A DNA stretch of 64,000 nucleotides from Ectocarpus siliculosus (taxonomy: Eukaryota; Sar; Phaeophyceae; Ectocarpales; Ectocarpaceae): the NCBI GenBank assembly GCA_000310025.1, contig FN648459.1:149447-213446 (forward strand), written 5' to 3'. The notes beneath the pieces were generated by a model. It had not been told where the DNA came from and did not search any database. It worked only from the letters and a program-made list of their open reading frames with translations. Shown here piece by piece: positions 1-64,000 of the stretch; the stretch's first letter is position 1, and each line of letters starts with the position of its first letter. The position numbers and the translations under genes are program-made.

Positions 1-1230
1 CACGAATCCAAAGCGTTCGTCTCTGGAAATAATCTCAAACCGTTGACAAAAAAGAATCATCCTCAGAAAAGTACCCAACAATTATTTGTGCTACATCAGA
101 AAGGCGTCGGAACGAAAACGGACATTTCTGGAAAAAACAACTTCCAAAAGAGGTGACACCAAATCCTCAAACAAAACAAAAACTCAACTTCTTGAACAAT
201 CAAAACGAGAATTCGGAAAGCACAATGGCCCCAACCATTAATCGTCAAAACATGTCAAACCCTTCCTCCAATACCAAATCCTAAACAGCGCGCACCCGCT
301 AATCGGTACCGTCGCTGTTGTCCAAGAAACGATAGATAATATAAGCAAGCATCCACGCAAACAGCCCCCCTTCTGTCAGCTCCCAAAATTCACCCCGAGC
401 TAATATCTCAATGTCAACAGTCCCCCCTACTTTGCCGTTCACATAAAACACAAATAGACAAGGCCAGAAAACGAACCAATTCGATTGCTGCTCACGCCGG
501 CTAGGATCATGGTCATACATGACATCCCCCCCCATGGTTTTCGATGCAAGAGGAGCAAAACATGCGATACAAAGCAAAAACATGAAAACACGTTACACTC
601 ATGGCATCAAACTCCGGAAAAATTCGTACCGTATGAAAACTGTATTTGCAACTGGAACTACAAAAGCTACCCTGCTCCCTGAGCCACATGCCTTCACGCA
701 CGTCAAGCAACGCGCTATCATCCCATGTCTTGCGCGCGGCCAAAAAACACACCGCAGAGAGCGACCGCTTAACTCAGGACCTAACATAAAAAAACAAACA
801 AACCAAAAGTATCGAAACACCCTAAGCGCAAAACGCGACTGAACGTACTCCCGCCAAAGAATAGGGGAATAATATGAAGCATTCAGCTGCAAGGTAAAAC
901 GCGACTGAAAACATACGAAGAAGCAAGGAAAAAAAAAAAAAAAAACACCTGCTGCTTCCTATTCCACAGGTTGTGGCAATGCTTATCTTGTCGCAGCGAA
1001 CATTTATTATCATGAAACCACGTACAGAAAAAAACATTATTACGCACACGCCGTGGCACACGTGTTTTCTGCATCAAAGTAAACGGTGCGCTTGCAAGGG
1101 AAAAACAGGAAAAAAAAATAATAATAATACGAAACCAAATGGCGAAGCTAAAACGTCCATGGCTGCTCGCAAAACCGAACAAAGTCGTAAACGTTTCACA
1201 TGATTTCCCACTTGGCTGTAACAAGGTGAG
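1..1230. other. A-rich non-coding stretch
   Basis: This stretch is A-rich, with several homopolymer tracts, including a 16-base A run near 929-945. The open frames in it are short, overlap on both strands and show no recognisable motif. I see no gene here. Confidence 0.5.
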
Positions 1231-3135
1231 GTCGTCGCTGTCACCGTGTCCTCCCCGTTCCCGGTCGACTCGAGGGCGCCACCGCTGCTGCCGCCGCTGC
1301 CATCGCCGCCGTTGCCGTTCCCCCGCCGCCACGACCGCCATGAGTTCCAGCGCCAACACGGCTGCCGGTAACGTCGCTGCTGCCGCCTCTACCACCGCCG
1401 CCGTTGTCGCCGCTGCCGCCGACGGGGCTCTGGCCAAAACCGCCGCTGCCGTCTTCTGCTGCCGTCGGAGCTCTGGCCGAAGCCATCACTCTCGTCGCTG
1501 CTCCTGCTGCCGCCGGTGTCGCCGCCGGAGCTCTGGCCGAAGCCGCCACTCCCGTCGCGGCTGCCGCCGTTGCCGCCGTTGCCGCTGCCGCTCCCGTTCC
1601 TGCCCCTATCGAAGGGGTACGCCACCCCTGGGACCGCCCCCCGTCTCCTCGCGCCACGCGAAGATGCCTTACCGGGGTCGAAGGGGTGCGACCGGGCTCC
1701 ACTCCAGGTTTCATCTAACCCCTCACCCCCGTTCTCATCACTGCCGCTTTCCTCGCTGCTGCTGCTGCTGCTGCTGCAGCAGCTCACTTCCTCCTCAGTC
1801 TTTCCGGGATCAAAAGGGTGCGTCGGGGCTCCACTCCCGGTTCCATGCAACCCCTCGTCCCCGCCCCCATCGCCGCCACTGTCTTCGCCGCTGTTGCTAC
1901 AGCTGCCGCTGTTGCTGCTGCTGCTCGCGTCTCCCTCAGCCTTCCCGGGGTCGAAAGGGTGCGTCGGGCTCCACTCCAGATTTCATCCAACCCCTCGTCG
2001 CCGCCCGTGCGGCCGTCTGGACACCCGACGCCAACGCGGCGACCGGGGACGCCGCTGCTGCTTCTGCCGCTGCCGTTCCCCCTGTCACCGATGTCGCTAC
2101 CGCCGCCGCTGCGGCTGCTGCTGCTGCTGCTGCTGCTGCTGCGGCCGCCGCTGCTCGGGTCATCCGTCTCTCCACCATACTTCCTCTCCATCCACACGCA
2201 CCTCCAGCGTATAAAATCCTCCAGGGTCAAAAGGGTACGACGCGCCCCTCTCGAAACCGCAGATGCCGTCGTCTCCGCCGCTGCTGCAGGTCAGGGTGCC
2301 CGGGGCCATCGCGGCGACCAGGGACGACGCTGCTGCTGCCGCCGCTGCCGCCCCCCCCGCCGCCGACGCCGCCGCCACCGCTGCTGCGTCCGTCGAGGTG
2401 CCCGGGGCCATCGCGGCGACCGGGGACGACGCTGCTGCTGCCGCCGCTGCCGCCGTGGTCGCTGCCGCCGCTGCGGCCGTCTCGATGCCCGGCGTCAACG
2501 CGACCACCGGGGACGTCGCCGCTGCTGCTGTCCCCACCGCCGCCGTTGCTGTCACTGCTGATAAAGGTACAGGTGACGCTGCTGGCTGCTGCTTCGGCGA
2601 CTGGTGGTGTGCACTCATGACATACCGGCACGCTTGCTGCGTGGCGCCGAACGACCCGCGAGGAGAATATCCCTCGTTCTCACCGGTAAACGCGGTCACC
2701 GGGGACGTCGCCGCTGCTGCTGTCCCCACCACCGCCGTTGCTGTCGCTGTTGATGAAGACACAGGTGACGCTGCTGGCTGCTGATTCGGCGACTGGTGGT
2801 GTGCACTCATGACATACCGGCACGCTTGCTGCGTGGCGCCAAACGACCCGCGAGGAGAATATCCTTCGTTCTCGCCGGCAAGCTCACCGCCACGCTGCTG
2901 CTGATGCAACGAAGAAAATGTGGCAAATCCTCCGTTCCGCTGCGGCTGCTGAAATCCACCACGATCGCTGCCGTACACCACGCCTGGCTGCTGCTGGTGA
3001 AACGCAGACCCTCTGCCAAACCCGTCGTGCCTCCACTGCTGCTGTAACGACTGCTGTACGGGAACACCTCCGCATGACTGCTGTTGACCATGCTGCTGTT
3101 GTACTCCGAGTCCACCGCCGGCTCCGTACTCCCGC
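1230..3135. repeat. GCC/GCT-rich low-complexity block with nested minisatellites
   Basis: The block is dominated by imperfect CNG triplets (GCC, GCT, CTG), which lack stops and so open several frames on both strands. Two higher-order repeats lie inside it. First, a unit of about 131-140 bases beginning with a core like GGGTCGAAAGGGTGCG recurs near 1614, 1677, 1808, 1948 and 2222. On the minus strand this core reads as PFDPG. Second, a 192-base tandem duplication runs from about 2506 to 2697 and again from 2698 to about 2889. Because 192 is 64 codons, it would be silent in frame. Long frames here, such as plus-strand 1139-2620, are more likely by-products of composition than genes. Confidence 0.75.
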
Positions 3136-3548
3136 TGCACCTCGTAGAGTTGATGCTATGGAAGAGACGCAGGAACTGGCGGGTGCTGCACTATCAACCC
3201 GAACCCCCAGCTAGCCAATAGCTCCAAATTCGAGACATCCGGATGTTCCACTTCGAGACCGAAGCTGTCCAAGAACTCCTGCTCCTCGCTGTTGAGCTGA
3301 AGAGACACCGAACCGGGCAGATGCTGCACTGCCGGTCCGTTCCTCCCGCAATCCTGAAATAAACTAGCCGTTCCCCCGGCTCCATCCCTATAATATCCAG
3401 ACGCATACCCAGCGCCATCCACCCTATCTCTCGTAGCGTCCCCCGCTGAACTCCTCTCCTCTGCCTCCTTAATTCTCCTTTGTAACTCCGCATTCTCGGC
3501 TTCCGCTTTCTTAATTCCTTCTTCCAACTCTCTCTCTCTTTCCGTCAT
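2160..3548 (-). CDS. possible Gln/Ala-rich low-complexity protein with N-terminal coiled coil
   Basis: Two adjacent minus-strand frames may belong to one gene. The first (3548-3156) starts with a charged heptad-like helix, MTERERELEEGIKKAEAENA, and ends with an ordinary mixed composition. The second (3140-2160) begins Gln-rich, contains a 64-residue block present twice (each with GYSPRGSFGATQQACRY), and ends in poly-Ala. The frames are 15 bases apart, with a pyrimidine-rich CTTCCATAG acceptor-like site between them, but I found no convincing donor at the right phase. Known: such Q/A-rich coiled-coil proteins have no fixed function. The coiled-coil part looks more gene-like than the rest. The repeat part may be an open-frame by-product of the CNG block. 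Confidence 0.35.
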
Positions 3549-5631
3549 CGCTGTACCAACACCTGGCCTAGCTAGGCTCCACTCGATATCGTGTTAGTGC
3601 ACTGCCGCCCTCAGCGGTCTGTGGTGTTGAGACTGGGGACTATGTTATCCCAGGAACAGCTGATAAAAAAGGACCATGTATTGTATATATATTCGTCACG
3701 CAAGCCCCTCAGGCAAGCTGGTAATCGACACGCAAGCCCCTCAGGCAAGTGCCCGGGGGCCCCGCACTTGGACCACAACCGCATACATACATACCCTCAC
3801 ACCCATACTTCCCATACGCGTATCCCCCACAGAGGATGCACAGATCGGACTCATATCCAAGTACCACAAACAAAATTAAAAAAACTACCATATAATAATT
3901 GAGATGAATCACACGGCGGGCTCAAGGTGCATCTGCTCCAAGCCGAAAGAAAAGTGAGTGGTGGACGCCATCCTCCGCCCATCAGCAGAGCCGCGGGATA
4001 AGCCAAACGGCCGGGCACAACAACCTCGCCGACGGCCTCCACCGCCAGCTCGTCGCGTTCAGCAATGAATGGGTGTCGTCCCATCACAGCCAGACCCGAT
4101 CTCGCGAACCGTCGGATAATGGAGGGGCGGAGGAAGGCGAAAGGGAAAACATTTCCAATCGGTCCCTAGCCATTGCCGACTGAGGTAGGTGACGTAGTGT
4201 CGGGAACACAAATTAAAGACACTCAGTCAGTTAGTTAGGTAGGCCTACTTGTACTCTACATAATCGGAAATCGGGGGTAATTTTGTTCCATTTTGGGGCG
4301 GGGCGGGGACATATCCCCATGTACCCTCGGGTTTTCCGCCGACGCGTCGACGCTTCGGCGTCCCGCCCTCGCATGGTTTGCATTATCGCTGGCGCTGAGT
4401 AGCTGTGGAGATCGCAGAGAGATGGCAGACACGCCGTACAATACAGGGTCGTCTTCGCAATGTTCTCATGCATACCCCCACGAGAATCGAGGAGCAGCCG
4501 CTAGCCAGCCCGCCAGTCGACCGTGTAGCCTATTGGTCAAGTCAAAACGTAAGAAGACGAACGCTACGAGTAGATTTGCGAGACTATGTTCCCTGTCGTG
4601 CAGTGCTAGAAGCAGCAAGGGCCAGATTGCAACGCAGCAGGTGGTTCCAAGTGAAACGTGGTCAATGACCTGCTCCAAAAGAGTTGGATTGATTTCCAGC
4701 TTTGATCGATACTAACTGCTGTATGGTTTCTTTCGTAGATATTGGGCGCTACGCGAACTACTGCAGGCTGCTTAGTTCCGTGTGTTCCGTCGTAGAACGG
4801 CTGGGTCAGTGCGTGCCGGCGTCGATGACGACGAGATAGATGCAGAACGGGTAGCGAGAGTCAAACATTTTTGGGTGCCATCCATCTACACTGTAACCGT
4901 ACTATATTTTTTCGACGATTAATGGTATTTTCCGATTTTCTCCCCCCTCCGGGGGGCTAGACGATGTGTCCATTATATATACCGTGCCCTTGTCTTGTTT
5001 CATACACATGTCTCCAAAAGTTGCAAACATATGAGGGGCAGCACTAATGTAGTTTTCTGGTCGTTGCGTACCAGGTCGTCAGTGCTAGGGAAAAGTGGTC
5101 CTGATACATTGATGGTGTTGTTCATATGATACGAGGTATTTGTTTTGTCCGAGTTGTGTGCAGCGTTTCCTCTCCGTTTGGTGTTAGCCTTCGAGCTTCG
5201 CCTGTGCGGTGATGCCTCCTTCGATGTGGACGCCGATGTTGTGTGCCCACGGGCCCCTTATTTCGCGGTAGGCCAGAGTTCTACAGTGAGTGATATAGAT
5301 AGTGAAAATGCTAGGGGAGTTGCTTTAGGGCTACAACGACCTGTCGCGTAAGAAGGCTCCCTGTAAATTATCATTGGGAAAGACAAGCCACATATCCAGG
5401 CCTTGGAGAAGGTGGTTGCACAGGTAAGATGTACAACACGTGCACATTAAGAATGACGCGCATCTATCGGATTGTCTGTATATACGGGGGCCATGCCCGT
5501 AGTCTTGTTTCGTCTCCACCAGCATGGAGACATAACGACGCTCGCTGGGTGTCTGTCCAGCCTCGCCACCCAGGCCCTCCAAAACATCACCCACTGCGCC
5601 AATCTCCTACACTATTTGACAAATGTACTCA
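3549..5631. other. no gene seen; short tandem duplication
   Basis: No open frame with recognisable character is present. A short direct duplication (core ACGCAAGCCCCTCAGGCAAG) occurs at about 3698 and 3729. The rest appears unique and non-coding. Confidence 0.4.
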
Positions 5632-6360
5632 GCTTCCATGGAAGTGAATTCTGACTTCCATGGAAGCTGACGCTACTTCCATGGAAGCTACTCCCTACTT
5701 CCATGAAAGTGACACGTTTTTACTTCCATGGAAGCGCTGCGCGACACTTCCATGGAAGTCAACTTGACTTCCATAGAAGTCATTATTGAAAAAGGTGAAT
5801 GTGCCACTTTCATGGAAGTCGAATGTCCATGGAAGTCCGATTGGTCTTCCATGGAAATAGAGTAGCTTCCATGGAAGTTGAAGTTTAACTTCCATGGAAG
5901 CTACTCCATAGAGGACAATGACAGCTTCCATGGAAGTAGTAAAGCTTCCATGGAAGTGAGATCACGGACTTCCATGGAAGCTCTTTCGAATGGCATGAGG
6001 TAGCTTCCATGGAAGTCCACAATGGTTTACATCGCTTACATGGAAGTGAGATCACGGACTTCCATGGAAGCTCTTTGGAATGGCATGAAGTAGCTTCCAT
6101 GGAAGTCCACAATGGTTTACATCGCTTCCATGGAAGTGTCTGTCGACGACTTCCATGGAAGTCATCGAACGAGCTTCCATGGAAGTGTATTGCGTCCATC
6201 CAACTTCCATGGAAGTAACCTCCGCAAGACTTCCATGGAAGCTGTCAAAAAATTCTGCGCGTGCTTCCATGGAAGTCTTGGCATCTTCGACCAGCTTCCG
6301 TGGAAGTTGATTTCCACCGCTGTCACCATGGAAGTTCTTGTAGTCAGCTTCCATGAAAGT
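5632..6360. repeat. palindrome cluster 1: about 19 perfect CTTCCATGGAAG copies
   Basis: The 12-base perfect palindrome CTTCCATGGAAG recurs at irregular spacing of about 10-50 bases. I counted 19 perfect copies and roughly nine with one or two changes (for example CATGAAAG, CATAGAAG, TTCCGTGGAAG). Each copy is usually flanked by A/G on the left and C/T on the right, extending the palindrome to 14 bases. Spacers are mostly unrelated. One segment is duplicated: about 5953-6040 repeats at 6041-6128 with few changes. The array reads through without stops as FHGS, LPWK or SMEV strings in all frames, so the long frames on both strands here are not genes. Confidence 0.95.
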
Positions 6361-9300
6361 TTTTCTGCTCGACGCCACGCCTTAATATATATTAGACATT
6401 TTCGGCCGGCCGGGTATCCATGGGAAAATCAGTAAATTTTCCACGCAAGTATTACACGTCCCGCCAGTTTCCATGTCGACGTCATCTCCGAAGACTCTTG
6501 AGTATATTATTACGGTGCAGGGTGTGCACGTCGCTCTCTCTGTGATGTCGAGATCAGCTTTGATGAGTCGTGATACCTGGATGTTGCTGGCTCTGTACCT
6601 CCACGGCATCTGGCAACAGGCGGCATTCGTCCTATATTGGTGTGGGGTGAACCACCTTTTAGGTGAAAGTGGAGGAAGCGCGAGGTGAAGTGGTGGAAGT
6701 GGTGGAATTATTGGAAGTCAACTAACTTCCTCTGAAAAGTGGGAACAGTTGGTGTTTGTCAATAGTGTCATGTGGAACGCCTTAGGTCGAAGTCATGGCA
6801 GCGCCTGTCTGTGTTAATTATCTGGACGTCGTGGAAGTGAAACAATTCTTCCATGTAAACTCGCCTACGGAGAAACTTCCTTATAGTCTCAGGTGGGGCG
6901 CTTTTGGTGGAAGTCGCGGCAGCGCTTGGCGAAACAGCACGGAAGACTTAACCACTGAAGACTGGCGGTGCCTGCGTTATTTTATTCACCACCTGTAATC
7001 GGCATCATTGTAACGGCTCCACGTATGACCGTCCACGGCCTCCTTCGGTACACAGTCAACACCAGACAGTGCTCGTGTTCCGTACCTACCTGTTGTCGTA
7101 TCCGCCCCCGCTTAGTTGGATTCGGCAGCAACGCCTGCCGTGTCGTTCTTTCCGTAATGTAGCACATGCGGTTACACACTACCAGCTCCCCGCTTCTTCT
7201 TGGACGTGTTTCATTGATCTCCTTATAAAAATATTCGAACGAGTAGTCAACAGTGGGACTTGCAGGTACGACTACGACGTACAAATCCAAATTCCTCACC
7301 ACCCTCAACATTTTCATCCATGCCATCCAAGTCAATCGAGCGACACGTCGGCATCGCATACAATATGTTCTGTCCTCGGGTTGGTATCCGCTTTCTTCCT
7401 GGCGTTGCTCGCGCGTGGAATACTCACCAGAGTTACAGGATTTGCGAGAGTTGACCACGTCATCCGGCCCTCGTCTATGTGGTCCTGACTAACATCGCGT
7501 GCCCCATCGGTAAGTGCCGCATTGTTGCTTCACAATAAGAAAAAACTGTTCCGGTCTCCGATCAGTACCTCAAGAGGTCCGTACTGGTCCAGCTGACGCG
7601 GACGCATTCCGTGATTCCGTGTTAACAAGCCAAAGTCGGGGTTGTTGTTGTTGTTGTTGTTGTTGTTTTCTTCACATTAAACTCGTCTCAGTTGCTAATC
7701 CCAAAATCTAGCAAAGACTCGGCCCGTGGTCACAAAAATGCTAAAGCCATCAGAAGATCTAAAGAACACGCACACTATTAGCAAGAAAAGGGTACACAAG
7801 CCCGAGGAGGTACACCTACAATCCCTGCAGCACGTTTGCGTGCTCACAACTGAACTACACGCCCACACACTACAATTCGACTACAGCAGGCGGCATCACC
7901 CCCCTTGTCCCGCACTTCACCAAAATGAATGTTTGTCGACTACAGCGTACTGCTGTCTGAAGTGCTGTCTGTACAAAATACCACCATGGTGTATGGTGCA
8001 CAACAAACTCGGGGCAAGCAGCTGCTGTCTGAAGTGCTGTCAGAATGGTCCCGTGGACATACAATGAAGAAGAACAACCAACCCGAATCTATCCAGATCA
8101 TCTGTGTTAGACACAGCAGTGTAAACATCGGCACTGACTAGGAATCGTTCCATATTGAAGGGGTCTTCCACGATGCAGGTACACAATTAAGGCACCCGGG
8201 TTATCCGCGCCACCTCTGCCGCGTCTCTCTACAAAACCAGTGACGTCATTCCACACACCTAACACCTATATTCAGGAAAAAAAACGGAAAATAATTGACA
8301 ACACAAGAGATGTTTGTCCGTGCGACACGGTTCGATGCCGTCCGCATGCTCCGGTTCCGCTGCTGCTCCGGTGCCGCTGCTCCGGTGCCGTTTCTCCGGT
8401 GTCGCTGTGGCCAGTCCTAGCACGACCAAATTCGACCCGCTCCGCTTCGTACACGCTCTCGCTGCTGTCCTTCCCAGTCGGTTCCTCGCTTTCTCCCTCG
8501 TTGCACTTAGGGTTCTTGGTCTGAAAATTCTCGCGCCGAAGGGTCAACCAGCCCAGTCAGCTCGTCACCACCTGTCCCCTCCTCATTTGATGGCAAAACC
8601 AGGTTACTGAGACAGTACAGCTCCCTCTAGCAAGCATAGGGCCGTGTACATAGTGCCCGTCCACCTTTCTGATGGCGTCTGCCTCCGCGCACAAAGATGA
8701 GATGGGCATTGCTGCCTGCACCGACGGCCTCGAGGCCCGCGCATCTGCACCTTTGTACCTGACGCACCAGTGCCGACCCAACTCCACCACTACGCACGCC
8801 TTGCCGCGGGTGCGCCGTAGCAAGAAGGTATCGGTCCCTTGAGGATGAGTCTAGCCCTGCTCGCTAGAAAGACCCCCCCCCTCGCTTTGGGTCATGCCTA
8901 AGCAAAACCTTGCCGAGGCAGCGAGGGGAAGAAGGGGGTATGTACACCTTAAAAATATAAAACAAAGGTCCCCATAAAAATTACCCAAGGCATTTACTTA
9001 CCACCCGAACGAACAAGAAAAACGAAAGAAAAACCAAACGGGTAGCAGACGATCGACCCCGATCGTAATGGACAAACGAACAAGGTATTCCCTGGAAAAG
9101 ACAACAGAAGGAGATGAAGACAAAGACAAGAGGGAAGGTAGACAGGTTCCGTCCAACGCTCCAGTCCAGAAGAAATAACAACGAAAAGTATAGGCAACTG
9201 CTGACGCGACACCACACAGACAGACGACTTACTTTCGACGACAATACAGCACTCGGGGTCTCTCCAGTTAACACGAAAACCAATTTATACCCCCCCCGTC

Positions 9301-9481
9301 ATCCTGTACACATTTCCCGGCGAACAACTCAAACAAACCAACGAGTTGAAATTGGGTATCCGGTTGCTCGTCGTTGGTTGAATGTGGTGAAGTCGCCTTG
9401 GGCCCACCCCTCCCGAGAGAATACCACGTCATCCGAAACCTCCTCCAATTCTGAAGCCCCCCCTCTGTGTTACGTGGAGAT
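6361..9481. other. no supported gene; degenerate half-palindromes and a short microsatellite
   Basis: From about 6660 to 6930, half-sites GGAAGT and ACTTCC recur without the full palindrome, suggesting a decayed edge of cluster 1. A GTT microsatellite lies near 7640-7664. At 7949-7970 and 8021-8042 the segment CTGCTGTCTGAAGTGCTGTC is present twice. Minus-strand open frames at 6982-7458 and 8557-8823 have mixed composition, but I recognise no family in them and cannot define exon ends. Confidence 0.4.
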
Positions 9482-12400
9482 TCAGCCGTCGAAGTTGGCA
9501 TCTTCGGACAGGAGGTTCGAGATTAGGAGAGTCTCGTTCCTGACCAGGATCGCATGGCTCAGGAAGAAGTCGCGTAGCACTCGGGGCATCTGTTTGACGG
9601 AGTGCCCGAAGCCTGGATGGGGGTGAGACAAAAAGAATGGAAATAAACGCTCAAAAAAACAAGATGGCGAAGGACCGACTCGTATACTCTAGGGTTGCCG
9701 AAGGTACAAGACAACTACCAAAGTTATTCCACCACATCACCATGTTAGAAGTGATCAACTTACAGGAACATAGTACCAAGTACAACGAGACCCGATGGTA
9801 CACTCCACGGTACCTAAAGTACCGTTTGGAACACAGTTTTGTCTCGGTAGCAATGCCTGTAATTATCGCTTAGAAACAAGGTGAACGTCATTTGACACCA
9901 CCCTCTCCCAGGATTATGGTCGGTCGTGACATGCCCTTCGCGACATGTGCGGGAGGTTGGACTTTCCATTTCGTACATTGACGGCGCGTCCCCTGTCTCG
10001 GAAGAGGAGAGGATGCTTTTCCAAAGCTACATCTACTCTATGGGCGGTCGCCCCGTTGGTGTTGTGGATAAAGAATACCCTCCGCACGCACCGCAGGAGG
10101 AAGGTGGGGGACGCACATATTAAGAAATGAAAGAAGGAAGTTTCGATACCGATCCCTTCCTGCGTGACCCTAGATTCTTGTAGTTGTACGAAGAAATACA
10201 CTGACAAGCGCAGAACTCTTCATATAGGTGCTGAAACACGTCTCACCACACAAATGGGTGCGGCGGTCGCCATAATTTATACGACGAAAATACGAACACC
10301 ATCAACGGTACGAATCCGAGAGCCAGGAGTTGTTGCTTTCGGCCCGCGAGCTGTTCCACAGGAACGTCTCTTGCCCTTCCGGGGTCACGTGCCACAGAGT
10401 CGGGTCGTCTCGTGCCTCCGGTGAGTTGTGAAGGGCGCATTGTTCCTCCGTGTGTTGGCGAAAATGGAACCTGGAAGTTTCAGCGGAAAGAGGTAACGTC
10501 TCTCCGCAATGGTACCCATAAAAGTCGTACACCAGTGTGCGTGTAATCGACACAATTAATGGTACTCGAGTCATGGCTGTACGATTTCAACCACCGATCA
10601 TGAAGGAATGCGTACGAGTGAATGGCCGGGCCGCGGGAATATCCAGCGGGGCGTGGAAACTGGGCAATGGTGCATCGGTGGATAACCCTCTCGTCGGGCT
10701 TGGAATCTCTCAGGGCCGCAGCCGATCGTACCCCTGACGGAGGTTACAAGCGTCGTACACTTCACGACAATGCTCACCTGTCCACAATGTAGCGCGTCAG
10801 TAGCCAACCATCATCGGGGTGGAGGATGCGGTAGGGTCGCATCCTGCACGCTAGATCGTAGAACAGCAAGTCCGGCCTGCATAAAGGGTCTGGCCAGATG
10901 CTCTCCAGGGCCTCGCAGACGACCACCATACCTTCGTAGGCCCAAAGGTTGGCGATTCCCGTGATGATGCCATAGCTTAGACTCCCAACGAGATGGCCAT
11001 GGGACATGTGTCTCGAAAACATGAACCTTAGTAGGCGCACGTCAGCGGGCTGCGGATAGAGGCGCAGGGCAATGGCATAGACTAAGTGAAAGCAGTTAGT
11101 ATTACACAAGTGGGCTGAAAACGCTACAGATATTTCAATTGACTACGGAGATGTGGCGGTGCGGAAAGTGCAGCGTTGAAGTAAATAATAGAGTTTCCCT
11201 CCAACCCATACAACAGGTGGCCCTTCCCCACGTTATACGAGGCTTGCCGAAGGGAATTACATCCTATATACGCGACCAGGGAGAATAGCTGCCCCCCGCC
11301 CCCCGCCCCCGTCCTCGGTGTTTGCCAGCGAAGTCGGGTTTTCGTCGCTGGCAACGACGTTGTGATACAAGACTACGGCGTCGTTAGCTCGGTGATCAGG
11401 CTTCAGCTTCCTTTCGCCTCTGATTTTTTGTGCGGTTACCACAATGGTGGCAGAGGGCTAGATGAGTGGTTTCTGTTAGAGATCCCCGACTCAGTGCAAA
11501 GGGGACGATCGCACCACGTTGTGTGAAATTGGTCAAACACCCTCAATGCAGTTTTACAGTTTGCTTACAACCAGAAAATAATAAATCCATATGCAGCTGT
11601 CATCCGTACGCAAGGAAGTAAGCACAAGAAGAAGCCGAGCACCCTTAGCAGGATGCAGCGCGCCATTCATGCGACTCGCCGAATACCTCACAGTGCTTCG
11701 CGCTTCGTGATGTGAGAGCCTGGTCTGGTGAGAACCCGGCGTGCTCCGTCCCGGCTTTGCAGAGGTGCGAAGTCAATGGCCCAACGCCTACGGCATGCAC
11801 GACTATGAGTACTACCCCTCCTCACAAAGGGCGACATAGCGTTCGTCTAGGAGGATCCCCAAATCTGTTCGTCTTCATAGTGTAACCTTGCACGTGACAT
11901 TCCTTGGGTTGGTAAGGTGGAAACCTGTTATGAACTCCACGTTGAATAATCCCCAACGTTTACCGAATGTAACTCAAATGTATCCTTGATTGTTTGTCTG
12001 CGGAGCTTGTGTGTTGTCCGAGGTTTACGCAAAGTAACAATTTGGGGTAGGTGGCGGCTGCGGTTTAAGAGGGGGTCGGGACAAGCAAGAACATCTATGA
12101 TCTTCCACCGGTGGACGAGAGACATTACTATGTTTAACCCAAGCCAAGTAAGTGATGGCTGTTGCAGAGCGTATGTCTTGCCTACACTTCAATATGAAAA
12201 AGCTCAGTATGGAGGACATGAAGTATATCGTGTTAAACACTGCATGGACATCTTCCTGTGCATGATCGGGCGCAGACGGCTATCTGTACCGCAAACACGG
12301 TGGACGTCGTCGTTCACACCCTCTATTGGTGCGGCGTGGAGTCTGGCGGGTCTGGCGTGTGGTCGGGGACACTCAAGCAGAGTCCGCCTGCCCGATGCCC

Positions 12401-13824
12401 AGTGCATGGTAACTACCGGTTTGTGTGAGAATGATGTAGGGGGTTCGTTTTGAAGTGTTACGACCGGGTTGAATTTCTCTCTTGAACCGGCCCGAGGCAT
12501 GACAACCCAGTGTCACCCTCTTTAACACGTACTTACTCTAAAACAAAATATAAACCCGTAGGTACCACATTAACATCTTTCACATTTGCTCTGGCGTGTT
12601 CTCCTTCCACCGTGACCTCGGGACGGCAACGCAGCCTGGTGATGGTCGGTCTACGCCTGGTATGCCTCGTTGACGTTGATGCGAGACCGACAAGACGTTG
12701 GATCCATACGCGCATGCGAAATCAGGGGTAGGGGTATAGATCGCCGAGTGCCGTAATATCCGCCAATGTAGAAGCGCGGTTAGCCAACTCACCTCCCATG
12801 TTTGACCTCTCTCTCATCCTCTGCTGTAGCCGGTACCCTCCTTGGCTGTTGTAGTAGATCTACCGGTTCTTCATGTACTGGTGTGCCTGACAAGCTAAAC
12901 GCCCCGGGAGGTGGTCTTCTTCGCACATGGGAGATGTAACGGCAGAGCGGTGCTCGTACATAGGGGCAAGGTGTGCACAAACCCTGGGTCGAAATGAAGG
13001 GTATAGGCGTCAACTATTTGCGCAAAGTCATGATGGGACAGCTCATACGACGCAGTACACCCAGCAAACCTTAGACGCCAGCGACGCCTCTATGGTTCAC
13101 ACAGATAATGTGAAACAAACTGTTGTGCTCTAATCCTAACCCGATTGAACCATGACAACGAATAGCGCACAATCCCTTTAAAAGGCTATTGGGGTAGTCC
13201 CATCGAAGAAGGAAAGGCGGCATAGCGTTTCGTCATTTCGGGGTTGGACGTCACGTTTCGAGTATTGGCTCCCGTAGGACGCTGACATATGTAGTACACC
13301 TCGTGAGACATGATCTGCATATAGTCTTCGCCATGTCCGCATGGATACATCTACATCGGCACAAACCTCAGGTCCAAGGGACACTCGTGCACCGCACAAC
13401 AGGGGCCCCTTGTGGCGGTGATGCCGTCGAGGACGCCTGCCTTGACTGATCGGTCAACACCGTCGACGACGACGGTCTTGCGGCAAAGGCGGCAAGAGTG
13501 TCTGTGCCAGTTGACCTTCCCCCAGAACCCGTCTAGCTGTTCGTCCATTATCTCCCGAAGGCCCGCCAAACGATTAGTTCCTTGCTGCTGGCCCTCCTGA
13601 TCCCTCATCACAACCGGTTGTGGGTCGTCCACGCCGAGGTTCATGCCATCGGGTGCAAACCACATCCATGGTCCTGGTCGGCAACAGGAGTGGCGCGCGA
13701 AAAAAAAAGTGTGTCGCAGGCACACAGGTGCAGCCTTTGAAAGGAAAGAGCCGTGCTTGAAAAATCCTAGGTGAAGGATTAAGGGTTGTACGGGCATGCG
13801 TAGGGTGGCGCTTCCCCACAACAT
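9482..13824 (-). pseudogene. KDZ-type DNA transposase, intron-containing, interrupted by a stop
   Basis: The predicted product is a KDZ (Kyakuja-Dileera-Zisupton) superfamily transposase that would cut and paste DNA. Exons seen, in minus-strand order: a cysteine-cluster exon ending at 13367 (HSCRLC, VDG, GPCCAVHECPLDL); 12983-12793, continuing the cluster; 11081-10778, with CRPDLLFYDLACRM and TRYIVDR; 10470-10307, with FHFRQH, C-x2-H and AESNNSWLS; and 9612-9482, with VKQMPRVLRDFFL, RNE and a TGA stop. Phases agree at three introns: 13366-12984 (phase 2), 10777-10471 (phase 2, joining VDR to FHF) and 10306-9613 (phase 1). A TACTAAC branch-like site precedes the 11081 acceptor. The YD-x2-C, VDRFHF-x2-H and AE-x2-N-x-WL signatures are typical of the family. 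A TAG at 12862-12860 interrupts the otherwise good frame of the second exon. Exons between 12793 and 11081, and the N terminus, are unresolved. The range is the outer limit of open frames. Confidence 0.8.
11476..11826 (+). repeat. dispersed repeat R1, copy 1
   Basis: About 350 bases here match 56410-56788 in the same orientation with moderate divergence and several small indels. Shared blocks include CGCACCACGTTGTGT, ACCCTTAGCAGGATGCAGCG and GTGATGTGAGAGCCTGGTC. No terminal inverted repeats or coding frame were seen. It lies within an intron, or an unresolved part, of the KDZ pseudogene. It is probably a non-autonomous mobile element. Confidence 0.85.
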
Positions 13825-16800
13825 AGACGTCCTCGTATGAGCGGCACAAAAAAGAAATGGTGGTTGGGGTTGGAGCGTGCGAAGGAAGAACTGCTAGCAT
13901 ACGTCAGCCCTAGGCAAAACGGCGGCGCGGTGCTTGGGACGGGGTAGAACGTCGTTGGCACTGCGCGCGGGACAACCTCAGAGCATCGACGAACGAGACC
14001 TACGGTGTGACAACAATGGGTCCCCATCAGTTCCTCATGACCGTGGCGAAAGGTGCCCTGTTATCGCATTAGTTGCCTCTCAAATGTACGGCCGTGTGAG
14101 GTCATCGTAGCTGACTAAACTATATACGGGTATACTGGCTGGCGTCCGGGCAGCACGTTCGAAGCTTGTGTGTTTTGTGAGATTCATCAAATTTCCCAAG
14201 GCGTGAAGACCTGTTAGCGGCGAGGCCAGGTGGAGCTTAGGTATCCGGTTCCTTGTGCACGTGGTCACGTTCAAATACAGCAGGCAGGGATATCCTCCAA
14301 AACAATATGGTTACCCGCTTCAAGGCGCGTCAACTACTAGAGCCGTTCTTGGCACACTGGGGGTACAAATACTTCGGTCTAGGCCGCCATCTGCTGCAAG
14401 GCGACCGCCAGTGTGGTACCGCAACATGCCCCCCTTCCCACTGCTTCGATAATTACTCATGTACCCAAAGCGATTAGCGTAGATTCCCAAAGGTGGTCCC
14501 GGGTTCCCACATTCGTTCCTATCGAATGTGAGTACGTTTCCGTACACGAATTACCCATCGGCGACGGGATGTCGACAACCGATATGGATGGTCCCCATTT
14601 TCCGTGAGGGCTACACCCCTGTTCATCCTTGCACACTAGACAACAACACCCACCGTTCTCCGTCTTGTAAGCGATCTAGGAAATGAATAGTGTTGAACAT
14701 ACTGTAATACTGGGTGCTCACCTACGCCCTGGGCCATTTTCAGAACCGCGAAAATAGCCCAGCACTCCATGATTGCATCCACGGAGATATTATTCGCCCC
14801 GTTGCCTCGGTCTCGCACTACCGTCTGGTTGTATACCTCAGCGATGGCGGTAAATCCAGACCTGGTTTGGGCGTAACGTCGAAAATCGAGAAATTGACAT
14901 CAGATATAAATTTTCCTGCGAAGTTGCGCTGCGGCCATACTGCGGCATCGCACAATACTAGGCGAGGAAATAGTGGCACATGGTCAAAACCGCCTCCCCG
15001 AACAGAGAACTGAAGCCCAACAACGCGAACAATAAGAAAAAGCTCATGTCACCTAATACTTGGAAAAAATCCATCGAGTATCACGTAGGACGAAGAAACA
15101 CAAACGTCAAGCGGGAATAACGCGCAGTTGGCGCAGCCTACTGTTGAGTTTGGTAAATAGCAGGCTTCACAGTTTTTTTGTGTCGGCGGTCGGCGGTATA
15201 GAAGGACAGTGTAAGTCGCGAACATGTCAACGCAGAACGCTGGCCAATTGCCGATGCATAAGTACCTCATCCTCGACATGGTAAGAGCCACCTGCGTCAA
15301 GAACGCCGTAGACATCACGAGAGTTATTTAAAAACTCGAAAAAGTGCATGAAACCAGTGGAAGAGCCCGAAAAGTGGATGAATTGAGTTTTATATCGGAG
15401 GGGACTTATGGGCAAAAATGCATGAATCGCGAGCAAAAATATGTTTGGGGCTCCAGAGCTCCAAGTATATATTTGTGTTCCGAGACGAACAGACTGCTCT
15501 CTCTATTTCCCTCTATCCCTCTCCTCTCTCCTCGCTTTTGCAGCAAACATCACCGCCGTCACAACAGCAAAGACACAGCACACGGTCATAACAACGCCGC
15601 CACCACCGCCAGCCCCCAACCAAGCTTTCGGGCACTGCTCGAACGATTTTTTGTTGTGCTGCATGCGTATCAACGCGTACGTGAGGTTGCTGCATGCTGC
15701 TGCTGCACCCTTTCTTTTCCGCGCCACCCTCCTCTCTCGTCGTGCTCCTTTTTCTTCCTCGCGTTCTCTGGTGTCGCCATCGCACCCAAGCCCAGACGAA
15801 CTAACGAACAGACACAGTTCCACAAGGCTCGCCGCGTAGCTTATAGGCTGCCCCGTTATTTTTTTGGGGGGGAGGGCGGCCCTTCCTAGTCGGCATGGCG
15901 GGGAGGCTGGAGGTTGTTGTTGTCGTTGATGCACAGGGTGTGGGTATATGCCTGTCTGCCTGTCTTTTCTAACCCCTCTCTCGTTTTTTCTTTCGCACCG
16001 AAAAAAGGGAAGAAAGACCAACGGTTTGTTATCATCAACGTGCCCGAGTGCCAACATACAGAGTATCAGCTAGCGTGGGTTGGGGGCGCTCTTGGCAGAG
16101 ACGAACGCGCCTTGTCCGTTATTCGTTCGTTACGTTAGGGTGTGCATATTCGTATCACCTTGAAAAAAGGCACTCTAATTTCGCATGCTGCTTGTTTCCG
16201 GTTGATCAAATTTGGCTGCACCACAACGGCAGCCCACTTGCCCAACACCAGCTGTCCGAGGATGTATTGGCGCAGGCTAACAGTCCTGTGTTTTTATCCT
16301 GTGAAGATCTATTCTCGAGTTTTATATCACGAGAGTTTTTCACCAAAAATGTACAAAGCAGCGGACGGCCCAAAAAAGTCCCGCCGGTCCATGAATCGAG
16401 TTTTCAATAACTCTACAACGGTTTTCCCGGATTTGTTAGTGATTTCAGCGGGGATTCCATCTTCGCAAGAATAAAATGTGTGCCATGTCGAGCCATCTGG
16501 ACGTCCTCCACACGGGCGGAAAGAGGAAGTACTTCACAAAGCAGATCCAACAGCAAAGAGGGGGACCGTGCCCCCTATCGAACAGCATTCTCACCAACCT
16601 GCACGTCACCAAATCATACACCAAACGTAACTTAAAGCAATGAACCTAGACCCACAAACAATACATTGTTCCTTCCGGAATACCGCCTCCGTAATCAAGT
16701 TCCGTTGGTCCTCCACCCTCCTGCCCTCCCTCCCTCTTCTCTCTTTCTCTGGTTGGCACTTTGTCTGGCTACCCCCCACCCCCCCTCAACGACGTGTGTA

Positions 16801-17199
16801 TGGTGGAGCAGTGGTCGTCGCTCGTCTATGTTTCTACACCAAAGCGGCCTAACCCTCAATCAAGTAGAACGCATCTCTCCTATATCTAAGTCGATTTCCT
16901 AACCAGTATTTCATTGCGTCTGTCGCGAGCGCAAAGAGTCCTACCGTAGTCCTGTGTGATCCTTCACGCCGGTCTTCGTCCGGCTAAACAACATTCGTCT
17001 GTATTACAAGTAAACACGAAACGTGCCGAGTAACGTGCAGCGATGCAAGCTCACATCCGGTGGAGGTGATGGGTCAATTACGGGTGCCGACTACTTGCAC
17101 CGCCAAACATACGCCATTGAGTAAATCACCTTGTTCACTATGCCTACGGTCAAGATGCACCATCTACCATGTATTTCACGATAAAATAAAAGGTGCCGC
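13825..17199. other. no supported gene
   Basis: Open frames are short and overlap on both strands. A pyrimidine-rich tract with CTCT runs occupies roughly 15490-15990, explaining frames such as 15344-15889 (plus) and 15503-16057 (minus). Similar short strings, such as GAGTTTTATATC, occur at about 15378 and 16317 and could mark the edges of a decayed insertion of about 1 kb. This is not conclusive. N-terminal exons of the KDZ pseudogene could lie in the first part but were not identified. Confidence 0.4.
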
Positions 17200-17796
17200 T
17201 TGAAATCGCTTGTCCTTCCCTACCCCTCCTGTCCTTGCTATATGTGTCAGATAATCTTCGGAAAGCTTAGCGAGGCCGACGTAGCTGGCTACGGGAGCAT
17301 ATCTTTTTTCGGACGAACGGATTCTCTTGTATCTGCGGGCGGGTTGTTTGATGGGACGACGGAGCATGCTGGGTTGTGTTGGTACGCGTTCGAGCAGCTA
17401 CGAAACCTGCGACTAGACGACGGCAGTGACGTCCCCAGCCTGACTATGAGGAGGGACGCTGAACGCACATTCCGCGCGCACTATGAATTGTCGGAAGAAC
17501 AGTATCACGCCCTAGAACAGCTCTGTGATCAGGAAGGAGGGCTAGGCAATGTACACGAGGCTTACAGACAGTCCCTCCCCCAATACACACCGGGAGTGAG
17601 TCCTGACTTTGTCCGGAGGGCGATTGGATACGGCGGCTCGCGGTGCCCCAAACAGGAATACGTTGACAGGGTCATGAGAGTGAGATCGATGGATGCAACC
17701 TTCTACGGCATTGACGAGTGCTACGCGGTGAAGCACTACACCAAGACTTGCCAAGGGGGATGTGGAGCGAGGTACTATCTCCTCTTGCGAAGTTAA
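17200..17796 (+). CDS. unrecognised protein fragment with C-terminal cysteine cluster
   Basis: A 198-residue open frame has ordinary globular composition with no low complexity. From about residue 90 it contains helices rich in acidic and aromatic residues (AHYELSEEQYHALEQLC, YTPGVSPDFVRRAI). It ends in a possible zinc cluster, HYTKTCQGGCGARYYLLLRS, followed by a stop. Cys-Cys-Gly-aromatic clusters of this type precede the catalytic region in some KDZ-type transposases, so this could be the N-terminal part of a second, plus-strand transposase. That is a guess from motif shape only. The displayed start is simply the first possible codon, and the true 5' end may be an upstream exon. Confidence 0.45.
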   Translation: MKSLVLPYPSCPCYMCQIIFGKLSEADVAGYGSISFFGRTDSLVSAGGLFDGTTEHAGLCWYAFEQLRNLRLDDGSDVPSLTMRRDAERTFRAHYELSEEQYHALEQLCDQEGGLGNVHEAYRQSLPQYTPGVSPDFVRRAIGYGGSRCPKQEYVDRVMRVRSMDATFYGIDECYAVKHYTKTCQGGCGARYYLLLRS

Positions 17797-18772
17797 TACA
17801 CCACCGAGACAAGTGTAACTCGAACATAATTCATTGTCCAAGCCGCAAATAATCTAGGGTTCGCCTCTTGAGGGATGTCGCATTGGGGCGAGCCATGCCG
17901 GAGATGAATACCTCGATGGTGCGAGCGGATAGCCGCGCGCCAGAGCTGGAGGACCTTGACGCGGAGCTTGAAAGCTTGCAATTGCAGGTTTCTCGGTTGG
18001 CGCCCCTCGTGAACGAGTCGATGTTGAATGACGCGCCTGGTAGCGTGGCGGTGGACGAAGCCAGAAGGGTTAGCTGCGCTGCCGCCCCCGGATACCAACA
18101 TGCAGCCGCGCGGCGGAGGCGGCGGGCTTCTCCAGCAAGCAACGGCTGGTGGACAGGCACCACGTCAGCTGCTAGGAAGCGACTGGGCCAGCATACTCCT
18201 GGCGAATAATGTGGGACCAGCCGGAGTGGGCCCGGGCGTAGGACCGAACAACGGGGAAGCGAGGGGGGTAACCCCAGATGAGAAACCCGTGATTTGAGGC
18301 CATAACGAGTTCGTCGATTGCTACAGCAGTAGCCACCAGAAAATAGTGACGGTGAATGCCCGCTTTTAGACGGAAAGAGCCGCGGCCACGGTATTGATTC
18401 GTGGCGAAAATCGTTCGCCCAAGTCGCAAAGACCATCGACTTGCACGGCCGGTTTGTAGTTGCTAATAGCCACTATCCTGTGGGCGACACAGACATGTCA
18501 CTGCCCATCGACAGCACAGAGGAGTTGAACCGCTGGATGCTCTCGACGGTACCTCGTGCGGCTAGAGGCTGGTGGCGAGAGTTGTGGGAGGGTTCCTGTG
18601 TGAACGCGCTGAGGAGGACTACACCGCGCGCCAAGAGGCTGAGGGCCTCCTGCTGGGGGCGGAGGACATCATGCTCAACTCTCCAGACGAATTCGAGACA
18701 TCTCTGGCATCCTACGAGCTAAGTGCATCCCCCATAGGCAAGTGTCCGAGTGACTAAGAACCCCCCCCGCCC
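17797..18772 (+). other. possible 5' remnants of the Copia polyprotein
   Basis: Plus-strand frames at 17868-18209 (with the acidic, helix-prone stretch ELEDLDAELESLQLQVSRL) and 18572-18757 (acidic, ending SPIGKCPSD) lie directly upstream of the Copia reverse-transcriptase fragment. They have the composition of a Gag or integrase-RT linker. The frames change between them and I see no zinc knuckle or integrase HHCC or DDE motif. The minus-strand frame 17831-18436 is the antisense of these. Confidence 0.3.
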
Positions 18773-19140
18773 ATGAACGTAGGCGGCGCTGCCAAGTCCG
18801 AGTACAGAGAGGGGTGGGAACAGGCCATGAGGGAAGAGTTTCATGTGCACGTGGGCACGGGAAAGTTTTCGTTTATTTGTAGACGGCGCGCCAGATGGGC
18901 GTAGGCCTGTGGGCTCGAAATGGTGTTTCCGTTTGAAGACAAACAAGGAAGGGAACATTGTCAAAGCGCGTCTGGTTGCCAGGGGGTTGCCGCTAATCCC
19001 GAACGTGGACTATATCTATTCGTGTTCCCCTTGCCCATCATCCGCACCCATTAAACTGATGCTTGCGGGTTCAAACGAGAGGGGCATGAATCTCAATTAC
19101 TGGGACGTGAAGCAGGCATACACACTCCCCGCTGGGTGCG
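18773..19140 (+). pseudogene. Ty1/Copia reverse transcriptase fragment, frameshifted and truncated
   Basis: The first part, from the ATG at 18773, reads KSEYREGWEQAMREEFHVHV, matching the Copia segment just before RT. It then changes frame between about 18870 and 18895. The second part reads RRPVGSKWCFRLKTNKEGNI, KARLVARG, NVDYIYSCSP and LNYWDVKQAY. These correspond to RT motifs through motif A (the D of WDVKQAY). Known: in intact Copia elements this enzyme copies element RNA into cDNA. Homology stops near 19125, before motifs B and C (no YVDD), and runs into unrelated sequence with a small GC hairpin (CCCCGC/GCGGGG). The frameshift and truncation make it a dead remnant. No flanking LTRs were recognised. 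Confidence 0.85.
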
Positions 19141-19325
19141 GGGCAAATCTCACAACATTTATAATGAGCCGCGCAGCGAGCGAAGTGAGCGACATTTTAC
19201 CCTTCTCATCCCCACGAGGGAAAAAAAGGTTTATCTACCAGGGGCCCAACTTTTAATTAACGACCGCCTAAATCTTCGCTCATTTTCGAACACAACGAGG
19301 GCTTTAGAGTACAGTATGATGATCT

Positions 19326-19640
19326 GCTGGCTTCTGAGGAACAAGAAAATAGGGCGATCTTCACCACACCGGTTTGGTCGTGCTACGACAGCAGATCGCC
19401 GTGCTTCATCGACATGTGTACCCAAAACCATAGGAGATTCTGACAGACTCGCCCAGCCAAGCCATCGGAGATCTCCGACACACACACACCGCGGTGGTTT
19501 GCTTCGTTCACACCACACACACACGGGGGGAAACAGAGGAAGCACTCAGCGAAACACGCAACACCGCCGGGATTGTCAAGGCAGCACTGGCAGGAGAAGG
19601 GAGCCACACAAGAAAGCTGGTGGCGGATATCATTGTCATT
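19326..19640 (+). repeat. dispersed repeat R2, copy 1
   Basis: This segment is the diverged reverse complement of 47338-47575. Shared blocks, in this orientation, include AAAATAGGGCGATCTTCACC, ACGCAACACCGCCGGGAT and GGCGGATATCATTGTCAT. A shorter third copy of the right end lies at 19812-19892. No coding frame spans it. Confidence 0.75.
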
Positions 19641-19811
19641 GGTGTTGTTTCGGTGTGTGAAGAGAGACCATCGATAAACCTACTTGGCCTGGGGGAAAAA
19701 CACATAAACGCAGAAGTTTGCTCCCTTCGAAACCACACAACAGACAGACGGACAGACCAGGAGAAACAGAGGATGAATCAGCTATAAACACGCACCGCTG
19801 CTGGGAGGGGG

Positions 19812-19892
19812 AAGACAGCACTGACTGACTGGCGAGGGAAGGGAGCCGTACACACAGCTCGTGGCCGATAGATGTCATTGTCATTCTGTTGC
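19812..19892 (+). repeat. dispersed repeat R2, partial copy 2
   Basis: The segment with GACAGCACTGACTGACTGGC, followed by GGGAGCC and ATGTCATTGTCATT, repeats the right end of the R2 copy about 230 bases upstream in the same orientation. Confidence 0.65.
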
Positions 19893-22548
19893 TTCGTTCG
19901 TTGTGTGGCTGGCTAACAACAAATTTGACTTTTGATGTCGTCATGCTTAGGTGTCTCTGAACCAAATGAAGCCGTTCTTTTTGCAATAGGTGGGTATGTA
20001 AGCTGAGTACGTGGAACAAGTGTGACTTGTCTGCATCATGCCAGAGTTATGAAGAGACTGAGGTGCTACACTGCTGTTGGGTACCTGATGTCTTCCGGAG
20101 GTACGCTCTGAGTCTATTCCGGATATCAACTTACGTTGCACATCCGGTCCGAAGAAACTTGCCGACCCCTAGCGTATGAGTAACCCAGCGTACCTTTGTC
20201 GGAGATTGAACGTCTACGCTCTTGCTTCGCTCTCTGTCGACGTTGATGTACGACGAGCACTGCGCGGATCTCGCCGCGTGCTTGGCAGGGTTTCCAGGGG
20301 GGGGACACGTTTCCGTTGGAGGCCTCGTTGTGCCTTTATTTTCTTTTTTTTTGCTACGCGCAGCACTGCTGTTCAGTTGGCTGACACACACACCGGCACG
20401 CACATATGCACGATGAGCGATGAGCACCAGCCTCCGCAGACCGCTGCCACTGTACATCGACGTCCACACACCACAGTATCATGACCCGAGCAGAATGTGT
20501 GCCATCTTGGTTGGTTTCACGAGCAAGGCTCTGACAACAATGGACCTGGAAAGCCTTGTGGGCGGGGACGAGACAGAGAGAGGACCATCTCCTTACGATC
20601 CCAAGGCTTGTTCGAGGTAAGTGCCGCAATGTGAATGGCAGTATAATAGAGGGATGAAATGGGCCGAGAAGGCCCTGTGCGAGACGTGTTCTGGTATTTC
20701 CGTGGGTGTCGTTGCTTGGGGCTTGCTTCATTCTCCGCGGGGGAGGGTGTGTGGTTTGCTTCTGTTTTGAGACAACCGAGCTTGTCGAGTGGCCGTACGA
20801 CGAGGAGGGGCCCACGTGCTCAACATCACAGCTTGTCGCATGCACGATGCGCCTGCACTATATATGCGTCTGGCCACAGCTTACAGACCAGCGCAGTCCT
20901 GAATCCATGCGAGCCAAACCATCGGGCGCAGTACCATGGGTAGGTCCACCTGTGGGCAAACCTGGGCTACCTTGTGTGGGCGATATTTTACTGGCGGCGC
21001 CTGGAAAAAAAAGAAGAAAAAGGAAGAAGTATAGACGTATAGACCTATCTCTCGCGAAACCCCGTAGTGCAGTACTGCACGGCTGAAAAAAAAAAAAATG
21101 GCGGCGGAACAAAGAATATCGGCTTACACAGAAGAGCAGCGCGACCGGCGTACATCCACCCAACGCTAAAGGTTTACAGCAGTAGACTATTCCAATAGCT
21201 ATCTAGGGAACCAAGATTTGCCGAATTCCGTCCACTGTAGGCTGAAAACTTGTCGGCGCAAGCCGCAGCCCGTGCCCAAAAAAATTTGCCGATCGTATCT
21301 ACGCGGCGCAACCACGCTGCTGTGCACCCGCCAAAGAGACCAAGCACGAGAACGCGCCCACCACAGCATCAATCGCCACAAAAATTTGATGGAAGATGGA
21401 CTGAGCGCCAGAGAATAGATTGCATAAGAATTCAACTTAGGTAGTGCAGATGATCGAGAGGTAGGCACGAATGAAGTTGAAAACTTGCGTTCGCATACAC
21501 GCACCGTGCTTATGCCCTGCCACAGTGCCGGCAACACTAAGCATTGGTAATGTTAGCTGCTGATCTTGTGGTTGTATAGCACTTGGAATTGTGCTGCAAT
21601 ACGAACTACAGGTGGAGTACTCTTCAATGGCGTCAGCCTGGTTTGAACTGAAATTGCTGTTGGTGGTGCCCCCCTGTTATTGCACCGCACACGCTTGCTT
21701 GTGCCTGTTGGAGTCGGGACCTGAGACCTAGCAGCACAACTCTCCTGATTCCTGACGAAAAAAATGCAAGAAGGGTCGAGCGACTACTGTAAAACGGCAC
21801 CTACGGTAACAGCGAGTTTGGCCACTGATAACGTTGTGCTACGTGGTGTCGCATGCAGGCACGGTCGGCATATATATGAACACATTGAAGTACTTGTCTC
21901 GATGTACATAAGTACGCCCTGAGCATTGGGTGTGGCGAGAACGCCGGAAATACTTACACACGAGCACCGCACACAAGATCGGGACCCCCCGGGTTGCCCA
22001 AACCTATCAACATCATGCCCGAAGGATACAACAACTAACTTATTTACAGTCAGTACAATACCGGCCCAACGCACACAGCACCCCAATAATAGGTTTCCGG
22101 CAGTTTGCCGGAAAAACGCGAAGAACAAAATACTATGCCAATAAACAACGGACACCCGGCTTGACCGAAGAAAAATACTCCCCCCCCCCGCCCCCCGGTC
22201 CACCTCCCTGCGCAACTAGGAACTAAAATTCGCCCCGGGCGGAAACGCGCGCTCTAGCCGGCTTGAAAGTATTAGGCAGAAGTTCGTCCGTCTGATGTCT
22301 CGTATCCCGGGGTCGTCGTATCTCGTGGATGGATGCATCCAACGGAAGTGAAGCACGGACGGACCTGTTCAACCACCAACAAGGACGCGCGAAATATGTC
22401 ATTGAAACATGGAGTTAGAATAAATCAGACCACACGATCTTTCGGTACGACGTGGAGATCTGACGTGCAATAATGCCGGGCACGACATCCCCAACCCCAA
22501 TCACAAGGAACGATATATTATGTACCTGCCTGAAGAAGTAGCCAGATC
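19893..22548. other. no supported gene; one possible exon
   Basis: The one exon-like segment is about 20540-20617 (plus). It begins ATGGACCTGGAAAGCC, encodes an acidic stretch and stops at a consensus GTAAGT donor, but I cannot link it to other exons. The rest holds short shadow frames, a 12-base A run near 21087 and C/G runs near 22180-22197. Confidence 0.35.
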
Positions 22549-24509
22549 TCAGTTCCAGGCGTCGGTTACGAGATCCGCAACCCCATCATCTGTGTCTCCA
22601 TAACTCCAGTTGGAGTCGACGCTCTTCTCGCTCACCCCGTCAGGTTCCCCATCGCTGAAGCCAGATTCGCTCGAATCCAACTTGATCAAATCGTCGAGTG
22701 CTCCGACCGAACCGTCGCTGTTATCGTCCGACTCGGGGTCCTCCAACTCTTCATCGGCGTAGCGATGCTTCTCGCGTGTCCCGGGGGTGTTCTTCAGGGC
22801 AGGGTCACTCTCCACGTTGGCTCGAACAATTCTACCAGCTGCCCGCACGACGGACATCCTTGCGTCTGCGTCCTCCGTGTCCTTCTCGACTTCCTTCAGA
22901 ATCGACTCGAGAGACCTACCCTTATCCGCTAGCTGGTTGGATAGTGGCTGTGCGGGTGCTTTACGTCGAGCACGCAGCATAAACTCAATAAGATGCTTGT
23001 CCCCAAGGGTGTTTGGGAAGAGGAAGAGTTCCCGCTCGCGTGCATCTCCTTGCGCTCCGTCGGCTCGGACCAATCGTGATTTGCTGTCGGGGTCTGCGTC
23101 CATCCCGGTAAACAAGTCCAGGACGATGCTTCGTGCGTACTTCCCCGTTATCTCCTCCATGCAATCCTTCGCTCGTTCAGCAGCTAGCCAACCGGCGACG
23201 TCCTGCCAGCAAAGGATATCACCTCGACCGAGGACGTCATCCACCATCCTCCGCACCGTGCTCAAAGGCTCTAGAAGCGTCGGCGCCTCGTCCCCCGATC
23301 CACATGGCTCGTTCGCTGCTTGCTCTGGCGGTTTGTCGTCTCTCTTCATGCTGTTCAAGCGGCTCTGGTAGCAACGGCCGCACCACCAGTCACCATCACT
23401 CACCATCGCATTACCCTCCGCGACATGATCTCCTGCAGCATCCATGGGATACCACCTTACGCGGCTCTTGTCCGATTTCCGGTACTTGCATTTACTGCAT
23501 TGGCGAAGCTCTGCCTTCCTTTCTTTCTCGGCGAAATAAGCTAGGAAGCAGTCGGGCGTTGGCAGAGGCAGTCCTTGCTGGGACTAAAGTCTCGCACGAT
23601 AGCTAGAGGCAGGGTTTTCTCTCCTTGTCTCAACGCGGCTACGAAGGTTACAGCTCGCCCTAGCCGGTCCGCGCGGAGGTGCGTGAAACCTTCGTCGTCC
23701 GGCAATCTGTGGCATGTCGAACATAGTCTCTCGTCGGCCGAGTGCACTACACTCCCGGGGCATGTGCTACACTCGGTGCGAGGGTAGTGTGTAACCCAAC
23801 CGCATTCCTGACGGCCGCACGCCTTTTTTCTCTTCTTGCCTGTTGGTTGTCCTACAGGTAGCACCGCCGGGGCAGACAGTCTCCTACCCGCATTCCGCTT
23901 GCCTGGCAGATGACCGGCTTGTCTTGGGTTCCCGCCGTGGCTCCTACGCCGAGTATCAACGGGGTTATTCCCCCCGGCCTCTGATTGTCGCCGTTCATCT
24001 TCGGCAATCGCGCGATCTCTACGAGCCGTGGCCTCCCTCCTGGCCTCGCTCTGCTGCTTGTAGTAATCCTCCTCCTCGAGCTTGCTCTCGAGGTTGGGTA
24101 GGCACCCGCCCGTGACACTAGCAGAGGGCCTCCTCTTCCTTCTCCGTTTCCTGCCAGACCGGGTCTTTCCTCCCGTCCGACGGACACGTGCACCGGAATC
24201 TCCCGCGTCGCGCTTTGTCGCGGCGATGGGGGTGCGCGCCTCGTTGGTTAGGTAACCCTCTCCCCTGCTCCCGCTCCGTCTCCGTTCACTTGTGGCGTCT
24301 CCTTCTGTGTCGTCGACCACTGGCTGACGCGGGGTTAGCGCGCCTTCCGTGAGCTGGCGAAGGGTTAGTATCGGCTGTATACCCCCGCTTCCGGGTGTAG
24401 AAGGGCTCCCATACTGGTTCCGAGGCAACGCCGGTGGCGTACCCGGTAGAGCTGTGGGGCTCTTCACCCCACAAGCCGGTTGGCCCACCCTACGTGGACG
24501 GGAATTCAT
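22549..24509 (-). CDS. unknown zinc-cluster protein, two exons
   Basis: Two minus-strand frames join through a 74-base intron (23651-23578; donor CT|GTAACC, acceptor CCCAG|CAAGG), phase 0 on both sides, giving about 628 residues. Without the intron the upstream frame meets a stop at 23541. The first ATG is at 24509, although the frame stays open to 24554. Features in order: a Pro/Arg/Ser-rich N terminus; a basic GRKRRRKRR stretch that could be a nuclear signal; a helical Glu/Arg-rich segment; a cysteine cluster (CGRQECGWVTHYPRTECSTC, then C-x2-C); after the intron, CSKCKYRK followed by DWWCGRC, resembling a C-x2-C...C-x2-C zinc site; and a long Asp/Ser/Glu-rich C-terminal tail. I do not recognise a family. 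A chromatin-type or transposon-encoded DNA-binding protein is possible, but this is inference. Confidence 0.65.
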
Positions 24510-24554
24510 CTGGCAGCAGCTCGACCTATGCCGGCCGTTTTTCCATGCATTCAA

Positions 24555-26320
24555 AACCTGACCAGAGTTACGACAACAACATGTTACTTTTGCACGTACA
24601 GCTATAAGCCAGGCGCACGCCTATTCGTGGGGTGGGATTTTCGGTGCCTCTTGACAGCCATGCATAAGGTCTGATCCTCTTTACGGGCGCGCGTATGCAC
24701 CTGAGAACGCAACGGACAGAAACCTGTTCAAATACGTAGTTATACTCCAGAGTGTCTGCAGCTAAGCGCCCCGAGTCATGTTCGGCTCGTACATTGGCAA
24801 AGCACCGAGCGTAATAATTGAACTCGAAGAAATCGTACTTGCCCTCATGAAGCCCAATTTGTCTGCAACTTGTAGTGATAGGCTGACCCTGAGCTGGCAT
24901 TATTGTATTGAGCATTTCCGTCGTATCTTGGGGTGGGAATGGTGTATCCAAAATGTACCTACATGCGCAACGTGCAAGAGCGCTGCGGACCCACGGCATA
25001 GACTCTTCTGAAATTAGAATTTTGAACATACCATGCTTATCCCCTGCCACACTAAATCGCCTCAAACCTTTTGCATTAGGTGGCAATACAACCTAGGTAT
25101 AAGGCGGTAGCATAGTTAGGGTGCAATACAACCACCTCGCGCAGAGGTCGGGTCGCATGGGAAGCTCGCTCCCTGATTTTGGAGCTGCTGCATGGTGGTA
25201 CACTCTAGCTAAAGTCCAACTTTTTCACCCTACCTTTCACAACTGTACGTATAAAACATACCCTGGTGTACCCTGGCATCTTATTTACATACCTCTCTTG
25301 AAATCTGGACAGTTTATGCTCTCGTTCGCCCTCTAGAGCCGATGCTAGGTGTGGAGGTCTGGTGCCGAGCGAGCCGCCTGATCAGAGGGGTTTCCACAAG
25401 GGGCTGCTTTCCCGTTGGAAGCATTATTCGGCGTACTTACTTTTTTTTTTTTTCAACCGTGCAGCACTGAGTGTGTATCTCGACGACCACGACGTCGATT
25501 CACTAGTGGGTTGCTGCAGATGATGCAGAGTGAGCGGGAGATGACGTACATGTGTCTGCGCCCTGATTAGTTGTCCCCTTTCATCCACCCGCGGTGCTGT
25601 TTTGCAGCGCACGAGCAGCACTTGTCAAAAAAATCATCATATGTCTTATGTGCGTACACTGCTGTATGTAGCATTTCAACAATAAATCGCAAGCACGCCA
25701 TCGCCTCAACAGGAGGCCAGCGGCCGCCAAGTGCAGCATGCGGCACCCCAGCGGTGATTCGAGCAACCAAAATGTCGAGAGAAGTGGTGCAGCCTTGAAA
25801 TCCGCGCCTGTGAGGATGTGTGCAATGAAAGATGCCGCCTGTTTCTCTGCTGCGGCTGCTGCTGTACATACGAATTCTCAAAAGCAAAATCGAGCATCAG
25901 ATATCATCTATGTCTGATCTGCGTGGTCTCTGTCTCACCCAGTGATTTTGCACCACACCAGACCATCACGCACAAAAGAACAGCAGCAGTTGCTTAGAGT
26001 GGAGTGTATAATGGTGCCACTGCGTCAGTGCGCCAACCGTACATTGCTCGTTTGCTTCTGACCATCATGCATTATCAAGCCGCTTCTCTCCTGGCCGCTA
26101 CATAGCTACAGCAGCAGCAGCAGTAGCTGTGTGGTTGCGGCACCGCAGCAGCAGCAGCAGCGAGGGGGTGTTGCTTCCATGTCCCACACACTCCTCCTTC
26201 TGTGTGCTATGTGCTGGGTCCCGGGTGTGCTGTGTCTGCTGTGTGTTGCCAAGATCGCAGGTGATGTGTGCCCCTCCTGTGCCCCTTTTATCTCGAATGG
26301 GTAGTCTTTCTGTGTGTGTA
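24555..26320. other. no supported gene; CAG/CTG microsatellites
   Basis: Short CAG repeats lie near 26108-26125 and 26146-26161, and a T run near 25440-25453. Open frames are small and mutually overlapping. No motif was recognised. The last bases flank the B2 end of the retrotransposon. Confidence 0.4.
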
Positions 26321-26559
26321 TTTATTTTGTTTTCTTTCGAATTGCTTCATTATTTCTTCGGTTTCTAGGCTACGTGTTGGGGAGAGAGACGCACGAAACG
26401 CTCATCGTCTCTCCGGCCGCGTTAGCTGCAAAGGCCGGCGTCAACTCTTACAAATCCATCTCTCTCCCCACAAATACTAGCCGGGGGCTTACGACTGCAA
26501 ACGCAGGAGTCCCAAAAACTGACCAAGTCCTCAAATGGTAGACACCATTCTACAACACC
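26321..26559 (-). repeat. split direct repeat B2 (3' end of retroelement)
   Basis: A 239-base copy of 26891-27129 with two substitutions (near 26356 and 26529). On the minus strand it ends with AAAATAAA, the octamer with which the A repeats begin. It is separated from A2 by 68 bases. Confidence 0.95.
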
Positions 26560-26627
26560 TGACTAGATACCGAATATTCCCGAACTTATGCCCCCACCTT
26601 CGAAAGAAAAGGGATGGGAGGGCGGGA

Positions 26628-26898
26628 TTTTCTAAACTGCCGCCGCTACTGCGTAAGGCGGCTGCTGCTGTCCTTCCGTTGCCTCACGCGCTCTGTAGCT
26701 GTCACACGTTACCCGACTTCGCTACAGCCCCTGCGTGGACTCGATCACGGAATGACACCCCCAACTATAGAGTAATAATTCCAAACGCCGTGACCCTGGG
26801 TTTCCGGTAGAAAATGAAGCCAAATTCTAATTCGACTGTTACAAAATAAACACCAGTTTATTCTATCTGCTTCGACGAACAAACCTTCCTTTTATTTT
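26628..26898 (-). repeat. split direct repeat A2
   Basis: Identical over 271 bases to 34497-34767. On the minus strand it starts with AAAATAAA and overlaps the end of B1 by exactly those eight bases (26891-26898). The B1-A2 junction therefore reproduces the joined ends of a circular intermediate. Confidence 0.95.
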
Positions 26899-27129
26899 GT
26901 TTTCTTTCGAATTGCTTCAATATTTCTTCGGTTTCTAGGCTACGTGTTGGGGAGAGAGACGCACGAAACGCTCATCGTCTCTCCGGCCGCGTTAGCTGCA
27001 AAGGCCGGCGTCAACTCTTACAAATCCATCTCTCTCCCCACAAATACTAGCCGGGGGCTTACGACTGCAAACGCAGGAGTCCCAAAAACTGACCAAGTAC
27101 TCAAATGGTAGACACCATTCTACAACACC
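26891..27129 (-). repeat. split direct repeat B1
   Basis: A 239-base repeat lying immediately downstream (minus strand) of the recombinase ORF, which stops at 27171. It matches B2 with two substitutions and overlaps A2 by eight bases. Confidence 0.95.
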
Positions 27130-27170
27130 CACATCGAGGTCAGTTTCTGGACGACTACCGAATAAGTCAA

Positions 27171-28253
27171 CTATCCGTTCCCCCAGACGGTCCCCTCCCC
27201 CGGCTGTCTCGATACGATCCTACTGCCGTCTGTAAGTTTCCGTGACACTCGCCGCGAATCCTCTACATTGTTTCGCGCGTACGGCTTGTATGCATCCGAC
27301 CTCCACTTCCCTTCTCTCTGAATCACTCGTTCTGCGATGTCTCCGCCCGATGCAAGAGCCGTCGCGCCTCCAATTCGCAACGAGTGCAACGCGTACTCCT
27401 GGGGGTTACGCCCCGACTTCGCAACCACTTCTCTGACTGCACGGAGGGCAGCACTATACCTCGCTACTCTCACAGCTCTTCCACTACGGTACGAAGCTAG
27501 CGGTGCGGAGTCAGGCAACGTCGCATGACACGATAACAGCTCCACCACAAGAGCCACCGCGCCGCCGCGTGCTCTCACACCTGACTGCGGTCCGGTGACT
27601 TCGTCTCGCGTACGAACCCGTATGTTTCCTTTCTGCTCTTGATCGGCCTTGTGCCCTCTAAACCTCATTTCGACACGGTCTGCTCGACGATATTGACTAA
27701 AGACTAATTGCGTCTCGCCAGCAAACAATGCTACATCCGCCCGCGTAAGACAGTGTGCCTCATGCACCCTGCCCGCATCGTTCGCGAACACCTCATCAGA
27801 CCGTGTGATGAAGAGATAGGACAAGCACAGACACAGCCACATCACTCTGCCCCCTTCCCCCCAGTTCTGGCTTGCGCTTTCCCCGTCCAGCAGCATACGC
27901 CAAGACACAGGCAGACGCACACGGCGTACCGTCCCCATAGCCACGTGGTTCCTCGCAATCCCCCTTAGCGCACATTTCAACATCGGAGACGACAAGTCGA
28001 GCTCGACAGAAGCTTCCAGCCTATGAAAATGTTGTACAGCCGTGAGTTTTCCGGATATTGTACTCGCTAGATTACCCTCAGACTCGAAACACCAGGCTAC
28101 GAAGTCTATCAACTCCCAGACATGAAGGTCCCCGGCACGTTGCCCTAGGAACTTGGGCTTCTCCGTCAGCCTCCGAAACGTGCACCAAGAGTTGAAGCCT
28201 GACGTGTAAGTCCTTCTAGACGAAGACGCAACTGAGTGCTCGACGAGCTGCAT
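27171..28253 (-). CDS. tyrosine recombinase of the Ngaro-like element
   Basis: A 360-residue protein expected to integrate the circular cDNA by strand exchange through a tyrosine-DNA bond. The N-terminal half is helical (SAM-like, core-DNA-binding region). The catalytic signature is complete: Arg151 in LFITRSDEVF, His290 and Arg293 in LHSLRIGGATAL, Trp317 in GKWRSD, and the nucleophile Tyr325 in AYKPYARNN, spaced W-x-S-D-x4-Y as in DIRS-order recombinases. The start is an ATG at 28253, inside the RT ORF and 88 bases before its stop, in the -1 frame relative to RT. Translation may be by reinitiation or frameshifting. No internal stops are present, so it is likely active. Confidence 0.92.
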   Translation of the reverse strand: MQLVEHSVASSSRRTYTSGFNSWCTFRRLTEKPKFLGQRAGDLHVWELIDFVAWCFESEGNLASTISGKLTAVQHFHRLEASVELDLSSPMLKCALRGIARNHVAMGTVRRVRLPVSWRMLLDGESASQNWGEGGRVMWLCLCLSYLFITRSDEVFANDAGRVHEAHCLTRADVALFAGETQLVFSQYRRADRVEMRFRGHKADQEQKGNIRVRTRDEVTGPQSGVRARGGAVALVVELLSCHATLPDSAPLASYRSGRAVRVARYSAALRAVREVVAKSGRNPQEYALHSLRIGGATALASGGDIAERVIQREGKWRSDAYKPYARNNVEDSRRVSRKLTDGSRIVSRQPGEGTVWGNG

Positions 28254-30475
28254 GCCAAGACGTCGGTAACAAAGTCCCGTCCTGCCTGTCCCAGGTCCTG
28301 AACCTGCCAGTCGATATCCGGTCGGAACGCGCGCAAGTTTGAGGCAATGCTATCGTGGTTCCACCGAGAGATGCCGTCTGCCAGTGTATTAGAGATGCCT
28401 TTCACGTGACGCGCGCGGAAACACCACCCGCTTCGCATCTCTAAACATCCTAGAATACGCATTAGCGCTCCCGACCTCGGCTCTCTAGGTCCCCTGCAAC
28501 GGTTACACCAATGGATGGAGCTCATGTTGTCTCCACGAAGCAAAACGCTTTGACCAGGATACTCGGGTGTAGAGTCTGCGTCTACCGTGAAAGCCCACGC
28601 TGTAACGACCATCCCCAACAGCTCGAGGACGTTGATGCTTAAGTCGTCTCTACCGACTGCCTTGCGACGCAGCCGTTGTCGGACATCATCCGAGAAATCC
28701 ATTCGCCAGTATTGCCCCGATTCTAAGCAGTATCCTCCCATGGCGTCCCCACTCGCGTCACCCCACAGCGTTCGAGAGTGAGGTTGCAGATACATGCTGT
28801 AAAGCGGCATCTCTAGCCTACCCTCGCCGTGAAGGCCGCTGGCCTCTGCTAGCATCATACGCCAGAACGACGCGTCGGCGCGGAACTCGGGACCCAGAGA
28901 AATGACCCGTTTCGATGGGCCCTGGCGTACTCCCCCCTTCGAGCCGATGTACTTCTCTTCCCACGGTTGGGAGGGGGGCATACCCAACTGGTTGAGCATG
29001 CGTCGCACAAAGAACTTTCCAGGGCGAACAACCACACACACGTGCAACAGCTTCCCCATCAGCGACCGCACTTCGGTCTCCGACGCGCTACGACGAACTA
29101 CCCATCCTTCAAGCGCCTCACGCAACGTCGCTAACTTTTGTTGAGGAAGAGAAATCGACATAGCCTTCGTGTCTATTACCCAACCCAACACTTCCATGCT
29201 CGCCTCCCACGACGTAAGTTTGCTAGCTGAAAATAGTGGTGGGAAACCGTGGGGTCTGTCACCGAAGAGTCGAAAGTGGTCAGAAACGAGAGATTCGGAA
29301 GAGATCACACAACGGTCACCGCGGGGGTGGGACCAGTGCACTTCTACCCCTATAACATCGTCCACATACGCCCGCGCGAAAAACGGGTCGTCTACTCCTC
29401 CACCGGAACCGGGTGGGATTGCACACGCCGCTGGCAGCATCGTTTGAACTTCTGCTGATTCCACCACCGAAATATGTGCGGTAGCAAGCCGCCCTTGCGG
29501 CGTCGGCGTTGCGTTTGCGGCTGATGTTTTGTTGTGGGAGTGCTCAATCGCTGCTGTGCACAGGCAAAAATACGGGGGGCTGAGGTTCCATCCAAACTGC
29601 AGTTGCCTGTCTACAACGAGCGTGCCTCCAAACACGTATCCGAACTTCGGGGAGTGCGCTCGCTCTACGGATACTTGCCGAAACGCGTCTTTGGAATCGA
29701 CTTTAGCAATCAGAATTGTGGGGGTGTCTCCATGGGCGTCACGCACAAACTTTCCATGCAGGTACAACACGCGCCAAACTACATCACGCAATACGTGGCC
29801 CAGTTTGCAGACCGGTGCCACGGAAGTGTTGGTATCGTCGTTTACACCCGAAAATCGGAGATCGTTGATGATCCTAGCTTTCTTGGTGTTCACTACTACT
29901 CCCAATGGAGACAAGCGTAGGCCGGGAATCTGGTATGCCGCTGATCTGGGAAACACGAATGCACGCCCGTACCGGACGTCCTCCTTGATTTTTTTCTGAA
30001 TGAGGTCCGTATGCTGTGAAACAGATGCATGGTTACCGTACGCGAGAGCTTCATCTACGTCACCGCCTGCTGCTATCTGCACCGGGACACCTCTAGACAC
30101 AATCCGCACCAGAAGATCGATGGAGGGGAACTGTTTTAACCCACCAAACCATTGACGCACGCTACGTGGGTCTGCTTGCGGCACGGGCAGTATTGTTTCG
30201 AGTTGCGACATGGAATCGAAGTCCCCTGCATGACTAAGAAGGAAAGCAAGGCTAACGTCCTCTACGCGACTCAACGCTTTCCTCGCTGATTCGCCCCCCC
30301 TCGCGGCAATTAGTTCGTCCACCGCATGTCCATAAACACACACGTCGGCATCCACACCTGCTGATAGCCCTGGGGCCAACCTCGTGTAGACCGGCGTGCT
30401 GCCGTTCAATTTAGCAGCATGTGCGCTGCCATCCGAGGTAGGCCCCCCCGCCACGCGGGAGAGCCCGCACCCCTA
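28166..30475 (-). CDS. reverse transcriptase-RNase H polyprotein of the Ngaro-like element
   Basis: About 762 residues (numbered from the GTG codon at 30454) that copy element RNA to DNA and degrade the template. RT motifs: ARIINDLRFSGVN; motif A KVDSKDAF (Asp253); motif B FGWNLSPPYFCL; motif C YVDD (Asp365, Asp366). The RNase H domain has the four acidic residues: Asp566 (GDASGD), Glu611 (VLELLG), Asp642 (RGDNMSS) and Asp693 (NTLADGISR). There is no methyltransferase or SGNH-hydrolase motif. The frame opens just after a TAG near 30475 and has no ATG for about 80 codons. It overlaps the end of gag in the -1 frame, and a G_GGG_GGC heptamer (30448-30442) sits in the overlap, so expression as a Gag-Pol fusion by -1 frameshifting is likely. 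The long plus-strand frames opposite it are antisense shadows. Confidence 0.92.
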
Positions 30476-31935
30476 TTGTCTTTCCCGTGGGTGAAGAAGT
30501 CAGCGGCCTTGGGTCTCGCGCCGCCCTCGCCAGCGGCGCGCGCCTCTCCTCCGCGCCCTCCCCCGTTGCCGTGGCCAACGCTGCGACCGCGGTGCTTGTC
30601 GCTCGTGGCGCTCCCGCCGACACCGCCCCGGCCGACACGAAACGTCACGCTGCTGGCTGCCCTCCCGCGCGCGCCGGTTGCCGGAGTTTCGGACGCTCCG
30701 CGCCTAGCGTGGGAAGGGTTCTGGGCATGGATGTACGGGCAGTTACGATCATGGCAACCGGACGACGAGTTGAAGGCGAAGCAGTAACCACGCGATCTTC
30801 CGGAAGTGGTCCCCCGGGCTCGCTTGGACGGCGATAGGAGCTGTTCTCCTGCCCGTATCTGAGGCTGGTAGAAGGCGGCGGCGCCGACCCCGCCCATGGC
30901 GATGAAGCCAGTAATCCTCTTCCACTCGATGGTTACCACGGGCGGAAAATCCTCGATGACAGTCGGCGGCGCAGAGTTTGTTGTCTTGAAACTGATGGCG
31001 GCGTCAAACCACCGCGATGCGAACAGGATTAGGTCGTCGTTGATGAATCCCGCGAACCGGAGTTTGTTCGCGGGATTCCGCATCTCGCCGCGGTTTTCAC
31101 GACAGTGCTCGGTGACCATCTCCAAGCCGACGTTGAGGGACTCCTCGAGGATGCCCACGCGCTGGAGACTCTCAGAATCGGTAATGCCTGTTTTGAGCAA
31201 CGCCGATATGGTCGTGATGAGGATCGAGAGCGACTCTTCCAACGGAACGTCGGCGTTAGGCGTGTCAGATCCCGAACGGTAGTCTTCCACCCGGAAGTTT
31301 GAGAGCGTGTCGAGCGATGCCGCCACTTTCTCTGTCACCAGAACGCCTTTGCGAAGCAAGGATTGCCACTCCATCTGCGACAGTTTTGAAACTGCCGGAG
31401 GCCGTCCCAGGATGAGCCACGCTTTTACCCGGCGGAGGTCCCCCCACATCCGCGCTCTATCCTTTGCCGCAGCTTTAGCCGCCTCGGCGCTGGGTGTAGC
31501 GGGGGCCCGAGAGGCCGGTAGTGGGGCGGTTGTGCCCACCAGTTGCACCTCCCCCTGAAGACCAGGTCCTGCTGCTTGGGTGGCGATCAGGTCGTCGATC
31601 GTTGCTTGAAGCTGCTGGCGATCGCCGGCAGCCTCATCGCGCTTCCGCTGCAGCTCCTCCCTCAGGCCGTCCACCAGCCCGCGGAGAGAAGCGAGCTCAG
31701 TCTCATCAGCGGGGGGGTCGCCGCGGGTGCCTGTCCCTCGCGCTCGCGAGGAGGATACCGCTCGACGCCTCGCGGGAGTACGTGATCCGCTGCGCGTCGA
31801 GGGGCGAGCCGTCGAGCTCGCCACCGATCGCGTGGTAGACCTCCTCGTGCGTGGTGTCGAGGGTGTCGCCGGCCGACCTCGCCCTGCTTGCCCAGCCGCT
31901 GCCCTGCCGCTCCGCGTGGAGGCCCGTGTCGGCAT
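30406..31935 (-). CDS. Gag-like protein with CCCH zinc finger
   Basis: A 509-residue protein with an ATG at 31935. Residues 1-75 are basic and Ser/Thr/Arg/Ala-rich. About 80-118 is a probable coiled coil (LASLRGLVDGLREELQRKRD). About 160-345 is a helical, ordinary-composition capsid-like region. A zinc finger follows, with Cys385, Cys394, Cys399 and His403 (C-x8-C-x4-C-x3-H; core CHDRNCPYIH). The C terminus is Gly/Arg/Ala-rich and typical of RNA binding. Position first in the element, self-association helix and nucleic-acid-binding finger support a Gag role, packaging the RNA. Sequence identity to any known Gag is not claimed. The end overlaps the RT frame and contains the slippery heptamer. 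Confidence 0.85.
   Translation of the reverse strand: MPTRASTRSGRAAAGQAGRGRPATPSTPRTRRSTTRSVASSTARPSTRSGSRTPARRRAVSSSRARGTGTRGDPPADETELASLRGLVDGLREELQRKRDEAAGDRQQLQATIDDLIATQAAGPGLQGEVQLVGTTAPLPASRAPATPSAEAAKAAAKDRARMWGDLRRVKAWLILGRPPAVSKLSQMEWQSLLRKGVLVTEKVAASLDTLSNFRVEDYRSGSDTPNADVPLEESLSILITTISALLKTGITDSESLQRVGILEESLNVGLEMVTEHCRENRGEMRNPANKLRFAGFINDDLILFASRWFDAAISFKTTNSAPPTVIEDFPPVVTIEWKRITGFIAMGGVGAAAFYQPQIRAGEQLLSPSKRARGTTSGRSRGYCFAFNSSSGCHDRNCPYIHAQNPSHARRGASETPATGARGRAASSVTFRVGRGGVGGSATSDKHRGRSVGHGNGGGRGGEARAAGEGGARPKAADFFTHGKDNRGAGSPAWRGGLPRMAAHMLLN
30442..30448 (-). promoter_or_regulatory. candidate -1 frameshift slippery site G_GGG_GGC
   Basis: In the gag frame the codons are CGG GGG GGC CTA, placing G_GGG_GGC exactly in the X_XXY_YYZ register. 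A one-base slip back gives GGG GGG CCT, the RT frame. It lies in the only region where both frames are open (about 30475-30406). A downstream pseudoknot was not evaluated. Confidence 0.6.
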
Positions 31936-32340
31936 CTGGTCGCGGTTGGAGTCGTATAAGCAGCGAACCGGCGGCAGGCGGCGGGCGAACGTCAGGGCGG
32001 CGTTTCGGGAACACTTCTTTTCCTCTTCATCGTGGGCGTAGTCGATCGCGCGCCTGGATCTGCAGTTAGAATGGTCTACAAATCCTATCTTCGGGCGAAA
32101 CTATCTGACGAGGCTTTTCGTCGGGCCCAGAACGACGCGTTGTTATATCGCGAGCTTGCGTTAGTTCGTTCTCGACGCCTGTGGATTGAGTGGAGTGATT
32201 ATTGCTGCTGACGCTACGGTCACCGTACGTCGACCAATCCCGAATATTTCTCTCGTTGGAACACTAGCGATGTTTTTATTTTATTTTATTTTTTTTATAT
32301 ATATATATTTTCTTGGATTCGGTGAACCCCGGTTCGCCAT

Positions 32341-33390
32341 CGACACGGGTGCTTCCACTCATTGGCGCGTCCCGTGCTAATACGTGTTTTTATTCTTTTC
32401 TTCGATGCGTTGGATACGGTAAACTCCACTTGCCAACAGCGCGGGTGCTTCCACTCATTGGCGCGTCCCTCGCTGAAACTGACAACACATATGCAGCACG
32501 GGTGCTTCCACTCATTGGCGCGTCCCGTACTGATACTTATACGCAGCGCGGGTGCTTCCACTCATTGGCGCGTCCCTTGCTGAAACTGACAACGCATATG
32601 CAGCACGGGTGCTTCCACTCATTGGCGCGTCCCGTACTGATACTTATACGCAGCGCGGGTGCTTCCACTCATTGGCGCGTCCCTCGCTGAAACTGACAAC
32701 GCATATGCAGCACGGGTGCTTCCACTCATTGGCGCGTCCCGTACTGATACTTATACGCAGCGCGGGTGCTTCCACTCATTGGCGCGTCCCTTGCTGAAAC
32801 TGACAACGCATATGCAGCACGGGTGCTTCCACTCATTGGCGCGTCCCGTACTGATACGTGTACGAATTCGTTTTCGATGCGTGGAAATCGGTTAATTCTA
32901 CTCGCCAACAGCACGGGTGCGTCCACTCCTTGGCGCGTCCCGTGCTGATACGTGTACGGCTTTTTTTTTTCTTTCTTGTTGAGATCGGTTAACTCTACTC
33001 GCCAACAGCACGAGTGCTTCCACTCGTTGGCGCGTCCCATGCTGAGGCTGACATCACATATGCAGCACGGGTGCTTCCACTCATTGGCGCGTCCCGTACT
33101 GATGCGTGATTTGTGGTATTTTTCTACCGCTGCGTTGAATTCGGTTAACTCTATTCGCCAACAGCGCGGATGCTTCCATTCGTTGGCACGTCCCGTGCTG
33201 AGGCTGCCAGCACACATGCAACGCCATGCGGTCAGCTCTACTCGCCAACAGCGCGGGTGCTTCCACTTATTGGCGCGTCCCGCGCTGATACATGTATAAC
33301 TTCGTGTTTCGGTGCGTTGAGATCGGTTAACTTCCACTCAACATGGACGAGTGCTTCCACTATTGGCGCGTCCGTGCTGGTGCGTATCCG
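32341..33390 (-). repeat. 15-copy hairpin repeat array in the retroelement leader
   Basis: A core, GCTTCCACTCATTGGCGCGT, recurs with starts near 32351, 32447, 32504, 32554, 32611, 32661, 32718, 32768, 32825, 32919, 33016, 33073, 33172, 33259 and 33352. Spacing is either about 50/57 alternating (a 107-base double unit) or about 87-99. The core is flanked by inverted arms, CAGCRCGGG on the left and CCCGYGCTG on the right, giving a 9-bp stem and a 21-base loop. Stems are perfect at 32909-32947 and 33249-33287, and 7-8 of 9 pairs in most others. The array lies between A1 and the gag start. Open frames through it (strings like LPLIGAS) are repeat by-products. Confidence 0.93.
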
Positions 33391-34496
33391 TCTTTTTTTT
33401 TCTCATTGAGATCACTTCCGCATAGACAATCCTACGGCAGGTTGACGAGTTCTGGCATGCATCAATTGCTGTCCGGGCGTTTTTGGAACGGTCGCTTAAT
33501 CGTCGTTGGATGTGACGTATTGTTATAGAACGTTTGTGTCACGGCATGTGCGCGCACGACTTGATGCCCCTCGAGACCTTGGTACACCCAGATTGACCTT
33601 TGAATGACGGCCTTCGCGGGTTCGAACGTCGCGGTCATTTTCTTCTCGCCCCTTTTTTTTTTTCATCTTCTTTTTCCTCATGCATACAGCACGTAGTTCG
33701 CTGTCTCGTTTTTTTTTTTCTCGTCTTCTTTGTTTTTCAGTATTTTTCTTTGAGTCTTTCTCTCGCATGCATGTGGTTTTTGCTTTTATCCGTTCCCGTG
33801 AGTGCTGTTGAATGCACTTTCCGATTACGTATGCGGCCGCTTTGTATACCGTGGGACTTGTCAATACCATCAGTGGGGACTTGTCAATACCATCCGTTGA
33901 GACGATTGCTCACGTGAGTGAGCATATTATCGTGGGTTCCTTCAGCTATATGCCCCTCTGTGCGTGGCACCGATAAGGTTGTACCGGCAAGTAGTCCCAA
34001 GCCGGGGAAAACAGAAAAAACAAGGCACCTGCCTCATGTGCATACTCTTGACATGCCCTACTGCCGCGGGTCGATTGGTTAGGTCCGAAGCCGCAAGATT
34101 CCTCCACCCCGTGCAGTACAATGGCTGCTATCGTGGCACGTACAGCAACCGCGACAAGTCAGCGTGCGACCATACAACAGGCCCCGCGCTTTCTTTTTTC
34201 CGTTGAATTTTTTCTTCAGCGAGAGTACGTCTCGATTGGGATGAACCGCATCCCATGTTTGGGGAGGTACCTATCTGAGCGGCGTGGCGAGCGAGACTGC
34301 GGTGGCTTGCCGTCGCTTATCTTACTGCACCCTCCCCCCTCGTGCTAAATGCACGCAGCGGTAAGGTCACAAGAGTAGCGGGACGCGAATAGGAACACGG
34401 CCGACACGATGGATGTTGGACACGCGTACACACCTTTATATGGAGAGTCGCGTGCTGGTCGCTTCCCCAATGCTTGCGCCGTGTCCCGTCCCGCCC
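33391..34496 (-). other. remaining leader of the Ngaro-like element
   Basis: This stretch, between the A1 repeat and the hairpin array, contains pyrimidine-rich tracts on the plus strand (about 33640-33780) and a 24-base tandem duplication (core GGGACTTGTCAATACCATC) at about 33857-33905. No coding frame of note. Promoter signals of the element may lie here or in A1 but none was identified. Confidence 0.5.
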
Positions 34497-34767
34497 TTTT
34501 CTAAACTGCCGCCGCTACTGCGTAAGGCGGCTGCTGCTGTCCTTCCGTTGCCTCACGCGCTCTGTAGCTGTCACACGTTACCCGACTTCGCTACAGCCCC
34601 TGCGTGGACTCGATCACGGAATGACACCCCCAACTATAGAGTAATAATTCCAAACGCCGTGACCCTGGGTTTCCGGTAGAAAATGAAGCCAAATTCTAAT
34701 TCGACTGTTACAAAATAAACACCAGTTTATTCTATCTGCTTCGACGAACAAACCTTCCTTTTATTTT
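34497..34767 (-). repeat. split direct repeat A1 (5' end of retroelement)
   Basis: Identical to A2 (26628-26898). It begins on the minus strand with AAAATAAAAGGAAGG and marks the 5' boundary. Known for the family: the left repeat usually carries the promoter. No TATA box was verified. Confidence 0.95.
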
Positions 34768-35982
34768 TCCTTCAATGCGTCCCGCTCCCGACGTTAACGA
34801 TCAGGTTTAATTCTAGTACAAAAAAAACGTGTCCCGCTAGCGACGGCGGGGTTCCGACCCTAAAACACCGCATTGTGTTATCTACGCGAGGCATTAAAAA
34901 AAGTGGAAATAAGCGTTTGCTTCGGAACCTCTGTCTCTCTCGATGCTCTATGTTCCCTTGGGCAAGAAAGCTTATAGCGCTGAAACTCGTCCTACAGCTT
35001 GTGCTGAAGAAGCTTGCCTCCGCAAGACGACTTGTTGGCTTGCTTCTGGTTGCTTTTTCCGTTGACGAGCATATATTCATGCCGGCGAGGGATATTTGTT
35101 GTGCGTCACGCCCACAGCCGCCACCAACAGCAGTAGTACGTGCACAACAGCAGTTTTTTCACACCTTGCTCCGCGTACGTAGACTACTACTGTAACATCA
35201 ATATTTACATGGTCGAGGCAGCAGCAACAGTAGCCAAGCAGCAGCGGTAGCTAAACCGGCGCAGGAAGCAAACAGGATATCTTTGTAGTCGTGCGATTCG
35301 TTGTTTAACATAGGCCGCCTCTGTAGAGTCAAAATCTCGATTCACCGCATGAGAGGGTAACGTTCCAATATAAATCTAACATCGGTGTACTCGAATTGCC
35401 CGCCCGCGTTGACGCGAAGGAGGTTAAGCTGTTAAAGAGGAAGAAGGGGGAGGCGAAAAGCGCAGCGGTTGCGCCCCGGAAGGTGAGTCTTTGGAGCTAG
35501 TACGCTCTGTCGGGTCATGCCGCCATATCATTTGCCCTAACCCTAGCTGAACGCCACGAGTCCAACCTACATTTTGGGAACGTACTGTGAACGGGAAAAC
35601 GCGCACAACACTCCTACTGAACATCATTAGCGTACCGCCAAGGGGGCTGGCTATACTTGCGTGAGTCAGCCAGTTGCCGCACCCTACCTACCTTACCTGA
35701 GAAAGGTGGTGCCACAAATCAAGCTGTAGGCCGCTGGTCGCCGTCGCCCTCTGTTCGTCTTGCGCAACGTATGTTCAAGGAGGGAGGCGCCCCCCTGTGT
35801 GCCCCCCTCCTAAACCCCGGGAGTTGCCGAATGTAGGGAAACCCACGGTCGACCATCGTGCATGTACACTCGCCTTAACTTCGCTGTTTTTGTTTTTTTC
35901 TAACGGCGCCGACGCTTCCAAACGATACTTCTACGTGATGTTGTTCCTTGATACTCGTCGTGGCCTCGGTATTACGCCCGCA
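34768..35982. other. no supported gene; flank of the retroelement
   Basis: Plus-strand frame 34875-35195 has leucine-rich composition without recognisable motif. CAG-type repeats lie near 35115-35250. No strong feature was seen. Confidence 0.4.
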
Positions 35983-37764
35983 CAACGAAGGAGGCGCCTG
36001 CCCCAACTGCGGCCCTTCACAAGAACGACAAGAACGAAAAGGTAATGGTTGTGAGTTGTTGGTTTCGCCTTGGTCCTTCCTTAACGCTTCGATGGGCGCG
36101 TCCGAATGATGCTGCCGGCTGAGAAATAAATGACCGAAGCACAAACCTAAGTACAAGAAAATGCCAATATGTTCCCTATCTGTATCCTCGACATTGACTC
36201 GCCCGTCGTTACTCGTCTTCCGTCTGGCAGGCGCCTCCCGGCACGAAGAAGCCAGCCGCAACACTCGACCCACCTGCGGCGAAGAGCAAGAAAAGCTTGA
36301 ACAAGGTATTGGGGGAGATGTGTCGTATTCGCCATGACATTGATCTCTCTTCTGTGCTTCCGTTCTCGCGTTCGAATCATGCCCTAGATCAAGAACTGAA
36401 CAGCCGCAGCACGTACTCAACTCGAAGATACATTGTTCATGCCGTTCTCTTCAGGATGATTTACCTTGCCGCTCGTTGTTTCTCGTCTTCGTCCTGCAGG
36501 CAGGCCCCGGCAACAAGCAGCCAGCCGGGAGGGCTGACCCCGCCGCGTCGACCTGGACCCATGCGAGAACGATCAGGTAACCCCCCGAGATTGTCGTGTT
36601 AGAGTCGTTGCTCCGGTTAAAGAGAGTGGCGTGACCAAGGTCCTCCATCCTCATATATCGGAACCCCTGGCATGTCGGTTGTAAGAGAGTTCCGTCAGAT
36701 GTCGTGGCAATCTGTGGTAGGGTAAATCTCTTACACAGTGGAGATCGGGAAAAACGACACACACAGTATTCTTGACTACAGCCCAGCAATCCATACACGA
36801 CGTACTACATCTATGGACGGACTTGTGGTGGACCGTGTAGCGTGGGGTCAGCCGCTTGCCCGATATGGCATGCCCAGAGCAACTAAGGTGTAGGGGTCGC
36901 CACGGTGACGCCTTCATCTTTGATGTTCTGTTTATGTTATGGGGTGTCAACCTGGATGAAAATTGCCTCGCAGCCAAGCTGACACGGCGATTGATGCTAG
37001 GAGGCGAGGTACATTCATGTGGTCCATGCTTTTGGTACGCATGCCAAGCTATACAACACGATAGTACAAGGACACGACCACCTCTCCGACCAGGAGCTAT
37101 CTAACGGTTCTATTGCCCACCACGAAACGTGTACTTCAGCCTGCCGCAAACCATACGTAGCCTGCGACTTCTACTGATGCAATGCGATAGTGTTGAAAGC
37201 ACACGCATTGCCTGAATTTATGAATGCTCCCCACGTCTGCCTGCAGATTATTTTGGTGTGGTATATATTATACCCTTCCTGATACCATCGACACCGCTGG
37301 CCACCGAGAATGCGACGGCACACGTGACATGCACATACACGTGTCCGTTTCTGAGTGCTTTCATATCCTTTCATCCTCCTCGCACTTACCACCATTTCCA
37401 ATGAAATTCCACAACTTTTTTTGGGCACCTCCGTCTATGTTACAGTCTCTTCCTGAGTGCGCCTACTTTATCGGGTCGAGTCCGCGACAACCAATTTCGA
37501 CCATCCATGTCGGAGCCTCCTCGTCAGGAGTACCATCTTCTTACGAAGCCACGACTGCCATTGGCTGAATAACGCAATCCGCCTTGAACCCGCGCCCGAA
37601 TTGCGTCAACACGCGTATCGTCCACGCCTTCAGACACGCACAAGTTCACATCCCTAACCCTGAGATTTTTCTTTCGGCAGGCTAGTAAGGATCCTGTGTC
37701 GGCGAGCCCGTCGAACAAGTCTGGACGCGAGGAAAAGAAGACGCGTGATGACACGACTCCCGCG
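35983..37764 (+). CDS. candidate 5' exons with Ala/Pro/Lys-rich repeats
   Basis: Four short segments have good splice borders: one ending at 36041 (GAAAAG|GTAATG), 36231-36305, 36500-36576 and 37681-37764. In phase 0 the first three encode similar Ala-Pro-x-x-Lys sequence (APAPTAALHKNDKNEK, APPGTKKPAATLDPPAAK, AGPGNKQPAGRADPAA). The fourth gives ASKDPVSASPSNKSGREEKK. This looks like a duplicated basic, unstructured tail spread over separate exons. 36231-36305 and 37681-37764 are multiples of three. The 77-base third exon leaves phase 2, which does not fit the next in phase 0, so a donor choice or a missing exon is unresolved. They probably belong to the gene whose 3' exons end at 39484. Confidence 0.45.
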
Positions 37765-38273
37765 GTGAGATTATCCCATCTGATGTTTCTCACCGCACTC
37801 ATGAGCCTTTTCGGTGGCCCCGCCGACATGAATATCAGGGGACGAGACGGTGTGTGACGAAACACCTTTGGTGACAATACGCTTATTATATAACGCTGTT
37901 GTCCATTGGAGAGATTGTGGGGTGAACATGTTCGGCACTTTTGCCGGCTAACGGTCTTCCAAAGATGGAGTCGGCGTATTCCGTGCACTTCATTGTGTGG
38001 AATGGAGCTAAATGGCAGTCTCAGCGTGAGGTTTTCCCTAGGCAACAGAGCGAATAGCACGTAGAGGATACTGCCACGAAAACACCCAACCCACAAGCGT
38101 TCGTTTCATGCACCTCTTACCTCTCACGTGACTTGGTCCTTGAGAAGCGCAATATGTCCGTACGACAAGGGCGTCGTCCGATGTTTCTTCCCAACGATTT
38201 TCCACCCCGCATCTATGTTCGGCTCCCGCCTGACCGGTGGTAACAAACGGAATCTACTTTCGCACCGACACAG

Positions 38274-39484
38274 GAAGACCTGCGAGACGTTGCACAGATA
38301 TCAGACACTACCTCCATATCCGTGGACACCGTATTGGCTACGTCCTAACCGATCCTTGCCGCAATGTTACCCGCCCAGGTTTGCAGGCCAACCGCCTCAC
38401 GGCTTCGGAAAACTCTTTCCTGAAGAAACTCCTCGCCAAACAGGACGGGGTCGAGGAAGATGATGACGAGTCCGTTGACGACCTCCAGGACGCGCGCTCC
38501 GAGCCACATGGTAAGAACGTTGTCCTCGTCGTCAAGGGCTCCATCGCTGACCTGATGCAAACGTTTTGGTATTCTCCTCTCACCGTAGGCGTAGACCGCA
38601 GATGAACGATCGAACCACGGGGCTGGCACATGCAAGATCGTCTCGGGGTGTTTATGGAGAGCGTATCCGTCGGGCACCCATCATCGATAATGCAAACCTG
38701 CCTTGTCCGTACCGATCTTCTCATGGTGACCTAATATTTCTGCATTTACTTCATGCTACCGCGGACGTCATCGTTGTCTTGCAGATGACCTCGAAAACGA
38801 CGACTCCCAAGGCGCCGGCGATGGCGAAGCTGACGAAGGTGAAGATCGCCCCCTTGACCACTTTCGGGCCTGCGTCGCTGCCGCGCTGCCCTGTAGAAAA
38901 ATCCTCTCTGAAGGTGATGCGGGAATGGCGCGCGGCACTGCATCGTCTACGCCTAACCCGCATCGAGGGCGTCAACGCCGCCATCACTACCATCCAAAAT
39001 GACTCTAAGGACAGGGACGGCAACGTCGTCAAGGCACTCGTGGGGAACCCCATGCCGACGGCCAAAAGGTACGTGGGAGGCTCATAAATTGATGGGCATT
39101 CATGGATTTGTGTACAAACCCCTGCACTTGGGGTAGTCTTGCGAAAACAACGACAGACGTCTCCACGTCCTCGCCCACGATTTCCCGTCCTCGTTCCTGT
39201 GCGCTTGGACTTGTACGGTTGGCTGGTTGATTAACCTCGACATGCTACCCGTGCTACCTTGTCCTGCTTCCTTACCATGTCGTGATCCTCGCAGGTGGCT
39301 CTTTCAGCTCGCGGCAGTGGATGTCTGCCACGACGGCACCTGCTGCCCCGAAACCAAGCTCCTCAAGGATGCCGTCAAGACGCACCCTATCGAGGCGGAC
39401 GACACGGAGACACCCGTCGCTAGCGCCAAGCCCACCAACGCTAAGCGGAAAGGTGGCAAGACCAAACGTAAACGCTCCAAGTGA
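38274..39484 (+). CDS. 3' exons of a gene of unknown function
   Basis: Proposed exons are 38274-38510, 38785-38838, 38897-39068 and 39295-39484 (TGA). The first has mixed sequence (YLHIRGHRIGYVLTDPCRN) and an acidic end (EEDDDESVDDLQD). The second continues acidic (DDLENDDSQGAGDGEADE). The third is helical (LKVMREWRAALHRLRLTRIE). The last has a cysteine group (CHDGTCC) and a basic, nuclear-signal-like C terminus (KRKGGKTKRKRSK). Phases run 1, 1, 2. Treating 38785-39068 as one exon forces a stop or a phase clash. A 58-base intron (38839-38896; GAAG|GTGAAG to CCTGTAG|AAAA) resolves it. That intron is inference. No family recognised. A nuclear protein is plausible from the acidic and basic tracts. 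Confidence 0.6.
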
Positions 39485-39708
39485 TTGCGCGTTGACAACG
39501 TTCAGTCTCGTACCCCCAGCCTATTCGTGCATTTCAGCGGGGGGGTTGTCGGAGACCTAGGGGGGGTAGCAGCCCTGGACCAGTTCTAGCGGGCGGTGTT
39601 ATCGGGTTGAATCCTGGCGACAGCGAGTTTTTAGGGCGAAAAGCAAGTTTTTCTCTCGCGTTCAGTCCTTGGCGTGAAACCCCATGCACGGCTCGAAACA
39701 CTATTTTG

Positions 39709-40095
39709 CCAGCTTCCATGGAAGTAACCTCCACTTCCATGACTTGGGTAGAATGAGCCCAAGCGCCCCCCTCACTTCCACGGATGGCGTTTCACCCTAC
39801 ACTATTGTACAAATGACCTTCTTGACAGCTTCCATGGAAGTAACCTCCATGGCGCCCCCCTCACTTCCACGGATGGCGTTTCACCCTACACTATTGTACA
39901 AATGACCCTCTTGCCAGCTTCCATGGAAGTAACCTCCACTTCCACGGATGGCGTTTCACCCTACACTATTGTACAAATGACCCTCTTGACAGCTTCCATG
40001 GAAATAACCTCCACTTCCACGGATGGCGTTTCACCCTACACTATTGTACAAATGACCCTCTTGACAGCTTCCATGGAGGAGGTCAACCTCACTTT
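39709..40095. repeat. palindrome cluster 2 as a 75-base tandem repeat
   Basis: Four tandem units, marked by CGGATGGCGTTTCACCCTAC near 39781, 39870, 39945 and 40020, each carry one CTTCCATGGAAG-type palindrome and the phrase ACACTATTGTACAAATGACC. Periods are 89, 75 and 75. The first is longer through an inserted ATGGCGCCCCCCTC-like segment. Degenerate half-sites (ACTTCC, CACTTTC) continue to about 40260. Confidence 0.92.
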
Positions 40096-42057
40096 CACGA
40101 CTTCCGTACTATGAACTATAGCACTTCCTCCACTTCTATCAAGTGTGTCTCACGCTACTTTCGCCGACGAGTGATGTACCCCGTCAGCTCTCGTGGAACT
40201 CAACTTCACTTTCACAACTTCCGTATATTGAACCCAACCGCTTGCTGCGCGACTTCCACCAATGGGTTTTAGAGTGCCTCAATAGGGGGTCGGAACCGCG
40301 CGTGACCACACAGCAGATTGCAGCTATTGCAGCTGCAGAACCCAACCTCAGGAGACTACACAAGCTCAGCGGGCACAGCGACAAACACACAGCGGGCAGA
40401 CAGCGGGCAGAGGCGCAAACAGACTCACTTTTTGCGCAGACAAACGCGCGGAGAGAGGGAGTCCCTAAGCAGCCCATAGTTTCACAGGGCGAGAGCTGCT
40501 GGTGGTCGTCAGAGGGAGACCGATAGATCACGGGCAGAAATGTGCGTTGGTGTGTGAGTGACGTCATATCCATGCGTGCGACATTTGCGCCGACGAGTTA
40601 TTGGGGTCGACAGTAGCCCGTGCCTTCCCCCCCCGAAATCCACCAATCCTCCACCCCTACCTCGATCTTTGCCGATCACACCATTTTCTGCTACCCTACG
40701 AGAGGGCGTAATTCGTCATCTGCTACCGACGGTCTTCCAGTCGCTCGCCCTTCAACCGGCCTACCCTCATGCGAACGAAACCGCGGCCCAGTCTACTTCA
40801 CCCATCTCGGTGAAGCCGCGGGGATGCAGCGGACTGCCGGGGGTCCTCTTCTTCGTGTATCCTTCGTCCACGTCCCACTGGTAGGACATGATCACCTCCA
40901 CACCGATGAAGCTCTATTGCTGATCTACACACACACGGGGAAGAAAGGAGGACGAAGACGACGATGTACGAGGAAAACATGAAGGAGTGGAAGAGAGCAG
41001 GGGGTTTGAGCCACATGACCTTCCCCAGAACAAAACACGTAGGGCTAGGGAAGAACTGTCAAGATATTGTTCTCGAAATGATGATCGGAATGATGGTAGA
41101 GAAGACAAGGAGGCTTAAACCCTAAGGTGAAAGGTTTCCTAAACGCCCTCGAGATCAAGGTAATAGCCTTGATAGACGCGTGCAGTATATTCTGTTGCTA
41201 CCGTTTCTGTCTTTGATACGAAGGATAGTAGTTTAGCCTCCCCCCTACGGGGTCCCAGTAAATGTCCTTCTGAAGTGTTTTGTGTTTTTAAGACGCACCG
41301 AAACTGACGTCTTCTCATTGATCAGCCGGTGAGAGCGGTCGATGCTAATAATAACAACACATACATACTATACACACGCAGGGTCCCAAGTGAGATCATT
41401 TTATTCCACGGAATATACAAAAAGGCATGCGTTTATGGAAGATATAATGCGGAAGACTTCATCCACGGAAAACCTGCCCCTCGTTGTAGATGATTTTTTC
41501 ACGAACGAACGCTGTAACATAACGAAATGCTTACTCCAGGGAAGTGAACAAGGTCATGTAACGATCTTCCTTTCTTTGACTTAGGATTGGAAGTCCACTA
41601 TTACGATTATTACGATGCCGCCCGTGGGAGCCGTGGTTCATGTCGTTGTAAACGTCTGACACAATGGTCAGAGATTGATGGTAGAATATGAGAGTGAGGG
41701 AGACAGGCGCCTGGACCAGCTCTCGAACACAATTCCTACTGTTGGGGACCCCAAATGGTCGACCGCCTACCTTGGGGTTTCACCGATGACTATTATTCTG
41801 ACCGTTCGCTGACAGCCCTGTACGGGAGCGTGTCATACGGCGTGTGGTATCTGCCCTACATACAACTCCAAGCGTCTGCTAGTTAGGTGGATGCTGATAC
41901 CTTGTACCGTGCACACACAAAATTCATGTCGTAACTAGGGGACTACTAAAGTTGGCTGCAGCGCTTCCGTCGTGATAGATCTTCGCTACTGTACACACAC
42001 ACACATGGACACGTAGACATCACACATGGACACACACGTAGATATCCCTGACACACA
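40096..42057. other. no supported gene between palindrome clusters 2 and 3
   Basis: Open frames are short. A frame at 41342-41584 (plus) has mixed composition but no splice context. The stretch at 40300-40530 is rich in CAG and GCGGGCAGA-type direct repeats. A (CA)n-like tract lies near 41992-42040. Confidence 0.4.
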
Positions 42058-42753
42058 ATGCTTCCATGGATGGAGGAAGCTGGAAAACTCGTCATGAACA
42101 CGACATGTTCCGTGGAAACGGCACGAACAAAAGCTTCCATTTAAGTCCTTCAAAGGGTTGAGAGCGACTTCCATGGAAGCTCGGAGGGCAGGATATACTT
42201 CCTTCCATGGAAGGAAGCTGTATGTTATAGATTTCATGGAAGTCCCTAGCGTGTACTTCCATGGAAGCTTTGGTGTTGTGGACCACTTCCATGGAAGCTT
42301 ATTCTCGCAGCTTCCATGCAACTCTTCGTCGACAGATTCCATGGAAGCTGGAATGCTTCCATGGAAGCTGGGGTGAACGCATGTCCAGACCCTTCCATGG
42401 AAGTAGCTTCCATGGAAGTGTCGGTGCTTCCATGGAAGTTGATTTCGACCGCTGCCACCTACTTCCATGGAAGTTGCTTCCATGGAAGTTGTCGTGCTTC
42501 CATGGAAGTTGGCACAACTTCCATGGAAGTTGTAGCGACTCTGTCGAGCGACGAGCTTCCATGGAAGTCCGAAATCCTGCTTCCTTGGAAGCAAATCGTG
42601 GCTACTTCCATGGAAGCAGATTCACTTCCATGGAAGCTCGACGAGCTTCCATGGAAGCGTCATGGAAGCTGGCTGCCCGATCCAGACCAGCAGGTTCCAT
42701 GGAAGTAAAATTGACTTCCATGGAAGCTCAGTCCATTTGTACAATAGTGTAGG
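42058..42753. repeat. palindrome cluster 3: about 17 perfect CTTCCATGGAAG copies
   Basis: I counted about 17 perfect CTTCCATGGAAG and roughly seven near-perfect copies in under 700 bases. In places two palindromes are separated by only a few bases (42391-42419). A spacer, GTTGATTTCGACCGCTG, near 42437, is shared with cluster 1 (near 6307). The right edge, CATTTGTACAATAGTGTAGG at 42734-42753, is the reverse complement of the phrase in the 75-base units of cluster 2. Confidence 0.95.
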
Positions 42754-45700
42754 TTTCCCCCTTTGGGTCGTACAAAGCACTAGAAACCACCCATTTCGCG
42801 ACAGTGGTGCGCACACAACTCCGACTGTGTGTGTTACTGTGGGGCTCTGCCTTTTGATGCGTGCTGAATTTGTTGGTGACCTCAGAATGTTTCGTACTCG
42901 TAGTGCCAAAACAAGGCCAGGCGCCAGCGATCGAACTACCGCAAACCGTTCTCTGAACAAAACTGATGCTCTGTCGTCGTGTAGACTCATTACTAGTTAT
43001 TGTTCGCATCATACTACCATGGTTTGGGACGGATCCCTCATTTACCTTTGCGCGGGAAGAGTGTGCAGTTAGCGCTCCACCACTCGAGCCGTTGCCGAGC
43101 TTTTGGTGGGAGTGGAGTATTGGAGCCCTTGCCGTCCACGCTCATGTTCGCCGCCGCCAGAGCCTCTGTGATGAGGTCCCTGGGAAACCCCCTGTTTGCG
43201 CCACCATAATACGGCACTGTTTTTGTCAAACAAACTTAGCAAGGTTTTTCAGAAATGGGCGATAGACATTAATGACTAGCGGTCTGGGCCGATAGTCTAG
43301 GGGTGTCTGGTAGCAACAGCACACGTGGGTGCGCACTTCTGGCCGGAAACCTGCTAGTGCTCGTGATATAAATAGTTGTCGAAAATCTGTAGTACTGTAC
43401 GTAGGATTAAGTTACAACCTACAGCATACGTGTTTACTTAGAACTCACGACCGTTGGCCGGTCCTCATTTTGAAATGACCCAAGATGCCACCCACATCCT
43501 CCTTCAACCTCCGTTCCACTCAATGCCGAGCCCCGTCACACACCCCGTCTCGGCACCATCATATTATTTTGCGTTCCATGACGGCAGACATTCGTTCGTG
43601 TGATAAGCCAAAACCGAGGCATGTACCGACAAACGATACGTCTACGCTGGAACAATCAATAAGACATCCCAAAAGGGACATACGGAGCATTCATCACCAT
43701 AGTTTGGCGGGGTCCACGGTGCCGTCGCGGATGCCCACGTCGTCGAAAAGGCACGACATCCAGCGGCATGCGAGGTCGGAAGACTGGTACCCAAGCGGAC
43801 TCTCTGGGTCGCCATAGCGTTGTTCCTCGAATAGACGTTGCAGTTCCCTCGTAGCCTGTTGAGAGGAGAGGAAAGTCAAGTCCGAGGCGGCGCAGTGTGT
43901 CCATTAGTTGGAGGTAGTTCCCTCGATCGACTTGTAATAGCTTTGATCGGAACTAACCGCTCCGATATTAGTGGCCTGTTGTTACTTTCGATCGACAACT
44001 GATCGTAGGAGGACCGTGTAGTAGGCGATCAACGTGCGTGAGACGGACATCATCTGCCTGAGGCGCCCCACCAAGGAGGTTGTTATCCTTTCGACGACCT
44101 CGACGTCAGTTTAGCACACCACGACTTCGACCAACATAGGCCCTTCAAGTACATGTTTCGGAGGTGTCATGACTGATTCCAGGTCGATCTGTGATCAGTG
44201 CATCGGGTTATAAAGGCAGGCATGGGAAGAACTGAAAACATGAAGGAGGGGTGTAGTTTTGTAGGAGAACCGGGCTGTTTAATTTTTTGCCGCAACCTGT
44301 TTCCCCGGTTGTTGCTGCTGCTGCTGGTCCTGCTGGTGCAGTGCTCGGTCCCTAACCGAAGCTCAGACAGGTAGCAGCTGGTACGAACTGTAATGCAGTT
44401 GGTTGCTGCGCTGGCAACCACATGCTGCGTGGTAGCAAGCGTCTGTTGTAGTGATGCAGCCCAGCAGGATGCTGTTGTGTAATTGCTGTGCTATGCCATA
44501 CTGCTGTTCCTGCAGGTGTGCGCCGAGTGTGTAGTCTGCTTCTGTCTTGCAGTTTGGCGTTTTACATTTCCGGGGACGCGCATCCCGCAGCCCAGGGCAC
44601 AAAGAAGCGCAAGAAGCGAGATATGCATATATGTTGCCCCTCCCCCCCTCCCCCCCGCCGCCTTGATGAGTTTGGAAGTACTGTAGGGGGTACAACACGG
44701 GCTCCGCAACATTCATCAATGCGGTGTGAGCGCTCATGATCATGTTGTAACTGCTGGATACAGACAGATGTACAGGACACACATCGGAAGATGCACACAG
44801 ACGTGCGTGAGATACGAACAGGAGTACCAAATATTTACAAGGCCGTGTGTACAAACGACCAAGCCAGCAGGGAGCAAGGGGAGAGAGAGTGCATTAGGCA
44901 GTTGGGTGGAACCACCAGCAAATAAATAGTGACGCCGGAGATATTTTGGAGATTGGACTTGAATTGAGAATCCGCTGGTCGTACCCCTCTTGCGGTCGAC
45001 GTTGTGTTAGATATTGTTAAAGGTAGAATGACAGTAGTGACGGTCGTCAATGGACAGTCTTCCCCCACGGCGCCGCATGGGTTTGGCCGTCGACAGAAGC
45101 GCTATATTTGCGGAGGGCCCGCTTAGTATGTCACTGTCATTCGGCCCGCTTGGTATGTCACTGTCATTCGCTCATGTTTGGTTTTGTTTCGTGGCTGACG
45201 CCGGCAAGACCCACTCCCTCCCCCCATTGCGCATAGGCGTAAATTCCATGAGGTCGGCACGAGGATGGGGAGAGCGTGCACCCGTACAGTCGTAGTCGGG
45301 ACATGGACGAATGTGTTCGGCGCAAGAAGTGCTTAGATCTCCAAGGGCTATGTACATACAGCTGCATGAACCCGTGCTTCACGCAAAGGATCGAAGGAAC
45401 AAACTACTAGATATGCGGAGCATGTATGTGTAGACTAGCCAGATGAATCGTCGTGATCTACTAGTTTCACCTGGCGTCGGGGTCGAACAAAAGCACTGTA
45501 CTCACTCTAGGTCCGTTGTCACCGACACGGAGATATCAAGGCAAGCTAACATTAGGCTCACCCGTAGCCGGCCGTAGTGCAGTTCCTTACTGAACCATCC
45601 CGGACGACAGGCTCTAGTTTGACGAGCTTCCCAGGTCGACCGTCCATGACGACGAGTCTTTGGTGGGTAGGCACAGTCTTTGCCGTAGTCTGCAGCGTGG

Positions 45701-46573
45701 GACAATGACCACAGGAAAGGCCACGTGTACGGATTGCTAATGTAGTGGAGAGGGCGATGCCCGTGCAAAGTAGATTGGATTTGGTGCTGTGTGTTTGTGG
45801 GGTGTAGCGATGTGCCATCCAGTTGCCATCCACGAGCGGGGTGCGGTATGCATACGACCCCCCCCCCATAAAACGGTGTTTGCGAAGACGGACATGGTAC
45901 TACATGTAAAAAAAAAAATGGTTGTTGTGCCACCAGCCGCCGCGCCGCGGCTTCCAACATGCATGCGGCTGCCAACACTGTCTGTCTCACGCAGTCTATA
46001 GGTGTGTGTAAGAAGACCCCGTTTCGCTGCGGTTTCACCATGAGCGGGAGTGCGGGCGGTGATGGTGCTCTCTGTCATAACCAGGAAGACGAGGTGTGTG
46101 CCCCCAACGACGACTCCACTCGGCTGCAGAAGTAGGAGATATGGGTGAAGGGCTGCACATACTGGACACTTTAGTCTACAGCAGCTTGTGAACTTGGACA
46201 GCAGTAATAAGGACCTGTTGAGTATCTGACGAAGGCTGGCACCCGTTGGATAAACCTGCGAAGAAAAAGTGTGTCGACTTTGTAACCTGTGGGTCACGTG
46301 GGCAGTACCCTTGCATGATGATACCCCCCAGCCCAAGTGCAGAAGATAGCCAGCCGGAGGCATAGACGGGGCGCCGGGACGGCATCGTTGACGCCGTCTG
46401 GTCGAGAGGTTTCCGCAAACGTAACGTGACTTTAGAGCATCCTCTCAGTCGTGCAGCAAGCGGGCGTAGCAAATGGTCCAGTCGTATTTCTTTGTTCCGC
46501 GTATTAACACGGTTCAACACGGTGTACCTTCCTTAACCTGCGGACTACTGTAGTACTCTATATACCGTATATA
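42754..46573. other. no supported gene; weak exon candidate and small duplications
   Basis: A minus-strand frame at 43879-43694 (RELQRLFEEQRYGDPESPLG, then a stop) has protein-like composition, but I cannot place splice sites or a family. A 27-base tandem duplication with TATGTCACTGTCATTCG lies at 45117-45170. A C/T tract is at 44638-44661. Other frames overlap each other. Confidence 0.35.
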
Positions 46574-46782
46574 CCGTATATGACACAAGATACCACACCC
46601 TTGACCAACAAACAATGCTCGATTGCTCCACAACACAACAGTGGTCGCGCCGATAGTGGTTGTGTGGGAACCGTGTCGTCTACAGCATTCTGACAAGGCG
46701 TCGTTGGGTTTACGCCTTCTGTTCGTCGTTGGAGATCTCGACCCGATAAACAGGGGGTGTGGTTTGGCAGCGTCACCGACGG
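46574..46782. mobile_element. MITE, diverged copy
   Basis: The left end CCGTATATGACACAAGAT and right end GGGGGTGTGGTTTGGC...GACGG match the two ends of the well-preserved element at 54928-55143 over a similar total length (209 versus 216 bases). It is flanked by TA on both sides. The right inverted repeat has decayed. Confidence 0.65.
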
Positions 46783-46784
46783 TA

Positions 46785-48960
46785 TACATACCGGTGTAGA
46801 TGCCGTACGTGCGTTTCGTATCGGTTTCGTGTTGCGGTTGTTTGTCTGCAGATAGTGCCGCAGCAGCACCTGTACCTCTATTCCCCGCACCTGTGTTTGT
46901 TTACGCCACGCGTTGTGTGACGGCTGACAGAGGCCGTGTGGTTGCAACTAGGACCCACGGAAACAGGAGGCGGCGATAGTCGGCACAGGAGTGTATGCAC
47001 GCGAGGAAATACATCCTGCCTAGAAAGGATACTGTTTTGGTCGAGCTTTTCATTCACACAGCACAGCGTTTCGTTTCGAGGTGGTCCCTCTCCCCGCGAC
47101 CGAACCTACACCAATCTTCGCGTCACGACCTGTGTACAATCTCCGTCTTGTTCTTTGGTGGTTGATACAGACCAGGCGGATGAACTGCACGAAGCCCATA
47201 AATAAACGTGAACTCGAGAGTGTGGGATAGCCCGTATACAAACCGCCGCGTCTACTGGTACCAGTTCGTATAATTATTTTTGTCCCCATATATCGACGGA
47301 TGATCCCTCTCCACACATCTCTAGGCTACATCAAGCTATGACAATGACATCCGCCAATAGCTCCGTGTATGTCTCCCTCACCCTGCCAGTAGTGCTGTCT
47401 TGGCGATCCCGGCGGTGTTGCGTGGTTCGCTGACTGCTCGTCCTCATTCTCCTTGTGTGCGCCAAGCAACCGCGTTTGGTTTTGGGGTAGAAATGCTGGT
47501 GAGACACGGTCATCTGATGTCGGGGCCACGAGGCAACGTGTGTGGTGAAGAGCGCCCTATTTTGCTTGTTCGTCACATGCCAACAGATCGTCAATCGGTG
47601 CTCTATAGACCACGTGCTGGTCGAAAAGGATGGAAAAGTCGGGCGTCTTGTATCTAAACTTGTCACCCCGGTAGGTAGAGGCTGTTTTTCCCCTCCTCGA
47701 ACGGAGTGGAAAGAACGGTCGCTCTTCCGTCTCCGCGGCTCATGATGAACTACCTGTCTCCGTACTGGTGCGAGTTCGTGTCCCGGGGTTCAGGATGCGA
47801 CACAGATACGCACATTTGCATGCACACACCCTACATAGCAGTGGGAGCGCTACCATAAGGCTGCGTGCTGCTGCCACCCAGCGCACCCCACTCAGGACTG
47901 CTGCCCGTGTGCAGACAGAGTAGCCAGTAGCAGTGGGGCAACAGTCCTCCTATCGCACCCTACGGGGCAATCAATTCTGTAAACAGTAGCCAGCATGATG
48001 CTTCCCGGAAACGTTTTAGTCTCGAAATGTGCCTCCTTACTCGGAAACTTTTCGATTCCCGGTCCGACACTGTGTAAAAAAGCAAACGCCCACTGGCGTC
48101 AATTTCCTGGGGGGCATGCGCAGAACCGTAGGTATACAGAGGCTCACATCTTCCACGAAAAAAAAAGAAAAAAACAAAACAAAGCAAACGTACATCAGTG
48201 AGTGGTGAATCCTACACGAAAACTCGGTTTCGTTGCCCTCGACAGTGGCGTCAAAACTAGAAGGTGAGCCCCGATTTCGACGTATTTTATCTCCGGGCAC
48301 CGTTCTGCAGCCGACATGGGGTGGTGACCACCCCGACATGCACATGTCCAACAATCGAACTCGGTATTTATTGTATTGGGGAGCGATCGGGTAAGCAGGT
48401 ACGGAGTTCGCTAAACCCAATGTTGAAAACCTAGCTAGGTGGAAGGGACAGAAGCCAAACGCCCATGTCGTTCTGCAATGTTTCGTGTGTTGCTTCGTCG
48501 TTTTCAGAGTAATCCTGGGGTGTACATCACCGAGGGATTGCACAGGTGGCCGGTGGGGCACGTTATGGGAGGTTATGCCCGCGCATAACCTGTCCAGCTT
48601 GGATATACGCTGTATAACCTCTTCATGCTGGGTTACCAACCGCCGGTTTTCTATCGGGTTAGGAAATCAATTTTAACCTTGCCTTGTCGGGCTGGCAACC
48701 TCGATCCAAAACAAATGGGTGCAACCTCGCCCGCAGCTGGGTGACAATCACCCCACCCAGCGACGCGAGCCTTCGCGTCGAGGCCAGGAACAATCCCACA
48801 CAAGGATTACGAAGCACACACACAAGGAAGGAGTACACCACACGAGGATGATGATTGGGCGATAAACAAAAAAAAATATGGTACTCCCTCAGGTCCGAAA
48901 CGTGAGCTCGATCACGTAAGCCGGGGGATCCCGCACGCAGAAAAAGTACGCCGGGGAGAG
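46785..48960. other. no supported gene outside repeat R2
   Basis: Outside the R2 copy at 47338-47575 only short shadow frames occur. A perfect 9-bp hairpin (AGGTTATGC, loop CCGC, GCATAACCT) is at 48570-48591, of unknown role. Confidence 0.4.
47338..47575 (-). repeat. dispersed repeat R2, inverted copy
   Basis: The reverse complement of this segment matches 19326-19640 with gaps, including ATGACAATGACATCCGCCAA at the left edge and GGTGAAGAGCGCCCTATTTT at the right. No coding content. Confidence 0.75.
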
Positions 48961-48965
48961 GGGCG

Positions 48966-49275
48966 AAATTATCTCGAAGGCGAATGACATACATACGCGC
49001 AGTAAGGAGGAGGTCGGGGGTTCGATCCCCGCAAAACATACAGGTATATTTTTTTCCCCAAAAACCAACAAATTTTACGCGAAATTTCGAAATTTCTCGC
49101 GAGGGCATAGGCATATGATATGCGTAGTACGGAGGAGGTTGATACTTCGGTCCCCGCGAAATTGTTTTTTCTTCCCAAAACCAAAAAAAGTAAGCGCAAA
49201 ATTTATCGCGAAGGCGTATGATACGCACGCGTAGTAAGGAGGAGGTCGGGAGTTCGATCCCCGCAAAACATGTTT
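48966..49275 (+). repeat. three tandem tRNA-like (SINE-type) modules
   Basis: Each module of 107-125 bases has the order CGAAGGCG/ATGA, GTAGTAAGGAGGAGG, then a B-box-like GTTCGATCCCCGC and an A/T-rich tail (AAAACATGTTTT, AAATTGTTTTTT). B-box positions are 49020-49028, 49145-49153 and 49252-49260. The T-arm can pair, and a GTAGTAA heptamer sits where a tRNA-Thr(AGT) anticodon loop would be, but the other stems pair poorly, so these are not functional tRNAs. The minus-strand RGSNPRPPPY-type frames are translations of the tRNA-like units, not genes. Confidence 0.65.
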
Positions 49276-50640
49276 TGTTTTTCCCAAAACCAAAAAATAC
49301 TCCAGGAGCATTTACAAAAAAAAACACACACACACGTTTAGGCCTCTCCGAGTGCTTCATTTTTCCAACCTGACGCTTTGGTTACGGTCAACAACAAAGA
49401 CAACCACGACAATCGAAAATGGCGGTCTACGGCCATACCGTAGTGGCTGTGCCCTTATCCTGCCATGACCTTCCTCGCGAAAATATCCCGACCCGCCTGT
49501 CCCCCAAAGAGGCTCTGGTGGGCCCGGAAGTGCTTTTTGCAGGCTGCCCCCGACAATACACGTCCTAAAGCAAGCAGAATCATTCTCCACAGCAGCTCAG
49601 CCTCGCGGCGTGGCCTTCCGCCCCCATCCCGCTCCCATCCCGCACTCCTTGCGCCTCCCCCGCCCTCCCGCTTGACTCCGCCCAACGAGACCTGCGACTC
49701 GAGAAGTCGATAAAAAACAGGAGAAAATCTGTAGAGCACCGGAATGTCATCTACGCGTATCCCCATCCTGAGACCTGATTGATTACAAAGTAGGAGCGCG
49801 GAATTGCGCGACGGAAGTGGAGGGAGGGGTACCTCGTCAGTAGGGTCCGAGAATCAAAGAGCGGTCTTAGCCTCCGGATTGTTGTTGTTGCTGCTTGCCT
49901 CCAATATGGAGCAATCCCTTCGAGTACAGATGGCGCGGACGACTTCCGTGGTCACAGCTTGGAAGCTACCTATATACCCAAAGAGGGCACACTCTAGGAC
50001 AAAGAGAACAACCAAGGACCCAGAAACAAACAGCACGAATGCGAAACAGCCCGTCGGGCGTATACGGCAACATATCCACGCCGGCGATGCAACTAAAAAA
50101 CAGAGCAAAGACAACATGTTTTTATATTATCGGATTCCGGTACTCCATGCGTGTACATCGAATGCCCTGGTAGTCGCAGAAAACGAGAGTAAAATACCAG
50201 ACCAAGGCGAAACCTAGGACTCCATGTTTCCCACCGAGAATTTTCGAGTACATGACGGGGGATCAGGCTCATTGCAAGCGGCAACTGGTGAATGTGTGCG
50301 TGTGTCAGAGAGGCAAAACAGTTTCCATAGTTGTAGGCACGATCCTTTGCCACCCCCCCCCCCGTAGCCCAACTACTTCGGATGAAGAACCTAAACGTAC
50401 GGTGGTATCCCTTCCTTGGCTTGCTCGATGCGAAGCAAAAGGCCATTCAATTGCAGATTCTTTCCAGCAAACCACAAAACATCGATCGTCCGCGGTGTAG
50501 GAGGGAAATGAAACTGAATCACTAGATTGCCGTATGGCTCTAGGTTGCTCTAGGTCCCCATCTCAGACAACTTGCGGAGGCAGGGGAGACAGAAAGGGTA
50601 TGCATACGGTCAATCGCATACAACGAACCCGTCGTCACTC
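49276..50640. other. no supported gene
   Basis: Short overlapping frames only. A C run lies near 50352-50363. A frame at 49804-50217 (plus) has no motif. Confidence 0.4.
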
Positions 50641-50645
50641 ACGGC

Positions 50646-52000
50646 TCAGGCGATGGAGTCCCGCAGAACACTGTGGAAGTACTTGTTGAGGAGGTAGTTC
50701 GGGTTTCCTGTCAGGTTGCACCGCCACACCGGCCGCTTGCTCCCCTCGTCGACCAGGCGGCAGGCGGATGTCCCAGTTGTGGAACAGGCATGCATCATAT
50801 GCACTACGCACCGGATGGCCGAGGCAGGGAAAAACGTAAGGGACGTGCGCATCCGAAGCATGTCCAAACCGGTCACCGGATCGACCTTGCGCTTGTTGCC
50901 AACTCCTGCTCTCACATAATTCGCCACCGCCAACCAAATGGTGAATTCTCCCTCCGGAATGGCGTTGCTGCTATCACCTCGTCTCCAGTCGTTGCCTTGG
51001 TGCTCGAAAAAATTGGCCACTTTCCCGAGAGCGTGCGACCTAGCCCTCGGTTTCCAGCTCGCTGGTCTTCGGCCTTGAGGTATATCTCGACGTCATTGCC
51101 ACGCGATGCCGCCGACCGGACCCACGTAGGGGTACCCGCGTCTTTGACCGGGCCGCCACGGATGGTGCCGATTCCAGCACTGACTTCCGCCGGAGCCTGG
51201 CCCCAATGGTTAAACACCACGACCGTCTGACGGACGATGCCTTGGCCTCTGTTCCTCTAGCAAAAAGAGCACGTCCGCCTACTACATGGCGCCTCCTGCG
51301 AGGTCCTACGTACCACACCCAAGCGCATCGTCGTAGCGCTTTTCTAGTTGCTCGGCGGATGGCAATGTTTTCGATATCGCCTGCTGCCATGCCGGGGCGT
51401 CCAGACCGGTCTCGAGCCGAGTTGGACCCAACCCGGCATCCCACTGTTGGTAACCGTGCGGCCGCCCCCCCCTTCTTCCCGTCGTGCCGTCTTCCGAGGC
51501 TGCTGAAGCCGTCTGCAACGGCAAGATCTTGAACACCTCCTGAAGCACTTCCCGGCAGAGAGGGCCAGCTGTCAACTCCTTCGTGACCTCGACCCCGCCT
51601 ACGCGACTCTTTCGCACTCCACCTGACGGCCTGCAGACTATGGCCCATACCGATACGAGTATCTCGGTGAGGTTCGCCCAGGGAAAAAGCGGCTGCCTAG
51701 CGCCAAACCAGCAAAACTCAGATCTTCGCCGTCGACTACCTCTGCGTTCATGTATTCCTCGGTAAGTTTGTGCAAATGTCCCAGCCAGGGTGGTACCTTC
51801 GCCGACCCGTCGCTCGCTGGATCACCGGCTCCACTGCCGGCTTCACCCGTGGTGTCGTCACCTCCGGCATTGCCCTCAAACCCTTCGTCGCACGTACCGC
51901 TGCCGCCTGGCGTCGCGAATATAAAATGGCGAGTGGAGCGAGTTGTGTTAGCAACAGACAATCACGAGTCAACTTGGCCAGGATGTGCCACGGAAAAGGG
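50646..52000 (-). pseudogene. unrecognised gene with a frame break
   Basis: Minus-strand pieces look like one protein. 51961-51638 is Gly/Asp-rich then helical (KVPPWLGHLHKLTEEYMNAE). 51617 to about 51320 contains LCREVLQEVFKILPLQT and SAEQLEKRYDDALG. A short intron may end at the pyrimidine-rich acceptor TTTTTGCTAG (51259). About 51256-51030 reads VVVFNHWGQAPAEVSAGIG, GGPVKDAGTPTWV and EIYLKAEDQ. 51020-50646 continues ANFFEHQGNDWRRGD, EFTIWLAVANYV, FFPASAIRCVVHMMHAC and ends PNYLLNKYFHSVLRDSIA plus stop. The last two pieces abut in different frames near 51015-51035, so one base appears lost in the GGGAAAG area, or a splice site was missed. The first two pieces also differ in frame. The C-terminal piece is clearly protein-like, but I recognise no family. 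A transposon origin is possible. Confidence 0.4.
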
Positions 52001-52199
52001 AAAGAGGACCAACCACGAGATCGACAGAGCTCACCAGCAGTATGCGATCGATACAGCAACGGAAAATTCTTCGAAATCTGTGGGTGATGTTGTTCATCGC
52101 GCTCTCTCGTCCCCACAGGCCGATAGTGTTGCATACACTCAGCGGTACCGGCATCTCGTGTAGGATGTTGACGGGGGAGGTCGAGAGCACACATCCGCC

Positions 52200-54927
52200 G
52201 TAGTGAACCGCATCGCGCGATTACTATTACAATTCAAGGGCTTAGGACGCGGAGACTGCCCCCCCCCCCCCCCCCCACCCCCAATTGAGAGTGCTCATGC
52301 CCACCTATGCATGTGAAATGGGAAAAAAATGTGAGGGACATGGCAGTTATAGCGCACTTCCAACGCAAGAATCAACTGTACTAGAAACGACGCGACGAAC
52401 GGCTAAATGCCCCCCCCTCCCTGCATCGTGCGAGGCTATATCGTACAACATCAGCATCGGCCTCAAGCCTATCGCCTCGGCTTCTTTGTTCTACGTAGAA
52501 GTACGTATGACGTTCGAGACATTGCGTGAACCGTGCGAATAAAAAGAGCAATGGTGCACAAGAGGGTGAACGCGGCGTCATTGCTGGGAGGCAAGACGGT
52601 GTACCCCGGCAGTGGTAGGGTGCTAAATTATACCAGGTACAATCCAACGAACCGAGAGGGACGTGTGCGTGTGTTCGTCACATCGCCAGACTTATACCAG
52701 CGTCAGTGATCAAGCCTTGTCGTGTTCGTATGCATACGTGAGGGAGGATAGTGCCGACTCCTGCTCTACCTGCCGCCCTCGACGGGTGTTTGTTGCCCAC
52801 AAGAGATTGCAGCCCAGAGAGATATTCGAACAACCTGTTGCCAGAGATTTGAGAGGTTCACCACCACACCACCCAAGGACGACCGAGTGGGTCGCGCGCA
52901 CGCGAGGCAATACATAAGCCCGCAACTATATCTGATTGTAGAGTGCTCATCATCAGTGCTGTCCCTCCTAACCCTGTCCCCTCCACCACCGCCGTCGCTG
53001 ACGTGCGATGCGGCGGAACTAGGTGTAGTGGCGCCTGACGGCGCTGAGGGCGCTCCACATATCGCGACGTGCGGCCCACCGTTCTTCAACGAGCTGAACG
53101 ACGCGCCACAGGCACTACACTCATAACCGCGGCCAGGAAAATTCTTGAGGCTCACCCTCCGCGGCCTCGTTTGTGCCGTGGGCTGCTGTGGTTCAATGAG
53201 ACAGAGCCGACGGAGGGTGGGGCGTCGTGTGGGGGGGCGCATAGCTTGGTATTGAAGTACTGCTGACATAATGGGGTAATCTGTTGATCCTAACGGCGTG
53301 TCCCCCTAAACGGCACCACACTCCAGCCTGTTCACCACGCATGGACGTGTGCGCACATGGACAGGAGGGGGCGCATGGATACAAAGGATAACGCATGGTG
53401 CTGAGCATGCGTCAGCCGATGGCGAATGGTTACGAGGGCCGAGGCCGGTTCTTCAGCAGCCGCATAGCCGAGAACCGAGACAACCATGTGAGTGAGTCAC
53501 GCTTTTTTTTGTGGCCTCCCGCGCTTCTGCACGCTGCTGTCACAGATCTCAGCCCCCATCTACAGCAGTACGCCTCCAATCAGCGTGTACTGCTGTTTGT
53601 TTCTGCACACATGAAAAACCGACTTGTGCACCGTATTCGATGTTGGGTTAGGGTTCGATGTTTGTTGGAGCGTGAGTGTCCCTAAGCATACCAGCTCTGG
53701 TCATGCACGCAACGCGGGGTGAGGGAAAAGGTAATATCGCCGTTGGTCATTTTTTTTGCAATCACGGATAGGCACGCACATGCACTTCGCCATCGCACTG
53801 CTGCAGCGTGTATCATTCTTTCCTAACCCCAAAGGTAGCGGTGGGCAGCGCTGGGTGTCTTATGATCGGCTGCTGACCATTCCGCGCGGGAGGTTAAGGG
53901 CTACACAGCCTTCACGGTGGTAGACTTTGGTGTAGATAGAGGGTCTACACCGAATTAGTCCCTATTAGTGTACGTTTCCCACCTCCTCCGTAAAACACGA
54001 AGAGTATGTACGAACCAAGGCCTTTTGTAGTCGTCCACGGAAAACAACACTTGACGAGTACGAACGCTGGACGCAGACATGCAGACCCGGCTGGTGCTTA
54101 GGAAATTGGATTACAATAGACCATTCCCCAAACGCTAAGGGTCCCGAATGATGCGAACACCCACTGACGTATGATACGAGTACGACAGCACGCCTGGACA
54201 ATGCAACCTCCCAATGGGTTGCGATTCGAAAAGATACAAGTAAAAATTGTAACGGGTTTTGGGGTCCAAAACATGAATCGCTTTCTCTGACGCTCTGAAT
54301 TCACTGCTAGTCTATCTTAGACTCTTCTTAGCTAGAAATGGATTCGTTGGGTCATATCATATATGTTAAGAAAATTATATTAATAAAACATGTATGTGTG
54401 TTGTGTGTTGCCGAGACCGGGAATGATATGTGTGTGTCTGCGGTGCCCCTTTTCAAATGCGTCCGCCAAACTCCGTCCAGAAAATACGCGCTTTGCTCTT
54501 TATTTGCCATGAAACAAAAGTGACGCCAAATACCAACGGCGGAGACCTGCCAGAAAAACACCACTGGCAAACAATATCGATCATTTCTGTCCCAAAGGTC
54601 GCCTCGGACGAACAAACACCTACATACTACCAATGTTGCGCAGATGGCCTCAGACAGAAAGATGCCCGATTATCAACGTTCCACAGACCACCTCGGGCAA
54701 TCCATAGCCATTCGTATGGCTTTAGATTGCACGATGGATCTTGAGCGTGCGGACCCTCACCTGCAGTTTCCCATGCTTTCGGAACAGACGGGCATCGTTC
54801 TGACGTCTCAATGCTATGTACAGCAGTAGTCCCTAACACGAACTTCAACTTTGCAGTGGGCATTGGTCAAGTACACTCAAGCGATAGATGTATTCGTACA
54901 TTTTCTTCTTTTCTTGTAACTGGACTA
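52200..54927. other. mostly non-coding; weak exon candidates
   Basis: A C run of about 19 lies at 52259-52276. A minus-strand frame near 53160-53000 encodes YECSACGASFSSLKN and HVAIC (C-x2-C-x12-H-x3-C), a possible C2HC zinc finger, without defined exon ends. A plus-strand segment from the ATG at 53395 to 53488 (GRGRFFSSRIAENRDNH) stops at a consensus GTGAGT donor. Neither could be joined to other exons. Confidence 0.35.
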
Positions 54928-55143
54928 CCGTATATGACACAAGATAACACACCCCCTGGACCGATTTTCAAAGCTCGATTACTCCACGACGAAGAGGATG
55001 CATAAATGAAACAATACGTTTTCGAACAGCTCTCGACGAGACGGTTCCAACGCCGCCGTTGTCGGCGCTGTGACTCTTCCTGCTGTTGAGATATCGAGCT
55101 TTGAAAATCGGCCAAGGGGTGTGTTATCTTGTGTCATATACGG
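54928..55143. mobile_element. MITE with 50-base terminal inverted repeats and TA flanks
   Basis: The left end (54928-54980, starting CCGTATATGACACAAGATAA) and right end (55091-55143) are inverted repeats of about 50 bases with only a few mismatches. TA dinucleotides flank both sides (54926-54927, 55144-55145), the target duplication expected for Tc1/mariner-type elements. It encodes nothing and is 216 bases long, so it would depend on a transposase elsewhere. It ends 168 bases before the start codon of the next gene. Confidence 0.9.
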
Positions 55144-55311
55144 TAATTTGTTTGTTGTAACAACAATCCAAAGTTTCCATGATCGGTGCGTTGTTTTTTT
55201 CTCAGCGTCGTGCAATCGCTCGCCCCACCCTCGACGCCCCTCCTCCACACAACATTCTCTCTCCTTTCCCTCAACCCTTCACCTCCGAATTCCTCACCTT
55301 TCCTTTTCGGT

Positions 55312-58300
55312 ATGTCTCATTCGATGGGCGGTGGCAGCAGCAGCTCGGGGCGTGCCCGCTTGCCGCTCGGGGACCTCGGCAACGCGGGCTCCAACGCTGT
55401 CCGCGGCCGCTCCAAGAACAGAGCAACCTCCCGGAAGTACACCGAGGATGCTCCCATCAGCAGCAAGCGCAGCGCGCGCAGCTCTTCCACAAGCCACAGG
55501 CAGAGGCTACGGTCCACAACGACAAGCGCCGAGAACTCGGACCCTGTGGGGAGCACCATCGCCCTCGCCATGGTGCGTATTGTTTGTCGTTTGCTTCGCC
55601 GAAGAACGTATGTTGCCTTTAGTGAGTGTTGATTGCCGAGTGTTTCCCGAGCGTCGTGGGGTTACCCAGCCTCCTCTGTGTGCCATGGACCAACCGCATG
55701 AAAATTTCTGTGCTCTTTTGTGCCGAACAACCCTCACCATTGTTCGCGTTCATGCCAGCTGGAGGGTTTCTTTCGGCCCCTCCAACCCCCCCCGCCCCGC
55801 CACCTACCCACCCAACCCCGACCCCCACCACCACAACCACCCACCCACCCACCCACCACGGCGACTTTTTTTTGTTTTTTTTTATTTTTTGGATGCCGCT
55901 GAGGCTGCTGCAAGGTAGCTTCATAGCTCGGTCGACGCTAACTTAACGTGCACGGCTACCTAACGCACTGCAAATAGTGTCGGTGGCATTGATTTTCATT
56001 GCTTCATTGTGAATATGTTGATGGTATAGGTAAACATTTTGAGCCGCTTTCGGCAACGCAGTGAGGAAGGATTGGCCATCGGTGATCGCCCGTGAACAAT
56101 GGTACGTCTTGCGGAGGACCTGTGATCAATGCTTTATATCAACCACTTCAGCAAGACAATATTCTGTCCCCGTACCCCACCTGGCCACCCAGCAAAAAAT
56201 CTCCAATTTGTTGGTGCATTTTGACCCCCTCGCTCCCCCCCACCCCCACCCGATGTTTACCATCGGGATTGGGTTTTCGTCGCTCGGCAGATATGTAAAA
56301 AAGCCAATGCACTTTGTGAACTCGGCAACCAGGTTACCTGTTTTTTTTTTACCTCTGTTTTTTTATTGGCGGTAACCATGAATGGTGGTCGAGTAGATTA
56401 TGTTGTGCGGGATCGAGAACCCTCACTCCCCGCAATGGCGACAATCGCACCACGTTGTGTTAAATCGGTCAAGCACCCTCGAGGCAGTTACACAGTGCTT
56501 ACAATTGTCTCTGGAAGTGAAGGCACCAGAAAAAAGCACCAGAAACAAAATTGAGTCATACGCAGCAGTCATCCATGCGCAAGGAAGTAAGCAAAGATGC
56601 CGAACACCCTTAGCAGGATGCAGCGCACCCTTCATGCGACGCGCCGAATACCTCGCCGCTCCGCGCTTGGTGATGTGAGAGCCTGGTCCGGTGAGAACCG
56701 GCGTGCTCCGTCCCGGCTTTGTAGGGATGCAAGGTCAGTTGCCTAACGACTACGGCATGCACGACAATGAGTACACCCCCACCCCACCCCCTCGCTCACG
56801 TCGTTGGATCTTTCCTTGTTGTACGGGAAGGGGTTGGATTTTCTTGCTAGGGTTTTAGCGTGCTCTCACTCACTCTCCATGGGAGCAACTCCTCCTTTTT
56901 CTCACGTTGCCTTTCTTATTTTCGAAATCATCGCCTGACCGCGTAAAGCACCAAGAAGCGGTCACTTTCGGCCAACATTCCCACTGCCGCGAAGGGTTTC
57001 CTCAAGAAGTCCAAGGACTGGCCTGAAGCTCTGAAGCTACAAGTTGGGGTCAGCCTGCTCAAGGCCCAAAACCTGCGGGTGCGTCTTTGGTGTGTCACTC
57101 TCTCGTGCGCTTGAGGCATCAAATCGAAGGTTGTCCCGTCTGGTTCCCGGTTGGATCTAGCAAGCTCGTTTCGAATGGCCCTTCATCTCCCGAGTTTTTG
57201 GAAGCAGCATGCCGCAGCAGTTTGACCCCCCGTTGCAAGTGGCGCTCCACACCCCAATGACCACCCTCCCCCCTCCCCCCATATGCTACAGTTCTACGCT
57301 GGGCCGGCTGCGACAAGGGAGGCCACCAAGGGAGATACTACCGCCATAAGCGCCATTCTTCATCTGGTCTTCTAGTACTCCCCGGTGTTCGCAGCCAACC
57401 CGAGCTGGCGCACCTCGGCTTCTCTCGAGGAATATCCCATCCTCAAAATGGCCTACAGGGTGTATCGGGCCCGCGGAGGCGTGTCAAGTGCACGCATGTT
57501 TGTCGGTGAGGCCATTTGTTGTGCACATTGCGTATGCATAGGTATGATTGAAAGACGTGAAGCTGAGAAGCTTGGGATGCCTTGATAGCCCCAGTTGTGG
57601 AATAGAATGATCCGGCTTGTCACCCGCACGAGCAAAGCATGTATAGCCCACACGAGCATACGAGCAGATATACTCGACAGTAAGCGTCACCCTAATGCGG
57701 ATTCTCTTGCTTCTCGTTTTTTTACCACAGGCAAGCTTGGCAAAAACCTGGCCGCCACGTGGTCGGAGTGCCACAAGCATGTCCGGATCACGGTGTGCAA
57801 GCTCACCCTCCAGGCGGTCCGGTGCGTCGAGGCCGACGTCAAGGAGGGCGATGCGCCCTCGAAGCTAACGGCACGCAACCTGGCGAAGGCTTCTCGAAGG
57901 TCTCTCCGCAAATTGGTACGTACAACTCTCGTCCAACGCTGGCCCTAAGCTTTCTAGGCGGTACTCAACTGCTTGACGACATCGCAACAAAACGATGGTG
58001 ACTAGGGGCAAACCCTAACCCAGAGCCCCCCCCCCCATGTGTAACAAAATTAAGCGTTGCCCGGGGCCTTCGTGATGGCACACATATAGGACTGTGTTTC
58101 GGTTTGATGCTTGTGAGCGAGCCTGACTCGGATACAGCGGTGTGGCCGGTAAACGTCACTCTAGTCAAGTCTAACTTGTCTGTTTACGTCTCTAGGGCGA
58201 GGGGATCTGTTTACATGGGTCGCGGTGGTGCCTAACTGTTTGTCCGAGCCATGTTTGGGGCACTTAGATTTCAGCTCTTTGGACCGGTTTGCACAGAGGA

Positions 58301-60064
58301 TAGCAGCGTATCGGTCGTGTCGCTTTCTTTTCTGGCACTCGAGGCAACGTGGGGTGTTCACTCCATCCCGCAAGCCTCGATGTCAACAGCGTCTAACGTC
58401 CTCTTCCCCCTGCATACCGCCGTATTGTGCGTCGTCTACAGCATGATGAGATGAAGACCGCGCTAGCCAATATGGCCCTGGCTCCGGTGCTTTCACCGGC
58501 CAAGCACTACGCCACCGCTCTCGGCGGCTCCGACCCCTTCTCTCGGGACGCAAGTACCGTGGCACGACGTCTTCGGCTGCTCGGAGTATCTTTTTTATGA
58601 CATGGCGAGTTGGGCATGTGCTGAGAGCGTTTCCGAGCCGAAGTTTGGCGTGACGATGTTCTGTTTTGTCCCTCCGAATATGCAGGCTACTGGCCCGGTT
58701 TGAGTTCCAATGTTCGCCTTCTCTACCTTAGTTCCCTGGCATTTGGTTGCTGCGACTCGTATTGCACGTGTGTTTTTTGACACGGTTGCTCCGCCTCGTC
58801 GAGACATGTGTAGTCCGGGTTGTCTCGGCCTCCGGGTGACTTGATAGAAGCAGATCCAAGTCACTTTCGGGAGATCGCCGCACTGCTCACTATCGCCTTC
58901 AGACTTGGAGCTAAATTATTCGTGGAACATAGCCTTCGCCCGAAATCAAAGCTGCTCCTTCCCGATGTTGTCTTCAGGCAAATTGTACTGTAGCACAACG
59001 GACGTGGTGTCGTTCTTAGGTCTCCCAGTGCTTTGCTGTACTTTGTGCCCGGTTGTTCGGTCGTTTGGCGAGGTTATCGTTTGGGTCATCCATCCCACCC
59101 TTCTCCCCCGTGGATGAAATTGGTCGCAGGTCATTCTCCCCCTCGCCAAGGAGTTTCTGGACGAGATTGGCGCGCAGCTCGCGTCAGCGGTTAGCGTCTA
59201 CCGGCAATCCCAGGGAGGGGATGACTCCGAGTCCGACGAGGATGACGGCACCGAAGACCCACCGGGCTTCAACACCCGTCGCACCATCCGGGAGCTGATC
59301 AAGACGAAGGGAAAGCTTCCCCCGGGCGGCGGCGACAAGCACCACAAGGCCTTCCTCGCGCGGTAGGACTCTCTCGCTCGAACCTTGTTGCCTCTGTACA
59401 CTTTTCGTAGTCTGTTGTTGAGCAAGTGCGTGTTGACACTCGTGGTACTGTAGCGGAGGGTTATCACGAGGTAGTTTTTGAGTCGTGTATGTCCTGAGCC
59501 TACATCCAAGGGTGCAGCGGTGCAGCAACCGCGGACTTGTCCTTCCGCAACTAGATTTTTCGGCTCGGCATTCTTACCGCTGACCCTTCTTCGGTTGCCT
59601 CGCCCAACCCATATGCATCACAGGTTTGAGGTCATTATGCTCGACTTAGTCCAGGAAGCTCGGGGCGAACTGCCGGCAGCTAACAAATGCTCGCTGGAAG
59701 TCGCCGAGGAATTTTTTTTCCTTACAACTACACCGACGGCGTTCTGGGTGGCGACGACGCTGGCGGTGACGCTGGCGCTGGCGCTGGCGCTGGCGCTGAC
59801 GCTGACGCTGACGCTGGCGCTGACGCTGACGCTGACGCTGGCGGTGGCGGGGTCGACGAGGAGAGCAGCGACGGAGAGGAGAGCAGCGATGAAGGGTCCG
59901 TCCAGAACGACCAGGAAAACGCCGACACCGAGTCGGAGTACGAAGAAGGGACGGGTGCCGGCGACACTGAGACGGAGGACCGGAAGACTCATCTAGGCGA
60001 GAACCGATGTTGTCTTGTGCAGTGCATCCTGTTCGTTCAACTTGTTCTTCCACAGTGGCGGTAG
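55312..60064 (+). CDS. multi-exon gene of unknown function with acidic tail
   Basis: Proposed exons: 55312-55572 (ATG; Ser/Arg-rich, phase 0 out), 56956-57078 (KKSKDWPEALKLQVGVSLLK), 57376-57505 (SLEEYPILKMAYRVYRA), 57731-57913 (LAATWSECHKHVRITVCKL), 58442-58585 (LAPVLSPAKHYATALGGSD), 59130-59362 (LPLAKEFLDEIGAQLASAVS, then an acidic stretch and TIRELIKTKGKLPPGG), and a last exon from 59624 or 59701 to 60064 (Gly/Asp/Ala repeats, then EESSDGEESSDEGS). Phases agree across exons 1-4 (0, 0, 1) and exons 5-6 (0). The join from exon 4 (phase 1 out) to exon 5 (phase 0 in) does not fit. The last exon has a frame switch at a T8 run (59712-59719) unless the later acceptor is used. No family recognised. 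The 1.4 kb first intron holds repeat R1. Confidence 0.5.
56410..56788 (+). repeat. dispersed repeat R1, copy 2
   Basis: Matches 11476-11826 in the same orientation over its whole length with substitutions and small indels. It lies inside the proposed first intron of the surrounding gene. The right edge runs into a C-rich tract in both copies. Confidence 0.85.
59755..59850 (+). repeat. GCTGGC/GCTGAC hexanucleotide microsatellite
   Basis: A run of GACGCTGGCGCTGGC-type hexamers. In the frame that continues into the acidic tail it reads as alternating Gly/Ala and Asp/Ala. In the other plus frame it gives Thr-Leu-Ala-Leu repeats, and on the minus strand Ser-Ala-Ser-Val repeats. All three frames are stop-free because of the repeat. 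Confidence 0.85.
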
Positions 60065-63000
60065 AAAGATACGTAGGGTGTCTCGAGGTATCTCAAGGCT
60101 AGGAGGTTGGGTATGTGTATTCGTTGGCGATTATTTGCTTCGCAACGACCTTTAGTTCAGTGTATTCCAACTCTTCAATTTCGCGAGACAAAAATAATCC
60201 TTTGGAGCTTTTGGGTGGCTGACGACACCAGTTATTGACAGTACTGTACCCTTTAGTATGCTACATACGTAACACATTTCCACTGGAGTATGTTTGAACT
60301 TCCCGAGTTCTTTGGTAGCCCAAGGCCAAGCCCTTAATCGACACTTTTGTTCACGGTCATCGGCCGACTGTCTGTAAAACCCTGTCGTTTCTACTCAAAA
60401 CTAAATGGGCCGATCGATGACACCGTCCCCGGTTTGCTTGTTTTGAACTGCCTGTATGGTTTTCAGTCACGTGAGGGAAGAGTCAACGTCAGCGCGACAA
60501 CGGCGTGGCGAACATCTTCTTCAAAAGCCCGGCGAGACGACCGGCGTGTGTTTCTTCGGTTCTCTGGCATCGGTCTGGCGCTACCGTCGCGGCACTTTTT
60601 TTCGACGGGTGGGGAAGGGGAGCATGTATACGCCCTATGCTTTTTGTGTTTTCGGTCAATAACCAGACTATATCGTATGTGCGGACGGAATGGGTGTTGA
60701 CGATGGCCTGCGCCGTTGCTTGTTTGCGTTGCGGAAAGTCCAATTGTTCGGGTGGTACAGGTTGGTCGGGATTTTGTGTGGAGCCTGGGTGAGTTGGGGA
60801 GAAGTGGGCCAGGGAGGGCGGCTGGGGGGGGGGGGCTCCATCATTAAGGTTGTTAACGGTTGTTGAAAGCTTCAACCTCGGGCGGGGACTTGAAGCCCGC
60901 GTTAACGACCGCCGTTTTTTTCGATTCCCTGGCATCTGTGACGTGCTCACACGTCCCCAAAGGGGCACGATTGAGGTCGTTTTGTCAAGGCCAACTGCTG
61001 TGTTTGTTTTTTTTTCTTGGGTATTCGCTCAATCTCCGGACCGTATAGTATATGCGGAGAAGTTTCTACGGGGGCGTGTTTCCTCACTCGTACCGACTTT
61101 AGTAAAATGAACTTTCGCTCTTCTCTTGGCTTCGTTGGTGCAATTGCTTGTTTGTGCGGGAGGTCGAGAAGTGGTGAGCCGGTCGAAAAACTTGTGTGGA
61201 GCCGCTCATGGCTGTGTGGGGCTAGGTATGCATATTGTTTTTTTTTGTACGTCATCACGGTTCTTTGTTCGGGAAGCCGCGGCCATCTTGTCCGCCCTCG
61301 TTCCGCCGTAATTATCTCGCGGTACACGTACAATCTATTTTGCGTCGTGCGTACCCTAAACGAAGCACGGGCCACGATTGTGGTTGCTGGGACCTTGGTT
61401 TGAGGCGTCGTTTATTTGTGTCTGCAGAATAGGCTATTGTATAGTTTGTTTTTTGCCGGGGTGTCATGCGCTCACCACGGTGTTGACGCACGGGAACCTG
61501 CATATGTGCAACTACGCGCTAACGCATTAACGACCGACGAATTAATACAAAAGAACACAAACCTGGTACTTGTTATCCGGCTGCGAACGTTTGTCCCGAG
61601 GGGCAGAACAACGTTGCATGATGAGAGGGCACAATCTGGCGACGTTGTGAGCCAAGGCTTTCTCTAACCCACGAGGTTATGCTGTGTGTGCTTACCTGAC
61701 CCGGCCAGGTTATGCCACCGGGATCAGCAACCTGGGACGTTGTATTAACTGAAAATAGAGTGCTTTTTTTTCGGCATTGTACAATGGTGCATATAATGTG
61801 CACCTGGGCCACCTGTGTGGGTGAAAAGCTTCGGGCTATTCCACTGGTATGACTGTGGATGGCGTCTCGGACGCGGTGAAACAAGCATGCGGAAAAGCAG
61901 GGAAACGGTTGGCAACGAGCCAGTCCCGTAGGAGCAAGGGGACTGAGCCTCGTTTGGTGCTCAGGCAGCTAAGGTGCCCATACGGGATGCCCAATCGACA
62001 GGCGGCTCGTGCGGCAAATGGTGGAGGTGAGACTTGCACGGCACAAGAAGGGAACCCATGCGTAGTGTTTAGTAAATATCAGATTTGTTGTCGCTGGAAG
62101 CCCACTTGAACAATTCGGTCGCGAGAGAGTCCCTCTAGTCGAACGCCTGCCCTTTTTACTACCTTGCATGTAATGGCGGGCGGAATGTCTGTGTTTGTGC
62201 TAGGGCGTTCAGCGGGACATTTCGGGATACCAAATAACTGTCGTGTCGATACCCCTGGATCTTGTACGTTGCGACTGGAGTGGCTGGATGACACCAGCAC
62301 GTAACTCGCCTGTTGCTGCGTATTCGCATGTGGTATGAGGATTCGATACCCCTAGGCCTCTAACGATGAGTCAACCTCTTCGGAGGGCGTACAACCGCGT
62401 TTGTCGAATCCTACGTTGTCCGTACAATGCTACGTTGCCCGTAGCAATGTCTTGCCCCTATGCCCTGGTTACATAGACGTTTGCGGACTCCCTCTTGCAC
62501 GCTGATGCCAGGCGACGGAGGGAAAACGGTTAGGCCGAGAAAATCGCTAAGAATCGGTTGTCCGTTCTCGGTGAGAGTATATACCGCTCATCATTGCGTC
62601 GACGAGCCCGTTTACCGTCGAGTGTGTTGGAGTGTGGTTCAGGGTGGTTGGCCTGCCTGCGCAAGCAAGTTTGGGCTGCTCGCAAGGCATGGGCGTTTAA
62701 GGTTGACGAGAGTCCCAGTGCGAGGCCTACGATATGCCACCTGTCTCGGCGATACGTAAGAAGTACCCGTGTGAACAAGTGGGACGTTCGACCAATACGA
62801 TAGATGTCGAAGGGGCCCCCAACGGTGATGTCGACGAACCACCGAGGCGGTCCAAACCCGGTCCCATGCCGTTGTTCTTGGTCCGTCGATGCATATCGTT
62901 AGGTGACGATCCGATGGCCCATGACCGGACCACGAAAAGACCACCCTTATCTCGCCGACGGCGTCAACAAACTGTACCACACCCACCCGGCCGACAATGA

Positions 63001-63847
63001 TGTCGCCACCCTGCTCCCAGGTAGGCCGTATTTTCTTGCATGTCACACCACATGTTCACCCGTGGTATGTAGGCGCGTACACAACAAGGCGGTCCCAACT
63101 CTACACCGTGCAAACCAAATATTCGGCAGTATTGTTGTGGTACAGCAGCATTCATATTGCATACATAGCGAAACGCGGCTATCGCAAGCCACGCAGATGA
63201 TGTGCCTAACCAATTAACTGTTATACGGTAGAGAACAGCAGTACACTTATTATTGGGGGGTGTATTTTCCGGCGCGGTTTGGAACCTCGGCAACGTCATT
63301 TTCCGTTTAGTTCTGAGAGTGAGAAGAGACGAATGTGCATTGCCCCGATCGTAGCGGGTTGGTGTATCTTAGTCAATGCGCCATGATGGTGATTGTCTTC
63401 CTCCAAAGAATAAGACGGCACAGCAGTCCCGGTGTAGTTAGGTCTTACCGACTTGTGTCACCCCCGGGAGGCATGCTCCGACCTCCCGGAACGGGGAACC
63501 TTGTTCTGCAGTAACACACTTGATAGAGCCTCCTCTGGTGCTTGCCCATGGAGCCCGTCGTACGCTACATTTAGGTCACAGCAGTCTCCTCTATACACAG
63601 GTACATACCTCCATGTCATACTGCAGAGTGGTGCTGTAGATAGAGTCTTTGCTACTGCTTTCTTGGAGCAGCCATGGAACCCGTTGTACGCGACGTGTAC
63701 GCGACAGCAGTCTCTAGGATGTACGTGACAGCAGGCTCTGGTGTGCAGGTTGACAGGAGAGCCTGCCTGCTCGGACAAAGCAGAAGCTTCACCCCCCCCC
63801 CCCCCCTGGTATGCTTGGGCAACCTCCCGCGTGGTTTGCTATGTCCT
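60065..63847. other. mostly non-coding; diverged duplication and possible exons
   Basis: A diverged tandem duplication links about 60530-60780 with about 60900-61210 (shared TCTGGCATC and TTGCTTGTTTG phrases in order). A frame from the ATG at 61849 reads GVSDAVKQACGKAGKRLATS and runs to a GTGAGA donor at about 62029. A frame ending at 63020 reads YLADGVNKLYHTHPADND before a GTAGGC donor. Neither is linked to a full gene. An approximate 128-base tandem repeat lies at 63540-63740 (ATGGARCCCGTYGTACGC). A C15-16 run is at 63791-63806. Confidence 0.35.
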
Positions 63848-64000
63848 AAAATATAAAGAAGGGTTGTTCCTCCAAACAAAAAAAATAAACTGGTGTTTAT
63901 TTTGTAACAGTCGAATTAGAATTTGGCTTCATTTTCTACCGGAAACCCAGGGTCACGGTGTTTGGAATTATTAATCTATAGTTGGGGGTGTCATTCCCTG
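63848..64000 (+). mobile_element. partial second copy of the Ngaro-like terminal repeat, opposite orientation
   Basis: From about 63884 to the window end the plus strand matches the minus-strand sequence of the A repeats with two substitutions. The first 36 bases are recognisable but more diverged (AAAATATAAAGAAGGGTTG against AAAATAAAAGGAAGGTTTG). The start resembles the A1 boundary, so a related element on the plus strand may continue to the right of the window. It could also be a solo A remnant. Confidence 0.85.

Follow-up and report, generated by a model that had tools for sequence, protein, structure and literature searches.

The palindrome CTTCCATGGAAG, which is densely clustered in the 64-kb stretch of Ectocarpus siliculosus DNA analyzed here (the window), probably represents a set of maintained subterminal sites of a DNA transposon. 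The best reading of the sequence is that the palindromes may be homodimer binding sites, for a putative element-associated protein, at the ends of a giant transposon resembling the KDZ (Kyakuja-Dileera-Zisupton) kind. The window is the last 64 kb of the 213-kb contig C74, and the genome that we searched comprised 189 Mb in 492 contigs. Its origin in a brown alga agrees with the abundance of the EsV-1-7 family, which according to PMC12477816 has proliferated in brown algae and is known elsewhere chiefly from giant viruses: all 150 candidates that were scored, out of 880, were matches, compared with none in 14 control genomes.

Allowing for one mismatch and counting both strands, we found 52 copies of CTTCCATGGAAG in the window, arranged in three clusters, whereas 100 dinucleotide shuffles averaged 0.14 copies and never exceeded 1. 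The motif is also enriched in the genome as a whole, with 1212 exact copies versus 6 of the reversed string. The left array at positions 5633 to 6359 contains 26 palindromes with no more than one mismatch, of which 19 are exact and 7 have one mismatch, confirming the earlier count of about 19 perfect copies in about 730 bases. The middle cluster (39713 to 40079) has 5 palindromes, 3 of them exact, and the third cluster (42061 to 42726) has 21, including 17 exact ones. Within the latter, the right array at 42168 to 42726 (20 palindromes with no more than one mismatch, 17 exact) was aligned with the arrays of loci L041, L042, L043, and L049; none of the palindrome arrays is assigned to a strand. 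Among 629 sites with no more than one mismatch, taken from the window and 22 loci (two of these being the same insertion, with L049 counted), the 12-mer was preceded by R in 93% and followed by Y in 93%. The full palindrome is therefore 14 bp long, RCTTCCATGGAAGY.

The spacers had been described as unrelated and the cluster as something other than an ordinary satellite. The second part of this statement held for the dense arrays, in which neighbor spacings are spread over 14 to 70 bp (from 481 spacings no longer than 70 bp), uniform head-to-tail units that include the spacers are lacking, and tandem structure is found mainly at 5944 to 6161. The first part held less well: this segment of the left array consists of a 90-bp unit repeated 2.4 times in tandem with 92% matches, and window positions 5888 to 6592 can be aligned to the array of an element on C30 (L041) with 83% identity. 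Spacers shared across many loci had been named as a sign of a standard satellite, and they are indeed shared, but the reason is that these loci represent copies of a single transposon family. A look for helical phasing led to nothing firm: the spacing of the palindromes gave a mean vector length of 0.22 at 10.5 bp and a broad maximum of 0.32 near 16 bp, as purely descriptive values.

Both further clusters that had been reported are present, but the middle one is a real tandem array, unlike the dense pair. It is made of 75- and 89-bp units, each combining the 19-mer of the terminal inverted repeat with one palindrome, and at 39763 to 40077 these form uniform head-to-tail repeats. The 39713 to 40079 array is an internal tandem offshoot. 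The same combination of 19-mer and palindrome has turned into a tandem satellite with a period of 75 or about 116 bp at L043, L044, L048, L049, and L050 as well, with dozens of copies of the unit in L044 and L048.

The 19-mer CTACACTATTGTACAAATG is located just outside the dense clusters and points inward at both, at 5607 on the plus strand with 2 mismatches and at 42734 on the minus strand as an exact match. The left terminus (5600 to 5625, plus strand) consists of an outer CAATCTCC and the inverted repeat TACACTATTTGACAAATG, and the right terminus (42734 to 42759, minus strand) of the inverted repeat and an outer GGGAAACC, read inward. Each of the two termini thus has the short inverted repeat yACACTATTtgACAAATG, set back from the tip by 8 bases, beneath outer 8-mers that are unlike each other. 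When up to 3 mismatches were tolerated, the pattern of left-type ends, GATCTCCCACACTATTTGACAAATG, occurred at 48 places in the genome, one of which fits better as right-type, the right-type pattern GGGTAACCTACACTATTTGACAAATG at 30 places, and a pattern of the end plus the first palindrome at 84 places, 42 per strand. The reversed control gave 0 matches in each of these searches. A second end class, CATTAYTGTCCATATG, has the same layout of parts.

Among ends of the first class, all 12 pairs that face each other at a distance of no more than 10 kb combine a left-type with a right-type end. They represent 11 independent loci, the pairs on C21 and C443 being the same insertion on two contigs. Shuffling the left and right labels gave a mean of 5.8 mixed pairs, and 12 were reached in none of 2000 shuffles; the left-type hit at C11:546303 was dropped from this test because the same place scored better as right-type. 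Ten short end pairs (L051 to L060) leave no room for a transposase gene between them, and each has palindromes on its two sides. Most of these pairs show the order of outer 8-mer (CGATCTCC on the left and GGGTAACC on the right, read inward), yACACTATTtgACAAATG, and palindromes; some left ends have a few extra bases ahead of CGATCTCC. A palindrome-rich locus of 8.5 kb, L061 (C94:93800-102403), has two facing right-type ends of different classes, and its duplication match is only 6/8. The cluster at 5633 to 6359 is in all likelihood the left subterminal region of a DNA transposon that starts at 5600, and the cluster at 42168 to 42726 is the right subterminal region of the same transposon family.

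Insertions of this family duplicate 8 bp of the target site. When we compared the flanks in 15 end pairings, 5 matched in 8/8 positions, 2 in 7/8, and 8 in 4 to 6 of 8, while among 182 cross-pairings used as controls none reached 8/8 and three reached 7/8. Pairs and controls were scored over the same small range of offsets, a few bases wide. Among the 15 pairings, the left end of the window appears twice, with a different partner each time; one element has two right-type ends, and one locus is a duplicate. The complete matches were L052, L054, L056, a 24.8-kb element on C12 (GACCAAAT), and the left end of the window paired with a right-type end on C296 (L042); L041 and L051 matched in 7/8 positions. 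The left copy of the window's duplication, CACTGCGC, is at 5592 to 5599 (plus strand), and the same 8-mer follows the right-type end on C296 with an 8/8 match, the 8-mer scored in this pairing being CACTGCGC shifted by one base. The corresponding empty target, composed of the window's left flank and the C296 flank with one CACTGCGC, is present at C57:215246 and C455:531780 with 1 mismatch each (reversed control, 0). In both places another KDZ-like gene is located roughly 1.2 kb away (C57:216495 and C455:530262). Because of the matching duplication and the uninterrupted empty target, the left array is part of a genuine insertion with its right end on C296.

The window's own ends at 5600 and 42759 matched in only 5/8 positions, and therefore the two do not bound a single undisturbed insertion. 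The right end in the assembled window is 89.5% identical to C296 over about 2.1 kb, and the assembled contig likely runs into the right end of a related copy, via recombination or an assembly switch. As assembled, the element spans 5600 to 42759, between two ends that have no common duplication, and is thus larger than 10 kb with nested elements inside. The proposal that the palindrome is a homing or target motif was contradicted by these data: the palindromes are inside the element ends, and we rejected the palindrome as an insertion target because the target duplications (CACTGCGC, GACCAAAT, CCTTGGCG, and GACCCGGT) are unrelated to it.

The palindrome itself was better conserved than its surroundings, as had been claimed. 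In alignments of all pairs of copies, including L049 and L057, palindrome sites differed in 4.9% and spacers in 14.4% of positions in right arrays, in 1.1% and 12.2% in left arrays, and in 5.2% and 16.9% in short elements, for which the middle part was counted as spacer too. Since the alignment of repeats may favor the motif, we made a stricter, gap-free count of palindromes that are exact in the first copy, against the 8 bases on each side. L049 and L057 were left out of this count as duplicates of L043 and L053, with the same flanks and a spacer difference of 0.3 to 0.6%. Palindrome and flanking bases differed in 4.1% versus 10.5% in right arrays (118 comparisons), 2.4% versus 19.5% in left arrays (14 comparisons), and 4.7% versus 20.0% in short elements (102 comparisons), the comparisons not being independent of one another. 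Overall, the palindrome differed 2.5 to 8 times less often than the adjoining 8 bases; the Fisher p-values of 6.4e-8 or smaller are nominal, as the pairs share sequences. If the motif were neutral, its being exact in one copy would not in itself make the other copy diverge less; the low divergence therefore points to selection for the palindrome or repair towards it.

Of the mechanisms considered in the original prediction, a protein-binding dyad appears to fit best with a palindrome conserved against its flanks, with the correction that the sites are at transposon ends and do not form a free-standing array. Gene conversion at cruciform-prone sites was not supported; whole arrays, including their spacers, are common to the copies as transposon ends.

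Between the arrays we found a decayed gene on the minus strand, with three KDZ-like blocks in order. Block 1 (13369 to 13746, minus strand), the first part of a CxC6 cysteine cluster, aligned to profile positions 1 to 21 of PF18721 with an E value of 0.0074, which is below the cut-off; it is 36.5% identical to its homologue on C296 and has 73 matches in the genome, including itself. Block 2 (12812 to 12952, minus strand), the second part of CxC6, contains one stop and was detected by tblastn with the PF18721-matching stretch of C296 (E 1.9e-4). Block 3 (10777 to 11061, minus strand), the core with the motif RPDLLFYDLAC, is 50.5% identical to the C296 homologue (E 2.5e-21) and has 74 genome matches including itself; it matched no Pfam family. 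PF18721 (CxC6) scored over the cut-off at 4 places in the genome, on C296 only together with its neighbors in frame, and all four places are flanked by a block 1 match and a core match on one strand. The profile of the KDZ transposase core (PF18758) had 0 matches in the genome and likewise 0 in 14 control genomes. In a Pfam scan of 14 different ORFs of the window no family model scored over the cut-off, and hAT was not matched.

The four closest relatives of the core block, with 89 to 90% identity, are on C361, C144, C404, and C25; the next relatives are no more than 63% identical, save for a split fragment on C83 (76 to 80%). The contigs C144, C404, and C25, three of these four, also carry the element's 19-mer. 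The left end on C25 is identical to that of the window over the inverted repeat and the first palindrome, and a dense right array was not seen in the stretch of C25 that was read (L040). On C404 (L048), the gene and the right-hand part of the element occur together while a 23.5-kb interior stretch of the window (11816 to 35298, no strand assigned), which holds a retroelement with a reverse transcriptase, is absent; the counterparts of window positions 11815 and 35299 are separated by 1.2 kb there. This gap has to be read with the caveat that the joining piece, 11614 to 11815, is part of a dispersed repeat found also at 56.2 to 56.8 kb. The gene order on C404 is nonetheless supported because the distance from the core block to this piece is nearly the same, about 490 bp in C404 and 530 bp in the window. 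C404 and C144 look like the same insertion, with repeat positions offset by a constant 4609 and core blocks by 4605. C70 and C144 share flanks and C404 has the layout of C144, and the three look like one insertion on several contigs.

The window contains several other features. The dispersed repeat has two copies in the window (11314 to 11821 and 56225 to 56791) and resembles stretches on C3 and C4 (L036 and L039; 70 to 87%), and its first copy sits between two KDZ-like gene blocks. An ORF at 18831 to 19253 (plus strand) resembles a Ty1/copia reverse transcriptase by eye. At 27171 to 32100 (minus strand) there is a retroelement-like run of three ORFs, with a weak RVT_1 match (E 0.02, below the cut-off) in 28166 to 30472 and an ORF whose motif resembles, by eye and with no Pfam match, that of a tyrosine recombinase; this run is perhaps a DIRS/Ngaro element nested in the transposon. 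A chain of three ORFs at 22549 to 25092 (minus strand; 344, 359, and 174 amino acids), two of which have cysteine pairs by eye, matched no Pfam family over the cut-off and may be an accessory gene, belonging either to the giant element or to one nested in it. A tandem array at 32437 to 33220, with periods of 57 to 156 bp, is built on CAGCACGGGTGCTTCCACTCATTGGCGCGTCCC.

The 24.8-kb element on C12, with its 8/8 duplication, contains a KDZ-like gene from a set with many near-identical copies. If this gene belonged to the array-bearing element, an array should be present 4.5 to 4.8 kb from the start of the core in other copies. A palindrome, even with 2 mismatches, was found at this distance in 0/9 other C12-type copies (the nine ranked next after C12 among 81 matches), with 301 bases read in each, a span that could miss an array shifted by an insertion. 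We therefore set aside the C12 gene as the transposase of the C12 element and regard it as probably a nested passenger. Within 50 kb of the ends, KDZ-like genes formed 12 pairs on the inward side and 7 on the outward side, with 1.7 expected on each (75 of the 81 gene matches were used and 6 second fragments dropped). Genes outside the ends are as expected of nested repeats, and given the outward excess and the C12 nesting, nearness to ends alone is weak evidence.

En/Spm (CACTA) and Ac elements carry many copies of a short motif just inside both ends, which are bound by a protein of the element, and these motifs are not known to be perfect palindromes. The window family resembles En/Spm and Ac in this arrangement of a many-copy motif and differs in that its copies are perfect palindromes. 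It also differs from EnSpm elements in duplicating 8 bp, as the latter duplicate 3 bp (PMC12730594, main text). Membership in EnSpm/CACTA was ruled out by the 8-bp duplication, and a CACTA string is about 10 bases inside the tip, instead of CAC..GTG at the tips. The main text of the same paper gives 8-bp duplications for Zisupton and a Dileera lineage, and terminal inverted repeats for Zisupton, and both properties are shared by the window element, unlike Kyakuja, for which 7-bp duplications and no inverted repeats are stated; subterminal features are absent from this main text. The giant KDZ elements of Ectocarpus, as described in the main text of PMC12477816, comprise eight families, are generally larger than 10 kb and reach 30.3 kb, have nested insertions of other elements, and frequently have a pseudogenised transposase gene; the authors infer movement in trans. 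Compared by description, the window element shares with them the brown-alga genome, a size above 10 kb, nested elements, and a decayed transposase gene; palindrome arrays, or other subterminal or palindromic features, are not described in that main text. A literature search, with supplements and Repbase outside its scope, found no description of palindrome arrays or subterminal repeats on KDZ ends. Hence the kind of element is known, and its dense perfect-palindrome ends look undescribed.

Overall, we favor assignment of the element to the KDZ kind of large cut-and-paste DNA transposons, with some confidence. A duplication of 8 bp does not separate KDZ from hAT, so the element could belong to another superfamily with such duplications (for example, a hAT-like one), with the KDZ-like gene as a nested passenger and the palindromes binding the element's own transposase. 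The probable nesting of the C12 gene (0/9) and the result for the 14 scanned ORFs, none with a family model over the cut-off, agree with this alternative. We consider it unlikely, as on C404/C144 the window-type KDZ gene is accompanied by the right-hand part of the element in unchanged order and the element's repeats are on the contigs of three of the four gene relatives with 89 to 90% identity.

Other alternatives concern the palindrome more than the class of the element. Perfect dyad symmetry and conservation against the spacers would fit any homodimer, and the same motif is found behind two sorts of end, as might be expected for the site of a host transcription or chromatin factor that transposons have gathered for silencing or expression and not for transposition. 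This seems quite improbable to us, given that at either end the array begins immediately inward of the inverted repeat and that L051 to L060, in which a transposase gene would not fit, have retained palindromes on both sides, as one would expect if movement depended on these sites. A further possibility is a satellite, or a short inverted motif, that propagates itself through replication slippage or hairpin conversion with no protein binding; it could account for the 90-bp tandem repeat in the left array and for the internal 75/89-bp satellite that holds the 19-mer of the end. It is very hard to reconcile with a conserved 12-mer whose immediate flanks differ 2.5 to 8 times more, because copying of tracts would carry the flanks along, and we regard it as highly unlikely.

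If a giant KDZ-like transposon uses the palindromes at its ends as binding sites, each perfect palindrome would be bound by a symmetric homodimer, either the transposase or an accessory DNA-binding protein. The many sites per end could coat the ends and nucleate a complex that pairs them across tens of kilobases, and the short derivatives that have no gene might be moved in trans, because palindromes are kept at both of their ends. More speculatively, and with a good deal of doubt, one palindromic address code of 12 to 14 bp, read by one homodimeric protein, could be common to lineages with clearly different tips (the CACTATTTGACAAATG and CATTAYTGTCCATATG classes).

To our knowledge, how cut-and-paste transposons pair ends that are 10 to 40 kb apart is an open question. 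If the arrays are a binding platform, this family would provide a natural series of site numbers and spacings, derivatives consisting of ends only, and empty sites, with which such pairing could be tested. If the code is shared, a single source of protein could serve elements ranging from 0.3 kb to tens of kilobases in size, coating their ends and bringing these together, and synapsis through many sites would lift the size limit on cut-and-paste elements. Arrays of RCTTCCATGGAAGY beside yACACTATTtgACAAATG are a simple tag with which giant elements of this family can be found and delimited.
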